NCBI GenBank assembly: GCA_029225065.1
Contig: JAQXVT010000038.1
Location: 1 to 64,000 of the forward strand
Reading direction: 5' to 3'
Length of the DNA stretch: 64,000 bases
Source of the DNA: Lachnospiraceae bacterium
GTDB lineage: Bacteria > Bacillota > Clostridia > Lachnospirales > Lachnospiraceae
A program made the position numbers and the translations under genes. Positions 1-64,000 of the stretch are shown one piece after another. Position 1 is the first letter of the stretch. Every line of letters begins with the position of its first letter. Under the pieces are notes generated by a model, which saw only the letters and a list, made by a program, of their open reading frames with translations, was not told where the DNA came from and ran no database searches.

Positions 1-105
1 TTAAAGCTCAGTGATAAACAACTGACTGCTTTTACCGCTGATTTTGAAGCAAGACTGCCGGAATATCTGCGAAATGCACTCCATCCCAAAGCTGTAGCGG
101 CATAA
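1..105 (+). CDS. C-terminal end of an unidentified protein (partial)
   Basis: Frame 1 is open from the first base of the window to a TAA at 103-105 and encodes 34 residues ending LHPKAVAA. The start lies outside the window. The piece is too short for me to assign a family. About 45 bases after the stop is a weak palindrome (CCCAT/ATGGG) without a convincing T-tract. The codon use looks like an ordinary gene, and the tail could belong to a transposase or a metabolic enzyme; I cannot decide between them. Confidence 0.4.
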   Translation, partial: LKLSDKQLTAFTADFEARLPEYLRNALHPKAVAA

Positions 106-225
106 ATCTCTATTTTGTTAGCTGAAATATTGAATTTTCAAGGTGCGAATCCCATTTTAGGTATGGGAAGTCTTAGTTAATAATTATAGCACGTTGATCT
201 GAAAAATGCTATGATAGAGTAGAAG

Positions 226-303
226 AATGTTCAGAGCCACCGCCTTAAAAACGCAGGCATTTTACAGTTGCTTCGTAAAATTTCGCCTGGCTCTGAATAA
301 TAC
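226..303. repeat. Nested inverted-repeat element (copy 1)
   Basis: Perfect 10-bp outer arms TTCAGAGCCA (230-239) and TGGCTCTGAA (288-297) enclose an inner 7-bp hairpin ATTTTAC (259-265) / GTAAAAT (275-281). The core resembles a second copy at about 6627-6705. The element lies immediately upstream of the SbcD-like gene, whose ribosome binding site begins just after it. It may be a small non-autonomous mobile element or a transcribed structured leader. Confidence 0.55.
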
Positions 304-324
304 AGCAGATACGGAGGAAAGAGT

Positions 325-1425
325 ATGCGTTTTATGCACATCGCAGACGTACATCTTGGCGCGGCGCCGGATCACGGCTATCCGTGGGCAAAAGCGCGCG
401 GGAAAGAGCTGTGGGAGGGATTCCGCAGATGTATCGCGGATGCAAATGAAAAAAAGGTGGATCTTCTGCTGATTGCGGGAGATTTGTTTGACCGCAGGCC
501 CGAGATCAAAGAGCTGAACGAAGTAAATTATCTGTTTTCGACTCTGGAAAAAACGGTGGTCGTGCTGATTGCGGGCAACCGGGATTATCTGGAGCCGGCA
601 TCCCCTTATCTGACGTATCAGTGGAATGAAAATGTAATCACGATTTTTTCGGAGCAGCTGGAGCGGATTCGGCTTCCGGAACTGAAGCTGGAGATTTACG
701 GGATGAGTTATCATCACAGAGAAATACCGGAGCAGATCATGGCAGGTATGCGTGCGGAAAAAAATGAGTATTTTAAAATTCTGCTGCTGCACGGGGGAGA
801 TGCTTCGCACATTCCGCTGAATAAGGATGAACTGCTGGATGCAGGATTTGATTATATCGCGCTTGGACATCTTCACAATCCGCAGGTCTATATCCGGAAT
901 CTGGCTGTCTATGCCGGAGCACCGGAGCCGATCTGTGCGGAGGACACGGGTGAACACGGCTATGTGTTCGGTGAGGTGCAGAGAAAGAAGGTACATATCT
1001 CGTTTGTGGAGATGGAAGGGCGGCGCTATCTGGAGAAAACAGTTGAGGTGGACGAGGCAGATGATCCGTATTCCCTGCAGGACAAGATCAGCCGTGTCAT
1101 TGCCGAAGGCGGCGCGCAGAATATGTACCGCATTACACTCGTCGGAGAGCGGGATCCCGGGTTTGTGCCGCAGGTGCGCGAATATCTGAAATGCGGCAGG
1201 GTTCTTTCTGTGACCGATCAGACGGTTCCGGCGTTTCATCTGGATGTGCTGCGGAAAAAATACGAGGGAAAGCTGATCGGACGCTTTATTGAATCATTCG
1301 GAGCGGATGGACCGAGCAGTGTGACAGAAGAAAAAGCGCTGTATTACGGGCTGGAGGCACTGCTGTATCAGGGCGGACAGCCAGAGAAGAGACCAGGAAG
1401 AAGGGGGAAAAACAGTGGAGATTGA
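325..1425 (+). CDS. SbcD/YhaO-like metallophosphoesterase (DNA repair nuclease subunit)
   Basis: This 366-residue calcineurin-like phosphoesterase belongs to the Mre11/SbcD/YhaO group, which processes DNA ends together with an SMC-like ATPase. Family motifs seen in order are DVHLG near the N-terminus, GDLFD, GNRDYL, LLLHGG and GHLH. In the third motif the usual GNHD histidine, which is catalytic in characterised members, is replaced by arginine. The start is an ATG preceded by GGAGGAAAG. The gene overlaps the next one, which encodes the ATPase partner, by 11 bp, so the two should be translationally coupled. The length fits the family. Whether the nuclease is active is uncertain because of the substitution. 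Confidence 0.85.
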   Translation: MRFMHIADVHLGAAPDHGYPWAKARGKELWEGFRRCIADANEKKVDLLLIAGDLFDRRPEIKELNEVNYLFSTLEKTVVVLIAGNRDYLEPASPYLTYQWNENVITIFSEQLERIRLPELKLEIYGMSYHHREIPEQIMAGMRAEKNEYFKILLLHGGDASHIPLNKDELLDAGFDYIALGHLHNPQVYIRNLAVYAGAPEPICAEDTGEHGYVFGEVQRKKVHISFVEMEGRRYLEKTVEVDEADDPYSLQDKISRVIAEGGAQNMYRITLVGERDPGFVPQVREYLKCGRVLSVTDQTVPAFHLDVLRKKYEGKLIGRFIESFGADGPSSVTEEKALYYGLEALLYQGGQPEKRPGRRGKNSGD

Positions 1426-2893
1426 GCGACTGGATCTGATCCGATGGGGAAAGTTTTCAGGTCATACGATCCGGCTGAAATCCGGTGTCAATATTATATA
1501 CGGAGGAAACGAATCCGGAAAATCGACAATCCATTCGTTTCTGGGGGCGATGCTGTTTGGAGTTCCTTCGAAAGAAGAAAAAGGCCGCCAGGTTTCTGGC
1601 AGCGAACCTGCCGGGACGGACGGAGAAGGGGTGATGACAGTCTGGGACGGCGGGCAGCGCTATAAAATCCGCCGTACCTTTACCCCGTATCCGGGACTGC
1701 TTTCGGTGAAGCAGGAAATGGAAGAGGCGGAGCAGCTCTCTGACTGGGAAGAAATCGATGAGCCGCAGGAAGTGCTGTCAGATCTCCTTGGAGGACTGGA
1801 TGCGGAGACATTTACAAGTACGGTTTTCTGGAAGCAGAATCAGACGACATGGGAACTGTATGTGGAAGATGGACTGAAACACTGTCTGAAAGCGTCAAAA
1901 AAAGACGGAAGCAGCGCAGACGGAGCGCAGGCGATTCAGATTCTGGAGGGGCGAAGGGAGAAGGCACAGCAGAAAAAGAAGAAGGAAGCCGACGCGTTGG
2001 AAGAACGGATTCGGAAAAGACAGCTGGAGGCAGAATATGTGCGCAAGGAGGCAGGACGTCTTCAGGCACAGTGTAATGTACTGCGTGCAAACGCGCAAAA
2101 GGAGCAGGAGGACGATGACTGGGAGGGGGATGGATTTACCGAGACCGGAAAAAATCTGATCCAGATGCTTCTGCTTCTGGCTGGTGTCCTGGCGTTAGTC
2201 GGTGCACTTTTGCTGCAGAATCTGATGCTGCGTATTTTTCTTGGAATTTTTGGCGGAGCATTTCTGCTGCTTTTTCTGCCGGTCAGGCGTTTTCTGCTGG
2301 GGGAGAGCGAGCAGGGACAAACGGAAGCGTACGATGTTTCTGTCAGTGAGGAACGACTGAGAGCAGAAATACGGAAAAAGGAAGATACCTACCAGAAACT
2401 CCAGGAAGAACTGGAAAAACTTTACCATCAGCACATGAAAATGGAGACGGCAGATACCGAAATCACCGCCTTGAATCTTGCAATCGACCGGATCAGGGAG
2501 CTGTCAGAGGAAGAGAGCGGAGGCCCGGCAGGGGAGATTAGTGTACGTGCATCGGAGATTATAAAGGAACTGGGCTGCCCATCCTGTGACCGCATTGCCC
2601 TGGAGACGAGTGGGCGGCTTCGCGCTTATCTTGGCGGTCACATCATAGACCGGAAAAAGGTCAGCAGCAGTACGCTGCTGCAGATTCAATTTGCAGTTCG
2701 CATGGCGGCGGGAGAGGTGCTGGCAGGTGGGGAAGAACTGCCATTTTTGCTGGATGAGCCGTTTGCAATGTACGACGACGAGCGGCTGCGCGGTGTCCTT
2801 TCCTGGCTGGAGCGAAGCGGACATCAGGTCGTGCTGTTTACGTGTCAGCAGCGCGTGCGGCAGATCATGGACGAGGTGCGTAAAAGTGTATAA
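1415..2893 (+). CDS. SbcC/YhaN-like AAA ATPase with central membrane hairpin
   Basis: This 492-residue ABC/SMC-head ATPase starts at a GTG inside the end of the preceding nuclease gene, with a GGAAGAAGGGGG ribosome binding site. Walker A is GGNESGKST (residues 30-38), the Q-loop region is near 141-143, the signature-like segment is around 417-429, and Walker B is LPFLLDEPFAMYDD (442-455). SbcC/Rad50 proteins carry very long coiled coils. Here the insert has only two short charged helical stretches (about 170-230 and 310-365) around two adjacent hydrophobic segments (about 249-268 and 270-290) that look like a transmembrane hairpin. It is about half the length of YhaN. I infer a membrane-tethered Mre11/Rad50-like complex with the upstream gene. 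Confidence 0.8.
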   Translation: MEIERLDLIRWGKFSGHTIRLKSGVNIIYGGNESGKSTIHSFLGAMLFGVPSKEEKGRQVSGSEPAGTDGEGVMTVWDGGQRYKIRRTFTPYPGLLSVKQEMEEAEQLSDWEEIDEPQEVLSDLLGGLDAETFTSTVFWKQNQTTWELYVEDGLKHCLKASKKDGSSADGAQAIQILEGRREKAQQKKKKEADALEERIRKRQLEAEYVRKEAGRLQAQCNVLRANAQKEQEDDDWEGDGFTETGKNLIQMLLLLAGVLALVGALLLQNLMLRIFLGIFGGAFLLLFLPVRRFLLGESEQGQTEAYDVSVSEERLRAEIRKKEDTYQKLQEELEKLYHQHMKMETADTEITALNLAIDRIRELSEEESGGPAGEISVRASEIIKELGCPSCDRIALETSGRLRAYLGGHIIDRKKVSSSTLLQIQFAVRMAAGEVLAGGEELPFLLDEPFAMYDDERLRGVLSWLERSGHQVVLFTCQQRVRQIMDEVRKSV

Positions 2894-3092
2894 AAGAGTA
2901 AAAAGGCATAGGAAGGATAGGATTGAGCAGGCTGAAAACCAGTCTGTGAAAACCATAACCTGAATTTTGCAAAGAGAAATAACAGGTATTATATTTGGAA
3001 ATATGATATAAAGAAACATATATTAAAGGGAAGCCTGATGAGAAAAATTAAGAGAAAAGTAAAGCTAATATAGAAAAAAGGGAGGGCGGGTC

Positions 3093-3920
3093 ATGATTCA
3101 GATTGGATGTCATTTGTCATCCTCGAAAGGTTTTTTACATATGGGAAGGGAAGCGGTTTCGATCGGTGCGGCGACCTTTCAGTTTTTTACGAGAAATCCG
3201 CGCGGCAGCAAAGCAAAACCGATTGATGAGAAGGATGTTGCGGCCTACCTTGCATTTGCGCGGGAAAATGGAATTGGGACGATTGTAGCGCATGCGCCGT
3301 ACACCTTAAATCCGGCTTCGGCCGATCCGAAGGTGCGTGAGTTTGCGCGGATAACGCTTGCAGATGATTTAAAGCGGATGGAATATCTGCCGGGCAATGT
3401 CTACAATTTTCATCCGGGCAGCCACGTCGGACAGGGCGTGGAAAAAGGAATCGAGGAGATCGCGGAGACTTTGAATGAAATTTTGTGGCCGGAGCAGCAG
3501 ACGACGGTGCTGCTTGAGACGATGGCGGGAAAAGGAACAGAGATCGGAAGCCGCTTTGAGGAACTTGCAGGAATCATAGAGCGGGTGGAACTGCAGAATA
3601 AGATTGGTGTCTGCCTCGATACGTGTCATGTGTACGATGCGGGATATGATATCGTACAGAATCTGGACGGCGTACTGGAAGAATTTGATCGGATTATCGG
3701 ACTGAAACGCCTGAAGGCGATCCATGTAAATGACAGCAAGAATCCGTTCCAAAGCCACAAAGACCGCCATGAAAAAATTGGAGATGGCTTTATCGGATTT
3801 GAGACATTGCAAAGCGTTGTGCATCATCCAAAGCTCCAGGGGCGTCCGTTTTGTCTCGAGACGCCAAATGAGCTGGATGGGTATGCGAAGGAGATTCGAA
3901 TGCTGAGAGGTATGCGCTGA
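3093..3920 (+). CDS. nfo: Deoxyribonuclease IV (AP endonuclease, Nfo family)
   Basis: This 275-residue protein is of the endonuclease IV family. It cleaves the DNA backbone 5' of abasic sites in base excision repair, using a trinuclear zinc site on a TIM barrel. Visible family features are the opening [19 protein letters not shown], the VAHAPY strand, [39 protein letters not shown] and a final LETPNE. These supply the expected His/Asp/Glu metal ligands. Length is typical. The ATG follows GGGAGGGCGGG. It lies downstream of the SbcD/SbcC-like pair, so this corner of the chromosome is DNA-repair themed, although a 199-bp gap suggests separate transcription. Confidence 0.93.
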
Positions 3921-4036
3921 GTTTGATAATCATAAATTGGATGCAATGAAGATACTGACCGTGGGAGCAAACGAATCATTATGGCAGGTAGTGAACTGGA
4001 TTGCAGATTTCTGCTGTGGTGTTTATGAATGATTCC

Positions 4037-4453
4037 TTAATTATGCCGACAGTCTTTCGGCGGACCGCCATATTTCTTTAAATAAGCGCGATAGAACGCA
4101 CTGTACGACGGAAATCCGCTTCGCAGCGCAGCATCTGTCACTGAGCCCCCGACTGAATAAAAGTGCGTGCGGCAAACAGCCGTTTTTCTGTGATGTAGCC
4201 GCCGATAGGGAATGCTGCCGTGAATGATGGGACGGTGTACTTCACCGGCCGGTACAAGCACGAGATCAAACGGCTGTAGCTCGTACGTCTCTCCTTCGAC
4301 GTAGTAGCTGACATTTCCGGATTCAAAAAAGAGCAGCTTGTGAAAGCTGTGGTAGTGCGGCTGAAATTCGCGTACATGTTCACTGACGAGCGAAAAAATA
4401 CGAAAGTCATCGTCAAGATAGCCGGTCTTTATGGAAAAAGCGGAAGTATCAGA
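4037..4453 (-). pseudogene. Degenerate AraC-family transcriptional regulator
   Basis: Read on the minus strand, the open stretch from about 4453 encodes a cupin-like AraC sensor region. It contains EFQPHYHSFHKLLFFESG, then YYVEGETYELQPFDLVLVPA and GEVHRPIIHG. It then jumps directly to the end of a DNA-binding domain: VTDAALRSGFPSYSAFYRAY followed by LKKYGGPP. The segment just before (YITEKRLFAARTFIQSG) is only in a neighbouring frame. I therefore infer loss of roughly the middle third of the gene plus a frameshift at a run of G. No start codon is visible after the upstream in-frame TAA at 4454-4456. It sits downstream of the GH127 gene and is probably a remnant of an old sugar regulator. Confidence 0.8.
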
Positions 4454-4491
4454 TTATGGTGGAGAAATTTTAATCGAGTCAGGCAAGCATC

Positions 4492-4516
4492 AAAGCGGAT
4501 TGTGAATATCCGCTTT
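4492..4516. repeat. Small palindromic repeat, best copy (arms AAAGCGGAT/ATCCGCTTT)
   Basis: Perfect 9-bp arms AAAGCGGAT and ATCCGCTTT are separated by TGTGAAT. This is the cleanest of about ten to eleven copies scattered through intergenic DNA of the window. It lies between the AraC remnant and the 3' end of the GH127 gene. Copies usually carry GA directly after the second arm. Confidence 0.85.
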
Positions 4517-4526
4517 GATTAGTGTT

Positions 4527-6596
4527 TTATACCCGAACCCACACACTCATCTCATTTTCTCCGCGGTTTGCCCACGTATAATATGGAATAAAGTGAAGCG
4601 TAACCGGTGTTTTTTCAGCGGCCTGAATCGGACGGTAGAGACGTTCCGGTGCTTCTTTTTCTTTCTCTTCCTTAAAGCCCTGCATGAGAATTTCTTTGAC
4701 CGGCTCGCCGCATACCGTGAAATTGCGCACCTGTGCAGGAGCGTTCCAGTCCAGAGTGAGCAGATGCAGGTCGCATCCGTTGTCTGCTTCCTCCAGGCAG
4801 TAGGTGATCGGTCCTCGGGTGACTGCAGCGCGTCCGATGTCCTCACGCACGTTCGGATTTGCATTCCATACCTGGATTTCCATCGGGAAGTCAAGCGTCA
4901 GCGTTTCACCGGCATTCCATTTGCGCGTGATGTAGAGGTAGCCGTCTTTGATCGTATATTCCGATGCATCTACACCGGTGATGCAGTCAGAGCCGGAAAT
5001 CGGATTGTGTGCGGCGCCTGATAAGGATACCTGATAGGAACTGCACCAGCCCGGAATACGAAGCGCCAGGGTAAACGGTGTATCGGCGCTGTCTGCCTGA
5101 ATGGTAACGGTTCCGTCCCATGGGAAGCTGGAGGTCATATGTACGTTGACTTCCTTTCCATTTACCGATTTTTTGATGTCACTGCCGATGTAAAGGTGCA
5201 CGAAAAGTGTGTCCTCCTTTTCGGTAAAAGCATAGGAGCTGACCGAGCTTAAGGTGCGGGCAAGGTTCGGCGGGCAGCAGGCGCAGCCAAACCATTTCTG
5301 GCGAACCGGTTTTACGTGGAATTTGCGCTCATCCTTGTGGCAGGCTTCCGGAAGCACCTCGAGCGGGTTCACATAAAAGAAGCTTTTGCCGTCCAGCGCC
5401 ATACCGGCGAGCACGGTGTTGTAAAGCGCCTGCTCCATCACGTCTGCGTACTGCGCATCCGGGCAGATTTCCAGCATACGGCGGGCAAAGAAGACAAGAC
5501 CGATCGAAGCGCAGGTCTCTGCGTAGGCGGTATCGTTCGGAAGGTCATAATTGAAAGAAAACGCCTCGCCCATGTGTGTGCCGCCGATTCCGCCGGTGAT
5601 ATAGAGTTTTTTCTGAACCATGTTGTCCCAGAGGGTGCGGCAGGCATGAAAGAGCGTGTCGTCCTCAGTCAGTCTGGCGATATCTGCCATACCGGAGTAG
5701 AGGTAAACGGCGCGCACCGCATGGCCGACCGCCTCGTCCTGCTCGCGTACCGGCAGATGTGCCTGATTGTAGGCGTAGCGGAGTCCGTCCGGATTCTTTT
5801 TTACTTCCTCCGGATGCTCCTTGTCAAAATAGTACGGGCGAGTTCCGCGCTCATCGATGAAATATTTTGCAAGCTTTAAATACTTTGGATTCTGTGTCGT
5901 CTCATAAAGGCGGACAAGCGCCATCTCAGCGATCTCATGTCCCGGATATCCCTTGCATTTTCCCTCTTCCGGTCCAAAATAATCTGCGACATAATCAGCA
6001 TAGCGGGAAGCAGTTTTCAGCAGCTTGTCCTTTCCGGTCGCCTGATAGTAGGCAACTGCGCCCTCAAGCAGATGGCCGAGGCAGTACAGCTCATGATGAT
6101 CGCGCAGATTTGTGAAAATGCGGTCCTTTCCATTTAAAATGTAGTAGGTATCGAGATAGCCATCCTCCTGCTGCGCTGCGCAGACGATATCGATTGCGCC
6201 GTCTGCGATTGCTTCGAGCTGCGGATCCGGATGCTGGGTCAGCGAATAGCCGACCGCCTCGATCCATTTGTAGAAATCACTGTCCTGGAAAACGAAGCCG
6301 TAAAATTTGTCATCGAGATGCTTCGGGTCCTCCGGAAGCGCTTCGAAGCCGCGGAAGGTATAAACCGGCTCTTTAAAAGAATCGCCAAGCTCACGCTTTT
6401 CCTGATTCAGCTTTCCGGCAGCCTTGAAATTGTGCATGCAGAAGCTTGGAGCGGCACCCTCGACCTGATCGTTTAAGGCAGCCCACTGATAAGGAATGAC
6501 TTCCGTACGGACAAGCTCCATCTCTTTTTTCCAGAATGAATCCGTCACCTGCACCTGACGCAGGGAGAGCGGAGAAGAAAACTGTTCTTTATTCAT
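4527..6596 (-). CDS. GH127 beta-L-arabinofuranosidase
   Basis: This 689-residue protein is of glycoside hydrolase family 127 (DUF1680), which removes beta-linked L-arabinofuranose from plant glycans and arabinogalactan proteins. The zinc/cysteine active site known from Bifidobacterium HypBA1 is intact. E344 in GEAF is 16 residues before E360 in YAETC, C362 follows, and the CACC motif supplies C440/C441. These spacings match the acid/base glutamate, the zinc ligands and the nucleophilic cysteine of HypBA1. There is no signal peptide, so it acts in the cytoplasm on imported oligosaccharides. The ATG is preceded by GGAGG at a normal distance. It is divergent from an AraC regulator that probably controls it. 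Confidence 0.9.
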   Translation of the reverse strand: MNKEQFSSPLSLRQVQVTDSFWKKEMELVRTEVIPYQWAALNDQVEGAAPSFCMHNFKAAGKLNQEKRELGDSFKEPVYTFRGFEALPEDPKHLDDKFYGFVFQDSDFYKWIEAVGYSLTQHPDPQLEAIADGAIDIVCAAQQEDGYLDTYYILNGKDRIFTNLRDHHELYCLGHLLEGAVAYYQATGKDKLLKTASRYADYVADYFGPEEGKCKGYPGHEIAEMALVRLYETTQNPKYLKLAKYFIDERGTRPYYFDKEHPEEVKKNPDGLRYAYNQAHLPVREQDEAVGHAVRAVYLYSGMADIARLTEDDTLFHACRTLWDNMVQKKLYITGGIGGTHMGEAFSFNYDLPNDTAYAETCASIGLVFFARRMLEICPDAQYADVMEQALYNTVLAGMALDGKSFFYVNPLEVLPEACHKDERKFHVKPVRQKWFGCACCPPNLARTLSSVSSYAFTEKEDTLFVHLYIGSDIKKSVNGKEVNVHMTSSFPWDGTVTIQADSADTPFTLALRIPGWCSSYQVSLSGAAHNPISGSDCITGVDASEYTIKDGYLYITRKWNAGETLTLDFPMEIQVWNANPNVREDIGRAAVTRGPITYCLEEADNGCDLHLLTLDWNAPAQVRNFTVCGEPVKEILMQGFKEEKEKEAPERLYRPIQAAEKTPVTLHFIPYYTWANRGENEMSVWVRV

Positions 6597-6626
6597 GATA
6601 TAAGATCCTCCATGTAAAATTATAAG

Positions 6627-6705
6627 TTACTGTTCAGAACCAATCTTAAAAACGGAAGCATTTTATGTTTGCTTTGAAAAAATTTATTTGACTATGAACA
6701 ATAAC
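6627..6705. repeat. Nested inverted-repeat element (copy 2)
   Basis: Outer arms TGTTCA (6631-6636) and TGAACA (6695-6700) flank a core starting CTTAAAAACG, continuing with GCATTTTA and TTGCTT, and ending in an A/T run. The same blocks occur in the same order at 226-303. It lies between the divergent GH127 and AraC genes and could influence either promoter. Confidence 0.5.
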
Positions 6706-6746
6706 AGTTCTGGTGGTACTGTAGCATAAAACAGAGAAACAAGCCA

Positions 6747-6775
6747 TTGCCAATCTGGAAGAAAGCATGTACAAT
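6747..6775 (+). promoter_or_regulatory. SigA-type promoter for the AraC regulator
   Basis: TTGCCA at 6747-6752 and TACAAT at 6770-6775 are separated by exactly 17 bp. The start codon of the AraC gene lies about 20 bp downstream, giving a very short leader. Confidence 0.6.
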
Positions 6776-6795
6776 ATGGAAAAGGAGAATGTGCG

Positions 6796-7611
6796 ATGCT
6801 GTATCTGGAAAAAATGGCGGCGCGTCATATCACGAGCGCCAATTATATTACATCGGTAAATGGAATGGTACATCCGGACCGTGTACTTCCTGAACACGAC
6901 TTTCTGTATATGTTGGACGGGGAGATGGAGGTTTTTGAGGATGGGACGGTCTATGAAATGCAGTCAGACGACCTTTTGATTCTGACCGCTGGGCGCCATC
7001 ACTATGGAAAGAAGCTATGTAATCCCGGAAACCGCCACATGTATTTTCATGTACTGCCGACAGAGCGCGAGACAATGTGGAACCGCGATGCGGAAGAGCA
7101 ATTTTGCCTGCCCTGCGCCACTCTTCTTCACTGCAAGTCCCGCCCACAGATTCGCCGCTGCTTTCAGGAACTGATTTCAGAATACTGGTCAGAAAGTCCG
7201 GTGCGCCTGGAGCGCCTGAGCCTGTATTTCAATCTGATTCTCTGTGAGCTTACGCTGCTGCAGGCAGAGGAAGCGGAAGACGGAAAGCTGGAGCCGATGA
7301 TTGAGGCGGCGCGCGAGCAGATTCAGTCCAATCCGCAGATTTTTTTTACGCCACAGGAGATGGCAGATCACTTTTTTGTATGTCCGCGGACGCTCAACAA
7401 CCATTTTCAAAGGGCGTGCGGAAAGACATTTTCCGCGTATCAGATGGATTTAAAGCTTGAGATGGTGCGGGAATTTCTGGTGCATCAGCCGCAGGCAAAG
7501 CTGCATGAGGCGGCGGTCAATTTTGGGTTTTATGATGAATTCCATTTAAGTAAGGCGTTCCGCAGGAAATATGGACAGCCGCCGTCGCAGTACCGCAGGG
7601 CGGTACGGTGA
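6796..7611 (+). CDS. AraC-family transcriptional regulator
   Basis: This 271-residue regulator has an N-terminal cupin sensor region (about residues 15-90, with the LPEHDFLYMLDGE segment). Its C-terminal double helix-turn-helix AraC/XylS DNA-binding domain spans about residues 165-265, with FTPQEMADHFFVCPRTLNNH and later NFGFYDEFHLSKAFRRKYG. The ATG follows AAAGGAGAATGTGCG. It is transcribed divergently from the GH127 arabinofuranosidase across a 199-bp gap. I infer a local sugar-responsive activator of that gene; the ligand is unknown. The sensor part is smaller than in AraC itself but normal for this clostridial type. Confidence 0.88.
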   Translation: MLYLEKMAARHITSANYITSVNGMVHPDRVLPEHDFLYMLDGEMEVFEDGTVYEMQSDDLLILTAGRHHYGKKLCNPGNRHMYFHVLPTERETMWNRDAEEQFCLPCATLLHCKSRPQIRRCFQELISEYWSESPVRLERLSLYFNLILCELTLLQAEEAEDGKLEPMIEAAREQIQSNPQIFFTPQEMADHFFVCPRTLNNHFQRACGKTFSAYQMDLKLEMVREFLVHQPQAKLHEAAVNFGFYDEFHLSKAFRRKYGQPPSQYRRAVR

Positions 7612-7813
7612 GTTGATTGTATACAGATAGGATCATTTTGCTTTAAGTGCGTGGAGTAAAACGTTGGTGAGGGAATTTCATAAGGAGTTATAAATGTCAG
7701 TGCGAGGATGCGTATGGATTTCTTATGAACCTGTAAGTAGAGAGGGGAGCCGCTTTACAGATAACCTGAAAGCCAGCAGAATGGATGGTAAAAAGAGAGG
7801 AAAGTAGAAAAAT

Positions 7814-8458
7814 ATGGAATACTCAGATCTGATGATCTTTATTATGGAGATGCTCGGGACAGTGGCGTTTGCCTCGTCGGGGGCGATGCTTGGAATTGAG
7901 CGGAAAATGGACATTTTCGGGGTAAATGTGCTGGGAGTGACGACCGCAGTCGGTGGAGGAATCATCCGTGATCTGATTCTCGGAATCAATCCTCCGGTGA
8001 CGTTTCTGCATTCCGTTTATGCGCTGGCAGCCGTGATCACATCGACGCTGCTGTTTCTGATTGTCTACGTCAGAAATCAGCTGTTTTCCGGCAGCTTCGC
8101 CAGGTGGTATGACCGGATCATGCTGGTCTGCGATACGATCGGCCTTGGAATTTTTACGGTGGTCGGCTCCTATGCGGCGGTTGCGGCGGGCTATCAGGAC
8201 AACCGGTTTCTTGTGGTATTCGTCGGCGTAATCACCGGAGTCGGCGGCGGTGTCATCCGTGATATGATGGCGGGAACGATGCCGTATATTTTTGTCAAGC
8301 ATGTGTATGCTGTGGCTTCGATCATCGGCGGACTCGTTTTTATTTTGCTGTATCCGTATGCCGGACGTGTTGCAGGCATGATGATCGGGGCGGGAGTCGT
8401 GTGCGCAATCCGTTTCCTGGCCGCATATTATCGCTGGAATCTGCCGCGGATTCACTGA
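7814..8458 (+). CDS. TRIC-type cation channel family protein (YicG/UPF0126)
   Basis: This 214-residue integral membrane protein has about seven hydrophobic segments and a clear internal duplication. VGGGIIRDLILG at residues 46-57 is matched by VGGGVIRDMMAG at 143-154. That GGG-x-xRD pattern is the hallmark of bacterial TRIC-like channels, which form trimeric monovalent cation channels in the membranes studied. Physiological substrate here is unknown. The ATG has AAAGAGGAAAG upstream. It is convergent with spoVT with only 2 bp between the stop codons, so the two transcripts must overlap. Confidence 0.88.
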   Translation: MEYSDLMIFIMEMLGTVAFASSGAMLGIERKMDIFGVNVLGVTTAVGGGIIRDLILGINPPVTFLHSVYALAAVITSTLLFLIVYVRNQLFSGSFARWYDRIMLVCDTIGLGIFTVVGSYAAVAAGYQDNRFLVVFVGVITGVGGGVIRDMMAGTMPYIFVKHVYAVASIIGGLVFILLYPYAGRVAGMMIGAGVVCAIRFLAAYYRWNLPRIH

Positions 8459-8460
8459 TT

Positions 8461-9009
8461 TTACTGCTCCATCTGCCGTCCCATAAATCCCGCAGCACAC
8501 CTGGCAAGGATCTGCTCGGTCGTGCCCATGGAATGACTGCTGTCACGGCTGCGCAGGATGACCGACCCAATGACATCGCCCTCGCAGAGAATCGGACTGA
8601 TGACCTGAGGATAATTATCGCCCGGATCGTCCCGTGTGATTTTGACGTGGGTGCCGGACGGAGGATTGAGCAGTACGTGCTCACGCTCATTCATGATCGC
8701 CTCGAGCGCCCCGGTCACCGGCGTTCCGACAAGGTCACGCTTCATGCCGCCGGCCGCCGCGATCACCTGATCCCGGTCCGTGATGCAGACACTGTGTCCG
8801 GAAGAGGAGGAAAGCGCTTCCGCGTACTCCTTTGCAAAAGCTCCAAGCTCGCCGATCGGCGAGTATTTTTTTAGAATAATTTCCCCTTCGCGATCCGTAA
8901 AAATCTCGAGCGGGTCACTTTCCCGGATACGCAGTGTCCGTCGGATTTCCTTTGGGATGACGACCCGCCCGAGGTCATCGATTCTTCGTACGATTCCTGT
9001 TGCTTTCAT
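8461..9009 (-). CDS. spoVT: Stage V sporulation protein T (AbrB-type regulator)
   Basis: This 182-residue regulator has an N-terminal AbrB/MazE-like swapped-hairpin DNA-binding domain (MKATGIVRRIDDLGR, VVIPKEIRRTLRI) and a C-terminal GAF-like domain (about residues 55-180, with GHSVCITDRDQVIA). SpoVT is made in the forespore under SigG and tunes late forespore genes. I chose the ATG at 9009 rather than an upstream in-frame start. A GGAGG sequence sits 12 bases before it, and the encoded MKATGIVRRI is the conserved SpoVT start. The gene implies a spore-forming organism. It converges on the TRIC-like gene. Confidence 0.93.
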   Translation of the reverse strand: MKATGIVRRIDDLGRVVIPKEIRRTLRIRESDPLEIFTDREGEIILKKYSPIGELGAFAKEYAEALSSSSGHSVCITDRDQVIAAAGGMKRDLVGTPVTGALEAIMNEREHVLLNPPSGTHVKITRDDPGDNYPQVISPILCEGDVIGSVILRSRDSSHSMGTTEQILARCAAGFMGRQMEQ

Positions 9010-9293
9010 GATTGATCCGTCCTCCAATGTTCAATAAATTTTTACTTTAAGGCCCTTTTTCAGCATGTAAAATAAAGCTGTCTGTGAGGCATTTTTACAA
9101 TATAGCTGTTTTATACTATGAGCAGGCAATAATTGTTCTCTGCGGTTAGTATGTGGAAAATGTGGAGAATTATTCTTAGAAAAGAAATTCGGTGGAAACC
9201 GAAAACATTTTTCAAACACTCTCCAAGAGAAAAACAGAAATGAAACAGAAGGCAAATAAGAGTGGGAAAAGATTGCCCACAGAAGCAGATAAT
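9010..9293. other. Intergenic region upstream of spoVT
   Basis: This A/T-rich gap runs up to the terminator of the GGDEF/EAL gene. I see no gene, no repeat of the families found elsewhere and no promoter I can defend. A forespore SigG promoter for spoVT is expected on the minus strand; CATAGTA near 9115 has the right shape for its -10 element but lacks a good -35. Confidence 0.4.
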
Positions 9294-9346
9294 AAAAAAT
9301 CACTGAGCAGCCAATTCAAATAAATATGGTCTTTCAGTGATTTTTT
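9294..9346. terminator. Rho-independent terminator
   Basis: The 13-bp arms AAAAAATCACTGA (9294-9306) and TCAGTGATTTTTT (9334-9346) flank a 27-nt loop. It lies just downstream of the minus-strand GGDEF/EAL gene and separates it from spoVT. Confidence 0.75.
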
Positions 9347-9406
9347 GTCTGTATAAATTACCTGCATTGTAACGCAGCGCATGGAAATGGCTGTATTCCA
9401 TTCACG

Positions 9407-12400
9407 TCAGCCCTGTGCTTTATCCGCTTGAAACTCCTGAATAATCTTTACCGCCTCCGGATTGATCTGCGGCGGAACCGCGGCCGGTCGGGCCAGGAAA
9501 TATCCCTGCAGATAATCAACGCCGAGCTCGAGTACCTTGCGAATCTCTGCCGGTGTCTCAAGTCCATCTGCGATAATGCGCATATTTCGCTGATGCGCGT
9601 AGGCGACGATGTTGGAGACGATCTGCTGCTTGTCCGGATTGGTGTGAATATTCCTGACAATCGAGAGATCAATCTTGATGAAGAGCGGAGAGAGCTCGAG
9701 CAGGCTTAATTCATTGCTGTAGCCGCTGCCGTAATCGTCGAGTGCAAACATACCGGTAAAGCCAGGCGTATTCCGCTTAATGTCCAGAGAATGCTTGTCC
9801 AGAGATTCCTCCTCTGTGATTTCAACGACGACGTTATTCTGAATCATGGAGAATCGTCTTGCATATTCGTGGTTTTCTTCTTCTGTCATATGCTGGCTTG
9901 CAATCGAATTGAGAAACAGCAGATCGCTGCTGCGCACCAGTCCTTCGCGGAGCAAAGAAAGATAAGCCTGTGAGGCATTGAAGACCGTGATCCGCTCAAT
10001 GTCATGCAGACGTCCCTCAGTACGTGCCAGCTTGAGCACGGTATCCGGAGAGGAGATAGTCGGCAGATTGACGCGCATCAGTGCTTCATATGCTACGGAC
10101 TCGCCAGTTTTGCAGGAGACGATCGGCTGGAAATGGTAATGAATCAGCTCGTCGCGGATCATCTGATCGAATTCCCGATGAATTTGAAGCGTATAAATTT
10201 CCTTGTTGTAGGTACCAAGATCAAATTCGCACAAGCGTCCTTTTTTGGAATGCTTGACCTGATACATTGCAAAATCTGCATATTTTTTCAGAGTATCCGG
10301 AGTTTTTGCATCCTCTGGATACCAGGCAACGCCACCGGAAATGCTTAAATGAAGTTCCTGGCCATCCGGAAGAGGAATGAATCTTTTGGAGAGTTCAGCG
10401 CGGATGTGTTCCAGCACATCACGGAGTTCATTTTGGCTGTTGTAGCCGTAGAAAAACAGATTAAATTCATCCCCGGAGATACGGGAGCAGAGTGTACCGG
10501 GCGGCGTATGCTCAGCAAAGCAAAGTCCGGCCTGACGGATATACTGATCACCAAGATCATGTCCATACGTATCATTCGTATGCTTGAGGTTGTCAAGGTC
10601 AAACATAAGAAAGGCAGCGTGCTTCAGATGTTCCGGTCTGGTAAAGAGCGCTTCACATTCACGCTGGAAGGCACGGCGGTTATACAGTCCGGTCAGAGGA
10701 TCATAGTCACGGTCGTGCTCAATGCGGAGCCGTTCCATCGTGACGGCGGTGACATCTTCTACAAGTCCGACCTGCGCGAGCTCCTCACGTGTGGTCTCAA
10801 AGCGAAGATAACGAACTTCTCCGTGCGGAAGCGTGATCCGATAAACCTCGTCACCGGAGACTGTTGCTGTATGAGGACAGGTATGATCGAAATTCTGCAG
10901 AAGCAATCGGAAACTGTCGGGATTCAGATCAGATGGATTCTGCTGCGGCAGACCGAGCATGGAGAAAAAGTTATCTGTTACAAAGATACTTCGGGTATCA
11001 AACCGTATTTCGTATCCTCCAAGCTCCACACTCGCCATTTCCATGATCCGGAGAAATTTTGTTGAAGCGGTAAGCACATCGCGCGACAGCTGAGTGATCG
11101 CATCGCTGAACTGATCGACTTCCCGGATCCCGGTGCGGGAAAGAACGGGAATCGCATTGCGGTTTGTCTGTGCCTGAGCGACCTCAGCAGAAAGCTTTGC
11201 GATCGGTTTTACCAGATGACGGCTTACGATCAGGCTGGATAAGAGACCGGCTGCGAGCGTGAGCAGGATTGCGAGCACAAGCATCCGAAGTACATGCTCC
11301 GAAAACGCAAACAGCTGATGGGTATTGACGGTTCCGATGAGCATCCACTGTTCGTCAGAAAACGGAGCATTTCGTTTGTAAAAGGTCAGTGACTTCAGTG
11401 CAACGTAATACTCTGTGCCATTTTGAACGGTATAAAAGGAATCTTTTCCGAAGCGCTGTAACGGAAGGAGTGAGTTTGTAAGACTGAGATCCTGCTTTCC
11501 GGATGCAGAGCAACAGACTGCGCTCATCTGAATCGTCGGTCCGGAGAGCTCTGAGCGCGTCGCGCCGAACAGATAAGAACCGGCATCGTCGTTTTGAAGC
11601 TCCTCGGCCGGGAGCAGAGTCTGAAGATAGCTGGTGAGCATCTCCACTCCGAGCACACCATAGACGGTACCATCCGGAAGTAACAGTGGGATAGAGTAAG
11701 CGATGCAGGGATTATTATCACCATCAAGCGTATAGGAGGAGGTAGTCCAGCGTCCGTAGTCGGAAGCACTCAGCTTACCGCCATCCTGAAAGGCTTTCTG
11801 GAAAACGGGATAATAAAACGAAGCAGAGCCAGAACCATTGTAGGAAAAGGAAGGTGCCCAGCTTTTATCCGTAGAAATTCCGGTTGCACGGACGGTGGCG
11901 GCGGAAGCGCGCTCAAGCAGCAGATCGTAGTTGCGGTCAGAGGCAGGAGACGTGGGATCCAGATCCCGGATATAAATACCGGGAAGAGAGGAGCCGTGCG
12001 CTGTCTGATCGAGATCCCGGGTATTCAGCACAAGAAAGATTCCTGTTATATTTTTACGACGCAGTTGGGCGATAAGATTGGAACTTACCTCCTGCAGCAG
12101 CGGAAATGCCGAATCACTGTTCGTACTGAGCGTGTCAAGGCTGATCTTTCCGCTTTTTTCAAGCTCAAGAAAGACAGTCTGGATTTTCTGTGAAAGAGCA
12201 TCCAGATCCTGATTTTTAATCATAATATTTTCAAGATAGCTGCTGCGGTTTTCCACCTGTTTTTTGAGAATATCCGTGGCATTCGTATTAAGCTGCTGCG
12301 AGACATTGCTCAGGTAAAGCGTAATGGACAAAAGAATAAATTCGACACCAAGTACCAGAAGCATAGCCAGTAAGGTGGTACGGAAAATGGATTTTCCATT

Positions 12401-12409
12401 TCTGTTCAT
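9407..12409 (-). CDS. Membrane GGDEF/EAL c-di-GMP signalling receptor
   Basis: This 1000-residue protein has TM1 at about 11-34, an extracytoplasmic sensor resembling a double Cache fold (35-370), TM2 at about 374-396, a HAMP-like linker (397-445) and a PAS-like region (450-560). GGDEF follows at 570-735 and EAL at 745-985. The synthase signature is SGDEF (645-649) rather than GGDEF, so cyclase activity is uncertain. The EAL domain keeps EALMR (775-779), N834, E863, DD 891-892, K912 and QGY (968-970), but the usual AEGVE reads ADGLE. It may therefore be a c-di-GMP phosphodiesterase. Its gene follows an orphan solute-binding lipoprotein by 42 bp, suggesting the lipoprotein presents a ligand to the sensor domain. 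Confidence 0.88.
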   Translation of the reverse strand: MNRNGKSIFRTTLLAMLLVLGVEFILLSITLYLSNVSQQLNTNATDILKKQVENRSSYLENIMIKNQDLDALSQKIQTVFLELEKSGKISLDTLSTNSDSAFPLLQEVSSNLIAQLRRKNITGIFLVLNTRDLDQTAHGSSLPGIYIRDLDPTSPASDRNYDLLLERASAATVRATGISTDKSWAPSFSYNGSGSASFYYPVFQKAFQDGGKLSASDYGRWTTSSYTLDGDNNPCIAYSIPLLLPDGTVYGVLGVEMLTSYLQTLLPAEELQNDDAGSYLFGATRSELSGPTIQMSAVCCSASGKQDLSLTNSLLPLQRFGKDSFYTVQNGTEYYVALKSLTFYKRNAPFSDEQWMLIGTVNTHQLFAFSEHVLRMLVLAILLTLAAGLLSSLIVSRHLVKPIAKLSAEVAQAQTNRNAIPVLSRTGIREVDQFSDAITQLSRDVLTASTKFLRIMEMASVELGGYEIRFDTRSIFVTDNFFSMLGLPQQNPSDLNPDSFRLLLQNFDHTCPHTATVSGDEVYRITLPHGEVRYLRFETTREELAQVGLVEDVTAVTMERLRIEHDRDYDPLTGLYNRRAFQRECEALFTRPEHLKHAAFLMFDLDNLKHTNDTYGHDLGDQYIRQAGLCFAEHTPPGTLCSRISGDEFNLFFYGYNSQNELRDVLEHIRAELSKRFIPLPDGQELHLSISGGVAWYPEDAKTPDTLKKYADFAMYQVKHSKKGRLCEFDLGTYNKEIYTLQIHREFDQMIRDELIHYHFQPIVSCKTGESVAYEALMRVNLPTISSPDTVLKLARTEGRLHDIERITVFNASQAYLSLLREGLVRSSDLLFLNSIASQHMTEEENHEYARRFSMIQNNVVVEITEEESLDKHSLDIKRNTPGFTGMFALDDYGSGYSNELSLLELSPLFIKIDLSIVRNIHTNPDKQQIVSNIVAYAHQRNMRIIADGLETPAEIRKVLELGVDYLQGYFLARPAAVPPQINPEAVKIIQEFQADKAQG

Positions 12410-12451
12410 GCAAGAAAACGATCCTTTCCAAGAAGATGCGAAAAACAGGGA

Positions 12452-13894
12452 TCACCCCTCAAAGGACTGCAGCTGCTTGAGTGTATCCTGATACCAGGCT
12501 TCGAAGTAATCGTCGGAGAGGAATTCCTCTGCAGCCTCTTCAAAGCTCTGACCATTTGCAGTCCGTTCTTCGATGGTTGTGCGGTCTGCGAAGGCGAGAT
12601 CACTCATGCAATATTCCAGAACCTGTCTGGCATCTTTTCCGGTCCCGAATGCTTTGGTTGTATACATTTGATTAGTATTTACCGTGTCAACTGCTTCCGT
12701 AAGGATACTGTCCATGGAATCGGAGAGTGAAGATGCGTTTTTGTGGATAATGTCCATGTCATTTGCTTCCTTTGTAACCGGAAGATAGCCGGAGCCGACC
12801 GAGAAGGAAATATTATGTTCCGGAGCAGTAAACCATTTCAGGAATTCTACGCATGCTTTGACGGTAGCTTCATCCTCTGTTTTGGTTACGACCATTCCTG
12901 CACCCTGCTGTACGGCGTAGTCCTCGCCGCCTTCAAATTTCGGGCAGGGCAGTACCTTTAAAGAGATCTCGTGGCTTTCTGCGTCATCCTGGTTGACCTG
13001 AGTCGGGAAGTACGTGGCACTGGAAGTTGAGCCGACGTATCCGATGATGTTTCCGGTCTTGATGTCATCACTGCGGAAACGGCCGGAAGAAGCAAAATAT
13101 CCCTTTACATAAGGAACATAGTAGTTGTCCCAGAGCTTCCGTATGATATCCTCATCAAAGTTCAGCACCATTTTTCCATCTTTCACATCAAAAATCTGGC
13201 AGCCAAGCTGTCTTGCACCGAGCAGCAGATAGTTGGCCATCGCATCGCGTCCGAACAGTGCGCGGCCGTCGTCCTTTTCCGGTGTCTGCTCATCCGTCCA
13301 GTTGTAATAAAGCTCTGCTGTTTTGACGAGGCCTTCCATTGTGGCGAGATCGTCGTAGGAAGCGCCGGTTGCTTCTGCAAATGTATTCCAGTCCGTGTCA
13401 TTGAGGAAAAGAAGCTCGGTGGATTTTGCAACCGGGAAAATCTTTATACTTCCGTCACCGGAAAAATCGCCCTCATCGAGGTAATTGTCAATATAAATGG
13501 AACGATCCTCATCGGTGAGATAGGGGGAAAGATCCATGACGAGTCCCATCTGGTCGATGGTATAAGCCGTATCCGCGTAGGCGGAAAAAATATTCGGCAT
13601 TGGGGATGCTCCGACCTCACCATTTGCGGAAGCAAGCACGTTTGTCTCCAGGTCGTTTACCGTACCCTGGCTGTGGCCTTCTATGGTGATGCCGGAGGAT
13701 TTTCCGACCGTTTCATTGAATTCAGATACCAGCTGATTGAATGTCTCAAGCTGATCGCCATTGTAATACGTCCATACGGTAATCGTAACGGGATCTGCAG
13801 AAGCAGTTTCTTCTGGTTTCTGAGAACAGCCGGAAACAGTGGTCAAAAGCAGTGCAGCCGCCAGAAGACCGGCGGAATGTTTTGATGAAATCAT
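12452..13894 (-). CDS. Extracellular solute-binding lipoprotein (sugar-type SBP)
   Basis: This 480-residue family 1 solute-binding protein has a lipoprotein signal. It has a basic N-terminus, a hydrophobic stretch and the lipobox VSGC, giving lipidation at C23. The mature part opens with VTITVWTYYNGDQLETFNQL, typical of carbohydrate-binding SBPs of ABC importers. No permease or ATPase gene is next to it. Instead the next gene in the same direction, 42 bp away, is a GGDEF/EAL receptor, which argues for a sensing role rather than transport. The start has GAAGGGAG upstream. Only 107 bp separate it from pncB on the same strand, so partial co-transcription is possible. Confidence 0.88.
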   Translation of the reverse strand: MISSKHSAGLLAAALLLTTVSGCSQKPEETASADPVTITVWTYYNGDQLETFNQLVSEFNETVGKSSGITIEGHSQGTVNDLETNVLASANGEVGASPMPNIFSAYADTAYTIDQMGLVMDLSPYLTDEDRSIYIDNYLDEGDFSGDGSIKIFPVAKSTELLFLNDTDWNTFAEATGASYDDLATMEGLVKTAELYYNWTDEQTPEKDDGRALFGRDAMANYLLLGARQLGCQIFDVKDGKMVLNFDEDIIRKLWDNYYVPYVKGYFASSGRFRSDDIKTGNIIGYVGSTSSATYFPTQVNQDDAESHEISLKVLPCPKFEGGEDYAVQQGAGMVVTKTEDEATVKACVEFLKWFTAPEHNISFSVGSGYLPVTKEANDMDIIHKNASSLSDSMDSILTEAVDTVNTNQMYTTKAFGTGKDARQVLEYCMSDLAFADRTTIEERTANGQSFEEAAEEFLSDDYFEAWYQDTLKQLQSFEG

Positions 13895-14001
13895 AAAAGA
13901 CTCCCTTCTTAATAGAAAAGCAAAACAGAGATTGCTTTGCGGGTTGATTCAGGTAAAATCAGACGGTGACGCAAAATGACCGCCTGTCTGGCACTTGTTT
14001 C

Positions 14002-15471
14002 TCAGGACAGTGACAGTGCTTCGCGCCCCATCTGCTCCAGCAGATCACTCTTAATATGATGCAGCTTTTTGGAGAGGTCGACGTAAACCTTGTGCGGATT
14101 TGCAAGACGTCTCGTTTCATCCCAAAGCGTTTCTTTTTCACGGATGCAGATATCGCGGATTTCCATGACGGAAGGAGAGGTATAGACGCACTTGCCGCCA
14201 AGGAAGACTGGGACAAGCATTTCACGTAAGGTGTAGGACCCACCCTTGATCTTCGTCTTTTTCCAGGTCTCAAGCGGATCGAAGATGATCAGATCCTGCT
14301 TCGGATCGTACACCTCGTCCACAAGGCAGATCAGGTCTGCACGGATTTTTCCGGTCTTTTTGTCGTAGATACGAAGGATTTTTTTGTTGCCCGGGTTCGT
14401 GATTTTCTCTGAGTTCTCAGAGAGCTTGATCTTCGGGATGAATTCACCGGTCTTTTCGTCGAGTACAGCGGCAAGCTTGTAGACGCCGCCAAAAGCCGGG
14501 CAATCCTTGGAGGTAATCATGTTCGTGCCGACACCCCAGGAGGTGATCGCTGCGCCCTGGGTCTTCAGGCTGTCAATCAGATACTCGTCGAGGTCGCTTG
14601 ATGCGGAGATAATTGCATCGGTAAATCCGGCTTCATCGAGCAGCTTGCGTGCCTGCTTGGACATGTAGGCAAGATCTCCGCTGTCGAGGCGGATGCCGTA
14701 GCCTTTGAGCTCCATGCCGGCCTCACGCATCTCTTTGAAGACGCGGATTGCATTTGGAACGCCGGAGCGCAGGGTGTCATACGTATCGACAAGCAGCAGG
14801 CAGGCATCCGGATACAGCTCGGAATACTTTTTAAAGGCAGTGTATTCATCCGGAAAGCTCATGATCCAGCTGTGTGCGTGGGTACCTTTTACCGGCACAT
14901 CGAAAAGCTGTCCGGCCAGGACGTTGGAAGTGCCGATGCAGCCGCCGATCATGGCAGCGCGTGCACCGTAAACGCCGGCGTCCGGTCCCTGTGCGCGGCG
15001 CAGACCAAATTCCATGATGCCGTCCCCGCGTGCTGCATGGACAACACGTGATGTCTTAGTGGCAATCAGACTCTGGTGATTGATAATATTTAAAATAGCG
15101 GTTTCGACAAGCTGTGCCTGCATGATCGGTGCGATGACCTTCAGGAGCGGCTCGTACGGAAATACGACGGAGCCCTCCGGGATTGCCCAGATGTCGCCCT
15201 CAAACTGGAAATTCCGGAGATAATCAAGAAATCCCTCATGGAAAATTCCAAGGCTTGCAAGATACGTGATATCTTCTTCAGAAAAATGAAGATTTTTGAT
15301 ATAATCGATGACCTGATCCAGTCCGGCAGCAATTGCATAGCCGTTATCGCATGGATTTTTGCGGTAAAATGCGTCGAAGATCACGGTCTCAGAAGACTTA
15401 CTTTCGTAATAGCCCTGCATCATTGTAAGCTCATACAGGTCTGTCAGTAAGGTAAGATTTAATGTACTCAT
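14002..15471 (-). CDS. pncB: Nicotinate phosphoribosyltransferase
   Basis: This 489-residue enzyme of NAD salvage converts nicotinate, PRPP and ATP to nicotinate mononucleotide. Recognisable family segments are LLTDLYELTMMQGYYES at the N-terminus, EFGLRRAQGPD, VPVKGTHAHSWIMSFPDE and YGIRLDSGDLAYMSKQAR. The ATG at 15471 is preferred over an in-frame GTG at 15483 because the GTG is part of the GGAGTG ribosome binding site itself. A SigA-type promoter lies about 100 bp upstream. Length is normal and the reading frame intact. Confidence 0.94.
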   Translation of the reverse strand: MSTLNLTLLTDLYELTMMQGYYESKSSETVIFDAFYRKNPCDNGYAIAAGLDQVIDYIKNLHFSEEDITYLASLGIFHEGFLDYLRNFQFEGDIWAIPEGSVVFPYEPLLKVIAPIMQAQLVETAILNIINHQSLIATKTSRVVHAARGDGIMEFGLRRAQGPDAGVYGARAAMIGGCIGTSNVLAGQLFDVPVKGTHAHSWIMSFPDEYTAFKKYSELYPDACLLLVDTYDTLRSGVPNAIRVFKEMREAGMELKGYGIRLDSGDLAYMSKQARKLLDEAGFTDAIISASSDLDEYLIDSLKTQGAAITSWGVGTNMITSKDCPAFGGVYKLAAVLDEKTGEFIPKIKLSENSEKITNPGNKKILRIYDKKTGKIRADLICLVDEVYDPKQDLIIFDPLETWKKTKIKGGSYTLREMLVPVFLGGKCVYTSPSVMEIRDICIREKETLWDETRRLANPHKVYVDLSKKLHHIKSDLLEQMGREALSLS

Positions 15472-15568
15472 ATGGATAAACACTCCTTTGTGTCTGCAGC
15501 CGCCGGAAACGACAGCTGGTTAATTACATGCGGTGTACTTCTGGGACAGAAAACACAGCATTACTTAT

Positions 15569-15598
15569 AGTATATCATATCTGGCAGAATTTTGTGAA
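15569..15598 (-). promoter_or_regulatory. Promoter for pncB
   Basis: On the minus strand TTCACA (15593-15598) and TATACT (15569-15574) are separated by 18 bp. The position suits transcription of pncB and possibly of the genes after it. Confidence 0.5.
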
Positions 15599-15739
15599 AA
15601 ATAATAAAATATCTTTGCCGGACGGTGGCAAAATAAAGAGTATAAAGTGTCTGTTAAAAAGATGTAAAGATATTGACATGCAAAATGACAGCATGGTAAA
15701 CTTTTGAAAAGAACACAGCGAGACTGAGGGTGTGAAAAA

Positions 15740-17458
15740 ATGTACAGAAGCGGAAAGAAGAAATGGATATTGCCCCTGCTCGTATTTTTGATCGGAACAG
15801 GAATTCTGAGCACAACGGTATCTATAATAAGAAGCAACAAAAATGAGCAGACCCGGGAGGAAGCCAGGCTTTGCGCCATGACATATGCAGAGCGAATGAA
15901 AGGCGATCTGCTGGAGGGAATCGGAGTCACGGCGACCTTAGAGCAGATCCTGATCAGCGAAAATGGAAGAATTACAGGCTTTGAGCAGGTAGCGCAAAAT
16001 GTGATGATGGACTGTGTCAAGAGTATTCAGCTTGCACCGAATGGTGTTGTGACGCAGGTTTATCCGGAAGAAGAAAAGAAAGCCGAAGAGATCGATTTGC
16101 TGCATGATGAAGACAGAGGCGAGATTTCGCGGTATGCAAGAGATCATGATGTGACAGTTGTGCAGGGACCGTTTGAAGTGGAGCAGGGCAGATATGGACT
16201 TGCAATTCGAAATCCGGTCTATCTGAAAAAGGGCGGAGAAAGTACCTTCTGGGGCTTTGTGACTGTGATTATCCGGGTGCCGGAAATCTTTTCGGATTCC
16301 GCAAAAGCACTTTCTGAGGTTGGTTATGCTTATCGCTTATCAAAGACAGTCTCGCCAACGGATGAGGCCAGCCAGATTGTAGTGGATTCGGAAGAGGAGC
16401 TAAAAGAGCCGGTTGAATGTACGTTTGAGATTGGAGCTGAACAATGGAAGCTGGAAATAATGCCGGAGAGCGGCTGGTACAGCAGCAGCGGCTGGCTTGA
16501 GGCGCTGATCGGTGGTATGGTGATTGTACTGCTTGTGACGGGACTGACCGCGGTGCTTCTGATTTTCGACGAGCACAGGAAAACATTTAAGCAGCTTGCT
16601 GTGACCGATGCCCTGACCGGCATTTACAACCGCCATGGCTTCGATGAGCAGATGGCACGCTGCCTGCGGCAGAACCAGAATCGCTCCTGCATCGGTGTGC
16701 AGTTTGATATTGATGATTTTAAAGGTATCAATGATGTGTATGGGCATGCCGTCGGCGATCTGGCATTGCAGAAGCTTGCAGAGAGCATGCAGAGCTTTTT
16801 TAAGGGAAATGTGGTACTGGGACGAAACGGGGGAGACGAGTTCTGCATTTTTCTGCCGGACTGCACGGTGGAAGCAGTGGAGCAGAAAATGGAGAAGTTT
16901 ACCAAACAGAAGCGGATGGTTGTATATGAAGGTCAGAAAATTTTCTTCAGTATTTCGCTTGGCTATGCGGAGTATCCGAAGTATGCGAAAAATCCGGTTC
17001 AGCTGATGCATTGTGCGGACGCGGCCCTCTATGAAGTGAAGCTGCGTGGTAAAAATGGCTGTCTGGCCTATCAGGAAGGCTTCCGCATGGAGATCCGCAC
17101 ACAGCTGGGCTTCGCCTTAAAGGACGTTTCGGAGCATCTCCCGGCTGCGTTCATCATCTACAAGGCCGATCCTGAAAATGATGAGATCCTCTTTGCGAAT
17201 CATGAACTGATCCGTCTCGCAGGCTGCAGTGATCTGGATGATCTGCTGAATTATACTAAGAAATACTTCCACAATCTGATCCGGGAAAATGAGCGGGAAA
17301 CCGTAGAGCGGAGCATCTGGCATCAGATCGCAGAGGGCGATTTTAACGATTACGTCTGCTTTCACCTGAAAAAAAAGACGGCACGAGCCTCCGGGTCCTC
17401 GACCACGGCCGGATCGTGGAAAATGGACGGTATGGAAAGGTGTTTTATGTGCTGCTGA
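15740..17458 (+). CDS. CHASE-GGDEF diguanylate cyclase, C-terminus frameshifted
   Basis: The open frame codes 572 residues: TM1 about 9-29, an extracytoplasmic CHASE-type sensor (40-235, with IQLAPNGVVTQVYP), TM2 (about 252-276), GGDEF (285-440, intact GGDEF at 364-368) and a C-terminal PAS-like region. It is a likely active cyclase making c-di-GMP. At codons 544-546 the gene contains a run of eight A. Beyond it the encoded sequence becomes atypical. The alternative frame instead reads DGTSLRVLDHGRIVENGRYG, then KVFYVLLMDGELL, and stops at 17502. That matches the end of a PAS fold. The true product probably extends to 17502 and is broken by the A-run, or restored by slippage. Confidence 0.82.
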   Translation: MYRSGKKKWILPLLVFLIGTGILSTTVSIIRSNKNEQTREEARLCAMTYAERMKGDLLEGIGVTATLEQILISENGRITGFEQVAQNVMMDCVKSIQLAPNGVVTQVYPEEEKKAEEIDLLHDEDRGEISRYARDHDVTVVQGPFEVEQGRYGLAIRNPVYLKKGGESTFWGFVTVIIRVPEIFSDSAKALSEVGYAYRLSKTVSPTDEASQIVVDSEEELKEPVECTFEIGAEQWKLEIMPESGWYSSSGWLEALIGGMVIVLLVTGLTAVLLIFDEHRKTFKQLAVTDALTGIYNRHGFDEQMARCLRQNQNRSCIGVQFDIDDFKGINDVYGHAVGDLALQKLAESMQSFFKGNVVLGRNGGDEFCIFLPDCTVEAVEQKMEKFTKQKRMVVYEGQKIFFSISLGYAEYPKYAKNPVQLMHCADAALYEVKLRGKNGCLAYQEGFRMEIRTQLGFALKDVSEHLPAAFIIYKADPENDEILFANHELIRLAGCSDLDDLLNYTKKYFHNLIRENERETVERSIWHQIAEGDFNDYVCFHLKKKTARASGSSTTAGSWKMDGMERCFMCC

Positions 17459-17511
17459 TGGATGGGGAGCTGCTGAAGGAGAATTTTGAGGGGAAGATTT
17501 GAGAGACAGAT

Positions 17512-17540
17512 AAAGCAGGCGGATTGGGAATATCCGCTTT
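17512..17540. repeat. Small palindromic repeat copy
   Basis: GCGGAT (17519-17524), TGGGAAT loop and ATCCGCTTT (17532-17540). The first arm is shifted by a small insertion (AAAGCAG precedes). Same family as 4492-4516. It follows the GGDEF gene. Confidence 0.7.
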
Positions 17541-17549
17541 GAAAAGTGG

Positions 17550-17595
17550 AATTGTCAGCCGGGGTAAAAGCTTCAGCCCCGACTGACAATTTTTG
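17550..17595 (+). terminator. Terminator of the CHASE-GGDEF gene
   Basis: AATTGTCAG (17550-17558) pairs with CTGACAATT (17583-17591), reinforced inside by GGGG/CCCC, and is followed by a short T run. It lies 48 bp after the proposed restored stop at 17502. Confidence 0.8.
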
Positions 17596-17642
17596 TATTT
17601 CATAAAATTCAGAAAAAATGAGACTTTTTTGATTCCTTACAC

Positions 17643-17672
17643 AAAAAAAGAGATACTCATCTGAGTATCTCT
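17643..17672 (-). terminator. Terminator of tRNA-Gln copy 1
   Basis: The 11-bp stem AGAGATACTCA/TGAGTATCTCT has a 2-nt loop region and, on the minus strand, is followed by a T-tract. It begins 4 bp after the tRNA 3' end. Confidence 0.85.
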
Positions 17673-17676
17673 GAAG

Positions 17677-17749
17677 CAGGGCTACCAGGATTCGAACCTG
17701 GAAAATGACGGAGTCAGAGTCCGTTGCCTTACCGTTTGGCGATAGCCCT
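17677..17749 (-). tRNA. tRNA-Gln (anticodon CUG), copy 1
   Basis: On the minus strand the cloverleaf begins AGGGCTATCGCCAAACGG and ends GGTTCGAATCC then TGGTAGCCCTG. The acceptor arms AGGGCTA/TAGCCCT pair fully. The anticodon stem ACGGA/TCCGT holds the loop CTCTGAC, giving anticodon CTG for glutamine. The discriminator is G, and CCA is not encoded. Sequence identity is complete with copy 2 over the mature tRNA. Confidence 0.95.
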
Positions 17750-17793
17750 TCATTTCTTATTGATATTGAGCGCCGTGACTCTCAACACGATGA

Positions 17794-17822
17794 ATTATAT
17801 AACACTCCATTGAAAAATGCAA
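17794..17822 (-). promoter_or_regulatory. Promoter of tRNA-Gln copy 1
   Basis: On the minus strand TTGCAT (17817-17822) and TATAAT (17794-17799) are 17 bp apart, about 45 bp before the tRNA. The same pair in the same place precedes copy 2. Confidence 0.8.
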
Positions 17823-17894
17823 GCACTTTTTTCAAATTTTTTAAATTTTTTCTATTCATCGAATTATTGGTACAATAGCATCTATTTCTGATAC

Positions 17895-17923
17895 GAAAAA
17901 GAGATACTCATACGAGTATCTCT
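17895..17923 (-). terminator. Terminator of tRNA-Gln copy 2
   Basis: AGAGATACTC (17900-17909) pairs with GAGTATCTCT (17914-17923) over a 4-nt loop, followed on the minus strand by five T. The stem is nearly the same as that of copy 1, but the loops differ. Confidence 0.85.
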
Positions 17924-17927
17924 GAAA

Positions 17928-18000
17928 CAGGGCTACCAGGATTCGAACCTGGAAAATGACGGAGTCAGAGTCCGTTGCCTTACCGTTTGGCGATAGCCCT
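17928..18000 (-). tRNA. tRNA-Gln (anticodon CUG), copy 2
   Basis: Same mature sequence as the copy at 17677-17749, with the same acceptor pairing, anticodon loop CTCTGAC and unencoded CCA. It has its own promoter and terminator, so the whole 250-bp transcription unit is duplicated in tandem rather than the two tRNAs sharing one transcript. Confidence 0.95.
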
Positions 18001-18034
18001 TTATTTTCTCAAGATATTGACTTGAGCGAATGAA

Positions 18035-18063
18035 ATTATATAACATACGGGAGAAAAATGCAA
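18035..18063 (-). promoter_or_regulatory. Promoter of tRNA-Gln copy 2
   Basis: On the minus strand TTGCAT (18058-18063) and TATAAT (18035-18040) have a 17-bp spacer, as for copy 1. Confidence 0.8.
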
Positions 18064-18114
18064 GTGTTTTTTTGTCTTTATTTCTAATAATCTAATAATA
18101 AAATTCTACATCAC

Positions 18115-18135
18115 TTGTAAAGTGGATATTTACAA
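18115..18135. promoter_or_regulatory. Possible operator upstream of the GH43 gene
   Basis: Perfect 7-bp inverted repeat TTGTAAA / TTTACAA with a 7-nt spacer, followed by a further TTGTAAA-like half-site. It lies about 140 bp before the GH43 start. The regulator is unknown. Confidence 0.3.
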
Positions 18136-18275
18136 TCTTCTTGTTGTAAAACACGGTCGCCTGTGTTACCATTTCACTGATCTTTTGTTTGATTGAAGCA
18201 GGTGACTTGCCTGACTCGGTTAAATTACGGAACATAAAAAGACACAGTTATAATTAGAAGAAAGGAAGACACAAT

Positions 18276-19226
18276 ATGCAGGCCTACTTATTCGTACATT
18301 TCAAAGAAAAGACAACGCCGGACGGCGAGCAGGTATATTTCGGACTGAGCAAAGACGGATTTCACTGGGAAGCAGTGAACGGAGGCAATCCGGTGCTCTG
18401 GGCGTATCACGGGGACAAGGGCGTGCGTGATTTTACAGTGACGCGTGCGCAGAATGGAAAATTTTATATTTTTGCGACCGATCTGAGCCTTTCCTACGGC
18501 ATGCGCAATCAGTATCATAATTCCTGGGAGGAAATTTCGACGAATGGAAGCAAGGATCTTGCGGTGTGGGAATCGGAGGATCTCGTAAACTGGTCTGAGC
18601 AGAGAATGGTGCGGATCGGAGATGAGGATTTCGGATGCGTCTGGGCGCCGGATATCATTTACGACCGCGCGGAGGGAGATTACGTATTACATTGGTCTTC
18701 CTCCCACAGGTGCAACAATTATGGCGGAAAGGGGATTTATTACAGCCGCACAAAGGATTTTGAACATTTCTCAAAGCCGGAGGTGCTGTACCGCAGGGAG
18801 GACGGCGATATCATTGATTCGGCTATTTACGAGGAGGACGGATTTTATTACCTCTTTATCAAGAGTCAGCACGATCCGATGGGGATTCAGCTGCTTCGCT
18901 CTGAACATGTGACAGGGCAGTACAAGGAAGTTGAGGCGTTTTCAAAGTGTATGAAAGGAATGGACGGAGCAAAATATGAGGCACCGACGGCAATGAAGCT
19001 TGCGGACGGCAGATGGAGCCTGTATCTTGACTATTTTGGAGTGCCGGGTGCAGGTCAGGGCTACGTGCCGTTTCTGGCAGACAGTCTGGCGGATGGCAGA
19101 TTCCAGCGTGCCGATGCGGAATTTTCCTTTCCGTATGGATTCAAGCACGGCACGATCCTGACGATCACGGAGGAAGAGTATGACCGCATCAAGTCGCACG
19201 ACTGGAGCGACAAGGGATGGATCTGA
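18276..19226 (+). CDS. GH43-like five-bladed beta-propeller glycosidase
   Basis: This 316-residue protein looks like a family 43 glycoside hydrolase, the group of arabinofuranosidases and beta-xylosidases. Candidate catalytic residues are the Asp in GVRDFTV (about D52), the modulator Asp in WAPD (D126) or IIDSAIY (D181), and the acid Glu in YEAPTAM (E235). It has no signal peptide, so a cytoplasmic role on short oligosaccharides is likely. The ATG follows AAGAAAGGAAG. A disrupted MATE transporter follows after 4 bp, so the pair may form an operon. Exact substrate cannot be told from sequence. It fits the GH127 gene at 4.5 kb as part of arabinoside use. Confidence 0.78.
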   Translation: MQAYLFVHFKEKTTPDGEQVYFGLSKDGFHWEAVNGGNPVLWAYHGDKGVRDFTVTRAQNGKFYIFATDLSLSYGMRNQYHNSWEEISTNGSKDLAVWESEDLVNWSEQRMVRIGDEDFGCVWAPDIIYDRAEGDYVLHWSSSHRCNNYGGKGIYYSRTKDFEHFSKPEVLYRREDGDIIDSAIYEEDGFYYLFIKSQHDPMGIQLLRSEHVTGQYKEVEAFSKCMKGMDGAKYEAPTAMKLADGRWSLYLDYFGVPGAGQGYVPFLADSLADGRFQRADAEFSFPYGFKHGTILTITEEEYDRIKSHDWSDKGWI

Positions 19227-19230
19227 GAAA

Positions 19231-20589
19231 ATGAGAGCAGCTGAATTTTTCAAAGACAACACAGGATTTTACCGAAAGCTGGGCGTGCTCGTGCTTCCGA
19301 TCGCGTTTCAGCAGTTCATGCTGGCTGCCGTAAGCGCTTCCGATGCGCTGATGCTCGGTGTGCTGTCGCAGGACAGCCTTTCATCGGTATCTCTGGCAGG
19401 GCAGGTGACATTTGTGTTTAACCTGTTCATGAGCGGATTTGCGACTGGAACCAGTATCCTTGCGGCACAGTATTAAGGAAAAGGAGACCGCGCATCTCTG
19501 GAAAGGATTTTTGCGTATGTGCTGCGCATTTCGGTAATGATTTCCGCCGTATTTTTTCTGGCGTCTCTCTTTGCACCGCGGCAGCTGATGCGGTGCTTTA
19601 CGGCAGATGCGGCGTTGATCGAGGGCGGAATCGTCTACCTGCGCGTAGTTGCATCATCGTATCTGTTTACCGGTGTTTCACAGATTTACCTGTGCATCCT
19701 AAAAAATACCGGATTTGCCCTGAAAAGCACGGTCATCAGCTCGTCCGTGGTCGTGCTGAACATTTTGCTGAATGCCGTTTTCATTTATGGAATCGGCCCG
19801 GCACCTGAAATGGGCATTGCGGGCGCGGCGCTTGCAACCACCATATCGAAGCTGATTGAGGTGACATGGGTCGTGCTGGAATCTTTGCGGGAAGGGCGAA
19901 TCCGGCTAAAAATCAGATATCTGGTGACTTCTGCCGGAATTCTGGCAAAGGATTACTGGCGCTATTCCGGACCGATGATGGGAGATTTCCTGATATGGGG
20001 GTTTGGATTTTCCATGTATTCCGTGATCATGGGACATCTTGGAAGCGACGCGGTGGCGGCAAATTCTATCGCAAATATTGTGAAGAATCTGATCGTCTGC
20101 TTCTGCGGCGGCCTGGCAAACGGCGGCGGAATCGTGGTCGGCAACGAACTGGGGAAAGGTGAGCTGGAGAGGGCAAAGCAGTACGGCGATCTGCTGTTCT
20201 GGCTGTGTATCTTAAGCGGTCTTGCCTCTGGTGCGGTGCTCCTGCTTTTAAGTCCGGCTATTCTGCATTTTGTGAATTTAAGTCCGACAGCAGTTGGATA
20301 TCTGAAGTGGATGCTTGTTTTGTGTGCCTGCTATCTGGTCGGCAAATCGTTCAACATGACGGTCATTTCAGGAATTTTTCCGGCGGGCGGTGATTCAAAG
20401 TTTGGTCTGATCTGTGACATTATGACGATGTGGGTTTATGCAGTGCCGTGTGGTTTTCTTGCGGCATTTGTGCTGAAGCTTCCGGTGGTTGCGGTTTTCT
20501 TAATCATCAACCTGGATGAGATCGTAAAGCTGCCGGTGGTAATCCGGCATTACAGACAGTATAACTGGGTGCGGAATCTGACGCGGTAA
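19231..20589 (+). pseudogene. MATE-family efflux transporter with one in-frame stop
   Basis: Reading from the ATG at 19231, 81 residues (VLVLPIAFQQFMLAAVSASD then ATSILAAQY) end at a TAA at 19474-19476. The same frame continues without a start for GKGDRASLERIFAYVLRISV and runs to 20589, giving 452 codons in total, the normal size for MATE antiporters with twelve membrane segments. Homologues typically have a tryptophan at this position (AAQYWGKGD). A TGG to TAA change needs two substitutions, or one from TAG or TGA. It follows the GH43 gene by 4 bp. It could be a genuine pseudogene, a suppressed stop or a sequencing error. Confidence 0.85.
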
Positions 20590-20713
20590 AAAATACGTTA
20601 CAGCGGAAAAAGGAACAGGCTGCATGCAGCGTTTTAGGAAGATTAAAACGGTCGGGCTCTGCCACAGCGTACAGGTGTGCTCAGAGTGACTTTTACAGGA
20701 TCTGGGAATGGGA

Positions 20714-20750
20714 GAGAACCGCTAAAGCTGAGCGGTTCTCTTATTTTTTT
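20714..20750 (+). terminator. Strong rho-independent terminator
   Basis: GAGAACCGCT (20714-20723) pairs perfectly with AGCGGTTCTC (20731-20740) over a 7-nt loop, followed by TTATTTTTTT. It ends the GH43-MATE unit, 125 bp after the MATE stop. Confidence 0.85.
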
Positions 20751-20751
20751 C

Positions 20752-20780
20752 TTGCAACCTGCCTGGAATACCGTTATGAT
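20752..20780 (+). promoter_or_regulatory. Promoter of the transglutaminase-like gene
   Basis: TTGCAA (20752-20757), 17-bp spacer, TATGAT (20775-20780), directly after the preceding terminator. Confidence 0.65.
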
Positions 20781-20842
20781 AGAAATTCAGATAGAGAAGG
20801 GATTAGCAGGACTGCCTGCTGTATGGAAAGGATAAACAAACG

Positions 20843-21898
20843 ATGAGACAGCCGGAAGAATATTATTACCAGAAAATGGATCGGGCGAAGCAGGCGGCAT
20901 ACCGGGTGATGCTGCGCGGGCTTTTGGATCTTGCAGATGAAATTCAGATTCCGCAGATCCCTGAGCCGGACGGAGCATGGCTGTATGACGTATTTTTTCA
21001 GCTTCGGCTGGACCACCCGGAGATTTTCTGGGCGGTTGGCTTTAAATACCGCTATTTTCTTGACTCGACGAATCTGATTTTTGTGCCGGAATATATTTTC
21101 GAAAAGAATAAAATCCGGGAACATCAAAAAGCAATGAATGCCCGTGTGGAAAAGCTGGTTCGGCCGGCGCAAAAGCTTTCTGAGCTTGAAAAGGAATTGT
21201 ACATTCACGATTTTATCTGTGAAAATGTGCACTATGACAAGCTGAAAAAGCCGTATTCACATGAGATCATCGGACCGCTTGGAAATGGTGTCGGCGTATG
21301 CGAGGGAATTGCGAAGTCGGTGAAGGTGCTGTGTGACGCGCTGGGCGTGTGGTGTATCATTGCGATCTGTGGAAATAACCCGGAAAAAGGCATCAAATAT
21401 CGCCATACGTGGAATATCGTAAAAATCGGAGGACAATATTATCACCTGGATGCCACATTTGATAATTCACTCGGGGAGCGCTGCGGCGATGCGGTGCAGA
21501 TCCGCTATGATTATTTTAATCTGGACGATAAGAATATATTCCGAGATCATGAACCGCTGATTGCGCCGGCGCCGAAGTGCAGCGACGGATCACATTTTTA
21601 TTATAAGGAAAAGAAGCTTTCGTTTACAAAGACAGAGGAGGTCTACAAGCGCGCATTGCAGGCGGCGAAGAAGGGAAAAATACTGACATTTCACTGGAGA
21701 GGCGGCTATTTGACACGCGAGGTGCTCGGAGAATTATTGGATGAGATCCGAAAAGCAGGTGCGGAAAAGGAAAAACAGGCAGTTGTGAGCCTGAACTGGC
21801 CGCAGGCGGTGATAAGGCTGCATTACACAGAGCAGGAAGAGACGATCGTGATGCAGGAGGCAAATGAAGGAGAAGAGGTACCGGAACAGCAGCAATAA
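20843..21898 (+). CDS. Transglutaminase-like domain protein
   Basis: This 351-residue cytoplasmic protein has a transglutaminase/protease-like core. The catalytic triad is visible as Cys153 in GVGVCEGIAKS, His188 in YRHTWNIV and Asp203 in YHLDATFDNS. A long N-terminal helical part (1-110) precedes it, and a C-terminal extension (260-351) is rich in Lys and Glu. Bacterial members act as peptidases or as folding units of unknown role, and I cannot name a substrate. It has its own promoter and start (AAGGATAAACAAACG before ATG). It stands alone between a terminator and the thioesterase promoter. Confidence 0.82.
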   Translation: MRQPEEYYYQKMDRAKQAAYRVMLRGLLDLADEIQIPQIPEPDGAWLYDVFFQLRLDHPEIFWAVGFKYRYFLDSTNLIFVPEYIFEKNKIREHQKAMNARVEKLVRPAQKLSELEKELYIHDFICENVHYDKLKKPYSHEIIGPLGNGVGVCEGIAKSVKVLCDALGVWCIIAICGNNPEKGIKYRHTWNIVKIGGQYYHLDATFDNSLGERCGDAVQIRYDYFNLDDKNIFRDHEPLIAPAPKCSDGSHFYYKEKKLSFTKTEEVYKRALQAAKKGKILTFHWRGGYLTREVLGELLDEIRKAGAEKEKQAVVSLNWPQAVIRLHYTEQEETIVMQEANEGEEVPEQQQ

Positions 21899-22006
21899 AG
21901 GAAAAGGCGTATCGGACAGTGCAAAGAGCGCGAGAAAAGAAAGCGGCAGGCAAGCGATAAGGCGGAAGCCTGGATGAAAACCCGGCACAATTTCAGAAAG
22001 AAAGAG

Positions 22007-22035
22007 TGGGCAAATCCAGGGAAAAATGGTATAAT
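22007..22035 (+). promoter_or_regulatory. Extended -10 promoter of the thioesterase gene
   Basis: TGGTATAAT, with TATAAT at 22030-22035, is an extended -10. A poor -35 (TGGGCA at 22007-22012) lies 17 bp upstream. Confidence 0.65.
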
Positions 22036-22086
22036 AGACAAGCTTTGGTATAGAAGGAAAAACAGCAAACAGAAAGAGGAAGTAAT

Positions 22087-22806
22087 ATGGCATTTGAATT
22101 TGAGAGCAGGGTAAGATACAGCGAGACAGGACCGGATCAGAAGCTGACGCTGGTATCGCTGGTAGATTATTTTCAGGATTCTTCCACATTTCAGTCAGAG
22201 GACTGTGGAGTGGGGATGAATTACCTGTATGAGCATGACGCCGCGTGGATGATTCTCTCGTGGCAGATCGATATCCTGCGAAGGCCGGCGCTCGGCGAAA
22301 AAATCTATGCACAGACATTTCCGTATGGGTTTAAGCTGTTTTACGGGTATCGAAATTATGCCCTTCTGGATAAAGATCACAATTATCTTGCAAAGGCAAA
22401 CAGCATCTGGGTATTGATGGATACAAAAACGGGCAAACCCAAGAAGGTACTTCCGGAGCATATCAGCGGTTATGCAATGGAAGAAAAGCTTGAGATGGAG
22501 TATGGCTCGCGGAAAATGAAAATCCCGGAGGAGAGCGTGAAAATGGAGCCATTCCCGGTATGTCATTATCATCTCGACACAAATCATCACGTAAACAACG
22601 GACAGTACATCCGTATGGCGGAGGAGTATCTTCCGGCCGGATTTGAGACGTCCCGACTGGTGGTGGAGTATCGTCAGCAGGCGCATCTGCACGATCTGAT
22701 CGTCCCGTACGTGCATCAGGAGGAAAACCGCGTGGTGGTGAGCCTCTGCAATGAAGAAGGAAAGCCGTATGCGCTGCTGTCTCATACTGGGAACATTATT
22801 TCGTAA
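22087..22806 (+). CDS. Acyl-ACP thioesterase
   Basis: This 239-residue protein is of the FatA/bacterial acyl-ACP thioesterase family and consists of two hot-dog folds. It hydrolyses acyl-acyl carrier protein to release fatty acids. Recognisable features are the N-terminal RVRYSETGPDQKLTLVSLVD, the substrate-facing QDSSTFQSEDCGVG, and LDTNHHVNNGQYIRMAEEYL, which carries the conserved Asn/His pair of the second hot-dog domain. The ATG is preceded by GAGGAAGT. It has its own extended -10 promoter. A palindromic repeat of the CCTCC/GGGAGG type follows the stop and may act as its transcript end. Confidence 0.9.
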   Translation: MAFEFESRVRYSETGPDQKLTLVSLVDYFQDSSTFQSEDCGVGMNYLYEHDAAWMILSWQIDILRRPALGEKIYAQTFPYGFKLFYGYRNYALLDKDHNYLAKANSIWVLMDTKTGKPKKVLPEHISGYAMEEKLEMEYGSRKMKIPEESVKMEPFPVCHYHLDTNHHVNNGQYIRMAEEYLPAGFETSRLVVEYRQQAHLHDLIVPYVHQEENRVVVSLCNEEGKPYALLSHTGNIIS

Positions 22807-22840
22807 GGCTGCCTCCGCTAGTGGGAGGATCCCTTATGCC
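22804..22840. repeat. Solitary relative of the 46-bp array unit
   Basis: TAAGG...CCTTA outer and CCTCC/GGGAGG inner arms, containing GTGGGAGGAT and CCTTATG as in the tandem array at 24.85-25.11 kb. The stem is kept although the bases on the left side differ, which suggests compensatory change. Confidence 0.55.
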
Positions 22841-22923
22841 TTATATTTTAAAATGAACGAGAAAAACAGAAGATTCGCAGAGTGAAAAATGCATAAATAA
22901 AAATAGAAAATCAGGGAGGAACT

Positions 22924-23757
22924 ATGCTGCAGGCAGGAGAAAAAAGAGAACTGATCGTCGTAAAAGAGACAAATTTTGGAGTATATCTGGCGGAGGAGGA
23001 GCACAGCAAGGATAAGGTACTGCTCCCGAAAAAAGAGGCGGAAGATGTAAAATGCGGGGATAAGATGACCGTATTTTTGTATCTGGATTCCAGTGACCGC
23101 CTGATTGCGACGCGCCGGGAGCCGGTGCTGACGCTTGGAAAAACGGCGGTGCTGAAGGTAAAGGATGTCACAAAGATCGGAGCGTTTCTGGACTGGGGAC
23201 TGGAGAAGGATCTGCTGCTTCCGTTTCGGGAGCAGACCGGAAAGGTTTATCCGGGCGAAGAGTGCCTGGTGGCACTGTATCAGGATAAGAGCAGCCGCCT
23301 GTGTGCGACGATGCGTGTTTATCCATATTTGAAGAAAAATTCTCCGTATCATTTAAATGATGAGGTAAGCGGAAGAGTTTATGAACTCAGCGATAATTTC
23401 GGCGCATTTGTGGCTGTGGATGACTGCTATTCCGGGCTGATTCCGAAGCGTGAGGGAACATCCGGCATTAAGGTCGGGGATCGCGTACATGCGCGTGTTT
23501 CCGGAGTGAAAGAGGATGGAAAACTGGACTTAAGCATCCGCGACAAGGCGTATCTCCAGATGGATGAGGACGCGGAGTTTGTAATGCAGGTCATCGAAGA
23601 GTTCGACGGTGTGCTGCCATTTTCGGACAAGGCAAGCCCGGAGGTAATCCAAAGAGAGTTTGGACTGAGCAAGGCTGCATTTAAGCGTGCGGTGGGACGG
23701 CTGCTCAAGCAGGGAAGAATTGAGATTACGGAGAATCGGATCCGAAAGCTGAAGTAA
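22924..23757 (+). CDS. cvfB: CvfB-like S1 RNA-binding protein
   Basis: This 277-residue protein resembles CvfB/YitL, a conserved virulence/RNA-binding factor of Firmicutes. It carries tandem S1-like OB folds (about 5-65, 68-135 and 140-205, the last with VSGRVYELSDNFGAFVAVDD and GIKVGDRVHARVSGVKEDGK). A C-terminal winged helix (about 215-277, FGLSKAAFKRAVGRLLKQG) follows. It is thought to bind RNA; its precise target here is unknown. GGGAGGAACT precedes the ATG. The 117-bp gap from the thioesterase holds a palindromic repeat. Confidence 0.87.
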   Translation: MLQAGEKRELIVVKETNFGVYLAEEEHSKDKVLLPKKEAEDVKCGDKMTVFLYLDSSDRLIATRREPVLTLGKTAVLKVKDVTKIGAFLDWGLEKDLLLPFREQTGKVYPGEECLVALYQDKSSRLCATMRVYPYLKKNSPYHLNDEVSGRVYELSDNFGAFVAVDDCYSGLIPKREGTSGIKVGDRVHARVSGVKEDGKLDLSIRDKAYLQMDEDAEFVMQVIEEFDGVLPFSDKASPEVIQREFGLSKAAFKRAVGRLLKQGRIEITENRIRKLK

Positions 23758-24111
23758 AAACAGAACAGAGGCAGACGCAGCTGATTTGGTTCAGACTGTT
23801 TTCATACCGGGAAAATACAACAGGTATGTGCAAAAAGTGCGGAAAAGAATAAGGCGATGGAAAGAAGTACAATTATAAAGAAATACAATTACAAAGAAAT
23901 GAGAATTTCCGGTGTATTTCTGTGCTTCCTCACCATTGACAGGCGTTGGAAGTATGCGGTAAAATAAACAGGAGTTTGACAGAGAAGGATTTCTGATGCT
24001 CGTGCAGGCTGCGAAGCGGATTGAGGATATCCGCTTTGATCGGAAGCAAATGCAGGAGAAACAGGAATCGGGCGAAAAAACGACAACAGACACTTCAGGA
24101 GGTTTTTGGTT
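23758..24111. other. Intergenic region between cvfB and ridA
   Basis: No gene. It contains a short direct repeat (ACAATTATAAAG / ACAATTACAAAG near 23870-23895), a small palindromic repeat at 24014-24036, and the AGGAGG of ridA. I see no convincing terminator. Confidence 0.5.
24014..24036. repeat. Small palindromic repeat copy
   Basis: AAGCGGAT (24014-24021), TGAGGAT loop, ATCCGCTT (24029-24036), followed by TGA. Same family as 4492-4516. It lies about 75 bp before ridA. Confidence 0.8.
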
Positions 24112-24486
24112 ATGAAAAATGTAATCAGCACCGATAAAGCACCGGCAGCGATCGGACCGTATTCCCAGGCGATTGAGGTAAATGGTATGGTATTTACTTC
24201 AGGCGTAATTCCGGTAAATCCGGCTACCGGTGAGATTCCATCCGGCGTAGAGGCGCAGGCCGAGCAGGCATTTTCCAATCTTTCGAATCTTTTGGAAGCA
24301 GCCGGTACTTCGACGGAAAATGTAGTAAAGACAACCGTATTTATCAAGGAAATGAACGATTTTGCAACAATCAATGAGATCTATGCAAAATATTTTACCG
24401 CACCGTATCCATCAAGATCCTGTGTGGAGGTATCAAGACTTCCGAAGGATGTGCTGCTTGAGATTGAGTCGATTGCGACGAAATAA
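24112..24486 (+). CDS. ridA: RidA-family reactive intermediate deaminase
   Basis: This 124-residue RidA/YjgF protein hydrolyses reactive enamine/imine intermediates made by PLP enzymes, forming a trimer with the active site between subunits. Family motifs are APAAIGPYSQAI near the start, FTSGVIPVNP, the central TVFIKEMNDF, and SRSCVEVSRLP, which carries the essential arginine. The ATG at 24112 follows AGGAGG by a good distance. A TTG two codons earlier in frame is not needed. Monocistronic by spacing. Confidence 0.93.
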   Translation: MKNVISTDKAPAAIGPYSQAIEVNGMVFTSGVIPVNPATGEIPSGVEAQAEQAFSNLSNLLEAAGTSTENVVKTTVFIKEMNDFATINEIYAKYFTAPYPSRSCVEVSRLPKDVLLEIESIATK

Positions 24487-24611
24487 AACAACCGGTACAG
24501 AAGACGGCAGCAGACCGCGGTACCGTTTCAAACAGAGCAGCAGAAAAGGCCAAATGACCAAGTGATACGATAGTGCTTAACCGCAAATAAAATGAAAAGG
24601 AGTAAACAGAC

Positions 24612-24845
24612 ATGAAGGTACAGAATATCAAAAATATTGATAAATTTTTTAAGGTAGTAGACGAGTGCAAGGGAAGAGTAGAGCTGGTTACCGGTGAGGG
24701 CGACAGACTGAACCTCAAATCAAAGCTGAGCCAGTACGTTTCCATGGCAAACATTTTTTCAAACGGTGAGATCCCGGAGCTTGAGATCGTAGCATACGAG
24801 AGAGAGGATATCGATCGTCTGATCAACTTCATGATGAATGATTAA
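24612..24845 (+). CDS. Small conserved-looking protein of unknown function
   Basis: This 77-residue acidic/mixed-charge protein contains RVELVTGEGDRLNLKSKLSQ and ends LINFMMND. The ATG has AAAAGGAGTAAACAGAC before it, so translation is well supported. No membrane segment or signal is present. I do not recognise a domain. I have an impression of similar short proteins in Lachnospiraceae, but I give it no function. It is bounded by ridA upstream and the 46-bp repeat array downstream. Confidence 0.75.
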   Translation: MKVQNIKNIDKFFKVVDECKGRVELVTGEGDRLNLKSKLSQYVSMANIFSNGEIPELEIVAYEREDIDRLINFMMND

Positions 24846-24847
24846 AG

Positions 24848-25106
24848 CCCTCTCATAAGGAGGGACCCACGCAGTGGGAGGATTCCTTATGAGTTTTCAC
24901 GCAAGGAGGGACCCACGCAGTGGGAGGATTCCTTATGAGTTTTCACGCAAGGAGGAACCCACGCAGTGGGAGGATTCCTTATGAGTTTTCACGCAAGGAG
25001 GAACCCACGCAGTGGGAGGATTCCTTATGAGTTTTCACGCAAGGAGGGACCCACGCAGTGGGAGGATTCCTTATGAGTTTTCACGCAAGGAGGGACCCAC
25101 GCAGTG
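24848..25106. repeat. 46-bp tandem repeat array (six units)
   Basis: The motif CCCACGCAGTG recurs at 24866, 24912, 24958, 25004, 25050 and 25096, an exact 46-bp period. The last unit breaks off after it. Each unit can fold on itself (TAAGGA/TCCTTA outer, CCCAC/GTGGG inner). Units 3 and 4 have GGAA where the others have GGGA. Every full unit contains GGGAGG placed 7 nt before an ATG, followed by AGTTTTCACGC. Solitary relatives lie at 22804-22840 and 59655-59692. There are no variable spacers, so this is not a CRISPR. Confidence 0.92.
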
Positions 25107-25150
25107 TTCTCTCCTGCGGGAGTTGAATTAAGAATTTGAAAAAATGAGAG

Positions 25151-25180
25151 GCTGCTGCAGATTTTGCAGCGGCTTTTTTC
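25151..25180 (+). terminator. Terminator after the repeat array
   Basis: GCTGCTGCA (25151-25159) pairs with TGCAGCGGC (25165-25173) with one G-U pair, followed by TTTTTTC. It isolates dnaE from upstream transcription. Confidence 0.75.
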
Positions 25181-25207
25181 TTTAGCAGGGAAAAGCAGAT
25201 CACAGCC

Positions 25208-25232
25208 AAAGCGGATTGAGAATGTTCGCTTT
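25208..25232. repeat. Small palindromic repeat copy upstream of dnaE
   Basis: AAAGCGGAT, TGAGAAT loop, GTTCGCTTT. It ends 19 bp before the dnaE start codon and only 5 bp before the AGGAAAGGAG ribosome binding site, so it must lie in the dnaE leader or promoter region. Confidence 0.75.
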
Positions 25233-25251
25233 ACACAGGAAAGGAGCACGC

Positions 25252-28200
25252 TTGGAATTTACACATTTGCACGTCCATACGGAGTACAGCCTGCTGGACG
25301 GCTCTAATAAAATAAAAGAATATGTTGCGCGCGTCAAGGAACTTGGCATGGACAGCGCCGCGATCACCGACCATGGTGTCATGTACGGTGTGATTGATTT
25401 CTACCGGGAGGCAAAGGCGGCGGGGATCAATCCGATTCTTGGATGTGAGGTGTACGTGGCACCGAATTCCAGACTGGATCGCGAGGTCGGAAGTGACGAG
25501 GAGCGGTATTACCATCTGGTGCTGCTCGCGGAAAATAATCAGGGCTACGCCAATCTGATGAAAATTGTTTCTATCGGGTTTGTGGAAGGCTTTTACTACC
25601 GACCGCGTGTGGATCGCGAGACGCTTGAAAAATATCACGAAGGAATCATCGCCTTAAGTGCGTGTCTGGCAGGAGAGGTACCGCGGTATCTGATGCGTGG
25701 GCTGTACGATGAGGCGCGGGAAACAGCAAAGTATTACCAGAATCTGTTTGGAAAGGACAATTATTTTCTGGAGCTGCAGGATCACGGAATCCCGGATCAG
25801 AAGCTGGTGAACCAGCAGCTTCTGCGCATGAGTCAGGAACTGGATATTCCGCTTGTGGCGACGAATGACGTGCACTACACGTATGAGGATGACGTGGCTG
25901 CACACGATATTCTGCTCTGTCTGCAGACCGGCAAAAAGCTGGCAGATGAGGACCGGATGCGCTATGAGGGCGGTCAGTATTTCGTGAAGTCGCCGGAGCA
26001 GATGGCGCAGCTGTTTCCATATGCGCCGCAGGCGATTGAAAATACGCATAAAATAGCCGAGCGCTGCCATGTGGACATTGAATTTGGCGTGACGAAGCTG
26101 CCGCGTTTTGATGTGCCTGCGCCGTATACATCGTGGGAATATCTGAACAAGCTGTGCTATGAAGGACTTTCTGAGCGTTACGGGGAGCGGGCGGACGAGC
26201 TGAAGCCGCGTCTGGAGTACGAGCTTAACACGATTCAGAAGATGGGATACGTGGATTATTTCCTGATCGTGTGGGATTTCATCCGTTATGCGCGCGACAA
26301 CGGCATTCCGGTCGGCCCGGGTCGTGGATCAGCGGCGGGAAGTATCGTGGCTTACACGCTTGGCATTACACAGCTCGACCCGATTCGTTACAATCTGCTC
26401 TTTGAGCGTTTCCTGAATCCGGAACGTGTCTCCATGCCGGATATCGACGTGGATTTCTGCTTCGAACGGCGGCAGGAGGTCATCGATTACGTCGTAAGAA
26501 AATATGGCAAGGACTGTGTGGCACAGATTGTCACATTTGGTACGTTAGCGGCGCGCGGTGTTATCCGCGATGTCGGACGTGTCATGGATCTGCCATATGC
26601 CCTGTGTGATTCGATCGCAAAAATGATTCCGCAGGAATTAAATATCACGATTGACAAGGCGCTGCAGATGAATCAGGAGCTGCGGACCCTGTACGAGACG
26701 GATGAGCAGATTAAAGAACTGATCAATATGTCAAAACGCCTCGAGGGACTGCCGCGCCACACGTCGATGCATGCGGCGGGCGTTGTCATCAGCCAGAAGG
26801 CGGTCGACGAGTACGTACCGCTCTCAAGGGCTGCCGACGGAACGATCGTGACGCAGTTTACAATGACGACACTGGAAGAACTCGGACTTCTGAAAATGGA
26901 TTTCCTGGGACTTCGTACCCTGACCGTAATTAACGACGCGGTGCATCTGGTGGAGCGCAGCACCGGCGTACATCTTGACATGCTGAAAATTGATTATAAT
27001 GATAAAAAAGTCCTCGATTCTCTCGGCACGGGGAAGACGGAGGGCGTGTTCCAGCTGGAAAGCGGCGGTATGAAAAACTTCATGAAGGAGCTAAAGCCGC
27101 AGAGCCTTGAGGACGTCATCGCCGGTATTTCGCTGTACCGTCCGGGCCCGATGGACTTTATCCCACAGTACATCCGCGGAAAAAATAATCCGGAGACCGT
27201 GGAGTATGACTGCCCGCAGCTGAAGCCGATCCTGGAGCCAACATACGGGTGTATCGTTTACCAGGAGCAGGTCATGCAGATCGTGCGTGACCTGGGCGGT
27301 TACACGCTGGGCCGAAGCGACCTGGTGCGCCGTGCAATGTCAAAGAAAAAGGCGGCTGTCATGGCGAAGGAACGCCAGAATTTCGTTTACGGAAATGAGG
27401 AAGAGGGCGTTCCGGGCTGCATTTCGAACGGGATTGACGAGCAGACGGCGAATAAAATTTATGATGAGATGACGGATTTTGCGAAGTATGCGTTCAACAA
27501 ATCGCATGCAGCAGCGTATGCGATTGTGGCGTATCAGACCGCGTATTTGAAATTTTATTATCCGGTGGAATTTATGGCGGCGCTGATGACGTCCGTGATC
27601 GACAATCCGCCGAAGGTGGCGGAGTATATCCTGAACTGCCGCCGGATGGGTATCTCGATCCTGCCGCCGGACATTAACGTCGGTGAGGCAAGATTTACGG
27701 TAGACGGGGGCAACATCCGCTACGGACTTTCTGCGATCAAGAGCATCGGCCGGTCGGTGATCGACGCGATCGTGCAGGAGCGCACGCTTGGCGGGCCGTA
27801 CCGCAGCCTGAAGGATTTTATTGAACGGCTGACCGGAAAAGAGACGAATAAACGTACCATCGAAAATTTCATTAAGTCCGGTGCGTTTGACAGCCTTGGC
27901 GGAACGAGAAAGCAGTTCATGCAGGTGTATGCGGGACTGGTGGATCACGTGGCGCAGGAGAAAAAGAGCGCGATGACAGGGCAGATGTCGCTGTTTGATC
28001 TGATGAATGATGAGGACAAAAAGGAGTACGAGGTACAGCTTCCGAATGTCGGAGAGTACGATAAGGAACAGCTGCTTGCATTTGAAAAGGAAGTGCTCGG
28101 CATCTATGTCAGCGGTCATCCGCTTGAGAAATACGAGGATCTGTGGCGCGGCGTGATCACAAACGTGACCTCGGACTTTGCGCTTGACGAGGAGACCGGA

Positions 28201-28716
28201 AGCTCGAAGGTGATCGACGGAAGCAAGGCAGTTATCGGCGGCATGATCACGGCGAAGACGATCAAGTACACGAAGACGAATAAAACGATGGCGTTTCTGA
28301 CCGTTGAAGATCTCGTCGGCACGGTGGAGGTTGTTGTTTTTCCGAAGGATTACGAGAAAAACCAGCAGTGGATGAACGAGGATGAAAAAGTTTTTATCCG
28401 CGGAAGGGTAAGCTGTGAGGATGACCGGCCGAGCAAGCTGATCTGTGAAAAGATCTGGCGGTTTGAGGAGGTACCGATGGAGCTTTGGATTCAGTTCCCG
28501 GATATGGAAACGTACCGTGCGCGGGAGCAGGAGCTGTTTGGCGTACTGCGTGATTCGGAGGATGGAAGTGATTACGTGGCGATCTACGTGCGAAACCCGC
28601 GCAGTGTCCGAAAACTGAGTGAAAACTGGACGATTCGTGCAGATGAAACGATGATGGCAAAACTTGCTGCGCTGTTTGGAAAAGAAAATGTCAGGCTGAC
28701 CCGGAAAAAAGAGTAG
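25252..28716 (+). CDS. dnaE: DNA polymerase III alpha subunit DnaE
   Basis: This 1154-residue DnaE-type replicative polymerase has an N-terminal PHP domain (HLHVHTEYSLLDG and ITDHGVMYGVIDFY, about 1-280) and a C-family polymerase core. The core includes GRGSAAGSIVAYTLGI and the catalytic PDIDVDFCFERR, followed by KMDFLGLRTLTVI and FNKSHAAAYAIVAYQTAYLK. Helix-hairpin-helix and C-terminal OB regions follow (about 960-1080). I place the start at TTG 25252 because AGGAAAGGAG lies six bases before it and the PHP domain begins immediately. The upstream ATG at 25222 has no such site. In low-GC Gram-positives DnaE works beside PolC, which is not in this window. Confidence 0.95.
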   Translation: MEFTHLHVHTEYSLLDGSNKIKEYVARVKELGMDSAAITDHGVMYGVIDFYREAKAAGINPILGCEVYVAPNSRLDREVGSDEERYYHLVLLAENNQGYANLMKIVSIGFVEGFYYRPRVDRETLEKYHEGIIALSACLAGEVPRYLMRGLYDEARETAKYYQNLFGKDNYFLELQDHGIPDQKLVNQQLLRMSQELDIPLVATNDVHYTYEDDVAAHDILLCLQTGKKLADEDRMRYEGGQYFVKSPEQMAQLFPYAPQAIENTHKIAERCHVDIEFGVTKLPRFDVPAPYTSWEYLNKLCYEGLSERYGERADELKPRLEYELNTIQKMGYVDYFLIVWDFIRYARDNGIPVGPGRGSAAGSIVAYTLGITQLDPIRYNLLFERFLNPERVSMPDIDVDFCFERRQEVIDYVVRKYGKDCVAQIVTFGTLAARGVIRDVGRVMDLPYALCDSIAKMIPQELNITIDKALQMNQELRTLYETDEQIKELINMSKRLEGLPRHTSMHAAGVVISQKAVDEYVPLSRAADGTIVTQFTMTTLEELGLLKMDFLGLRTLTVINDAVHLVERSTGVHLDMLKIDYNDKKVLDSLGTGKTEGVFQLESGGMKNFMKELKPQSLEDVIAGISLYRPGPMDFIPQYIRGKNNPETVEYDCPQLKPILEPTYGCIVYQEQVMQIVRDLGGYTLGRSDLVRRAMSKKKAAVMAKERQNFVYGNEEEGVPGCISNGIDEQTANKIYDEMTDFAKYAFNKSHAAAYAIVAYQTAYLKFYYPVEFMAALMTSVIDNPPKVAEYILNCRRMGISILPPDINVGEARFTVDGGNIRYGLSAIKSIGRSVIDAIVQERTLGGPYRSLKDFIERLTGKETNKRTIENFIKSGAFDSLGGTRKQFMQVYAGLVDHVAQEKKSAMTGQMSLFDLMNDEDKKEYEVQLPNVGEYDKEQLLAFEKEVLGIYVSGHPLEKYEDLWRGVITNVTSDFALDEETGSSKVIDGSKAVIGGMITAKTIKYTKTNKTMAFLTVEDLVGTVEVVVFPKDYEKNQQWMNEDEKVFIRGRVSCEDDRPSKLICEKIWRFEEVPMELWIQFPDMETYRAREQELFGVLRDSEDGSDYVAIYVRNPRSVRKLSENWTIRADETMMAKLAALFGKENVRLTRKKE

Positions 28717-28722
28717 CTTTTC

Positions 28723-28751
28723 TTTACAAATGCGGGAAAATAGATTAGAAT
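28723..28751 (+). promoter_or_regulatory. Promoter of pfkA
   Basis: TTTACA (28723-28728), 17-bp spacer, TAGAAT (28746-28751). It starts directly after the dnaE stop, leaving a leader of about 150 nt before pfkA. Confidence 0.6.
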
Positions 28752-28910
28752 GAAACAGGCAGAGTACTTCTGAAGAGGGGAAAATTTCTGATACAGAAGT
28801 GGCAGCTGCACAGTAACATCATTCCTCAAATAACTGTAGCATGACATGAGTCATACAGTCATTTATAAATGATGGAATAGAAGAATAACGGCTTCAGCAG
28901 GAGGTACGAT

Positions 28911-29885
28911 ATGGCAAAAGAAGTAAAGACAATCGGTGTGCTGACGAGCGGCGGTGATGCGCCGGGAATGAATGCGGCGATTCGTGCCGTAGTCCGCAAG
29001 GCGCTGTCGCAGGGACTGAAAGTAAAAGGAATTAATCAGGGATACAAAGGACTTCTGAATGAGGAAATCGTGGACATGGATGCAAGATCCGTTTCCGACA
29101 CGATATCAAAGGGCGGTACTATCCTGTATACAGCCCGCTGTTCTGAGTTCCGTACACCGGAGGGACAGGATCTTGGTGCAGAGATCTGCCATAAGCATGG
29201 CATTGACGGCCTTGTAGTCATCGGCGGCGACGGTTCTTTTGCAGGTGCACAGCAGCTGGCGGCACGCGGCATCAACACGATTGGTGTGCCGGGCACGATT
29301 GACCTGGACATTGCATGTACGGATTATACGATCGGTTTTGACACCGCAGTCAATACGGCGATGGAAGCGATCGACAAGGTGCGCGATACATCGACCTCCC
29401 ATGAACGCTGCAGTATCATCGAGGTAATGGGCAGAAATGCCGGCTACATTGCACTGTGGTGCGGTATCGCAAACGGGGCGGAGGATATCCTGCTTCCGGA
29501 GCGTTACAATTACGATGAGCAGGAGCTGATCAACAATATCATCAACAACCGCAAGCGCGGTAAAAAGCATCACATTGTCATCAACGCAGAGGGCATCGGC
29601 CACTCAACGAGTATGGCGCGCCGGATTGAGGCAGCGACCGGAGTTGAGACGCGTGCGACGATCCTTGGTCACATGCAGCGAGGCGGAAGCCCGACCTGCC
29701 GTGATCGTGTGTACGCTTCCGTGATGGGCGCTTATGCGGCAGACCTTCTCGCAGAGGGAAAGACAAACCGTGTCGTTGCATTCCGCGGCGGAGAATATAA
29801 GGATTTTGACATCGACGAGGCACTGAGCATGCAGAAGGATATTCCGGAGTACATGGTGCGCGTGGCGAAGGCGATGACGATTTAA
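28911..29885 (+). CDS. pfkA: 6-phosphofructokinase
   Basis: This 324-residue enzyme of glycolysis phosphorylates fructose 6-phosphate to the 1,6-bisphosphate. The N-terminal GVLTSGGDAPGMNAAIR binds nucleotide. VVIGGDGSFAGAQ has Gly at the position that is Asp in pyrophosphate enzymes, and PGTIDLD lacks the Lys of that class, so ATP is the likely donor. The usual TIDND reads TIDLD, keeping both catalytic Asp; I believe this variant is common in clostridial enzymes. VMGRNAGYIA and HMQRGGSPTCRDR are further family motifs. GGAGGTACGAT precedes the ATG. A terminator follows. Confidence 0.95.
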   Translation: MAKEVKTIGVLTSGGDAPGMNAAIRAVVRKALSQGLKVKGINQGYKGLLNEEIVDMDARSVSDTISKGGTILYTARCSEFRTPEGQDLGAEICHKHGIDGLVVIGGDGSFAGAQQLAARGINTIGVPGTIDLDIACTDYTIGFDTAVNTAMEAIDKVRDTSTSHERCSIIEVMGRNAGYIALWCGIANGAEDILLPERYNYDEQELINNIINNRKRGKKHHIVINAEGIGHSTSMARRIEAATGVETRATILGHMQRGGSPTCRDRVYASVMGAYAADLLAEGKTNRVVAFRGGEYKDFDIDEALSMQKDIPEYMVRVAKAMTI

Positions 29886-29901
29886 GCGAGTCAGAAAAAA
29901 T

Positions 29902-29941
29902 GGCTGCCCGGACAGTACAAAGACTGCCTGGGCAGTTTTTC
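29902..29941 (+). terminator. Terminator of pfkA
   Basis: CTGCCC pairs with GGGCAG across a loop containing a second small palindrome, followed by TTTTTCT, starting 17 bp after the pfkA stop. Confidence 0.75.
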
Positions 29942-29996
29942 TATGTTGGAGCACTGAGCATGCTCAGTCAGGAAAAGGAAAAGAAAGGAAGAAAAT

Positions 29997-30800
29997 ATGA
30001 CAATCCCAATCATCAGCAGTACGTCAAACGCGCAGGTGAAACATCTGATTCAGCTGCAGAAAAAAGCGAAGCTGCGCACTGAGCAGGACGTGTTTATCGT
30101 AGAAGGCATCAAGATGTATCAGGAGGTTCCGCAGGAGCGGCTCGTCCATACGTATGCATCGGAGAGCTGTTATAATAAGAAGAGAGAGCTTTTTGATGGA
30201 AAAGAAAAAAATATGACGATTCTCACCGATCGGGTATTTGAGAGCGTTTCTGATACAAAATCACCGCAGGGGATTCTCTGCCTGGTGCGGCAGTATCATT
30301 ATTCCTGCCGGGATCTCCTTGGAGCACCGGGAGAGAATGCGCTGATCATGGCGCTGGAAAACATTCAGGATCCGGGTAACCTCGGTACGATCCTGCGCAC
30401 GGCAGAGGGAGCAGGCGTGACCGGTATCCTGATGACAGAGGGCTGTGTGGATCTTTACAATCCAAAAGTGATCCGTTCCACGATGGGGTCGGTTTACCGG
30501 ATGCCATTTTGCTACGTCTCAGATTTTGGCGGCACGATCCGTGAACTGAAAAAAGAGGGCGTGAAATGGTGTGCAGCGCATCTGCGCGGCACCGGAGCAC
30601 ACGATACGATGGATTACACCGGGCCGAGCGGCTTCCTGATCGGAAATGAGAGCAAGGGGTTAAGCGACGAGACGGCAGAGCTTGCCGATGCATACGTGAG
30701 AATCCCAATGTGCGGGCAGGTGGAGTCGTTGAATGCGGCGGTTGCTTCGGCGATCCTGATGTACGAGGCAAACCGGCAGAGGCGAGAAAATAGAAAGTGA
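29997..30800 (+). CDS. SpoU/TrmH-family RNA 2'-O-methyltransferase
   Basis: This 267-residue SPOUT methyltransferase has an N-terminal substrate-binding domain (about 1-95, SSTSNAQVKHLIQLQKKAK). The C-terminal knotted domain carries the three SpoU motifs: NIQDPGNLGTILRTAEGAG (motif 1), LIGNESKGLS (motif 2) and IPMCGQVESLNAAVASAI (motif 3). It probably methylates a ribose in 23S rRNA or a tRNA, as RlmB and TsnR-like enzymes do; the exact site cannot be told. GGAAGAAAAT precedes the ATG. It lies after the pfkA terminator. Confidence 0.9.
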   Translation: MTIPIISSTSNAQVKHLIQLQKKAKLRTEQDVFIVEGIKMYQEVPQERLVHTYASESCYNKKRELFDGKEKNMTILTDRVFESVSDTKSPQGILCLVRQYHYSCRDLLGAPGENALIMALENIQDPGNLGTILRTAEGAGVTGILMTEGCVDLYNPKVIRSTMGSVYRMPFCYVSDFGGTIRELKKEGVKWCAAHLRGTGAHDTMDYTGPSGFLIGNESKGLSDETAELADAYVRIPMCGQVESLNAAVASAILMYEANRQRRENRK

Positions 30801-30828
30801 CGTGGATCTGTTTTGAATGCGGGGCGAG

Positions 30829-30852
30829 AAGCAGACTGTGAATATCCGCTTT
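30829..30852. repeat. Small palindromic repeat copy
   Basis: AAGCAGAC, TGTGAAT loop, ATCCGCTT, then TGA. The left arm has diverged. It lies between the SpoU gene and the queT promoter. Confidence 0.6.
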
Positions 30853-30900
30853 GACTAGCAGATAGGTTGTAGACAGGATAAAAAAGAAGCTGCCGTCCTC

Positions 30901-30929
30901 TTGCAATTTCCAGGCGGGTGTGCTATACT
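30901..30929 (+). promoter_or_regulatory. Promoter of the queT transcript
   Basis: TTGCAA (30901-30906), 17-bp spacer, TATACT (30924-30929). Transcription would start near 30936, just before the structured leader. Confidence 0.75.
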
Positions 30930-30935
30930 CACACC

Positions 30936-31040
30936 CGTTGCAAAGCTCATAAAAACAAGGTCGTACAGGGCTTGCAAGGCGGTCACCGCCTATAAATGTG
31001 CCGAGTGTTCGTGACCTTCCACTCGTAAAACAAAACTAAA
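30936..31040 (+). promoter_or_regulatory. Candidate preQ1 riboswitch upstream of queT
   Basis: The roughly 115-nt leader of queT is highly structured. GGCGG/CCGCC form a small hairpin near 30979-30993, AAGGTC pairs with GACCTT (about 30958-31018), and TTGCAA blocks recur on both sides. It contains the A-rich segment ATAAAAACAAGG. QueT imports queuosine precursors, and its genes are usually preceded by preQ1 riboswitches; long versions of this kind in gut Clostridia would fit class III. The class is my guess from length and lineage. No terminator precedes the ATG, so control of translation, hiding AAAGGAG, is more likely than attenuation. Confidence 0.6.
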
Positions 31041-31054
31041 GGAGAAAACAGAAT

Positions 31055-31546
31055 ATGGAAAGAAAAAACGTACCCTTTTTGACCCACGCGGCAATGATTG
31101 CGGCAATCTACGTTGTACTCACGGTGGTATTTCAGCCGTTCAGCTTCGGTGAAGTGCAGGTTCGTATCTCTGAGATGCTTACAATCCTCCCGATCTTCAC
31201 ACCGGCGGCGATTCCGGGACTGTTTGTCGGCTGCCTGATTGGAAATATCCTCGGCGGAGCCGTGATCGCGGATATCATCTGCGGAAGCATCGCAACGCTG
31301 ATCGGAGCAGTATTCACCTGGAAGCTGCGTGGTTGTAAGCCTTTTATCGCAGCACTTCCGCCGATCATTGCAAATATCTGCATCGTACCGTTCGTGCTCC
31401 GCTATGCTTACGGCGTGGCGCTGCCGATCCCACTTATGATGGTGACGGTAGGTGTCGGAGAGGTGATTTCCTGTGAGGTACTCGGCTGCATTCTTGCGTC
31501 GGTACTGGATAAATATAAGCTTCAGATCTGGAAGACAGCAGCGTAA
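31055..31546 (+). CDS. queT: QueT family queuosine-precursor transporter
   Basis: This 163-residue membrane protein of the QueT family is the substrate-binding (S) component of an ECF-type vitamin importer thought to carry preQ1/preQ0-like queuosine precursors. Five to six hydrophobic segments are seen, with the family pattern FQPFSFGEVQVRISEMLTIL near residues 28-47 and NILGGAVIADIICGS. AAAGGAGAAAACAGAAT precedes the ATG. The leader looks like a preQ1 riboswitch. No ECF energising genes are adjacent, so it must share an ECF module encoded elsewhere. Confidence 0.93.
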   Translation: MERKNVPFLTHAAMIAAIYVVLTVVFQPFSFGEVQVRISEMLTILPIFTPAAIPGLFVGCLIGNILGGAVIADIICGSIATLIGAVFTWKLRGCKPFIAALPPIIANICIVPFVLRYAYGVALPIPLMMVTVGVGEVISCEVLGCILASVLDKYKLQIWKTAA

Positions 31547-31596
31547 GCGGCTGTCTGTGAAAAGTGAGCAGCGGTTAATGATTTTTCCGCTATGCA

Positions 31597-31641
31597 AGAG
31601 CCCCCGGATGCGCTGGAAAGCGGCGGTTCGGGGGCTTTTGT
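31597..31641 (+). terminator. Terminator of queT
   Basis: AAGAGCCCCCG (31597-31607) pairs with CGGGGGCTTTT (31630-31640), with the T-run overlapping the arm, 50 bp after the queT stop. Confidence 0.85.
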
Positions 31642-31686
31642 ATTGGGAAAAACCAGTTTTTTTCCTGGAAAATTCAGGGGATCAGT

Positions 31687-31711
31687 AAAGCGGATTGCGA
31701 ATATCCGTTGG
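31687..31711. repeat. Small palindromic repeat copy
   Basis: AAAGCGGAT, TGCGAAT loop, ATCCGTTGG. The right arm is partly diverged. It lies between queT and the SH3-protein promoter. Confidence 0.65.
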
Positions 31712-31765
31712 AAAATTTTGTGAATATTGCCCATAACGAATGAACGCTAAAATGGGCAATAAAGC

Positions 31766-31794
31766 TTGACAAATTCCATCTTACATATTACAAT
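31766..31794 (+). promoter_or_regulatory. Strong SigA promoter of the SH3-domain protein gene
   Basis: Consensus TTGACA (31766-31771), 17-bp spacer, TACAAT (31789-31794). The leader is about 70 nt. Confidence 0.8.
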
Positions 31795-31872
31795 GGGTTC
31801 GTAATATAACTTAATAATTGTGTAATATTTTTAAAGGAAATGTTAAATGCGTTCCGAGGAGGAAAATAAGAA

Positions 31873-32997
31873 ATGAAAAATAGAAATCGACGTGCTCTTT
31901 GGTGTCTGCTTTCAGCAATGGGATTTTCTGTTTTGGCTGGAGGCTCTGTTATGGCTGCCGAGGATGGCGAGATTCGGGACAAGATTACCATACCATATGA
32001 GCAGGAAGATGCGTGGGATAAAGTTGCAATGATTAACGATGATGTAGTGAGCACGGGGGTTAATATCCGTGCGACTGCAAACCCGGACGGAGAGGTAGTT
32101 GGATACCTGTATTCCGGTATGGCCGCCTGGGTGATTGAAAAGGGTGATGAGTGGACCGAGATCAACTCTGGCGATACCACCGGCTTTGTAAAGAATGATT
32201 ACCTGCTGTATGGCCGTGATGTGATTGGCCTTGCAGATCATTACGGATATGAAGGCGTAGCAACGACCTGGGACGAAGTTAAGCTGTTTTCAGCGGAAGA
32301 CGCTGATTCCGATGTGTTAGATGTACTTGAGAGCGGCGCTTACTTTATTTTACTTCAGGATGAGGGACATTGGCTGACGGTACAGGTAGGGACAGACGGA
32401 CTTGGATATGTTTCTTCTGAGGATGTATCCAAGGTATTGATTCTGGATACTGCGGTAGAAAAAGATGAGATATACGAAGGCAATGATTTGATTCCGATGA
32501 ACCGTGAGACAGAGGCTGATACCGAAGAGACGGATGCACCGGAAACAGATGCACCGCAGACGGAGACAAGCGCACCGGAAACGGAATGGAGACAGACAGA
32601 GACGAGCGCACCGGAGACTAATCCGCCGCAGACAGAGACAAGTGCACCGGAGACTGATCCGCCGCAGACGGAGACAAGCAATTCAGGCAATGGAGACAGC
32701 GGTGGCTGGTATGATGCCGATACGGATACGTATTACGATTCTGATGGAAACGTAATCTCTAACGGAGGTTCTTCCGCAACAGAGATGTTAGCAGAGACAA
32801 CTCCGGAGACCACAGCAGAGACATTATCAGATACGACACCGGAAACCGCAGCTGAGACAGCACCGGAGACTTCTGAAACAGAAGAAACTGGCAGTGACAG
32901 CAGCGAGGATGGTTGGTATGATGTCGATACAGATACCTATTATGACGGGAATGGTAATGTGATTGCCAGCGGTTATGATATGGATACTGAGGCGTAA
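31873..32997 (+). CDS. Secreted SH3-domain protein with Thr/Glu/Pro repeats
   Basis: This 374-residue exported protein has a signal peptide at about 1-28 (cleavage near VMAA-ED). Two bacterial SH3 domains follow, about 58-112 (VNIRATANPDGEVVGYL) and 128-192. Next is a low-complexity TETSAPET repeat tract (213-270). Two copies of GWYD-x-DTDTYYD, then GNVI (278-296 and 347-366), are separated by a second Thr/Pro/Glu linker. No NlpC/P60 peptidase or sortase motif is present, so attachment, if any, would be through SH3 binding to peptidoglycan. GGAGGAAAATAAGAA precedes the ATG. It stands alone between two terminators. Function unknown beyond a wall-associated role. Confidence 0.82.
   Translation: MKNRNRRALWCLLSAMGFSVLAGGSVMAAEDGEIRDKITIPYEQEDAWDKVAMINDDVVSTGVNIRATANPDGEVVGYLYSGMAAWVIEKGDEWTEINSGDTTGFVKNDYLLYGRDVIGLADHYGYEGVATTWDEVKLFSAEDADSDVLDVLESGAYFILLQDEGHWLTVQVGTDGLGYVSSEDVSKVLILDTAVEKDEIYEGNDLIPMNRETEADTEETDAPETDAPQTETSAPETEWRQTETSAPETNPPQTETSAPETDPPQTETSNSGNGDSGGWYDADTDTYYDSDGNVISNGGSSATEMLAETTPETTAETLSDTTPETAAETAPETSETEETGSDSSEDGWYDVDTDTYYDGNGNVIASGYDMDTEA
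32560..32680 (+). repeat. In-gene tandem repeats encoding TETSAPET units
   Basis: About three 39-bp units encode TETSAPET followed by DPPQ-, NPPQ- or EWRQ-like connectors inside the SH3-protein gene. The changes between units keep the frame, so length variation between strains is likely. Confidence 0.75.
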
Positions 32998-33188
32998 GAC
33001 AGCGAAGGAGTACTTTTGGTTATGAAATTACTCGCAGGAAGCGTCCCCAGCGCATGCTGCGAGGCGAAAGCTGCAATAAAGGCATAAATAAAGTTTGCAG
33101 GAAACACCCTCTGTTTCCGAAAAACAGACGTTTTGGAATGGTGCTTTGAGACATCTCGTTTTCCAGGACTTCATCAAAACAGAAGATA

Positions 33189-33220
33189 AAAAACAGCCAC
33201 GGTTTTCCGTGGCTGTTTTT
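33189..33220. terminator. Bidirectional terminator
   Basis: The 14-bp arms, AAAAACAGCCACGG and CCGTGGCTGTTTTT, flank a TTTT loop. It serves both the SH3 gene (plus strand) and the DUF4364 gene (minus strand). Confidence 0.9.
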
Positions 33221-33250
33221 ACGTGAAGATGAATTCCAAAAGAAGAATGT

Positions 33251-33763
33251 TCAAAGGAGCTCTTTCATCACGAATTCATAAATTTCCTGGCATTTTCTGC
33301 GCCAGTTGTTGCAGACCGTTTTCGCCTGTGCCTCGTCAGGAACAGTGATCGTCAGATCAATCGGATTTGCATATTTTTCCTTTACAATACAGTGAACGGA
33401 AAACTCATCAGCGGTGTTGCGGTAGTAATCGGAGATAATCGAAACTTCATCGCGCAGCTGAATTTTATTTTCGAGCATGTACTGGTCGATGTCCTCGCGG
33501 ATGGTCGGAGAAATGCGGTTCTGGAAATAGTGCAGCGTCTCTTCGCCCGGTGCGGTGATGGTGTAATAAGAGGTATTTCGGATTGGTTCCATGCGAACCA
33601 GATCAGATTCTGCCAGTTCGGACAGAACGGACTGCAGTGTGAAGTAAGTAGTGTAGCCGCGGTCCAGAATAAAAGCGGAAATCTGCGAAGTGGTCAGCGG
33701 AAAGTCAACTTTTTGCAGCATGTAAAGGACGATCAGTTTGTAGAGTGTAAATGGTTCCGGCAT
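33251..33763 (-). CDS. DUF4364 family winged-helix protein
   Basis: This 170-residue protein matches the clostridial DUF4364 family. An N-terminal winged helix (about 1-80, LYKLIVLYMLQKVDFPLTTS and SVLSELAESDLVR) is followed by an alpha/beta part of unknown function. A DNA-binding role is plausible from the fold but not shown. GGAGGAAACCT precedes the ATG. The radical SAM gene lies 69 bp upstream on the same strand with a palindromic repeat between, so the two may be co-transcribed. Confidence 0.85.
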   Translation of the reverse strand: MPEPFTLYKLIVLYMLQKVDFPLTTSQISAFILDRGYTTYFTLQSVLSELAESDLVRMEPIRNTSYYTITAPGEETLHYFQNRISPTIREDIDQYMLENKIQLRDEVSIISDYYRNTADEFSVHCIVKEKYANPIDLTITVPDEAQAKTVCNNWRRKCQEIYEFVMKELL

Positions 33764-33796
33764 AGGTTTCCTCCTGGGGGTCCGTCTGCAAGAGCG

Positions 33797-33821
33797 AAAG
33801 CGGATTGCAAATGTCCGTTTT
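33797..33821. repeat. Small palindromic repeat copy
   Basis: AAAGCGGAT, TGCAAAT loop, GTCCGTTTT, between the radical SAM and DUF4364 genes. Confidence 0.65.
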
Positions 33822-33832
33822 ACAATATCTTT

Positions 33833-34771
33833 TTAAATACGCTCTGAAGGCGGAGTATAATATTTACCCTGCCAGGTGCCAAGCAGTTTGAATTCTGCGT
33901 GGATCTGGTTCAGTACGGTTCGTTTGCGGGTGCTCCAAAGCGGTGCGATGAGCAGATCTTTCGGACCGTCTCCGGTGAGCCGGTGGATGACGAGCTGTGG
34001 TGAGAGCTGTTCAATGCAGCGAATCAGAAGCGAAATATATTCTTCCATGGTCATGACCGGGAAGGGGGTTGTCTCATAAAGTGTGCCAAGATCGGTCTGC
34101 TTCAGCACATGGAGAAGCTGCAGTTTGACGCCCTGGATGTCGCGGGTATTCAGATAACGGCAGGTCTCAAGCATCTGTTCTTTCGTTTCTCCGGGCAGAC
34201 CAAGGATTACATGGGTGATAACCTCGATTCCGATCCTGCGAAGCGCGGTGACAGACTGTTCAAAGCAGGAAAGCGGATAGCCTCTGCGGATGAACCGGGC
34301 GGTGGAATCGTGCATGGTCTGAAGACCAAGCTCCACCCAGACAGGTTTTATACGATTTATCTCATCAAGCAGTTGGAGTACGTCATCACCCAGACAATCC
34401 GGTCTGGTGGCGATGGAAAGTGCAGCAACTTCCGGATCACGGATTGCTTCCATAAAGAGTGGCCGAAGATAGCTGACCGGCGCATACGTATTCGTGTAAG
34501 CCTGAAAGTAGGCGATAAAGCGGTTGACCGGCCGTTTCCTGCGGATCATCTCTTTTTGGGAGGAGAGCTGATCGGAAATGGAAAGGGCAGACGATGCAGC
34601 AAAATCACCGGAGCCGCCGGCGCTGCAGAAGATACAGCCGCGCGTACCGCACTTGCCGTCACGGTTCGGGCAGGTCATGCCGCCGTTCAAAGAAAGCCGA
34701 TAGACTTTTTCACCAAACCTGCGTTTCATTTCATAATCAAGAGAATGATATGGCTTATCATCCCATTTCAT
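33833..34771 (-). CDS. Radical SAM protein, TIGR01212/YtqA family
   Basis: This 312-residue radical SAM enzyme is of the YhcC/YtqA type. The N-terminal LNGGMTCPNRDGKCGTRGC, then IFC, supplies the 4Fe-4S cluster cysteines in the arrangement of this family. Further conserved parts are AYFQAYTNTYAP, SIATRPDCLGDDVLQLLDEI, WVELGLQTMHD and HVILGLPGETKEQMLET. The reaction is not established for most members. GAGGTGAT precedes the ATG. It lies upstream of the DUF4364 gene on the same strand. Confidence 0.9.
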   Translation of the reverse strand: MKWDDKPYHSLDYEMKRRFGEKVYRLSLNGGMTCPNRDGKCGTRGCIFCSAGGSGDFAASSALSISDQLSSQKEMIRRKRPVNRFIAYFQAYTNTYAPVSYLRPLFMEAIRDPEVAALSIATRPDCLGDDVLQLLDEINRIKPVWVELGLQTMHDSTARFIRRGYPLSCFEQSVTALRRIGIEVITHVILGLPGETKEQMLETCRYLNTRDIQGVKLQLLHVLKQTDLGTLYETTPFPVMTMEEYISLLIRCIEQLSPQLVIHRLTGDGPKDLLIAPLWSTRKRTVLNQIHAEFKLLGTWQGKYYTPPSERI

Positions 34772-34957
34772 GTCATCACCTCAGTGGACTGCCCTTTATC
34801 AGCAGGCAGTAAATAAAAGAGGATATTCGTAATCGATCGAATAACCAATATCGGTAAAAGTATATCATTTTGGCGCGAGTTCGTAAAGAGGGAGGTTGGG
34901 GGACATTTGGCTCTGAACGGTAGCAAAATCTTAAGAAAAAATGCAGGAGGTCTGTAA
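34772..34957. other. Intergenic region with divergent transcription
   Basis: No gene is visible between the radical SAM gene and the promoter at 34958. The stretch is A/T-rich, contains GGCAGT and ACTGCC near 34788-34808 that could form a small hairpin, and must hold the minus-strand promoter of the radical SAM gene, which I could not place. Confidence 0.4.
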
Positions 34958-34986
34958 TTGACAAAAGATAGGAAATCAACTATGCT
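34958..34986 (+). promoter_or_regulatory. SigA promoter of the 35089 gene
   Basis: Consensus TTGACA (34958-34963), 17-bp spacer, TATGCT (34981-34986), about 100 bp before the start codon. Confidence 0.75.
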
Positions 34987-35088
34987 TAACCTCAGAGTGT
35001 GTTTGAAACATGCTCTGGGCAAAAGAGAACAGATGAGCAGACAGACCGTGAATGTTGAAGGATCTGCTTTGATTCAGGGGGACATGGG

Positions 35089-35838
35089 ATGGCAGAACGA
35101 AGACGGGGCACACAGGGCCGCCCGATGATATATGGAAAATCGCCGGAGAGCAGGAGGTACTGGAATATCGAGCCGGAGGACGGCGGGGCGCCGGAAGAGA
35201 ATCTGGCTCAGTCAGAGAAAAAGGGCACCGGGAAAGCACCTGAAAATCGAGAAACGGAAAATCAGAAAACAGTGCAAAAAGACAAAAAGCACATGGATAG
35301 TATGAAAACAGAAAGGCGTCCGGGAACAGACCGGCAAGACGATTTAAAGAGTGCGGAAAACAAAAAAAATGCAGGCGGAAGACTTCACCTTCACCGTAAA
35401 ACAAACACGGAAGGAGAAAAAGAACGTGCTGCAAGATCTGTAAAGATGCAGCGCCCAAAAGCGAAAGCGGAAAAGCCGGTATCCGGAGAGCACAGAAGGA
35501 AGCGGGCGCGCAGCTACGGAGAACAGACGAAGCTGCGGGCACTGTGGACTGTATTTGGCGTGCTGTGTGTGCTTCTGGTTGCGGCAATCATCTACGAGAT
35601 TGTCCTTGGAAACGGCACAAAGCTTCCTGGATCGGAGCGGATTACGCAGCCAACGAGGCAGGAGCAGAATAAGGTGACGACGGGGATTACGCTGCAGAAA
35701 AATCAGACGGAGGCAGTGCAGACAGAGACCGCAGCACCGGCAGAGACCGAAGTACAGACGAAAGCAGCAGCGCAGACCGGGGAGACGCAGACGGAGACAG
35801 AAAGTATGCAGACAGGAGAGGCTTCTGGTACCGCTTGA
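35089..35838 (+). CDS. Single-pass membrane protein of unknown function
   Basis: This 249-residue protein is not one I recognise. The first 148 residues are very charged and low in hydrophobics (probably disordered, cytoplasmic). A transmembrane segment lies at about 150-173 (LWTVFGVLCVLLVAAIIYEI), and the outside tail (174-249) is rich in Thr, Glu, Gln and Ala. The layout resembles small divisome or envelope scaffold proteins, but no domain supports that. Its own promoter is strong. Downstream are the deacetylase and the polysaccharide cluster, so an envelope role is plausible. Confidence 0.65.
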   Translation: MAERRRGTQGRPMIYGKSPESRRYWNIEPEDGGAPEENLAQSEKKGTGKAPENRETENQKTVQKDKKHMDSMKTERRPGTDRQDDLKSAENKKNAGGRLHLHRKTNTEGEKERAARSVKMQRPKAKAEKPVSGEHRRKRARSYGEQTKLRALWTVFGVLCVLLVAAIIYEIVLGNGTKLPGSERITQPTRQEQNKVTTGITLQKNQTEAVQTETAAPAETEVQTKAAAQTGETQTETESMQTGEASGTA

Positions 35839-35860
35839 CAAATGAAGTGATTTCCGGGTG

Positions 35861-35890
35861 AAAGCGGATGCTGAAAATGTCCTGCGGAAA
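35861..35890. repeat. Degenerate palindromic repeat copy
   Basis: AAAGCGGAT is intact, but the right side (GTCCTGCGG) is diverged. Probably a decayed member of the AAAGCGGAT family. Confidence 0.4.
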
Positions 35891-36112
35891 TCAGGATAAA
35901 ACATTTTTGAAAATCTGTACTTTTTTATCATGTTATGAAGTAATGGAATACGCTGCTTCGAAAATGACGGATAAGAAACAGAAAAGATGGGAAAATAAAA
36001 CAGGAAGAGTCCTATCAGTCAAAAGAGAAAGAAGAGAAAACCAAAGCAATAAAAGACAAAGAGTTAAGAAACAAATCGATTACATAAAGGAAGAAAACGG
36101 AGAGAGAAAAAC

Positions 36113-37576
36113 ATGGACATGGATGAGCGGGAAAAGCGTCTGCGCCAGAGACAGGCGCAGAGGAGAAAAAATGTGCTGATTATGAAGTGCATTATATCAC
36201 TTCTGATTTTGATTGTGGTGTTTCTGGCGGTTGTGCTGATTAAGGATGCGGTGATCCCGGGCGTGAAAAAGCAGGTGGAGAACACAAAAAAACAGCATCA
36301 GGAAGCACAGACAGATGCGAATGGAACCATCACGGCAGATCAGACGGAGAGCACGGAGTCTGCGGAGAGTACGGAAGATCAGCTGCTGGCAGCGGCAGAT
36401 GCGATGGCGGCGCAGTATGATTATGATGGTGCGATTCAGTCACTGCAGGCGTCATCGCTGTATACGAACAGCCAGAAGATGCAGGATGCGGTGACTGGCT
36501 ATCAGCAGGTGAAAGCGACGTGCACGGCCTATCCGCTGGAGCAGATCACACACGTCTTTTTCCACACGATGATTAAAGATCCGTCAAAGGCGTTTGACGG
36601 TGATGCGAAAGAGGCCGGGTACAATCAGGTTATGACGACGATGAGCGAGTTCACCGGAATTATGGAGAGCATGTACGAAAAGGGCTATGTGATGGTAAGC
36701 CTGCATGATATGTGTACGGTAAATGCGGATGGCAGCGTTTCACGTGGGGAAATCCTGCTTCCGCCGGGCAAGATTCCGTTCGTGCTCTCGCAGGACGACG
36801 TAAGCTACTACCACTATATGGACGGAGACGGGTTCGCACAGAAGCTGATCGTAGATGAGAACGGTGATGTGAAGAATACGTACATCGAGGATGACGGAAG
36901 CATTTCGGTCGGTGATTATGATATGGTGCCGTGGATTGATACATTTGTAAAAGAACATCCGGATTTTTCGTATCACGGACACAAAGGAATCATTGCTCTG
37001 ACCGGGTATGAGGGTGTGCTTGGCTACCGCACGGATGAGGTTTACCGGACGAAAGAAGCCTCCCGTATCACGGAGTACCAGCAGAAATTCTTCGACGAGC
37101 ATCCAGATTTTGATGAAGCCGCATGGCAGAAGGAAGTCGATGACGCCACAAATGTTGCAAATACGATGAAAGCAGAGGGCTGGGAGTTTGCGAGCCATAC
37201 GTGGGGCCATATCGCGCCGCAGACGGTTGGCCTGGAGGCAATGCAGAAGGATACTCAGCGGTGGCTTGATAATGTGGCGACGGTGGTCGGCGATACCGAT
37301 GTGATTATTTTTGCATTCGGGGCTGATATCGGAGACTGGCAGCCATACACCGATGCCAATCCGTTCTTTACGTATCTGAAAGGAAAAGGCTTCAATATTT
37401 TCTGTAACGTGGATTCCACACAGTACTGGGTACAGTTCGGAAGCAATTACATGCGTCAGGGAAGAAGAAATCTTGACGGCTATCGGATGTACTACAATCC
37501 GGATATGTTAAGCGATCTGTTTGATGTTTCTTCTGTGTGGGATAAGAGCAGACCGACGCCGGTTCCGGCAATGTGA
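36113..37576 (+). CDS. Membrane-anchored polysaccharide deacetylase-like protein
   Basis: This 487-residue protein has a basic N-terminus and one transmembrane segment at about 25-46, placing the rest outside. A helical spacer (85-140) is followed by a NodB-like deacetylase domain (about 145-470). Metal/catalytic motifs seen are SQDD (226-229) and SHTWGH (361-366, the H-x3-H pair). Such enzymes remove acetyl groups from peptidoglycan or surface glycans. The ATG at 36113 is followed by a second one at 36119; either could serve. It precedes the polysaccharide export cluster by 81 bp with a promoter between, so it may modify the same polymer. Confidence 0.83.
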   Translation: MDMDEREKRLRQRQAQRRKNVLIMKCIISLLILIVVFLAVVLIKDAVIPGVKKQVENTKKQHQEAQTDANGTITADQTESTESAESTEDQLLAAADAMAAQYDYDGAIQSLQASSLYTNSQKMQDAVTGYQQVKATCTAYPLEQITHVFFHTMIKDPSKAFDGDAKEAGYNQVMTTMSEFTGIMESMYEKGYVMVSLHDMCTVNADGSVSRGEILLPPGKIPFVLSQDDVSYYHYMDGDGFAQKLIVDENGDVKNTYIEDDGSISVGDYDMVPWIDTFVKEHPDFSYHGHKGIIALTGYEGVLGYRTDEVYRTKEASRITEYQQKFFDEHPDFDEAAWQKEVDDATNVANTMKAEGWEFASHTWGHIAPQTVGLEAMQKDTQRWLDNVATVVGDTDVIIFAFGADIGDWQPYTDANPFFTYLKGKGFNIFCNVDSTQYWVQFGSNYMRQGRRNLDGYRMYYNPDMLSDLFDVSSVWDKSRPTPVPAM

Positions 37577-37595
37577 CGGCAGAAAGTTTCAACAC

Positions 37596-37624
37596 TTTAC
37601 TTTCCGACGATGAAATGGTATACT
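37596..37624 (+). promoter_or_regulatory. Promoter of the polysaccharide cluster
   Basis: TTTACT (37596-37601), 17-bp spacer, TATACT (37619-37624), 34 bp before the GTG start of the permease. It may drive much of the 19-kb cluster that follows. Confidence 0.6.
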
Positions 37625-37657
37625 GAGGGATAGCCTTAGAGACAAAGGAGAAAAAGT

Positions 37658-38470
37658 GTGAAAAAAGAATCTTCGATTCCGGCAGAGATTATAAAAAGCC
37701 GGAAAATGATTTATAAACTGGCTCAAAATGATTTTAAAACAAAATATGCCGGCTCGTATCTCGGAATTATCTGGGCGTTTATTCAGCCGGTAATTACCGT
37801 TTTGGTGTACTGGTTCGTATTTGAGGTAGGATTTCGCGGGGGATCGGATTCACTTCCGGTCCCATTTGTGCTGTATCTCGTAGCGGGTATTATTCCGTGG
37901 TTCTTCTTTCAAGATGGACTGACCGGTGGGACAAATTCGCTGCTTGAGTACAGTTATCTGGTTAAAAAGGTTGTATTCAATATCAGTGTGCTGCCGGTGG
38001 TAAAAATTCTGTCGGCGGTTTTTGTGCATCTGTTTTTTATTGTGTTTATTATATTTCTGTATTGCTGCTATGGGCATTTCCCAGATTTATATTATCTGCA
38101 GCTGCTGTACTATCTGGCAGGACTGCTGCTTCTTATTCTCGGGCTTTCGTATCTGACGAGTGCTGTGGTAGTCTTTTTCCGGGATCTGTCACAGATGATC
38201 AGTATTGCATTGCAGATCGGTATCTGGCTGACACCGATCATGTGGGTGGCAGAGGATAAGCTGATTCGTTATCCGCTTGTGTATAAGATTCTGAAGCTGA
38301 ATCCGGTTTACTATATTGTGACGGGATACCGCGATGCGTTTATTTATAAGCACTGGTTCTGGGAGCGTCCGCTGTGGACGGCGTATTTCTGGTGCTTTGT
38401 ACTTGGAGTGCTGTGGCTTGGAACGCGGGTATTTAAGAAGCTGCGCGTGCATTTCGCGGATGTTATATAA
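37658..38470 (+). CDS. ABC-2 polysaccharide export permease (Wzm/TagG-like)
   Basis: This 270-residue permease of the ABC-2 polysaccharide/teichoic acid exporter family has six hydrophobic segments. Family segments are LAQNDFKTKYAGSYLGIIWA near the N-terminus, FLYCCYGHFPD, and VVVFFRDLSQMISIALQIG with WLTPIMW. With the next gene product it would move lipid-linked glycan across the membrane. The start is a GTG with AAAGGAG eight bases upstream. It is first in the cluster, with 36 bp to the ATPase gene. Confidence 0.92.
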   Translation: MKKESSIPAEIIKSRKMIYKLAQNDFKTKYAGSYLGIIWAFIQPVITVLVYWFVFEVGFRGGSDSLPVPFVLYLVAGIIPWFFFQDGLTGGTNSLLEYSYLVKKVVFNISVLPVVKILSAVFVHLFFIVFIIFLYCCYGHFPDLYYLQLLYYLAGLLLLILGLSYLTSAVVVFFRDLSQMISIALQIGIWLTPIMWVAEDKLIRYPLVYKILKLNPVYYIVTGYRDAFIYKHWFWERPLWTAYFWCFVLGVLWLGTRVFKKLRVHFADVI

Positions 38471-38506
38471 CTGAGTCAGTAAAACAAAAGTGAGGAAACA
38501 TACAGT

Positions 38507-39775
38507 ATGGAAGATGCAATTCGTGTAGAACATCTGAGCAAGATGTATAAATTATATGACAAACCGTCGGACCGCTTAAAGGAGAGTCTGGGACTCTCCA
38601 AAAAGAAACGGTATCGAGAGCATTATGCACTGCGGGACGTCAGTTTTGACATAAAAAAAGGAGAGACAGTAGGAATTATCGGCACGAACGGTGCCGGAAA
38701 GTCCACGATCCTGAAAATTATTACCGGCGTGCTCAGCCCGACGGAGGGTGAGGTGACGGTGGATGGAAGAATCTCGGCGCTGCTGGAGCTTGGTGCCGGA
38801 TTCAATATGGAATATACAGGAATTGAAAATATCTATCTGAATGGAACCATGATCGGTTTTTCAGAGGAAGAGATAGACGCCAGGCTGGATGACATCCTGG
38901 CTTTTGCTGATATAGGAGAGTTTGTCAATCAGCCGGTCAAATCATACTCGAGCGGTATGTTTGTGCGGCTGGCCTTTGCGGTGGCAATCAACATCGATCC
39001 GGAGATTCTGATTGTAGATGAGGCGCTTTCCGTCGGAGATGTCTTTTTCCAGGCAAAGTGTTACCGAAAATTTGAGGAGTTCAAGCAGGAGGGGAAGACG
39101 ATTCTGTTTGTAAGCCATGACCTTGGCAGCATCAGCAAATATTGTGACCGTGTTATCCTGCTGGATCACGGAAAGGCGGTAGGAACCGGTTCGCCGAAGG
39201 AGATGGTGGATCTGTACAAGAGGCTGCTGGTCAATCAGGGGCCGGATGCGGAGGAGAAGAAGCTTCCGGAGAGTGCGAAGAACCGGGAAAAAACAGGCTG
39301 GATTACACCGTTTGAGATGAATCCGGGCGCGTTGGAGTACGGGGACAAGCGTGCGGAGATGCTCGGTTTTCTTGTGGAAGATGCAAACGGGCTGCAGACA
39401 AATACGATTGAGAAGGGCGCGGAATTTACCTTAAAAGTGCGCGTACAGTTCCATACGAAGATTGAGGATGCGATTTTTGCGTTTACGATCAAGGATATGC
39501 GCGGCACGGAGATCACCGGCACGAATACGATGTTTGAGCGGATCACAACGCCGACGGGGGAAGACGGGGATATTTATGTCGTTTCCTACACGCAGCGAGC
39601 TGATCTGCAGGGCGGAGAGTATCTGATCTCCTTTGGGCTGACCGGCTACAGCGGCGGAGACTTTGTGGTGTACCACCGGCTGTATGATGCGTGCAGTCTT
39701 GTCGTGGTGTCATCGAAGAATACGGTGGGATTCTATGATATGAACTCGGAGATCGTAGTGCAAAAAGAGAGATAA
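38507..39775 (+). CDS. ABC exporter ATPase with Wzt-type C-terminal domain
   Basis: This 422-residue ATPase pairs with the upstream permease. The nucleotide-binding domain (1-245) has Walker A GTNGAGKST (59-67), signature YSSGM (147-151), Walker B ILIVDEA (167-173) and the switch His in FVSHD. The C-terminal part (about 275-415) is a beta-rich Wzt_C-like domain. In E. coli O9a this domain recognises a methylated or phosphorylated chain end and so licenses export of finished chains. TagH and other simple teichoic acid ATPases have different tails. The adjacent methyltransferase gene fits that logic. Confidence 0.9.
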   Translation: MEDAIRVEHLSKMYKLYDKPSDRLKESLGLSKKKRYREHYALRDVSFDIKKGETVGIIGTNGAGKSTILKIITGVLSPTEGEVTVDGRISALLELGAGFNMEYTGIENIYLNGTMIGFSEEEIDARLDDILAFADIGEFVNQPVKSYSSGMFVRLAFAVAINIDPEILIVDEALSVGDVFFQAKCYRKFEEFKQEGKTILFVSHDLGSISKYCDRVILLDHGKAVGTGSPKEMVDLYKRLLVNQGPDAEEKKLPESAKNREKTGWITPFEMNPGALEYGDKRAEMLGFLVEDANGLQTNTIEKGAEFTLKVRVQFHTKIEDAIFAFTIKDMRGTEITGTNTMFERITTPTGEDGDIYVVSYTQRADLQGGEYLISFGLTGYSGGDFVVYHRLYDACSLVVVSSKNTVGFYDMNSEIVVQKER

Positions 39776-39899
39776 ATTCCGGACAACTGAAAATGAAAAT
39801 AGAAAATTTTCAGACAAAAGAATTACAGATAAAAAATAAGATTAGTAAATATAAAGAAGTAAGGAAGAATCCGAACAGAACAGGAAGAGGAGGAAGGCG

Positions 39900-42080
39900 A
39901 TGGAACGAGAACAGATCGGGAAGGCGGTGCTGGATTACCGCTTTTATACCGGGGAAGATAAGTATACGGACGGCGATATTGAAGATGAGATGCTGGAGAT
40001 TGCAAAAACCTGTGCGCCGGAAGAATATGATCGTGTAATCACGGAGAAAAAGAGCTGGCCGATCCTCTATCATTTTTCTGCGCTGCGGGAAAATATTATC
40101 AGCTGGTTTCCAATCAAAAAGACGGACCGTGTGCTGGAGATCGGCGGAGGACCGGGAGCAATCACAGGGGCGCTGTGCCACAGTGCTGCTGAGGTGACCT
40201 GTATTGATCTCTCCAGAAAACGCTGCCTGATCAATGCATACCGCCATCAGGACTGTGAAAATCTGACGTTTTTCGTCGGAAATTTTCAGGATATTGAGCC
40301 GAAAATGGAGCAGAAATATGATCTGATCACATTGATCGGTGTGCTGGAATATGCACAGTTTTCGATTCAGGGGGAGGATCCGTTTATGGAATATCTGTCG
40401 CGGATTCGAACCCATCTGGCACCGGGCGGCCGTCTGGTGATTGCGATTGAAAACCGCATCGGACTGAAATACTGGGCGGGAGCGACGGAGGATCATACGG
40501 GCCTTTATTTTGAAGGACTTGAGGGCTATCCGACGACCGATTACGTGCGGACGTTCTCAAAGCCGGAGCTGGAAGCGCTGCTTTGGCGGGCCGGTTACGG
40601 AAATCTGGATTTTTATTATCCCTACCCGGATTATAAATTTCCGGAGCAGATCTATTCCGCGAATCGTCTGCCGAAAAAGGGCGAGCTGAACCGCAGCCGT
40701 CAGAATCTGGATCGGGAGCGGATGCAGCTGTTTTCCGAGGAGCGGGTATACGATTCTCTGCTGGAAAGCGGGCTGTTTGAACAATTTTCCAACTCCTTTT
40801 TTGTGGTCGCACGGGATAACGCAGACGCTTTTGTGGATAAATCCGAAAAAAATGAGACACGCTGTGGATACGTCAAGTATTCCAATGAGCGGAACCGGAA
40901 ATTCTGCATTCGCACGCAGATCGAGACGGCGGAGAACGGATGCCGTCGTGTGCGTAAGCTTGCTGCGTATCCGCAGGCAAAAGCGCATGTGAAGGGCTTG
41001 TATGAAAAGTACTGCGGACTGGAAGCAGATCTTGCGGATACGAAGCTGTGTGTCAATCCGTGTACGATCGAGGGGGAGAGTGCTGTCTTTCCGTTTCTCA
41101 CCGGACGCACGCTGGAGGAAGAGCTGGATGAACTGTTGGAGAAAAAGCAGTTTGAGGAGATTCTGAAAAAAATCCGGAGCTATTTTGAACTGTTTTCAGA
41201 GTCAGAGGAGACTTTCAGGATGACCGAAGGCTTCCGAAAGGTATTTGGAGAAGTATTTTTTGAGCGTCCGCAGCCGTGCAGACGGATTTCGGATGTGGAT
41301 ATGATCTTTTCCAATGCGGTCGCCGCGGGGGACGGCTATGAATTGATCGATTATGAGTGGACCTTTGATTTTCCGGTGCCGCTGCGTTTCCTGCAGTACC
41401 GCTGCCTGCATTACTATATTTTGGGAAATTCCAAACGGGACGAGCTGGTACATCAGGATATTTATGGGCATTTTGGCATTACAGAGGCGGAGCGGGAGAC
41501 CTTTGCGGAGATGGAGCATCGCTTTCAGTCTTACATTTTAGGTTCATATACACCGATATGGAAGCTGTACGACGATATTTCCGAGGGCGTGATTCCGGTG
41601 ATGCCGATGGTCGAAAAGGAACGAAAGTACGCACATGCGATGAGGAGAGTCGAAGTCTATTTTGATGACGGACGCGGATTTGGAACATGGAACTGGAAAA
41701 AATATCAGGTTCCGACCGAGGGCGAGGTATCGCTTCGCATCGAGCTGCCGCAGGGGACGAAAGCACTTCGGATCGATCCATGTGAGGCGAAATGCGTGGT
41801 GCGTGTGAAACATCTCAGCCTGAAAGGATATGCACTTTCGGTGCAGGCGAACGGGGAGCAGGCACCAAACGGAGATTATGTGTTTGATACAGAAGACCCA
41901 CAGCTTGTGATTCCACAGCTTCCCTATCAGGAGGGGGTCGTAGAACTGACTTTCCTGGCGCAGCCGCTGACGGGACTGGTGCGTGAGACTGTGCTTTCAC
42001 AAAGTGGCAGGATTCGCTGGATGGAGCAGACAAAAGCCTGGAAACTGTATCGGAAGATAAAGCCGGAGGGCAGAAAATGA
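39900..42080 (+). CDS. SAM methyltransferase with probable kinase-like domain (chain-cap candidate)
   Basis: This is a 726-residue, at least three-part protein. Residues 1-305 are a class I methyltransferase (motif I VLEIGGGPG at 78-86, CIDLS at 101-105, LIGVLEY at 145-151). Residues 330-500 read like a small APH/lipopolysaccharide-type kinase: Lys353 in VRKLA, hinge-like FPFLTGRTLEEEL (397-409), catalytic-loop pattern D467 to N472 (DVDMIFSN) and D484 in LIDYEW. Residues 575-700 are a beta-rich module. Methyltransferase plus kinase is the layout of WbdD, which caps O9a chains. The kinase reading is my inference from motif spacing. The ATG follows GAGGAGGAAGGCG, and the stop overlaps the next ATG as ATGA. 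Confidence 0.75.
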   Translation: MEREQIGKAVLDYRFYTGEDKYTDGDIEDEMLEIAKTCAPEEYDRVITEKKSWPILYHFSALRENIISWFPIKKTDRVLEIGGGPGAITGALCHSAAEVTCIDLSRKRCLINAYRHQDCENLTFFVGNFQDIEPKMEQKYDLITLIGVLEYAQFSIQGEDPFMEYLSRIRTHLAPGGRLVIAIENRIGLKYWAGATEDHTGLYFEGLEGYPTTDYVRTFSKPELEALLWRAGYGNLDFYYPYPDYKFPEQIYSANRLPKKGELNRSRQNLDRERMQLFSEERVYDSLLESGLFEQFSNSFFVVARDNADAFVDKSEKNETRCGYVKYSNERNRKFCIRTQIETAENGCRRVRKLAAYPQAKAHVKGLYEKYCGLEADLADTKLCVNPCTIEGESAVFPFLTGRTLEEELDELLEKKQFEEILKKIRSYFELFSESEETFRMTEGFRKVFGEVFFERPQPCRRISDVDMIFSNAVAAGDGYELIDYEWTFDFPVPLRFLQYRCLHYYILGNSKRDELVHQDIYGHFGITEAERETFAEMEHRFQSYILGSYTPIWKLYDDISEGVIPVMPMVEKERKYAHAMRRVEVYFDDGRGFGTWNWKKYQVPTEGEVSLRIELPQGTKALRIDPCEAKCVVRVKHLSLKGYALSVQANGEQAPNGDYVFDTEDPQLVIPQLPYQEGVVELTFLAQPLTGLVRETVLSQSGRIRWMEQTKAWKLYRKIKPEGRK

Positions 42081-44371
42081 AAGAGTTTCTGAAAAAGAAA
42101 ACAGGTCTGGCTGCAAATGTTGACCGGATCGAGAGCCGGTACGGGAATGTGATGGTGCGCGGCTGGGCGCTTGACCGAAAAACAGACGAACAGACCGTTC
42201 TTAAAGTGCAGGACGCGGATGGAAAAGAAATTCCGGCGTATGTGGAGCGCCTGGTACGCAGCGATGTCAACGAAACATTCCAGAAGCCGGAAGACTACGC
42301 GAGTGGTTTTCATATTCTGCTCGACCGGGCGGTGTTGGATACGGCGGCGGTTTGGATTGTGGTACGTGCGGAAAAAAATATGGATAGTGGAATCGCCGGG
42401 ATGGATGTGGATGGGAATTTAAAAAGAAATCCAGGAGAGACCGTTTTACAGGAAGTTTCCGAAAGGGATATCAGAGAGGGAGTACCAGAAAACAGAAGAA
42501 AAAATGCGCAGGAGGAACTGAGGCTTCGCATTCAGGTCCGTGCTTCCAACTGGTTAGAGCGAAGAATCCGGCTGCACAAAGAGAAAAAGGAAGACCTTGA
42601 GCCGGATTATGATCTCTGGATCCGAAATCAGATGGTACATGAGAAGGAAGCACGCGCGCAGCGAAAAGCGGCAGAACATTTTGCAAAAAAGCCGCTGTTC
42701 AGTGTAGTGATTCCGCTTTATAATACCCCGAAGCCATTTTTGAAGGAAATTGTGGATTCGGTGCTGCAGCAGACATATGCGAATGTGGAGCTTTGTCTGG
42801 CGGATGGCAGCAGCGATCCGTCGGTGCGGGAATTTCTGAAAAAGCATTATGCGCAGGATAAACGTCTGCGTTACCGCAAGCTGAAGGAGAACCGTGGTAT
42901 TTCAGAAAATACGAACGAGGCACTTCGGATGGCAAAGGGCGATTTTATCGTGTTTGCTGACCATGACGATGTGCTGGAGCGGAGCGCCTTTTATGAGATG
43001 GCGGCGGCTGTGAATCAGGAACCGGAAATTGATGTGATCTACACGGATGAGGATAAGGTAAACCGATCCGGTACAGCGTATTTCGGACCGCATTTTAAGC
43101 CGGATTATAACCGGGAACTGCTTTGCTGCAACAATTATATCTGTCATTTGTTTGCGGTTCGGCGCGATCTTCTGAAAAAGGTCGGACTTTTAAACCGGGA
43201 ATATGACGGCGCGCAGGATTATGATTTTGTGCTTCGCTGCTGCGAGAAGGCGAAACGGATTCATCACATTCCGAAGGTTCTGTATCACTGGAGAACGCAT
43301 CCGATGTCGACGGCCGGTAATCCGGCGAGCAAAGCGTATGCGTTTGAAGCGGGACGAAGAGCGCTGGAGGCTCATTATGAGAGAGTCGGCATTCGGGCAC
43401 AGGTGGAAAATACGGAAATGCTTGGACGGTATCGGACTCGTTTTGCGATCCAGGGGCAGCCGCTTGTATCGATTCTGATTCCGAATAAGGATCATATCAA
43501 AGATCTTACTGCCTGCCTTTCCTCGATAGTGGAGAAGACAACGTATCCGTTGTACGAGATTGTGATCATTGAGAATAACAGTGAAGAGCAGTCGACGGAG
43601 GAGTTTTATCAGGCACTGGAAGAGGGAAAAGTTTCGGAGTATGCAGAGCTTGTGAAAGCCGGGAGACTGCGCGTTGTGCGTTATCCTGGAAGCTTTAATT
43701 ATTCTGCAATTCACAACTTTGCAGTTCCGTATACGAAAGGCGAGTACCTGCTTCTTTTGAACAATGACACAGAAGTATGCTCCGGCGGCTGGATCGAGGA
43801 AATGCTTGGACTCTGTCAGCAAAAGGACATCGGAGCGGTCGGGGCGAAGCTGTATTACCCGGATGGGACGATTCAGCATGCGGGCGTTGTGATCGGGCTG
43901 TGTGGCGTGGCCAGCCATCTTTTCATCGGAGCGGCGGGCGACGCGGACGGATATGCAGGAAGACTGAAGTCGGTGCAGGATGTCAGTGCCGTGACAGCAG
44001 CCTGTATGATGACAAAACGCGCTGTCTATGAGGCGGTCGGCGGCCTGACGGAGGAGCTGGCGGTCGCTTACAACGATATCGATTACTGCATGAAGGTGCG
44101 AAAAATCGGATACCTGGTCGCATTTACGCCGTATGCCGAGCTGACCCATTTTGAGTCGAAGTCGCGCGGACTGGAGGATTCGAAAGAGAAACAGGAGCGC
44201 CTTGGCAGGGAAGCGGGAATCTTCTGCAGATGCTGGAAAAAGGAACTGGAGCAGGGAGATCCTTACTACAGTCCGAGTCTTTCACTTACGAAAACGGACT
44301 GCTCGCTCCGGAAAACGTGGGAGCTGGCAGAAAAAACGAGAGGACAGGAAACACATGAGAGCAAAATTTAA
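42077..44371 (+). CDS. Double-domain GT2 glycosyltransferase (first of three)
   Basis: This 764-residue cytoplasmic protein has an N-terminal beta-rich module (about 22-95, with VRGWALDRK, VRSDVNETF and GFHILLD) and a helical linker. GT2 domain A spans about 206-450 (FSVVIPLYNTPKPF, FADHDDVL, YTDEDK). GT2 domain B spans about 462-700 (VSILIPNKDH, LLLLNNDTEV, YNDIDYCMKV). Both keep acidic nucleotide-sugar motifs, so both may be active, adding two sugars. The ATGA overlap with the methyltransferase gene implies coupling. Two similar proteins are encoded downstream. Sugar specificity cannot be read; rhamnan-type polymers often use such enzymes. Confidence 0.88.
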   Translation: MKEFLKKKTGLAANVDRIESRYGNVMVRGWALDRKTDEQTVLKVQDADGKEIPAYVERLVRSDVNETFQKPEDYASGFHILLDRAVLDTAAVWIVVRAEKNMDSGIAGMDVDGNLKRNPGETVLQEVSERDIREGVPENRRKNAQEELRLRIQVRASNWLERRIRLHKEKKEDLEPDYDLWIRNQMVHEKEARAQRKAAEHFAKKPLFSVVIPLYNTPKPFLKEIVDSVLQQTYANVELCLADGSSDPSVREFLKKHYAQDKRLRYRKLKENRGISENTNEALRMAKGDFIVFADHDDVLERSAFYEMAAAVNQEPEIDVIYTDEDKVNRSGTAYFGPHFKPDYNRELLCCNNYICHLFAVRRDLLKKVGLLNREYDGAQDYDFVLRCCEKAKRIHHIPKVLYHWRTHPMSTAGNPASKAYAFEAGRRALEAHYERVGIRAQVENTEMLGRYRTRFAIQGQPLVSILIPNKDHIKDLTACLSSIVEKTTYPLYEIVIIENNSEEQSTEEFYQALEEGKVSEYAELVKAGRLRVVRYPGSFNYSAIHNFAVPYTKGEYLLLLNNDTEVCSGGWIEEMLGLCQQKDIGAVGAKLYYPDGTIQHAGVVIGLCGVASHLFIGAAGDADGYAGRLKSVQDVSAVTAACMMTKRAVYEAVGGLTEELAVAYNDIDYCMKVRKIGYLVAFTPYAELTHFESKSRGLEDSKEKQERLGREAGIFCRCWKKELEQGDPYYSPSLSLTKTDCSLRKTWELAEKTRGQETHESKI

Positions 44372-46805
44372 CCGGGAACGCGTTCGCTTTGATACGAAGC
44401 AGCCGGATACGCTGGTGATTCAGGGATGGTTTGAAGAAGATAAGGGCGATCAGGCGGTGTTTGAGGCATTTCTGGATGGAAAAAAGACAGAGCTGACGGT
44501 TCAGACACAGAGCGGTGTGGAGGTCACAAAAAAATATCTTCGCTATAAGACAAATGTGGAACGGGAATATTTTCTGCGTATTCCGCTTGGAAGCAATGCC
44601 GGAAATCTCAAGGTTTTCTGGAAAAACGGAGAAACGCGTGTTTCCGTCTATCATGCATCTGCAGCATCGCTGGCACGCCTGAAACAGCGTCTGGAATCCT
44701 GGATAGAGCAGCTGCGCGCGCTGCCGGACGGACGGTACCAGCTGCGCGGCTGGTATATGGGCTGTGAGCATGCTCAGATTGCTGTGCTGGACGGGAGCGG
44801 GACACCGATCCCTGTGCAGCGCGAGGAAATGAGCAGAATGGACATTCTCGGAGAATTTCCGGAGGCGGTGCTTTCGGAGACACACGGATTTGAACTGACG
44901 TTTGAAGCGCAAAAGGAGAACCATCTGCGTCTGGCCTTAAAGGGAAACGGAAAGAAAGCGCTGTACCTCATCAATTGCAAAAAGATGCTTTCCGGAAAGG
45001 AAGATCTGGCGACAATCTGCAAAAAGAGCGTGCTCTATCTGAAACGGAAAGGATTCAAGCAGTTTACGCGGCGGGTGTCTGATGTGCTGCTCGGCAGTGA
45101 TTCGATCAGCTACGAGCGTTGGAGAAGAAAGTACGGAACAAAACAATCCGAGCTTGCCCGTCAGCGTGAAGAGAAGTTTGCCTATGCGCCGAAGATCAGT
45201 ATTGTGATTCCGCTCTACCGCACGCCGGAACATTTCCTGCGAGAGGTGATCCGCTCGGTGGAGGAGCAGACGTATCCAAACTGGGAGCTGGTGCTTTCCG
45301 ACGGCAGCGGGGAAGACTCACCGCTTGACGGATTTCTGGATGAGCTTGAGCATGCTTACACGAAAAAAACAGAGAAGCTGAAAATTGTGCGGAACAACCG
45401 TCAGCTTCGCATTGCAGAAAACACTAATGCAGCGCTTGCGGCGGCAACAGGAGATTTCATTGCTTTTGGGGATCACGATGATCTGTTTGCACCGGATGCG
45501 CTGTACGAGTGCGTGAAGCTTTTACAGGAAAAGCCGGAGACGAACCTGATCTATACGGATGAGGATAAGGTCGACGGAAAAGGAAAGAAGTATTTTCAGC
45601 CGCATTTTAAATCCGATTACAACCCGGATCTCTTATGCAGCATGAACTATTTCTGTCATCTCGTCGTCGTAAAGCGGGAGCTGCTTCATGCGGCGGGACC
45701 TTTGGACCCGGCGTACGATGGTGCGCAGGATTATGATTTTGTACTGCGCTGCACGGAGCACACGAAGCCGGAGCAGATCGCACATATCCCGAAGATTCTG
45801 TATCACTGGCGGACCCATCAGGACTCGACGGCGGAAAATCCGGAGAGCAAGCGGTATGCGTTTACGGCGGGCTGCCGGGCGGTTCAGGCGCACTATGACA
45901 GACTTGGGATCCGGGCAACTGTGCATGAAGGTGCCTATCCGGGACTCTATGAGACCGATTATGAGATTATCGGGGAACCGTTGATCTCGATTCTGATCCC
46001 GAACAAGGACCATCTGGCGGATCTGACGAAGTGCATCGACTCGATCGAGAGGCTGTCGGATTACAAAAATTATGAGTATATCATTATTGAAAATAACAGC
46101 ACGGAAGCAGAGACGTTCGAGGGTTATAAAAAACTTGAGGCAGAAAATCCGAAGGTTCATGTCGTTTATTATAAGGGAGATTTCAATTATTCCGCGATCA
46201 ATAATTTCGGCGCAGGGCATGCGAATGGAGATTATTTCCTGCTGCTCAACAACGATACGGAAATGATCCGAAAAGATGATCTGCGGCAGCTGCTCGGCGT
46301 CTGCCAGCGGGAGGATGTCGGCATTGTTGGTGCGCGGCTCTACTATGAGGACGATACGATCCAGCATGCAGGTGTGGTGCTCGGTTTTGGCGGAATCGCA
46401 GGCCATGCGTTTATTGGGCAGAGCAGAGGGGACAACGGTTACTTTTCCCAGATTATCTGCATGCGTGATTACAGCGCGGTGACAGCGGCCTGCATGATGG
46501 TGAAGGCTTCGGTGTACCGCGAGGTCGGCGGGCTTTCCGAACATCTGAAGGTGGCGTTCAACGATATTGATTTCTGTATGAAGGTGCGTGAAAAAGGCTA
46601 TCTTGTTGTCTACAATCCGCGCGCAGAGCTGTATCATTATGAGTCAAAATCACGCGGTCTGGAAAACACACAGGAAAAAATCGAGCGGTTTAACGGGGAG
46701 GTTGCGCAGTTCCTTTCAAGATGGGGCGAGCAGGTGAAAGCGGGCGACCCGTACTACAACCCGAATCTGTCTCTGGACAAGGCGGACTTCTCGCTGAAGC
46801 TGTAA
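44355..46805 (+). CDS. Double-domain GT2 glycosyltransferase (second of three)
   Basis: This 816-residue protein starts at ATG 44355 after AGGACAGGAAACAC; the 17-bp overlap with the previous gene supports coupling. A longer in-frame opening to 44151 lies wholly inside that gene and is rejected. Two beta-rich modules come first (about 15-85, VIQGWFEED; and 125-190, LRGWYMGCE ending HGFELTFE). GT2 domain A follows (about 280-520, ISIVIPLYRTPEHF, FGDHDDLF, YTDEDK). GT2 domain B covers 542-770 (ISILIPNKDH, LLLLNNDTE, FNDIDFCMKV). It is clearly paralogous to its neighbours. Confidence 0.88.
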   Translation: MRAKFNRERVRFDTKQPDTLVIQGWFEEDKGDQAVFEAFLDGKKTELTVQTQSGVEVTKKYLRYKTNVEREYFLRIPLGSNAGNLKVFWKNGETRVSVYHASAASLARLKQRLESWIEQLRALPDGRYQLRGWYMGCEHAQIAVLDGSGTPIPVQREEMSRMDILGEFPEAVLSETHGFELTFEAQKENHLRLALKGNGKKALYLINCKKMLSGKEDLATICKKSVLYLKRKGFKQFTRRVSDVLLGSDSISYERWRRKYGTKQSELARQREEKFAYAPKISIVIPLYRTPEHFLREVIRSVEEQTYPNWELVLSDGSGEDSPLDGFLDELEHAYTKKTEKLKIVRNNRQLRIAENTNAALAAATGDFIAFGDHDDLFAPDALYECVKLLQEKPETNLIYTDEDKVDGKGKKYFQPHFKSDYNPDLLCSMNYFCHLVVVKRELLHAAGPLDPAYDGAQDYDFVLRCTEHTKPEQIAHIPKILYHWRTHQDSTAENPESKRYAFTAGCRAVQAHYDRLGIRATVHEGAYPGLYETDYEIIGEPLISILIPNKDHLADLTKCIDSIERLSDYKNYEYIIIENNSTEAETFEGYKKLEAENPKVHVVYYKGDFNYSAINNFGAGHANGDYFLLLNNDTEMIRKDDLRQLLGVCQREDVGIVGARLYYEDDTIQHAGVVLGFGGIAGHAFIGQSRGDNGYFSQIICMRDYSAVTAACMMVKASVYREVGGLSEHLKVAFNDIDFCMKVREKGYLVVYNPRAELYHYESKSRGLENTQEKIERFNGEVAQFLSRWGEQVKAGDPYYNPNLSLDKADFSLKL

Positions 46806-46817
46806 AGAGGATGATTT

Positions 46818-48536
46818 ATGAAGAAAGTGACAGCTGCGTGGCAGCAGATCAATCGAAAAATTGACGGACTGTGGATCATAGAGGAACATCGGACGGTCTT
46901 TGGGCAGAAAGAAGAATGCGGTTTCGATGAAAAAGAAATTGAGGATACAGCAAGTGAGCAGGAAAAGAAAGGCAGACAAAAGGAAAAAGGGCATGCGAAG
47001 CCACGAAAAATGGTATCTCACAGGAAGTTTGCCCCGGCTCACCCGGCTGATCTTTTCTTTGTCCTTCTCATTGGTGCTTTTTTATTTTATCTGTCCTGGA
47101 TTCTTCCATTCAATGAGGCTCCGGATGAAAAGATGCGCTATCTTGTGCCGACTTACATCTATCGCCACGGCACATTGCCTGCCGGCTGGAATGAGGAAGT
47201 GCTGAATAAAACATGGGGGATTTCTTACGCGTTTCATCCGATCCTGCCCTATATCCTCGGCGGATATCTGATGCGGCTTGTGGGGATTTTTAACAGTTCG
47301 GAGCACGCGCTTTTGATGGCGGCGCGATTTATCAATGTCCTTTTCGGCATGGGATTTTACTGGTATGTGCTGAAAATTTCAAGCAGACTGTTTCAGAATA
47401 ATATTTTCCGTATTTATTTTGTGGCGCTTCTGGCACTGCTTCCGCAGCTTTTGTACCTGTTTGTCTATGTCAATACGGACGGAACGGCGGTCTTCTCGTC
47501 TGCGATGCTGATCTATGGCTGGCTTCTTGGCCTGGAGCGGAAATGGGACCGGAAAAGCTGTACACATCTGGCGGTTGGTGTGAGTATCTGTGCCATGTCG
47601 TATTTCAACGCGTACGGATTTGCACTGTTTTCCGTCGTACTGTTCGTCGGGTCGCTTATTGTACTTTATAGAAAAAAAGGTGCAAAGATCTGTACGGGCG
47701 TAATTTTAAAACGCGGCCTGTACATTACCGCTGTCGTTTTTCTGCTGTGCGGCTGGTGGTTCATCCGCTGTGCTGTTTTGTACGATGGAGATTTTCTCGG
47801 ACTGTATGCTCCGGCAAAATACGGAGAGCTGTATGCACAGGAGGAATTTAAGCCGTCAGTGAAAAAGTCCATAAAGGAACAGGGAATATCAATTGAGGAG
47901 ATGCTGAAGTCCGAGGACGAGGGCGGAATGGACTGGGTTCGTACGACGTACCGCAGTACAATCGGATATTTTGGATACCTGAAGTATCCGCTGGGCCTGG
48001 ATATTTACGAGATCCACAAGCGGCTGGTACTGTTCGGCGGGCTTGGCTGTGTGCTGTACCTGCTTCTGACTGCGGCAAAACTGGCGTGGAATTTTGCAGT
48101 CCGCTGGACAAAAAAAGAGAAAATTCCGATATCTTTTACGATTTCCGGTATAAAATTGCACCCTGTGAACTTCTTTCTGTTGCAGATTTCGTTTGGTTGC
48201 TGTATCATAATACCGATATTGCTGTCGATTGTGTATTCTTATACAGACGATTTTCAGCCGCAGGGGCGTTATATTATGCCGCTTATTATTCCGCTTGCAT
48301 ATTTTACGGCGGCCGGGACAAAGCGCATGATGACACTGTTTTTCAGAAAATGGATCGGATATCTTCTGATGATCCCGCTTCTGTATGCGGCATTGCACGT
48401 ATTTTTAGCAGCATTTGTCTCCGTTTATATCCCGACGTTTTGTGAATCATTTAGCTGGATGGCAGATGTACGGTTTGAATGGTTTTCAAATCAGAGACTG
48501 GTGGTATTGTTTTTGCATCTGTTTATTCCGGGATAA
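46818..48536 (+). CDS. DUF2142-type polytopic membrane protein (GT-C-like)
   Basis: This 572-residue protein has an 80-residue charged N-terminus and then ten or more membrane segments starting DLFFVLLIGAFLFYLSWILP. The loop FNEAPDEKMRY after the first segment (acidic residues next to the membrane) and DGTAVFSSAML resemble DUF2142 and other GT-C fold glycosyltransferases that use polyprenyl-phosphate sugars outside the membrane. A role in adding side-chain sugars to the polymer is an inference. The ATG follows AAAGAGGATGATTT, 13 bp after the preceding stop, so it belongs to the same operon. Confidence 0.8.
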   Translation: MKKVTAAWQQINRKIDGLWIIEEHRTVFGQKEECGFDEKEIEDTASEQEKKGRQKEKGHAKPRKMVSHRKFAPAHPADLFFVLLIGAFLFYLSWILPFNEAPDEKMRYLVPTYIYRHGTLPAGWNEEVLNKTWGISYAFHPILPYILGGYLMRLVGIFNSSEHALLMAARFINVLFGMGFYWYVLKISSRLFQNNIFRIYFVALLALLPQLLYLFVYVNTDGTAVFSSAMLIYGWLLGLERKWDRKSCTHLAVGVSICAMSYFNAYGFALFSVVLFVGSLIVLYRKKGAKICTGVILKRGLYITAVVFLLCGWWFIRCAVLYDGDFLGLYAPAKYGELYAQEEFKPSVKKSIKEQGISIEEMLKSEDEGGMDWVRTTYRSTIGYFGYLKYPLGLDIYEIHKRLVLFGGLGCVLYLLLTAAKLAWNFAVRWTKKEKIPISFTISGIKLHPVNFFLLQISFGCCIIIPILLSIVYSYTDDFQPQGRYIMPLIIPLAYFTAAGTKRMMTLFFRKWIGYLLMIPLLYAALHVFLAAFVSVYIPTFCESFSWMADVRFEWFSNQRLVVLFLHLFIPG

Positions 48537-48595
48537 GGACGGGTGCAGGAAAGAGAAGAAAAACACAGAAGCATCAAAAGGAGGAGTGGAAAGTT

Positions 48596-49729
48596 ATGAT
48601 AGATTTTAACAGAGCCCCGTACGTGGGGAAGGAAATAGAGTATATGCAGCAGGCAATTTCAGGCGCAAAACTGTGCGGCGACGGTCCGTTCACCAAAAAA
48701 TGTTCTGCATTTATGAAGGAGCATTTTCATTCAAAAAATGTACTGCTGACTACTTCGTGTACGCATGCACTCGAGATGGCGGCGTTTCTGTGTGATCTGC
48801 AGCCAGGAGACGAGGTTATCATGCCGGCCTACACCTTTGTGTCAACAGCGGATGCGTTTGTACTGCAGGGAGCAAAGATTGTGTTTGTCGATGTGCATCC
48901 GGAGACGATGAATATTGATGAGACGAAGATTGAGGCGGCAATCACAGAGCGGACGAAGGTGATTGTGCCGGTGCATTATGCAGGTGTGGCATGTGAGATG
49001 GACACAATCATGGATATTGCGAGACGCCATAATCTGAAAGTTGTGGAGGATGCAGCACAGGGCGTGAATGCATGGTACAAGGGAAGAGCACTTGGAACGA
49101 TCGGCGATTTCGGCTGCTACAGCTTCCATGAAACAAAGAATTATACAATGGGAGAGGGCGGAGCGCTCTTATTCCAGGATGATTCTTATCTGGAGCGCGC
49201 AGAGATCTTAAGAGAAAAAGGAACAAACCGCAGCAAGTTTTTCCGCGGTCAGATCGACAAATATACCTGGGTGGATTATGGTTCTTCCTATCTTCCGAGC
49301 GATTTAAACGCTGCATATCTGTATGCGCAGCTTGAAAAGATGGATGAGATCAACGAAAAACGTCTGGAAATTTTTAACTATTATCATGAGCATCTTGCAC
49401 CGCTTGAGGAAAAGGGACTGATCGAGCGTCCGTATCTGCCGGAGGGCACCGAGCACAACGGACATATGTACTACATAAAGGTGAAAGACCTTGAGACGAG
49501 AACGAACCTGATCCGTTGGATGAAAGAAGAAAAAGGTGTACTGTGTGTCTTCCATTATATTCCGCTGCACACAGCGCCGGCAGGACAGAAATTCGGAAGA
49601 TTCGTCGGAGAGGATGTCTATACTACGAAAGAAAGTGAGCGTCTTATGCGTCTGCCGATGTATTACAGCCTGAGCATGGATGACGTAAAATACATCACAG
49701 ACAGTCTGCTGGAGTATCAGGATTATTGA
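48596..49729 (+). CDS. wecE: dTDP-4-amino-4,6-dideoxygalactose transaminase (WecE)
   Basis: This 377-residue PLP aminotransferase of the DegT/DnrJ/EryC1 group is strikingly like enterobacterial WecE along its length: GKLCGDGPFTKK-like opening (AKLCGDGPFTKKC), PGDEVIMPAYTFVSTADAFV, VIVPVHYAGVACEMDTIM and VEDAAQGVNAWYKGRALG. The PLP lysine lies in FHETKNYTMGEGG. WecE makes dTDP-fucosamine (Fuc4N) from dTDP-4-keto-6-deoxyglucose and glutamate, so the glycan may contain an amino-deoxy sugar. The start at 48596 is chosen for AAAGGAGGAGTGGAAAGTT before it. Intact PLP site and normal length. Confidence 0.92.
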   Translation: MIDFNRAPYVGKEIEYMQQAISGAKLCGDGPFTKKCSAFMKEHFHSKNVLLTTSCTHALEMAAFLCDLQPGDEVIMPAYTFVSTADAFVLQGAKIVFVDVHPETMNIDETKIEAAITERTKVIVPVHYAGVACEMDTIMDIARRHNLKVVEDAAQGVNAWYKGRALGTIGDFGCYSFHETKNYTMGEGGALLFQDDSYLERAEILREKGTNRSKFFRGQIDKYTWVDYGSSYLPSDLNAAYLYAQLEKMDEINEKRLEIFNYYHEHLAPLEEKGLIERPYLPEGTEHNGHMYYIKVKDLETRTNLIRWMKEEKGVLCVFHYIPLHTAPAGQKFGRFVGEDVYTTKESERLMRLPMYYSLSMDDVKYITDSLLEYQDY

Positions 49730-49731
49730 TT

Positions 49732-51546
49732 ATGGCAAATAAGGTAACTGGTTTTGTAAAAAAACTGACACCGTACAACATTCAGAAGGGAATTTGTTAT
49801 CTGAAACATTTCGGACTGAAGGAATTTCTGGTGCGATTAAGCGACCGGCTGGAGCCAGAAGAGGTACCGTACGGACCATGGTTTGAAGCACATCGGGCCG
49901 GGCAGGAGCAGCTTGAGCGGCAGCGAAGGAGAAAATGGGAGCGGCCGGTAAAAATCAGCATCGCTGTACCGCTTTACCGCACACCGGAGGTGTTTCTGCG
50001 TGAGATGATCGAGTCAGTGAGGGCACAGACGTATCCATACTGGGAGCTTTGCCTTGCGGACGGCAGTCCGGAGGATGAGAAGCTAAAGCAGATTCTTTCA
50101 CAGTATGCGAAGGAAGATGACCGCATTCTGGTTCGGATTCTGGAAAAAAACCGGGGGATTGCGGACAATACGAATGCTGCGCTTGAGATGGCGACCGGAG
50201 AATACATCGGGCTGCTTGATCACGATGATTTTCTGGAACCGGATGCGCTCTTTCGTATTGCATCGGCGATCGAAGACAATGCATGGCCGGATCTTCTGTA
50301 TACGGACGAGGACAAATCGAACGAGGATGGAAGCGAGTATTTTCAGCCGAATTTCAAACCGGATTACAACCCGGATCTTCTGCGCAGCAACAATTATATC
50401 TGTCACTTTCTGGTCGCTGAGCGCGATTTGATTGCGCGTGCGGGCGGGTTTGACTGTGGATATGACGGTGCGCAGGATTATGATTTTATTCTGCGCTGTA
50501 CCGAAAAAGCGCATAAGATTGCTCATGTTCCGAGGGTGCTGTATCACTGGCGGACACATCCAAAGTCGACTGCGGACAATCCGATCAGCAAGCAGTATGC
50601 GTATGATGCGGGAAAACGGGCGATTGAAGCACATCTTACGCGCGTGGGAGAGACTGGCTGCACGGTAGAGCGGAAAAAGGATTTCGGTTTCTACCGCGTG
50701 AAATATCCGGTACAGGGTCAGCCGTTTGTATCGATCATCATTCCGAACAAGGATGAAAAAGAGACACTTCAGAAGTGCCTTGAGTCGATCCGTGTAAAGA
50801 CGACATATGAAAATTATGAGATCATCATCGTGGAAAATAACAGCAAAACAGAGGAAATTTTTGCTTACTACAAAGAAATAGATGGACGAAACGGAGTTCA
50901 TGTTGTATATTGGGACAGAGAATTTAATTATTCCGCAATCAACAATTTCGGCGTGAGCAAAGCTTCCGGAGAGTATATCGTTTTTTTAAACAACGATGTG
51001 GAGATTATCAGCGAAAACTGGCTAGAGGAGCTGCTTGGACACTGCCAGAGAGAAAAGACAGGGATTGTCGGCGCAAGACTTTACTATCCGGATGATACCA
51101 TTCAGCATGCCGGGATCGTGATCGGAATCGGTGGAGTAGCGGGCAGTGTATTTGTCGGACAGAAACGCGCTCATACCGGATATATGCATCGAGAAGCGCT
51201 GCAGCAGGATTTGAGTGCTGTAACGGCGGCGTGTATGATGATTAAGCGCAGCGTATTTGAAGCGGTTGGTGGTTTTGAGGAAAGACTGGCAGTTGCATTT
51301 AATGACGTTGATCTTTGTCTGAAGGTGCGGGAGCTTGGCTATCTTGTGGTATATGATCCGTACGCGGAGCTTTATCATTATGAGTCAAAGACGCGCGGGG
51401 CGGAGGATACACCGGAAAAAGTGCGCCGTTTCCAGAGAGAGATCGAATATATGCGGAGTCGGTGGACTGAGATCCTGAAAAACGGGGATCCTTATTATAA
51501 CCGGAATCTTTCCCTGAAAAAATGGAATTATTCTCTGAAAGGTTGA
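49732..51546 (+). CDS. Double-domain GT2 glycosyltransferase (third of three)
   Basis: This 604-residue paralogue of the two upstream enzymes lacks the large beta module. After about 70 residues comes GT2 domain A (about 75-315; ISIAVPLYRTPEVF, LLDHDDFL, YTDEDK), then domain B (about 330-560; VSIIIPNKDEKE, FLNNDVEI, FNDVDLCLKV). Between them sits the same YDGAQDYDFILRC to HWRTHPKSTADNP block found in both relatives. The ATG at 49732 begins 3 bp after the wecE stop. The ribosome binding site is weak, so translation is probably coupled to wecE. Confidence 0.88.
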   Translation: MANKVTGFVKKLTPYNIQKGICYLKHFGLKEFLVRLSDRLEPEEVPYGPWFEAHRAGQEQLERQRRRKWERPVKISIAVPLYRTPEVFLREMIESVRAQTYPYWELCLADGSPEDEKLKQILSQYAKEDDRILVRILEKNRGIADNTNAALEMATGEYIGLLDHDDFLEPDALFRIASAIEDNAWPDLLYTDEDKSNEDGSEYFQPNFKPDYNPDLLRSNNYICHFLVAERDLIARAGGFDCGYDGAQDYDFILRCTEKAHKIAHVPRVLYHWRTHPKSTADNPISKQYAYDAGKRAIEAHLTRVGETGCTVERKKDFGFYRVKYPVQGQPFVSIIIPNKDEKETLQKCLESIRVKTTYENYEIIIVENNSKTEEIFAYYKEIDGRNGVHVVYWDREFNYSAINNFGVSKASGEYIVFLNNDVEIISENWLEELLGHCQREKTGIVGARLYYPDDTIQHAGIVIGIGGVAGSVFVGQKRAHTGYMHREALQQDLSAVTAACMMIKRSVFEAVGGFEERLAVAFNDVDLCLKVRELGYLVVYDPYAELYHYESKTRGAEDTPEKVRRFQREIEYMRSRWTEILKNGDPYYNRNLSLKKWNYSLKG

Positions 51547-51552
51547 GCGGAT

Positions 51553-52512
51553 ATGCAAATAGCAACAGTAGTGATTCCGAACCTGAACGGAAAAAAATAT
51601 CTGAAGGACTGTCTGAATGCGCTTCGTGCGCAGAGCAGGCAGGATTTTTCGGTTATTTTGATTGACAACGGTTCGACGGACGGCAGTGCGGAATTTGTCA
51701 GGGAAACGTATCCGGAGGTGACCGTGAAGCGCTTTGAGGAAAACCGCGGATTTTGCGGGGCTGTCAACGAAGGAATCCGGATGACGAAAACGAAGTACGT
51801 AGTGCTTCTGAATAATGATACGATTGTCTATCCGGCATTTTTGGAAGAACTTGTAAGTGCAATGGAACACGAAACGAATTGTTTTGCGGGGAGCTCGCGC
51901 ATGGTCCAGATGCAGGACTCATCAAAAATGGATAACTGCGGCGATTTTTACTGCGCGCTTGGCTGGGCATTTACACCGGCAAAGGGCAAAAGTGCCGTTT
52001 TGTATGATCGCGGCCGTGAGGTATTTTCGGCCTGTGCGGGTGCGGCAATCTATCTGCGGCGGGTGTTTGATGAAATAGGTTTGTTTGATGAAGCACATTT
52101 TGCGTATCTGGAGGATGTGGATGTCTGCTGGCGGGCCAGAATCGCCGGGTATCGGAATCTCTATGTGCCGGATGCAATTGTGCGTCATGTCGGAAGTGCG
52201 ACAAGCGGTTCCGTCTACAATGAGTTCAAGGTTCGTCATTCTTCGCGCAACAGTATTTACCTGATTTACAAAAATATGCCGCTCTTACAGATTGTCCTGA
52301 ATCTGCCGTTTTTGATTGTGGGATTTGCGGTGAAATTTTTGTTTTTTGTATCGAAAGGTCTGGGCGGTACGTACGCGAGAGGGCTGATTCGCGGTGTGAA
52401 GATGTGCAGCCGGGACAGGAAAGTGCGGTTTCATTGGAAAAATCTGCGAAATTACGCAAAAATACAGCTGGAGCTGTGGCTGAATCTGATCCGTAGGGTG
52501 AAAGATTTCTGA
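51553..52512 (+). CDS. Single-domain GT2 glycosyltransferase (WbbL/rhamnosyltransferase-like)
   Basis: This 319-residue GT2 enzyme opens with IATVVIPNLNGKKYLKDCL, has the acidic motif LLNNDTIVYP and later YLEDVDVCWRARIAGYR, and ends in an amphipathic and hydrophobic tail (about 235-265) that may hold it at the membrane. This type includes rhamnosyltransferases that add early linkage sugars to undecaprenyl-PP-sugar. A role just after the initiating enzyme encoded next to it is likely. It begins 6 bp after the previous stop, and the sequence GTTGAGCGGAT gives only a modest ribosome binding site. Confidence 0.87.
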   Translation: MQIATVVIPNLNGKKYLKDCLNALRAQSRQDFSVILIDNGSTDGSAEFVRETYPEVTVKRFEENRGFCGAVNEGIRMTKTKYVVLLNNDTIVYPAFLEELVSAMEHETNCFAGSSRMVQMQDSSKMDNCGDFYCALGWAFTPAKGKSAVLYDRGREVFSACAGAAIYLRRVFDEIGLFDEAHFAYLEDVDVCWRARIAGYRNLYVPDAIVRHVGSATSGSVYNEFKVRHSSRNSIYLIYKNMPLLQIVLNLPFLIVGFAVKFLFFVSKGLGGTYARGLIRGVKMCSRDRKVRFHWKNLRNYAKIQLELWLNLIRRVKDF

Positions 52513-52556
52513 CGTAGTGAGAGACTGCGAGAAGTCCGCAGCGAGAGGTGAGTCGA

Positions 52557-53957
52557 TTGATAAAAGATAATCAGAAACATTTTAACAGGCTGCAGGTGGC
52601 ACTGGATGCCTGCGTGATTATTGTATCCTATCTTATTTCATGGTATGCGATGCTGCGCAGCGTCGAGGGGAAAGAGATCGGTGTTCTGCCGCCGGAATTT
52701 TATATGATGGTACTTGTCATTCTGGTACCATTTTTTTTGCTGCTCAATTATGCGTGCGGTCTGTATACACCAAAACGGGTGCAGGGACGGCGCCTGGAAG
52801 GCAGCAATATTGTAAAGGCGAATGTGATCGGTGGGCTCGCCATGATGGCAGCCTACTTTATGCTGCGTCTGCCGGACGTGTCACGTCTGCAGATTGGATT
52901 GTTTCTGGCTCTGAACGTGGTACTGACGTTTGTGGAACGGAATATTGTACGCATGGTTCTGCGAAATATGCGCCGGATGGGATTGAATCTGAAGCATATT
53001 TTACTGGTGGGTTACAGCCGTGCGGCCGAGGAGTATATTGACCGTATCACTCAGAATCCGCAGTGGGGCTACAATGTGATGGGGATTCTTGATGACAGTA
53101 TGCCGAAGGGAACCACATACAAAAATATTGAAGTGATTGGCAGAACGGATACTTTAAATGAACTTCTGGAAGACAATCATCCGGATGAGATCGCGATCAC
53201 GCTTGGTCTGCCGGAGTATTACAAGCTGGAACGGATTGTGGCGATGTGCGAAAAAGAAGGGGTGCACACAAAATTTATTCCGGATTACAGCAAGATTATT
53301 CCAACGCAACCTTATACGGAGGATTTGCTTGGTCTGGCGGTCATCAATATTCGTCATGTACCGCTTTCCAATACGTTCAATATGATGATGAAGCGGGCGA
53401 TGGATATTGCCGGTTCGATCATCTGTATTATTTTATTTTCACCGGTAATGCTTGTGACGGCACTGCTTGTAAAGGTAACGTCAAAGGGGCCTCTGATTTT
53501 TACGCAGGAGCGCGTGGGACTGCATAACCGGCCGTTTCGGATGTATAAATTCCGATCGATGGAGGTACAGGCGAAGAGCGAGGAAAAGAAAGGCTGGACG
53601 GTCAAAAATGATCCGCGTGTCACGCCGGTGGGACGCTTTATCCGAATGACAAGCATCGATGAACTGCCGCAGCTTTTTAATGTTTTAAAAGGAGATATGA
53701 GCCTGGTTGGTCCGAGACCGGAGCGGCCGCAGTTTGTGGAAAAATTTCGGGAAGAGATTCCGCGCTATATGGTCAAGCATCAGGTACGGCCGGGGATGAC
53801 CGGATGGGCGCAGATAAATGGTTACAGGGGAAATACTTCGATTCGCAAAAGGATCGAGTACGATCTTTACTATATTGAAAACTGGACCTTTGGACTGGAT
53901 ATTAAAATTTTGTTTTTAACGGTGTTTAAGGGATTTGTAAATAAAAATGCGTATTAA
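52557..53957 (+). CDS. Polyprenyl-phosphate sugar phosphotransferase (WcaJ/EpsE-like)
   Basis: This 466-residue initiating enzyme has four N-terminal membrane segments (about 15-120), a central nucleotide-binding-like domain (ILLVGYSRAAEEYIDRI) and a C-terminal bacterial sugar transferase domain. That domain starts at KRAMDIAGSIICIILFSPV and has FTQERVGL, YKFRSM, SIDELPQLFNVLKGDMSLVG, PRPERP and GMTGWAQINGYRG. It transfers a sugar-1-phosphate, typically glucose or galactose, to undecaprenyl phosphate. I favour TTG 52557, because GAGAGGTGAG lies just before it, over GTG 52548. It makes the lipid primer for this cluster. Confidence 0.9.
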   Translation: MIKDNQKHFNRLQVALDACVIIVSYLISWYAMLRSVEGKEIGVLPPEFYMMVLVILVPFFLLLNYACGLYTPKRVQGRRLEGSNIVKANVIGGLAMMAAYFMLRLPDVSRLQIGLFLALNVVLTFVERNIVRMVLRNMRRMGLNLKHILLVGYSRAAEEYIDRITQNPQWGYNVMGILDDSMPKGTTYKNIEVIGRTDTLNELLEDNHPDEIAITLGLPEYYKLERIVAMCEKEGVHTKFIPDYSKIIPTQPYTEDLLGLAVINIRHVPLSNTFNMMMKRAMDIAGSIICIILFSPVMLVTALLVKVTSKGPLIFTQERVGLHNRPFRMYKFRSMEVQAKSEEKKGWTVKNDPRVTPVGRFIRMTSIDELPQLFNVLKGDMSLVGPRPERPQFVEKFREEIPRYMVKHQVRPGMTGWAQINGYRGNTSIRKRIEYDLYYIENWTFGLDIKILFLTVFKGFVNKNAY

Positions 53958-54035
53958 TTAAGTCAGGCGGAGAAGTGAATTGCGAAGCTTTGGCTTGTCG
54001 GACAGCCGCGATGGCGGCAGAAAGGGGAAGCGAGG

Positions 54036-55322
54036 ATGGGAGACAACAGGGAAGAAAATCGGGGAAGAAATGTGAATCGCCAGAGTCAGAAGGGGACGGC
54101 GCGCCGGGCGCTTACGCCGGAAGAAGAGCAGGCGTACTATCAGAATCGTCAGGGCGGCTATTATCAGGGCGGCCAGGGAGGCCCGCAGGGCGGCTATTAT
54201 CAGGGCGGCTATTATCAGGGCGGCCAGGGAGGCCCGCAGGGCGGCTATTATCAGGGCGGCCAGGGCGGTCCGCAGGGCTACTATGAAGATTCGGATGACG
54301 GAAAAAAGAGCCGTAAAAAGAAAAAGAAGAAAAAGCACAGAAAGCTGATTTTTGCAATTGAGATCATTGTCCTTTTGATTCTGGCAGTCGGACTGTTCGG
54401 TGCGGCACAGCTTGGACGGATGGGTCGAATCAAGCTGAAGGATATCGTTGTGAATACAGGCCTGACCAGCAAAAAAGGTTATCTGAATCTGGCTCTGTTC
54501 GGAGTAGATTCACGAGATGGTGAACTTGACGGCGGTACAAACAGCGATACAATCATGGTCTGCAGCATCAATCAGAAGAACGGCGAGATCAAGCTGGTAT
54601 CTGTTTACCGTGATACGTATCTGGATGTGAATGACGGTTCTTATTCGAAAGCAAACTCCGCATACGCAGGCGGAGGACCGGAACGCGCCATCAACATGCT
54701 GAATAAAAATCTGGATCTGGATATCACGGATTTCGCGACCGTTGATTTCAGTGCCGTGATCGAGGCGGTCGATCTGCTCGGCGGAATTGACATTGAGCTG
54801 ACAGATGAGGAAGTAAAATGGCTGAATGCTTACCTGATTGAGACTTCTCAGGTCACTGGTGTTTCCTATGAAAATGTGCAGGCCTCCGGAGTGCAGCATT
54901 TAAGCGGTATTCAGGCAATGGCTTTCTGCCGAATCCGTTATACGGAAGGCTGGGATTATAAACGTACCGAGCGTCAGAGACAGGTACTTGAAAAGATTTT
55001 TGAAGGAGCAAAGAGTCAGGGCATCACGACGCTTGTAAGCATGATTACGACGATGATGCCGTACATCAAGACAAGCCTGAGCAATACTGAGATTATTGCG
55101 CTGGCTGCAGATATCGGAAAATACACGATTGCAGGAACAGAAGGCTTCCCATATGATAAAGTGGCGGCTGATGTGGATGCGGGTGACTGTGTTGTGCCGG
55201 TTAATCTGGCTGCAAACGTAAAGCAGCTTCATGAGTATCTGTTTGGAGATACGGAGTATACTGTTTCGGATACGGTACAGCAGATCAGCAATCAGATTAT
55301 TAACAACACAGGAATTCAGTAA
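54036..55322 (+). CDS. LytR-CpsA-Psr (LCP) glycopolymer ligase with repeat-rich N-terminus
   Basis: This 428-residue LCP protein has a cytoplasmic N-terminus (1-102) made of GGYYQGGQGGPQ-like repeats (39-83) and a Lys-rich stretch before a transmembrane segment at about 104-125. The extracellular LCP domain (about 150-330) has the pyrophosphate-binding pattern FGVDSRDGELDGGTNSDTIM and SVYRDTYLDV, plus the later FCRIRYTEGWDYKRTERQRQ. LCP enzymes move glycopolymers from undecaprenyl pyrophosphate to peptidoglycan. This supports wall attachment of the cluster's product. The ATG at 54036 follows GGGGAAGCGAGG. Confidence 0.92.
   Translation: MGDNREENRGRNVNRQSQKGTARRALTPEEEQAYYQNRQGGYYQGGQGGPQGGYYQGGYYQGGQGGPQGGYYQGGQGGPQGYYEDSDDGKKSRKKKKKKKHRKLIFAIEIIVLLILAVGLFGAAQLGRMGRIKLKDIVVNTGLTSKKGYLNLALFGVDSRDGELDGGTNSDTIMVCSINQKNGEIKLVSVYRDTYLDVNDGSYSKANSAYAGGGPERAINMLNKNLDLDITDFATVDFSAVIEAVDLLGGIDIELTDEEVKWLNAYLIETSQVTGVSYENVQASGVQHLSGIQAMAFCRIRYTEGWDYKRTERQRQVLEKIFEGAKSQGITTLVSMITTMMPYIKTSLSNTEIIALAADIGKYTIAGTEGFPYDKVAADVDAGDCVVPVNLAANVKQLHEYLFGDTEYTVSDTVQQISNQIINNTGIQ
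54153..54285 (+). repeat. In-gene repeats encoding GGYYQGGQGGPQ
   Basis: Near-identical 30-36 bp units, about four in number with one partial, encode the Gly/Gln/Tyr-rich cytoplasmic tail of the LCP protein. All stay in frame. The near-identical DNA suggests recent expansion and likely variation in copy number. Confidence 0.85.
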
Positions 55323-55352
55323 ACGAACTGCAAGAATTTTGGAGAAATGCAG

Positions 55353-56474
55353 ATGAACATGCAGAAAAATACACCGGAGATCGATGTTGTCATTCCGGTT
55401 TATCGTCCGGACGAGCGGCTGCGCCGCCTGCTGCTGCTTTTAAAGCAGCAGACGGTGAGTCCAGCCCGGATTCTCCTGGTCAATACCGAGGAGGCACTGT
55501 TTGATCCGACGGTAACAGACGGTATCGATGGCGTGGAAGTAATACACATCAGAAAAAGTGAATTTGATCATGGCGGAACGCGGCATATGGCAGCTTGCAG
55601 GCTGCAGGGCGCGTTTTTGCTGTTTCTTACACAGGATGCGGTGCCGGCCGATACGCATCTGATCGAGGAGCTGTATCGAATGATTGAGACGCCGCTGCCG
55701 GAGAAATTAGCGGAAAGCCTGCGGAAGCGGGCGATGGAAGCACGATTGCACACCGATCAGACCGAAAAAGAAATACAAAAGTGTCCACATAATAAGAAGA
55801 AAAAGATGTCAGGGGACAGAACAGAAAAAAGCAGTGAGTCAGAAGAAGGCAGGAAGAACACCTTTGAAGATGCAGGCAAAATCTGCGTCACCTACGCGTG
55901 TCAGCTCCCGGCGCCGGACTGTGGAGAACTCGAGCGTTTTACGAGAAGCTTCAACTACGGAAATGAAAACCGCATTAAGACGGTTGACGATTTACAGGAA
56001 CTTGGAATCAAGACATTTTTCTGCTCGGATGTCTGCGCGATGTACCGCAGAAGCAGCTATGAGCAGCTCGGCGGTTTTGTGCGCCGCGCGATTTTCAATG
56101 AGGATATGATTTTTGCGTCCAAAGTTATCCGAAATTTCGGCGCGGTCGGCTACTGCGCGCAGGCGAAGGTCATCCACTCGCACAACTACAGCGGAAGGCA
56201 GCAGTTTCACCGCAATTTTGATCTCGGTGTTTCACAGGCCGAGCATCCGGAGGTCTTTGCGACAGTACGTTCTGAGAGCGAAGGCATTAAGATGGTAAAG
56301 CAGAGTGCAGTGTATTTCTGGAAAAAAGGAAAGGGCTGCCTGATCCCGAAGCTGATCTGGCAGAGCGGCTGCAAATATCTGGGCTACCGGCTCGGAAAGA
56401 AGTATCAGAAGCTGCCGATGTGGCTGGTGAAGCGGTGCACGATGAGCCCGGGATACTGGGAGCAGGGAGAATAA
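55353..56474 (+). CDS. RgpB-like GT2 rhamnosyltransferase with inserted loop
   Basis: This 373-residue GT2 enzyme resembles rhamnosyltransferases of the RgpB type: DVVIPVYRPDERLRRLL, EFDHGGTRHMAA, FLTQDAVPAD, then ERFTRSFNYGNENR, FFCSDVCAMYRR, FNEDMIFASK and IHSHNYSGRQQFHRNFDLG. A charged segment of about 65 residues (112-176, with KKKKMSGDRTEKSSESEEGR) interrupts the fold between the QDAVP motif and the next strand, where relatives that I know run straight on. The ATG at 55353 is eight bases after GGAG; the one at 55347 is too close. It is the last gene of the cluster. Confidence 0.83.
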   Translation: MNMQKNTPEIDVVIPVYRPDERLRRLLLLLKQQTVSPARILLVNTEEALFDPTVTDGIDGVEVIHIRKSEFDHGGTRHMAACRLQGAFLLFLTQDAVPADTHLIEELYRMIETPLPEKLAESLRKRAMEARLHTDQTEKEIQKCPHNKKKKMSGDRTEKSSESEEGRKNTFEDAGKICVTYACQLPAPDCGELERFTRSFNYGNENRIKTVDDLQELGIKTFFCSDVCAMYRRSSYEQLGGFVRRAIFNEDMIFASKVIRNFGAVGYCAQAKVIHSHNYSGRQQFHRNFDLGVSQAEHPEVFATVRSESEGIKMVKQSAVYFWKKGKGCLIPKLIWQSGCKYLGYRLGKKYQKLPMWLVKRCTMSPGYWEQGE

Positions 56475-56482
56475 ATAGAACC

Positions 56483-56513
56483 AAAGCAGAAGGACTGCGA
56501 ATATTTGTTTTAT
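56483..56513. repeat. Degenerate palindromic repeat copy
   Basis: AAAGCAGA, then TGCGAAT and ATTTGTTTT: a decayed member of the AAAGCGGAT family with a small insertion, 9 bp after the last gene of the glycan cluster. Confidence 0.4.
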
Positions 56514-56602
56514 GCACAGGCGTGTGAAATCATGCTGCTGTGATGTGGATAACTTCCGGGCCGGAAGGCTATACGGTGGATAGAAGAAGGGAAAAGAGCA
56601 GA

Positions 56603-58348
56603 ATGGAAGAAACAAAGGACAGAACAGATACGACAGAGAACGAAAAAAAGACAGTTTCACAGGAAAATGACGGGCAGAAAAACCGCAGCTCAAAAAAGAG
56701 TGAGCACTACTGTGCGATGTGCGGCCGTCCGGAAAGTACTACAGGAAAAATGGTGGAAATGCCGAATCATATGTATGTGTGCCCGGATTGTATGCAGCGG
56801 ACCTTTGATATGATGCAGTCCTCGGGCTTTCCATATCAGAACATGATGAATGTGACGAACATGGAAGAACTGATGAATCTTCTGAATCAGATGGGGATTC
56901 CGGGCATCACGCTTGAGGTGACGCCGGAGCAGGTGGAGGCACCGAAAAAGGAATCCGGAAAAAAGACGGAGAAAGCGACGGAAAAAACAGAGCAGAAAGC
57001 TGCACAGACAGATGAAAAAGCGGCACCGCAGGAAGCGGAGGAGACCGTCGAAGATCCGGAGGTGATCGACGAAAAGAGCAGTACAAAGCGAAACGGATTT
57101 CGGATGCCGAACATCGGCATGATCAACCTCGGCGATATTTTTGGCATGATGCCGAATCAGCAGCGACTGAAAAAGAAAAAGCCGAAGGAAGAAGCCGAGC
57201 CGAAAAAAGAGTTTGACATTCGATCAATTCCGGCACCGCACAAGATCAAGGCGAGTCTCGATGATTATGTGATCGGGCAGGAGCACGCCAAAAAAGTGAT
57301 TTCTGTGGCGGTCTACAATCACTATAAGCGGATCGCGGCAGATGACAGCGATGGAGTGGAGATCGAGAAATCCAACATGCTGATGATTGGACCGACCGGA
57401 AGCGGCAAAACGTATCTGGTCAAGACACTGGCAAAGCTGCTCGATGTGCCGCTTGCAATTGCGGATGCGACGTCCTTAACGGAGGCGGGCTACATCGGAG
57501 ATGATATTGAGAGTGTGATCTCGAGACTGCTCGCGGCGGCGGACAACGATGTTGACCGGGCAGAGCAGGGAATTGTGTTTATCGATGAGATTGACAAGAT
57601 CGCGAAAAAGAAAAATGCGACGCAGCGCGACGTCAGCGGAGAATCGGTTCAGCAGGGGATGCTGAAGCTCCTTGAGGGCGCGGAGGTCGAAGTACCGGTC
57701 GGAGCGACCAACAAAAACGCGATGGTGCCGATGGCAACGGTGAACACAAAAAACATTCTCTTTATCTGCGGCGGAGCATTTCCGGGGCTGGAGGATATCA
57801 TCAAGGAGCGTCTGAACCGTCAGGCGTCGATTGGTTTTCTTTCTGATCTGAAGGATAAATACGATAACGATCCGGATCTGCTTGCAAAGGTGACGGTTGA
57901 TGATATTCGAAGCTACGGCATGATCCCGGAGTTTATCGGAAGACTTCCGATTATTTTTACCCTGCAGGGGCTGACGAAGGAGTCTCTGGTGCGGATCTTA
58001 AAGGAGCCGAAAAATGCGATTATCCGCCAGTATCAGAAGCTGCTTGCAGTTGACGAGGTTTCGCTTACGTTTGATGACGGAGCGCTGGAAGCAATCGCAG
58101 AGCGTGCACTGGAGAAGAAGACCGGAGCGCGTGCACTGCGGGCGATCATCGAGGAGTTCATGCTGGATATCATGTATGAGATCCCGAAGGACGACAACAT
58201 CGGAAGCGTGGAGATCACACGGGCCTACATCGAAAAGACCGGAGGACCGGTCATCTCGATGCGCATGGCAGGCCATCTGGCGGATCAGAATGCGGAAAAA
58301 TGCGCAGAAAGTGCTTCTGAAAGCGAAAAACATCAGGCAAACAATTGA
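56603..58348 (+). CDS. ClpX-like AAA+ unfoldase with long linker
   Basis: This 581-residue protein, against about 420 for typical ClpX, has an N-terminal zinc-binding domain with CAMC and CPDC (Cys 37, 40, 60, 63) and an unusually long linker (about 68-205) rich in Glu, Lys and Ala. The AAA+ module has Walker A GPTGSGKT (263-270), GYIGDDIESVI, Walker B FIDEID (326-331), an IGF tripeptide (410-412) at the ClpP-docking loop, EFIGRLP (443-449) and sensor II GAR (508-510). Adaptor or substrate binding through the N-domain and ClpP docking are both plausible. The ATG at 56603 is preferred over one at 56540, which lacks a ribosome site. It lies directly before rpoD. A canonical clpX may exist elsewhere. 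Confidence 0.85.
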   Translation: MEETKDRTDTTENEKKTVSQENDGQKNRSSKKSEHYCAMCGRPESTTGKMVEMPNHMYVCPDCMQRTFDMMQSSGFPYQNMMNVTNMEELMNLLNQMGIPGITLEVTPEQVEAPKKESGKKTEKATEKTEQKAAQTDEKAAPQEAEETVEDPEVIDEKSSTKRNGFRMPNIGMINLGDIFGMMPNQQRLKKKKPKEEAEPKKEFDIRSIPAPHKIKASLDDYVIGQEHAKKVISVAVYNHYKRIAADDSDGVEIEKSNMLMIGPTGSGKTYLVKTLAKLLDVPLAIADATSLTEAGYIGDDIESVISRLLAAADNDVDRAEQGIVFIDEIDKIAKKKNATQRDVSGESVQQGMLKLLEGAEVEVPVGATNKNAMVPMATVNTKNILFICGGAFPGLEDIIKERLNRQASIGFLSDLKDKYDNDPDLLAKVTVDDIRSYGMIPEFIGRLPIIFTLQGLTKESLVRILKEPKNAIIRQYQKLLAVDEVSLTFDDGALEAIAERALEKKTGARALRAIIEEFMLDIMYEIPKDDNIGSVEITRAYIEKTGGPVISMRMAGHLADQNAEKCAESASESEKHQANN

Positions 58349-58373
58349 CAGGTATCGACAAAAATGTTATGTT
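58345..58373 (+). promoter_or_regulatory. SigA promoter of rpoD
   Basis: Consensus TTGACA (58345-58350), 17-bp spacer, TATGTT (58368-58373). The -35 overlaps the stop codon of the ClpX-like gene, so the sigma gene has its own start besides any read-through. Confidence 0.75.
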
Positions 58374-58409
58374 AGAGTGTAATGATAAAAATGAGGAGAG
58401 AGTGCATTC

Positions 58410-59540
58410 ATGAATGAAGTACAGGAGCAGTTTTTAAAGACTCTGGAAAGTCTGAAAGCGTCGGCCAAGGCAAAGAAGAATACATTGGAATACGATGAGA
58501 TTCTGAATGCGTTTAACGGCATTGAGCTGACGGAAGACAAAATGGACATGATCCTTGAGTACCTGGAGAAGAATCACATCGATATTCTGCAGGGAAAATC
58601 TCCCGAGGATGTACCGGATGACGACTTATTGCTTGAGTCAGAAGAAGATATTCTGCTGTCAGACAATGAGGAGATCGGACTGATCAGTGATGTGGACATC
58701 CTGGAAGGTGTCAGTACCGAGGATCCGGTAAGAATGTACCTGAAAGAGATCGGCAATGTACCGCTGCTGTCCGGTGAGGAAGAGGTTGAGCTGGCCAAAA
58801 GAGTAGAGCAGGGCGATGAAGAAGCCAAGAAGAAACTGACCGAAGCGAACCTCCGACTGGTAGTAAGTATTGCCAAGAAGTACGTAGGAAGAGGCATGCC
58901 GTTTCTGGATCTGATCCAGGAGGGCAACATGGGTCTGATGAAGGCCGTAGACAAGTTTGACTATACAAAAGGTTATAAGTTCAGTACGTATGCGACATGG
59001 TGGATCCGTCAGGCGATCACCCGCGGTATCGCTGATACAGGACGGACGATCCGTGTGCCGGTGCACATGGTCGAGACAATCAACAAGACGCTGCGTATGA
59101 CGCGTACCCTGCTGCAGGAGCTCGGCCGTGAGCCGACCCCGGAGGAGGTAGCGGCACGGCTGAATGTGCCGGTCGCAAGAGTGCGCGAGGTACTGAAGAT
59201 TTCCAGAGATCCGGTATCTCTGGATACGCCGATCGGTGAGGAGGACGATTCTCATCTGGGCGATTTCATCGAGGACGACACCGCACTGTCGCCGTCCGAT
59301 TCCGCGGCATTTTCGATGCTGCGCGAAGAACTCAAATCTGCGCTTGAGTCTCTGACTGACCGTGAGCGCCAGGTCATCGAGCTTCGTTTCGGACTGCTCG
59401 ACGGCAGGGCACGTACCCTCGAGGAGGTTGGCAAAGAGTTCAACGTCACGCGTGAGCGTATCCGCCAGATCGAGGCGAAGGCACTGCGCAAGCTGCGCCA
59501 CCCGTCGAGAAGCAAGAGACTGAAGGATTTCCTGACGTGA
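58410..59540 (+). CDS. rpoD: RNA polymerase primary sigma factor (SigA/RpoD)
   Basis: This 376-residue principal sigma factor has a short acidic N-terminal region 1.1 (1-95) and region 1.2 ([20 protein letters not shown]). Region 2 follows ([53 protein letters not shown], which recognises the -10). Then come region 3, and region 4 with the -35 helix-turn-helix ([20 protein letters not shown]). It directs most housekeeping transcription, and the many TTGACA/TATAAT-like promoters in this window fit it. GAGGAGAGAGTGCATTC precedes the ATG. dnaG, its usual neighbour, is not here. Confidence 0.96.
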
Positions 59541-59555
59541 CAGGAAAGACATAGG

Positions 59556-59585
59556 AAAAGCTCTGGACAGATCCGGAGCTTTTTG
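59556..59585 (+). terminator. Terminator of rpoD
   Basis: AAAAGCTCTGG (59556-59566) pairs with CCGGAGCTTTT (59573-59583) with one G-U pair and a 6-nt loop, then TG. Confidence 0.8.
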
Positions 59586-59613
59586 TTACAATCAGAAACG
59601 AAGATGTGATAAA

Positions 59614-59646
59614 GGAGTGACGTCAGTTGGCGTCACTCCTTTTTTT
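59614..59646 (+). terminator. Second terminator after rpoD
   Basis: GGAGTGACG (59614-59622) pairs perfectly with CGTCACTCC (59631-59639), followed by seven T. Two terminators in a row ensure isolation from the next gene. Confidence 0.85.
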
Positions 59647-59654
59647 AACAGAGT

Positions 59655-59692
59655 CAGGGAAGTTCCCACATCAGTGGGAGGATGCCTTATGG
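59655..59692. repeat. Solitary relative of the 46-bp array unit
   Basis: CCCAC/GTGGG with GTGGGAGGAT and CCTTATG, as in the array at 24.85 kb. It lies between the rpoD terminators and the transporter gene. Confidence 0.65.
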
Positions 59693-59706
59693 TTCTATAG
59701 GTAGCG

Positions 59707-59729
59707 AAGCGGATTGTAAAGATCCGCTT
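59707..59729. repeat. Small palindromic repeat copy
   Basis: AAGCGGAT, TGTAAAG loop, ATCCGCTT, then TGA: perfect 8-bp arms, 24 bp before the transporter start. Confidence 0.8.
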
Positions 59730-59752
59730 TGACAGCTGTGAAGGAGGTACTT

Positions 59753-60652
59753 ATGAAAAAAGCATTGGGACTTGGGATTCTGGGATCATTTTTCTTTGCA
59801 TTTACCTTTATTCTGAACCGCAGCATGAATTTATCCGGCGGTTTCTGGATGTGGAGTGCAGTACTGCGGTATGTGTATACGCTTCCGATTCTTGCATTGA
59901 TTCTGTGGAAAAATCATCAGATGCGGAAAATCCTGGAAGAGATTCGCAGGCGGCCGGGTTTCTGGCTGCTGTGGAGTACCGTCGGATTTGGATTGTTTTA
60001 TGCGCCGATGTCGCTGGCGTCCACCTTTGGAGAGTCCTGGCTGATCGCGGCTACCTGGCAGATCACGATCGTAGCAGGGGTGCTTCTGACTCCGCTGTTC
60101 GGAAAAAAGATTCCTCTTAAAAATCTTGCGCTGTCGTGCCTGATCCTGGCGGGCGTCTTTTTGATGCAGAGTGCACATTTCCGGGAAAACAGTACCGAAA
60201 ACCTTCCGATGGTTCTGATTCCGATCCTTATCGCTGCGTTTTCGTATCCGCTTGGAAACAGAATGACGATGGCGGGCTGTCCGAAGCACCTGACATCCAT
60301 GCAGCGGATTTTCGGGATGACCCTGTGCAGTATGCCGTTCTGGGCAGTGTGCGCACTCTGGGCGGGGTGGCAGGCCGGACTGCCGTCAGCGGACCAGCAT
60401 CTGCAGTCGTTTCTGGTAGCGCTTTTCTCCGGGGTGATTGCAACGTGGCTCTTTTTCTATGCGACTGATCTCGTAAAGCACAATGCCAGATGGCTGGCCC
60501 TGATTGAGGCGACGCAGTCCGGAGAGGTGGTTTTTACCCTGCTTGGCGGTATTTTGCTGCTCGGAGATGCGATGCCGTCGGCGGCAGGATTTGCAGGAAT
60601 TGCCCTGATTTTGATCGGGATGACGGCGAACAGCCTGGTTTCAGGAAAATAA
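59753..60652 (+). CDS. Multidrug resistance efflux (EamA/DMT-type) transporter
   Basis: This 299-residue membrane protein has ten hydrophobic segments in two halves (LGLGILGSFFFAFTFILNRS at the start, AATWQITIVAGVLLTPLFGK in the first half, and WLALIEATQSGEVVFTLLGG in the second). The halves and their pattern fit the drug/metabolite transporter superfamily, multidrug-resistance-efflux branch. Substrate unknown. The ATG follows GAAGGAGGTACTT, an almost perfect ribosome site. It is a single-gene unit between the rpoD terminators and the folate promoter. Confidence 0.85.
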   Translation: MKKALGLGILGSFFFAFTFILNRSMNLSGGFWMWSAVLRYVYTLPILALILWKNHQMRKILEEIRRRPGFWLLWSTVGFGLFYAPMSLASTFGESWLIAATWQITIVAGVLLTPLFGKKIPLKNLALSCLILAGVFLMQSAHFRENSTENLPMVLIPILIAAFSYPLGNRMTMAGCPKHLTSMQRIFGMTLCSMPFWAVCALWAGWQAGLPSADQHLQSFLVALFSGVIATWLFFYATDLVKHNARWLALIEATQSGEVVFTLLGGILLLGDAMPSAAGFAGIALILIGMTANSLVSGK

Positions 60653-60675
60653 TCGCTTTCTTTCGCGATTTTCAA

Positions 60676-60704
60676 TTGCAGTTTTGTCGCAGAAAGGGTA
60701 TAAT
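60676..60704 (+). promoter_or_regulatory. SigA promoter of the folate operon
   Basis: TTGCAG (60676-60681), 17-bp spacer, consensus TATAAT (60699-60704), 47 bp before folC. Confidence 0.8.
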
Positions 60705-60751
60705 GAAAGATCGAAAGAAGTTTAGGGGGAATTTCCCCGGAATGGAGTATC

Positions 60752-62044
60752 ATGAATTACAAAGAAGCAAGAGTATATCTGGAGCAGGTATCCAGATACG
60801 GAAGTGTACTTGGCTTGGATAATATGAGAGAGCTGCTGGGCAGGCTTGGTAATCCTCAGAACGACTTGAAATTTATCCATATTTCCGGTACAAATGGAAA
60901 GGGGTCTGTTCTGGCATATCTCTCGACCATACTGTCGGGTGCAGGATATCGGACCGGAAGGTATCTGTCCCCGACACTGTTTTCCTACAGGGAAAAAATA
61001 CAGGTTGATGGTGAAAAAATTAACAAAGAATCTCTGGCGGCGCACGTGACAGCCATAGCGGAGGCCACACGGGACATGCAGGAGAAGAATGCAGGGACTC
61101 CGACAATTTTTGAGGTGGAGACAGTCCTTGCCTTTTTGTATTTTAAAGAAAAAAAATGCGATATCGTGGTGCTGGAGACCGGCATGGGCGGACTGCTCGA
61201 TGCGACCAACATCATCGAAACGACTGTGCTTGAGGTGCTGGCCTCGATCAGCATGGATCACATGGAGTTTTTAGGGGACACGCTTGGAAAGATTGCGGAG
61301 CAGAAAGCAGGAATCATCAAGCCGCATACGAGCGTGGTATCTGCAAAGCAGGAACGGGAGGCCGAGGTGGTGATTAAGAAAGCCTGTCAGGAGCGGGACT
61401 GCCGTCTGCAGTTTGTCGACCCGGCACAGATCACCGATGTACAGTACGGGATTGCACGCCAGTCGTTTTCGTATAAGGACTGCAAACAGATGGAGATTTC
61501 GCTTGCGGGCAGCTATCAGATTATCAATGCGGCGCTTGCGCTGGAGGGCGTCATGGCGCTGCGGGCACTTGGCTATCAGCTGACGGATGAGCAGGTGCGA
61601 AGCGGACTGCTTGCGACGAGATGGCGCGGCCGTTTTACCGTGATTGGCGAGGATCCGATCGTGATCATGGATGGAGCGCACAATCCGGCGGCGGCGCAGA
61701 CACTGCGGGATTCGCTGGAGCAGTATTTTCCGAAGCAAAAGCTGCATTTCATTTTCGGAATGTTTAAGGACAAGGATTATCATGAGGTCATAAGGCTGAC
61801 AGCGCCGCTGGCATCGGATATTGTGACTGTGGAGACACCAGGCAATCCGCGTGCCCTGCCTGCAAAAGAACTGGCAGAAGCGGTGTATCCGGTGAATCCG
61901 CACGTAAGAGCGGCGGGTTCGATCACCGAGGCGGTCAATGCAGTGCTTGACGAGGCAGCAAAAGAAGACGCGGTAATTATTTTCGGTTCGCTTTCGTATC
62001 TTTGCGAGGCGGAGCGCGCAGTAAAGAACAGGGGGAAGAACTGA
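60752..62044 (+). CDS. folC: Folylpolyglutamate synthase / dihydrofolate synthase
   Basis: This 430-residue Mur-ligase-type enzyme joins glutamate to dihydropteroate or folates using ATP. The P-loop is SGTNGKGS (45-52), followed by [35 protein letters not shown] and the C-terminal [18 protein letters not shown] are also diagnostic. It is first in the folate operon, with a strong promoter upstream, and its TGA overlaps the folE ATG (TGATG). In this lineage one enzyme often does both jobs. Confidence 0.94.
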
Positions 62045-62601
62045 TGGATAAAGAAAAGATAATGGAAGGCGTAAAACTGATCCTGGAGGGAATCGGCGAG
62101 GATCCGACAAGAGAGGGACTGCTGGAGACTCCGAACCGCATCGCACGGATGTACGAGGAGCTGGCCGGCGGCTACACAGACAATGCGGCAGAGCATCTGA
62201 GAAAACGGTTCCATGTGGACAATAATGACATGGTCATCGAGAAGGACATTCATTTTTATTCATTCTGCGAGCACCATATGCTTCCGTTTTACGGAACTGC
62301 GGCAATCGCATACATTCCAAACGGCGAGGTAGTCGGCCTGAGCAAGATCGCACGCACCGTGGAAGTGTTTGCAAAGCGCCTGCAGCTGCAGGAGCGCCTG
62401 ACCGCGCAGATCGCGGATGTATTTATGGAAGAATTAAAGCCGCAGGGCGTGATGGTGCTCATCGAGGCTGAGCATATGTGCATGACGATGCGTGGTATCA
62501 AGAAGCCGGGTACCAAGACGGTTACGGTCGTGACCCGCGGGGTATTTGATGACAATGACAAACTGCAGAATAAGTTTTTCCGGATGCTGGAGCACCACTG
62601 A
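62044..62601 (+). CDS. folE: GTP cyclohydrolase I (FolE)
   Basis: This 185-residue enzyme performs the first step of folate synthesis, GTP to 7,8-dihydroneopterin triphosphate. The zinc site shows in [11 protein letters not shown] and [12 protein letters not shown], and [20 protein letters not shown] is conserved. The start at 62044 is set by the TGATG overlap with folC and GGGGGAAGAACTG before it. Its own stop overlaps the HD-protein start in the same way, so the three are translationally coupled. Confidence 0.96.
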
Positions 62602-63248
62602 TGGCAGCAATGGGAGATGGAGAAGAGAAGCAGAGCGTATCTGAACAGATAGAGACGAAAACGGAAGAAAAACAGACGTGGAAAGTTCCGGATGAAGGCA
62701 ATTTCGGGAGAGTGGCGCAGAACACAGCAAAATCGTTGAAACAGGAGTCTGGAATCAATCAGATGGAGATGGCGCGCGTAGATGCGATTGTGACGCATCC
62801 GCTCTGGCGGGACAGTGTGGCGCGTATTGCGCAGCTGGAAGCGGCGCGGGAATTCTGCCGTCACGATGTGGCGCATTTTCTTGATGTGGCGCGGCTTGCG
62901 TGGATCGAAAATCTGGAGCGGGGACTTGGCGTTTCCAAAGAGGAAATTTATGCAGCGGCGCTCCTGCACGATATCGGCCGTCATCTGCAGTATGAAAAAG
63001 GCATCCCGCATGACGAGGCGAGTGTGCAGCTTGGCGGGCAGATTCTGACGAACTGCGGGTTTTCTGCGGATGCGAAAAAGAGGATTTTAGAGGCGATCGG
63101 CGGTCACCGAAATAAAGATACGAAGACGCGTGATGACCTGTGCGGACTGATTTACCGGGCTGATAAGGGATCGCGGATGTGTCTTCTGTGTCAGGCAGAA
63201 AAAGCATGCAACTGGAGCGAGGAGAAGAAGAACCGGCATATCGGGTGA
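62601..63248 (+). CDS. HD-domain hydrolase in the folate operon
   Basis: This 215-residue protein has a charged 55-residue N-terminus followed by an HD phosphohydrolase domain. Likely metal ligands are His88 (FCRHDVAHFLDVARLA), the pair His123-Asp124 (LLHDIGRH), His137 (GIPHDEAS), His169 and Asp188 (YRADKGSRMC). The family dephosphorylates nucleotides or related compounds. Sitting between folE and folP, it is a good candidate for the loosely defined step that removes phosphates from dihydroneopterin triphosphate. That assignment is inference. The ATG overlaps the folE stop (TGATG); an internal start near 62763 is possible but has a poor ribosome site. Confidence 0.85.
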   Translation: MAAMGDGEEKQSVSEQIETKTEEKQTWKVPDEGNFGRVAQNTAKSLKQESGINQMEMARVDAIVTHPLWRDSVARIAQLEAAREFCRHDVAHFLDVARLAWIENLERGLGVSKEEIYAAALLHDIGRHLQYEKGIPHDEASVQLGGQILTNCGFSADAKKRILEAIGGHRNKDTKTRDDLCGLIYRADKGSRMCLLCQAEKACNWSEEKKNRHIG

Positions 63249-63375
63249 TAATACCTGAAGAGAATATTGCAGCGCGGAAGGAAAGCAGTGTACATTCCGC
63301 TGCTTTTGGGGCGGCAAATGTCGGGGAGACAAACGAAAGGAAATCCGGTGCTATGCCGGAGAAAGGACCAGAAGG

Positions 63376-64000
63376 ATGAAAATCGGAAATCGTGAATTTG
63401 ATACAGCACATGACTGTTATATTATGGGTATTTTAAACGTGACGCCGGACTCTTTTTCGGATGGCGGAAGATGGAATGATCTGGAAAAGGCAAAAAAGCA
63501 TACGGCGGATATGATCGCGGAGGGCGCGTCGATCATCGATATCGGCGGAGAGTCCACGAGACCGGGCCATGTGCAGATCAGCAATCAGGAAGAGATTGAG
63601 CGCGTCGTGCCGATGATTGAGATGGTAAAGAAAGAGTTTGATATCCCGGTGTCGATCGACAGCTACAAGAGTGAAGTGGTAGAGGCAGCGTTAAAAGCAG
63701 GCGCAGACCTTGTAAATGATATCTGGGGCCTGAAATATGACCGTCACGTGGCAGATCTGATTGCACAGTATCAGGTGCCGTGCTGCCTGATGCACAACCG
63801 GGAAAAGGCGGAATACACGAATTTCCTTGATGAGATGTGCGAGGATTTAAGAGCGTCTGTGGCGATCGCGAAGGCAGCGGGCGTAAAGGATGAGCAGATC
63901 ATTCTCGATCCGGGCGTTGGCTTCGGAAAGACGTATGAGAACAATCTGGCTGCGATCCATCATCTGGAGCGTCTGGTGGAGATGGGCTATCCGGTACTGC
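63376..64000 (+). CDS. folP: Dihydropteroate synthase (FolP), 3' end outside window
   Basis: The open frame continues to the window edge (208 codons seen). It condenses dihydropterin pyrophosphate with p-aminobenzoate and is the sulfonamide target. Diagnostic parts are MGILNVTPDSFSDGG, IIDIGGESTRPG, IPVSIDSYKSEVVEAAL, LVNDIWGLKYD and ILDPGVGFGKTYENN. AGAAGG precedes the ATG at 63376. A 127-bp gap without a clear gene separates it from the HD gene. More folate genes (folB/folK type) probably follow. Confidence 0.95.
   Translation, partial: MKIGNREFDTAHDCYIMGILNVTPDSFSDGGRWNDLEKAKKHTADMIAEGASIIDIGGESTRPGHVQISNQEEIERVVPMIEMVKKEFDIPVSIDSYKSEVVEAALKAGADLVNDIWGLKYDRHVADLIAQYQVPCCLMHNREKAEYTNFLDEMCEDLRASVAIAKAAGVKDEQIILDPGVGFGKTYENNLAAIHHLERLVEMGYPVL

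What the first reader, a model, noticed from the sequence alone, without database searches (positions are those of the whole stretch)
38507..42080. Possible WbdD/Wzt-like cap-and-export module in a Gram-positive polysaccharide cluster
Seen: an ABC exporter ATPase with a long beta-rich C-terminal extension is followed by a 726-residue protein. That protein combines an intact class I methyltransferase motif (VLEIGGGPG, 78-86) with a segment that has kinase landmarks in the right order and spacing: Lys353, hinge FPFLTGRTLEEEL, D467/N472 and D484. Known: in E. coli O9a, WbdD (methyltransferase plus kinase) caps the chain and the C-terminal domain of Wzt recognises the cap for export. Inference: this cluster ends its chains by a similar phosphate/methyl cap that licenses export before LCP attachment to the wall. 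I know of no description of this in gut Clostridia.
Basis: partly seen in the sequence, partly recalled or inferred. Interest (0 to 1): 0.75.

Follow-up and report, generated by a model that had tools for sequence, protein, structure and literature searches.

The report
Gram-positive methyltransferase-kinase glycan cap enzyme
A gut-type bacterium carries a two-headed enzyme (methyltransferase plus sugar kinase) beside a matching polysaccharide exporter, so it probably finishes its surface sugar chains with a methyl-phosphate cap that acts as an exit permit, a trick worked out so far for cell-surface sugars of Gram-negative bacteria.

The parts
37658..38470 (+). Wzm-type ABC-2 permease (GTG start), transmembrane half of the exporter
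   Evidence: PF01061 E 1e-11; NF050109 galactan export permease below cut-off
38507..39775 (+). Wzt-type exporter ATPase, 422 aa
   Evidence: ABC_tran E 7.7e-25 and Wzt_C E 2.9e-40; best PDB match 8dku 'ABC transporter' over residues 5-401, E 2.9e-79 (that it is an Aquifex O-antigen exporter is recalled)
39335..39742 (+). Wzt_C carbohydrate-binding domain of the ATPase (proposed cap reader)
   Evidence: PF14524
39900..42080 (+). methyltransferase-kinase-beta-domain protein, 726 aa (proposed chain terminator)
39963..40808 (+). class I SAM methyltransferase domain (residues 22-303), intact E80/G82/G84/G86
40866..41570 (+). APH-type kinase domain (residues 323-557): K353, D467, N472, D484
41649..41912 (+). 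beta-rich domain (residues 584-671), possible carbohydrate-binding module
   Evidence: strands, block-mean pLDDT 78-89 over 581-690; home-made HMM; fold not searched on its own
42077..44371 (+). tandem GT2-GT2 glycosyltransferase, start overlaps the stop of the terminator (ATGA)
   Evidence: PF00535, two stretches; 40% identity over 577 aa to the C-terminal GT2-GT2 of the P. asturiensis ORF6-like protein; overlap seen in sequence
44151..46805 (+). second tandem GT2-GT2 protein (true start probably further in)
   Evidence: PF00535; 41% over 573 aa to the same P. asturiensis protein
46818..48536 (+). 572-aa hydrophobic protein without a family match
   Evidence: no Pfam match at E <= 0.01 and no NCBIfam match at E <= 0.001; only a sub-threshold MgtC hit, E 0.038
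48479..49729 (+). dTDP-4-amino-4,6-dideoxygalactose transaminase (WecE/RffA type), precursor sugar
   Evidence: NF008687 E 4.7e-189, above cut-off
49726..51546 (+). third tandem GT2-GT2 protein
   Evidence: PF00535; 44% over 538 aa to the P. asturiensis protein
51553..52512 (+). single GT2 glycosyltransferase
   Evidence: PF00535 E 4.4e-31
52548..53957 (+). polyprenyl-phosphate sugar-1-P transferase (initiating enzyme)
   Evidence: PF02397 E 2.2e-74
54036..55322 (+). LytR-CpsA-Psr family protein (proposed wall attachment)
   Evidence: PF03816 E 1.6e-34

Best explanation
The 726-aa protein is a bifunctional chain terminator of the K. pneumoniae O7 ORF6-N type. GT2 enzymes of the cluster build a lipid-linked polymer in the cytoplasm. 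The APH-type kinase puts a phosphate from ATP on the non-reducing end sugar, which stops elongation, and the methyltransferase then methylates that phosphate. The Wzt_C domain of the neighbouring ATPase recognises the finished end, so Wzm/Wzt exports only capped chains, which an LCP enzyme then joins to the cell wall. Shown here: domain content, kinase fold (prediction), conserved active sites, co-occurrence of terminator and Wzt_C, sequence link to an ORF6-like protein. Inferred: the methyl-phosphate product, the acceptor, recognition by Wzt_C, and LCP attachment.
Against: No enzyme assay or glycan structure. The ORF6-O7 sequence itself was not available; the link runs through the P. asturiensis protein, whose orthology to ORF6 is my inference from published residue numbers. 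That protein was not reported by the clean family kinase HMM; only profile-profile comparison and an iterated HMM that had taken in other distant proteins found it. The Citrobacter relative matched weakly (E 9.5e-4 and 0.004; hhalign 61%, E 8.1e-5) and has Glu where the window has D484. Foldseek overlays are loose (TM-scores 0.25-0.52, rmsd 7.7-21.7 in the 50 rows). The beta-domain HMM did not match P. asturiensis. The coiled-coil described for terminators is not seen. No invariant Glu lies in the predicted alpha-C helix; a conserved His (H363) does. The strong/weak Wzt_C split was chosen after seeing the list. In 25 of 97 relatives the SAM motif is altered (8 with none visible), so methylation may not be universal in the family.
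Confidence: 0.72

Rival explanations
1. The enzyme phosphorylates (and methylates) a sugar inside the repeat unit or a side chain, a decoration along the whole polymer and not an end cap.
For: No coiled-coil ruler seen in this protein, so nothing obvious restricts it to chain ends; acceptor unknown.
Against: Tight pairing with one Wzt_C class; the C-terminal module of Wzt is described as reading chain ends (PMC11231755 and PMC11127046 passages); the characterised ORF6-N is a terminator.
Confidence: 0.13
2. A methyl-only cap as in E. coli O8 or Geobacillus WsaE; the kinase-like domain serves to bind the acceptor or is a scaffold.
For: Gram-positive precedent for a 2-O-methyl cap with Wzm/Wzt (PMC2943079 passages); the SAM motif is intact here.
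Against: Kinase residues intact in 92 of 98 loci and D467/N472/D484/E486 almost invariant, the opposite of what a dead kinase would show; it is the SAM motif that varies.
Confidence: 0.06
3. A direct homologue of E. coli O9a WbdD.
For: Same order (methyltransferase then kinase), Wzt_C exporter.
Against: Closest folds are APH-type small-molecule kinases; no WbdD chain among the 50 rows shown and none listed by sequence; no coiled-coil seen. Absence from a list does not exclude it.
Confidence: 0.04
4. The kinase acts on a small molecule (a free sugar or amino alcohol, as LicA does) and merely shares an operon with the exporter.
For: APH fold is shared by many small-molecule kinases including LicA.
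Against: Fusion or direct adjacency with the methyltransferase, beta domain and GT2 modules across the family.
Confidence: 0.05

Closest known systems
Klebsiella pneumoniae O7 terminator ORF6-N (methyltransferase-kinase; PMC11231755)
   Same: Methyltransferase with equivalent SAM-binding residues, APH/AmiN-like kinase with equivalent catalytic Asp, a beta-rich domain after the kinase, GT2-GT2 modules next in line, Wzm/Wzt partner.
   Different: GT2-GT2 on a separate overlapping gene; no coiled-coil seen between; Gram-positive host; beta domain not shown to be homologous; product unproven.
E. coli O9a WbdD with Wzt
   Same: Methyltransferase plus kinase in one protein beside a Wzt with C-terminal recognition domain; cap-then-export logic.
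   Different: WbdD's kinase is eukaryotic-kinase-like and fused to a coiled-coil (PMC3482155 passages); here an APH-type kinase without a visible ruler.
Geobacillus stearothermophilus WsaE (S-layer glycan)
   Same: Gram-positive; N-terminal methyltransferase beside wzm-wzt and GT modules; proposed methyl cap read by Wzt (PMC2943079 passages).
   Different: No kinase mentioned in the passages seen; methyl goes on a sugar hydroxyl (2-O-methyl rhamnose); glycan goes to a protein.
ABC transporter of PDB 8dku/7k2t (Aquifex O-antigen exporter, recalled)
   Same: Aligns over nearly the whole ATPase including the C-terminal domain (E 2.9e-79).
   Different: Cap type not compared here.

Membership tests
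K. pneumoniae O7 ORF6-type methyltransferase-kinase terminators | SAM methyltransferase with Y28, Y66, G91, G93, E112, Y158 equivalents | tested here: met
   Y22, Y57, G82, G84, D103, Y151 via P. asturiensis numbering; five identical, one E to D
K. pneumoniae O7 ORF6-type methyltransferase-kinase terminators | APH/AmiN-like kinase domain with catalytic Asp (D441) | tested here: met
   (predicted fold); D467 aligned to P. asturiensis D443; hhalign 97.3%, E 2.7e-11
K. pneumoniae O7 ORF6-type methyltransferase-kinase terminators | Ig-like CBM after the kinase | tested here: inconclusive
   beta-rich domain 583-689 in the model, but no fold search of it alone; HMM does not match P. asturiensis; no PDB sequence match
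K. pneumoniae O7 ORF6-type methyltransferase-kinase terminators | coiled-coil molecular ruler between terminator and polymerase | tested here: not met
   55 residues follow the beta domain's HMM match; 0 heptad-like windows there by a home-made score that does flag the Citrobacter and P. asturiensis tails; no published predictor was run
K. pneumoniae O7 ORF6-type methyltransferase-kinase terminators | GT2-GT2 polymerase modules on the same protein or in its cluster | tested here: met
   adjacent overlapping gene, 40% identity over 577 aa to the P. asturiensis C-terminal modules
K. pneumoniae O7 ORF6-type methyltransferase-kinase terminators | ATP-dependent phosphorylation and methylation of a glycan end | not testable with these tools
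   needs protein and acceptor
WbdD (O9a) terminators | eukaryotic-kinase-like kinase homologous to WbdD | tested here: inconclusive
   no WbdD chain in the 50 rows nor listed by sequence; absence from a list excludes nothing
WbdD (O9a) terminators | C-terminal coiled-coil domain | tested here: not met
   same home-made score and tail length as above
Wzt exporters with C-terminal cap-binding domain | Wzt_C domain on the ATPase | tested here: met
   PF14524 138 bits against cut-off 30.4
Wzt exporters with C-terminal cap-binding domain | binds the terminal modification | not testable with these tools
   needs binding assay

The most novel reading that the evidence does not exclude
Bacteria of this family license export of their wall polysaccharides by an end phosphate. 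The kinase is the core, the methyltransferase is dispensable and has decayed more than once, and a whole architectural class (the window's) terminates chains without the coiled-coil ruler, so chain length must be set in another way (for example by the stoichiometry of terminator, polymerase and exporter).
Probability: 0.3. Interest if true: 0.72.

Novelty: new variant of a known kind. Interest (0 to 1): 0.6.

Why it matters
It extends kinase-based chain termination from Gram-negative O antigens to Gram-positive surface polysaccharides, and it is common: 79 of 150 sampled genomes of the window's family, its own included, carry the enzyme. It gives an annotation to a large conserved domain that Pfam and PDB sequence searches did not find. 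It supplies natural experiments on two questions of the pathway: whether methylation of the cap phosphate is needed for export (relatives with kinase but no visible SAM site), and whether a coiled-coil ruler is needed for termination (the ruler-less class). It predicts an end group that ordinary sugar analysis of such glycans could miss.

Tried and rejected
Whole-protein AF2 model: mean pLDDT 68, kinase part poor; VIA-align showed only methyltransferase matches; superseded by the kinase-only model. PDB sequence profiles with A1, A3, A4: no kinase or CBM relative. Viral contigs: no relative. Citrobacter cluster in E. coli genomes by megablast: no match. The clean kinase HMM did not report P. 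asturiensis, and the beta-domain HMM reported none of the real outside proteins (only shuffled ones at E 0.79 or worse).

Literature: listings showed no paper on a methyltransferase-kinase terminator in Lachnospiraceae or Clostridia, and a 2025 review of gut surface polysaccharides (PMC12413058) has no occurrence of Wzt, methylat or ABC transporter in its main text. Supplements were not readable, so the ortholog list of PMC11231755 Fig. S9 is known only from its text (alphaproteobacteria, gammaproteobacteria, cyanobacteria). No paper was read whole: one section part of PMC11231755, passages of PMC3482155, PMC11231755, PMC2943079, PMC11127046 and PMC12413058.

In one search the line for the translation from 44353 was out of frame and is not used. 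Coiled-coil statements rest on a heuristic of my own with an arbitrary cut-off. A first count treated every altered SAM motif as lost; a stricter scan shows 8 of 97 with no GxGxG or GxxxG in the first 130 residues, the rest changed but perhaps still binding SAM (L065, L080, L087 and L090 keep a GxGxG). Alignment rows include fragments; four genomes (G018, G064, G080, G129) gave two loci each. Trees: 90 of 98 loci; L025, L028, L039, L076, L077, L091, L092, L094 left out as truncated, doubled or far; 49 of 87 inner branches are weak; quick method only.

Full report
Observation. The ATPase has an ABC domain and a Wzt_C domain (PF14524 E 2.9e-40, residues 277-412). Its best PDB match, 8dku, aligns over residues 5-401. 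The 726-aa protein has methyltransferase matches (PF08242 E 2.8e-13) and no Pfam match above cut-off elsewhere.

Which known system. In print, K. pneumoniae O7 ORF6 has a methyltransferase, an unannotated 223-aa domain, an Ig-like fold taken as a CBM, a coiled-coil and two GT2 modules. The unannotated domain weakly resembled AmiN; the enzyme phosphorylated position 3 of the terminal rhamnose and partly methylated the phosphate, and D441A abolished phosphorylation (PMC11231755, section 11 part 1 and passages). A tblastn of plasmids with the window protein gave 5 records. Two are informative, Citrobacter braakii and Pseudomonas asturiensis, both with permease, ATPase and this enzyme in that order. 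The P. asturiensis protein has all six SAM residues listed for ORF6-O7 at the same numbers and D443 for D441, so I take it as an ORF6 orthologue. Its post-methyltransferase part matches the family kinase profile by hhalign (97.3%, E 2.7e-11, 197 columns; reversed control 0.4%). A plain HMM search with that family did not report it, but did report three other proteins of the phylum (L092 E 3.7e-10, L091 1.9e-9, L094 1.6e-8; best of 350 shuffled controls 0.33). The window's next gene, overlapping by ATGA, is 40% identical over 577 aa to the GT2-GT2 end of the P. asturiensis protein. So the window holds what looks like an ORF6-type terminator split from its polymerase modules.

Distribution and pairing. 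Of 150 genomes of the window's family (taken as Lachnospiraceae from the titles of L031-L037; the others are unnamed), 94 have any match at E <= 1e-3, some of them methyltransferases only; 79 have one at about 1e-11 or better. Over 299 genomes of the phylum with profile A1, 10 match at E <= 1e-15, 4 of them in the same family including the window's own. Wzt_C was searched in the same 150. Of 79 strong Wzt_C places (E < 5e-34), 65 have an enzyme match starting within 1.2 kb downstream and 74 have one within 6 kb on either side; of 33 weaker places none does. By genome: 77 both, 1 Wzt_C only, 2 enzyme only, 70 neither (Fisher 2.7e-39). The threshold was set after seeing the list and the genomes share ancestry, so the p-value is only indicative; the raw pairing is plain. 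In the 7 named relatives (L031-L037) permease, Wzt_C ATPase, methyltransferase-kinase and GT2-GT2 stand in the same order in all 7, one (L032) with the gene broken into two frames.

Architecture. Methyltransferase and kinase are one ORF in some relatives and neighbouring ORFs in others, with or without GT2 fusion. With a home-made heptad score, coiled-coil-like stretches follow the kinase in 12 of 14 separate kinase-beta-domain proteins, 13 of 14 separate kinase-GT2 fusions and 7 of 9 full methyltransferase-kinase-GT2 fusions. They do so in only 3 of 35 proteins of the window's class (fused methyltransferase-kinase-beta domain, median tail 44 aa); the remaining classes are 9 of 15, 2 of 4, 3 of 7 and 0 of 1 (99 ORFs in all). 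The published work calls the coiled-coil ruler characteristic of the terminators. The window's class seems to lack it.

Change in the methyltransferase. The aligned SAM motif is intact in 72 of 98 loci, altered in 18 and not aligned in 8; one of the last (L076) is cut by a contig end, leaving 25 of 97. These are of different weight. In 8 rows the motif reads Q-G-D-G, which may still bind SAM, and four loci keep a GxGxG. Eight of 97 have neither GxGxG nor GxxxG in their first 130 residues (L060, L067, L071, L072, L074, L083, L088, L099); as a control, GxGxG is found in the first 160 residues of 71 of the 72 intact loci. All 26 altered loci, L076 included, keep the four kinase residues. On a quick tree of 90 kinase domains the 16 rows altered other than QGDG/EGDG need 13 changes, at least 5 forced by supported branches; the eight without a visible motif need 7, at least 3 forced. 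So phosphorylation looks like the conserved core and methylation an accessory. The window's own copy is intact.

Mechanism proposed: polymer made on a lipid by GT2 enzymes after initiation by the sugar transferase at 52548, end phosphorylated and then methylated by the 726-aa protein, end read by Wzt_C, export by Wzm/Wzt, attachment by the LCP protein at 54036. Domain content and pairing are shown; chemistry, acceptor and order are inferred from ORF6-O7 and WbdD. Precursors: the cluster has a WecE-type transaminase, and the genome has rmlB/rmlD matches elsewhere, so rhamnose and Fuc4N-type sugars are possible.

Verdict. Methyl capping in Gram-positives was already proposed for WsaE. A kinase-bearing terminator in Bacillota, the ruler-less class, and repeated loss of the SAM site were not found in the papers searched.

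Noticed in passing
L060, L067, L071, L072, L074, L083, L088, L099 (relatives): Methyltransferase half has no visible glycine-rich SAM motif while the kinase residues stay intact; could be phosphate-only caps.
   Followed up: partly
window 48479-49729: WecE/RffA-type dTDP-4-amino-4,6-dideoxygalactose transaminase (NF008687 E 4.7e-189) in a Gram-positive polysaccharide cluster; suggests a Fuc4N-type sugar.
   Followed up: no
window 46818-48536: 572-aa hydrophobic protein with no Pfam match at E <= 0.01 and no NCBIfam match at E <= 0.001; possibly a membrane glycosyltransferase of the GT-C kind.
   Followed up: no
window 38507-39775 and relatives: Wzt_C of the family falls into a strong-scoring class that goes with the methyltransferase-kinase and a weak-scoring class (33 places) that does not; the weak class may read other caps.
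   Followed up: partly
L028 (G086): Two methyltransferase-kinase ORFs in tandem, one with Q in place of the catalytic Asp; possible active/inactive pair.
   Followed up: no
window 56540-58348: ClpX-like AAA protein with a long unmatched stretch between its zinc finger (57-93) and the ClpX match (from about 214).
   Followed up: no
kinase domain, window residue 363: A conserved His, not a Glu, sits in the predicted alpha-C helix (88 of 95 aligned rows).
   Followed up: no
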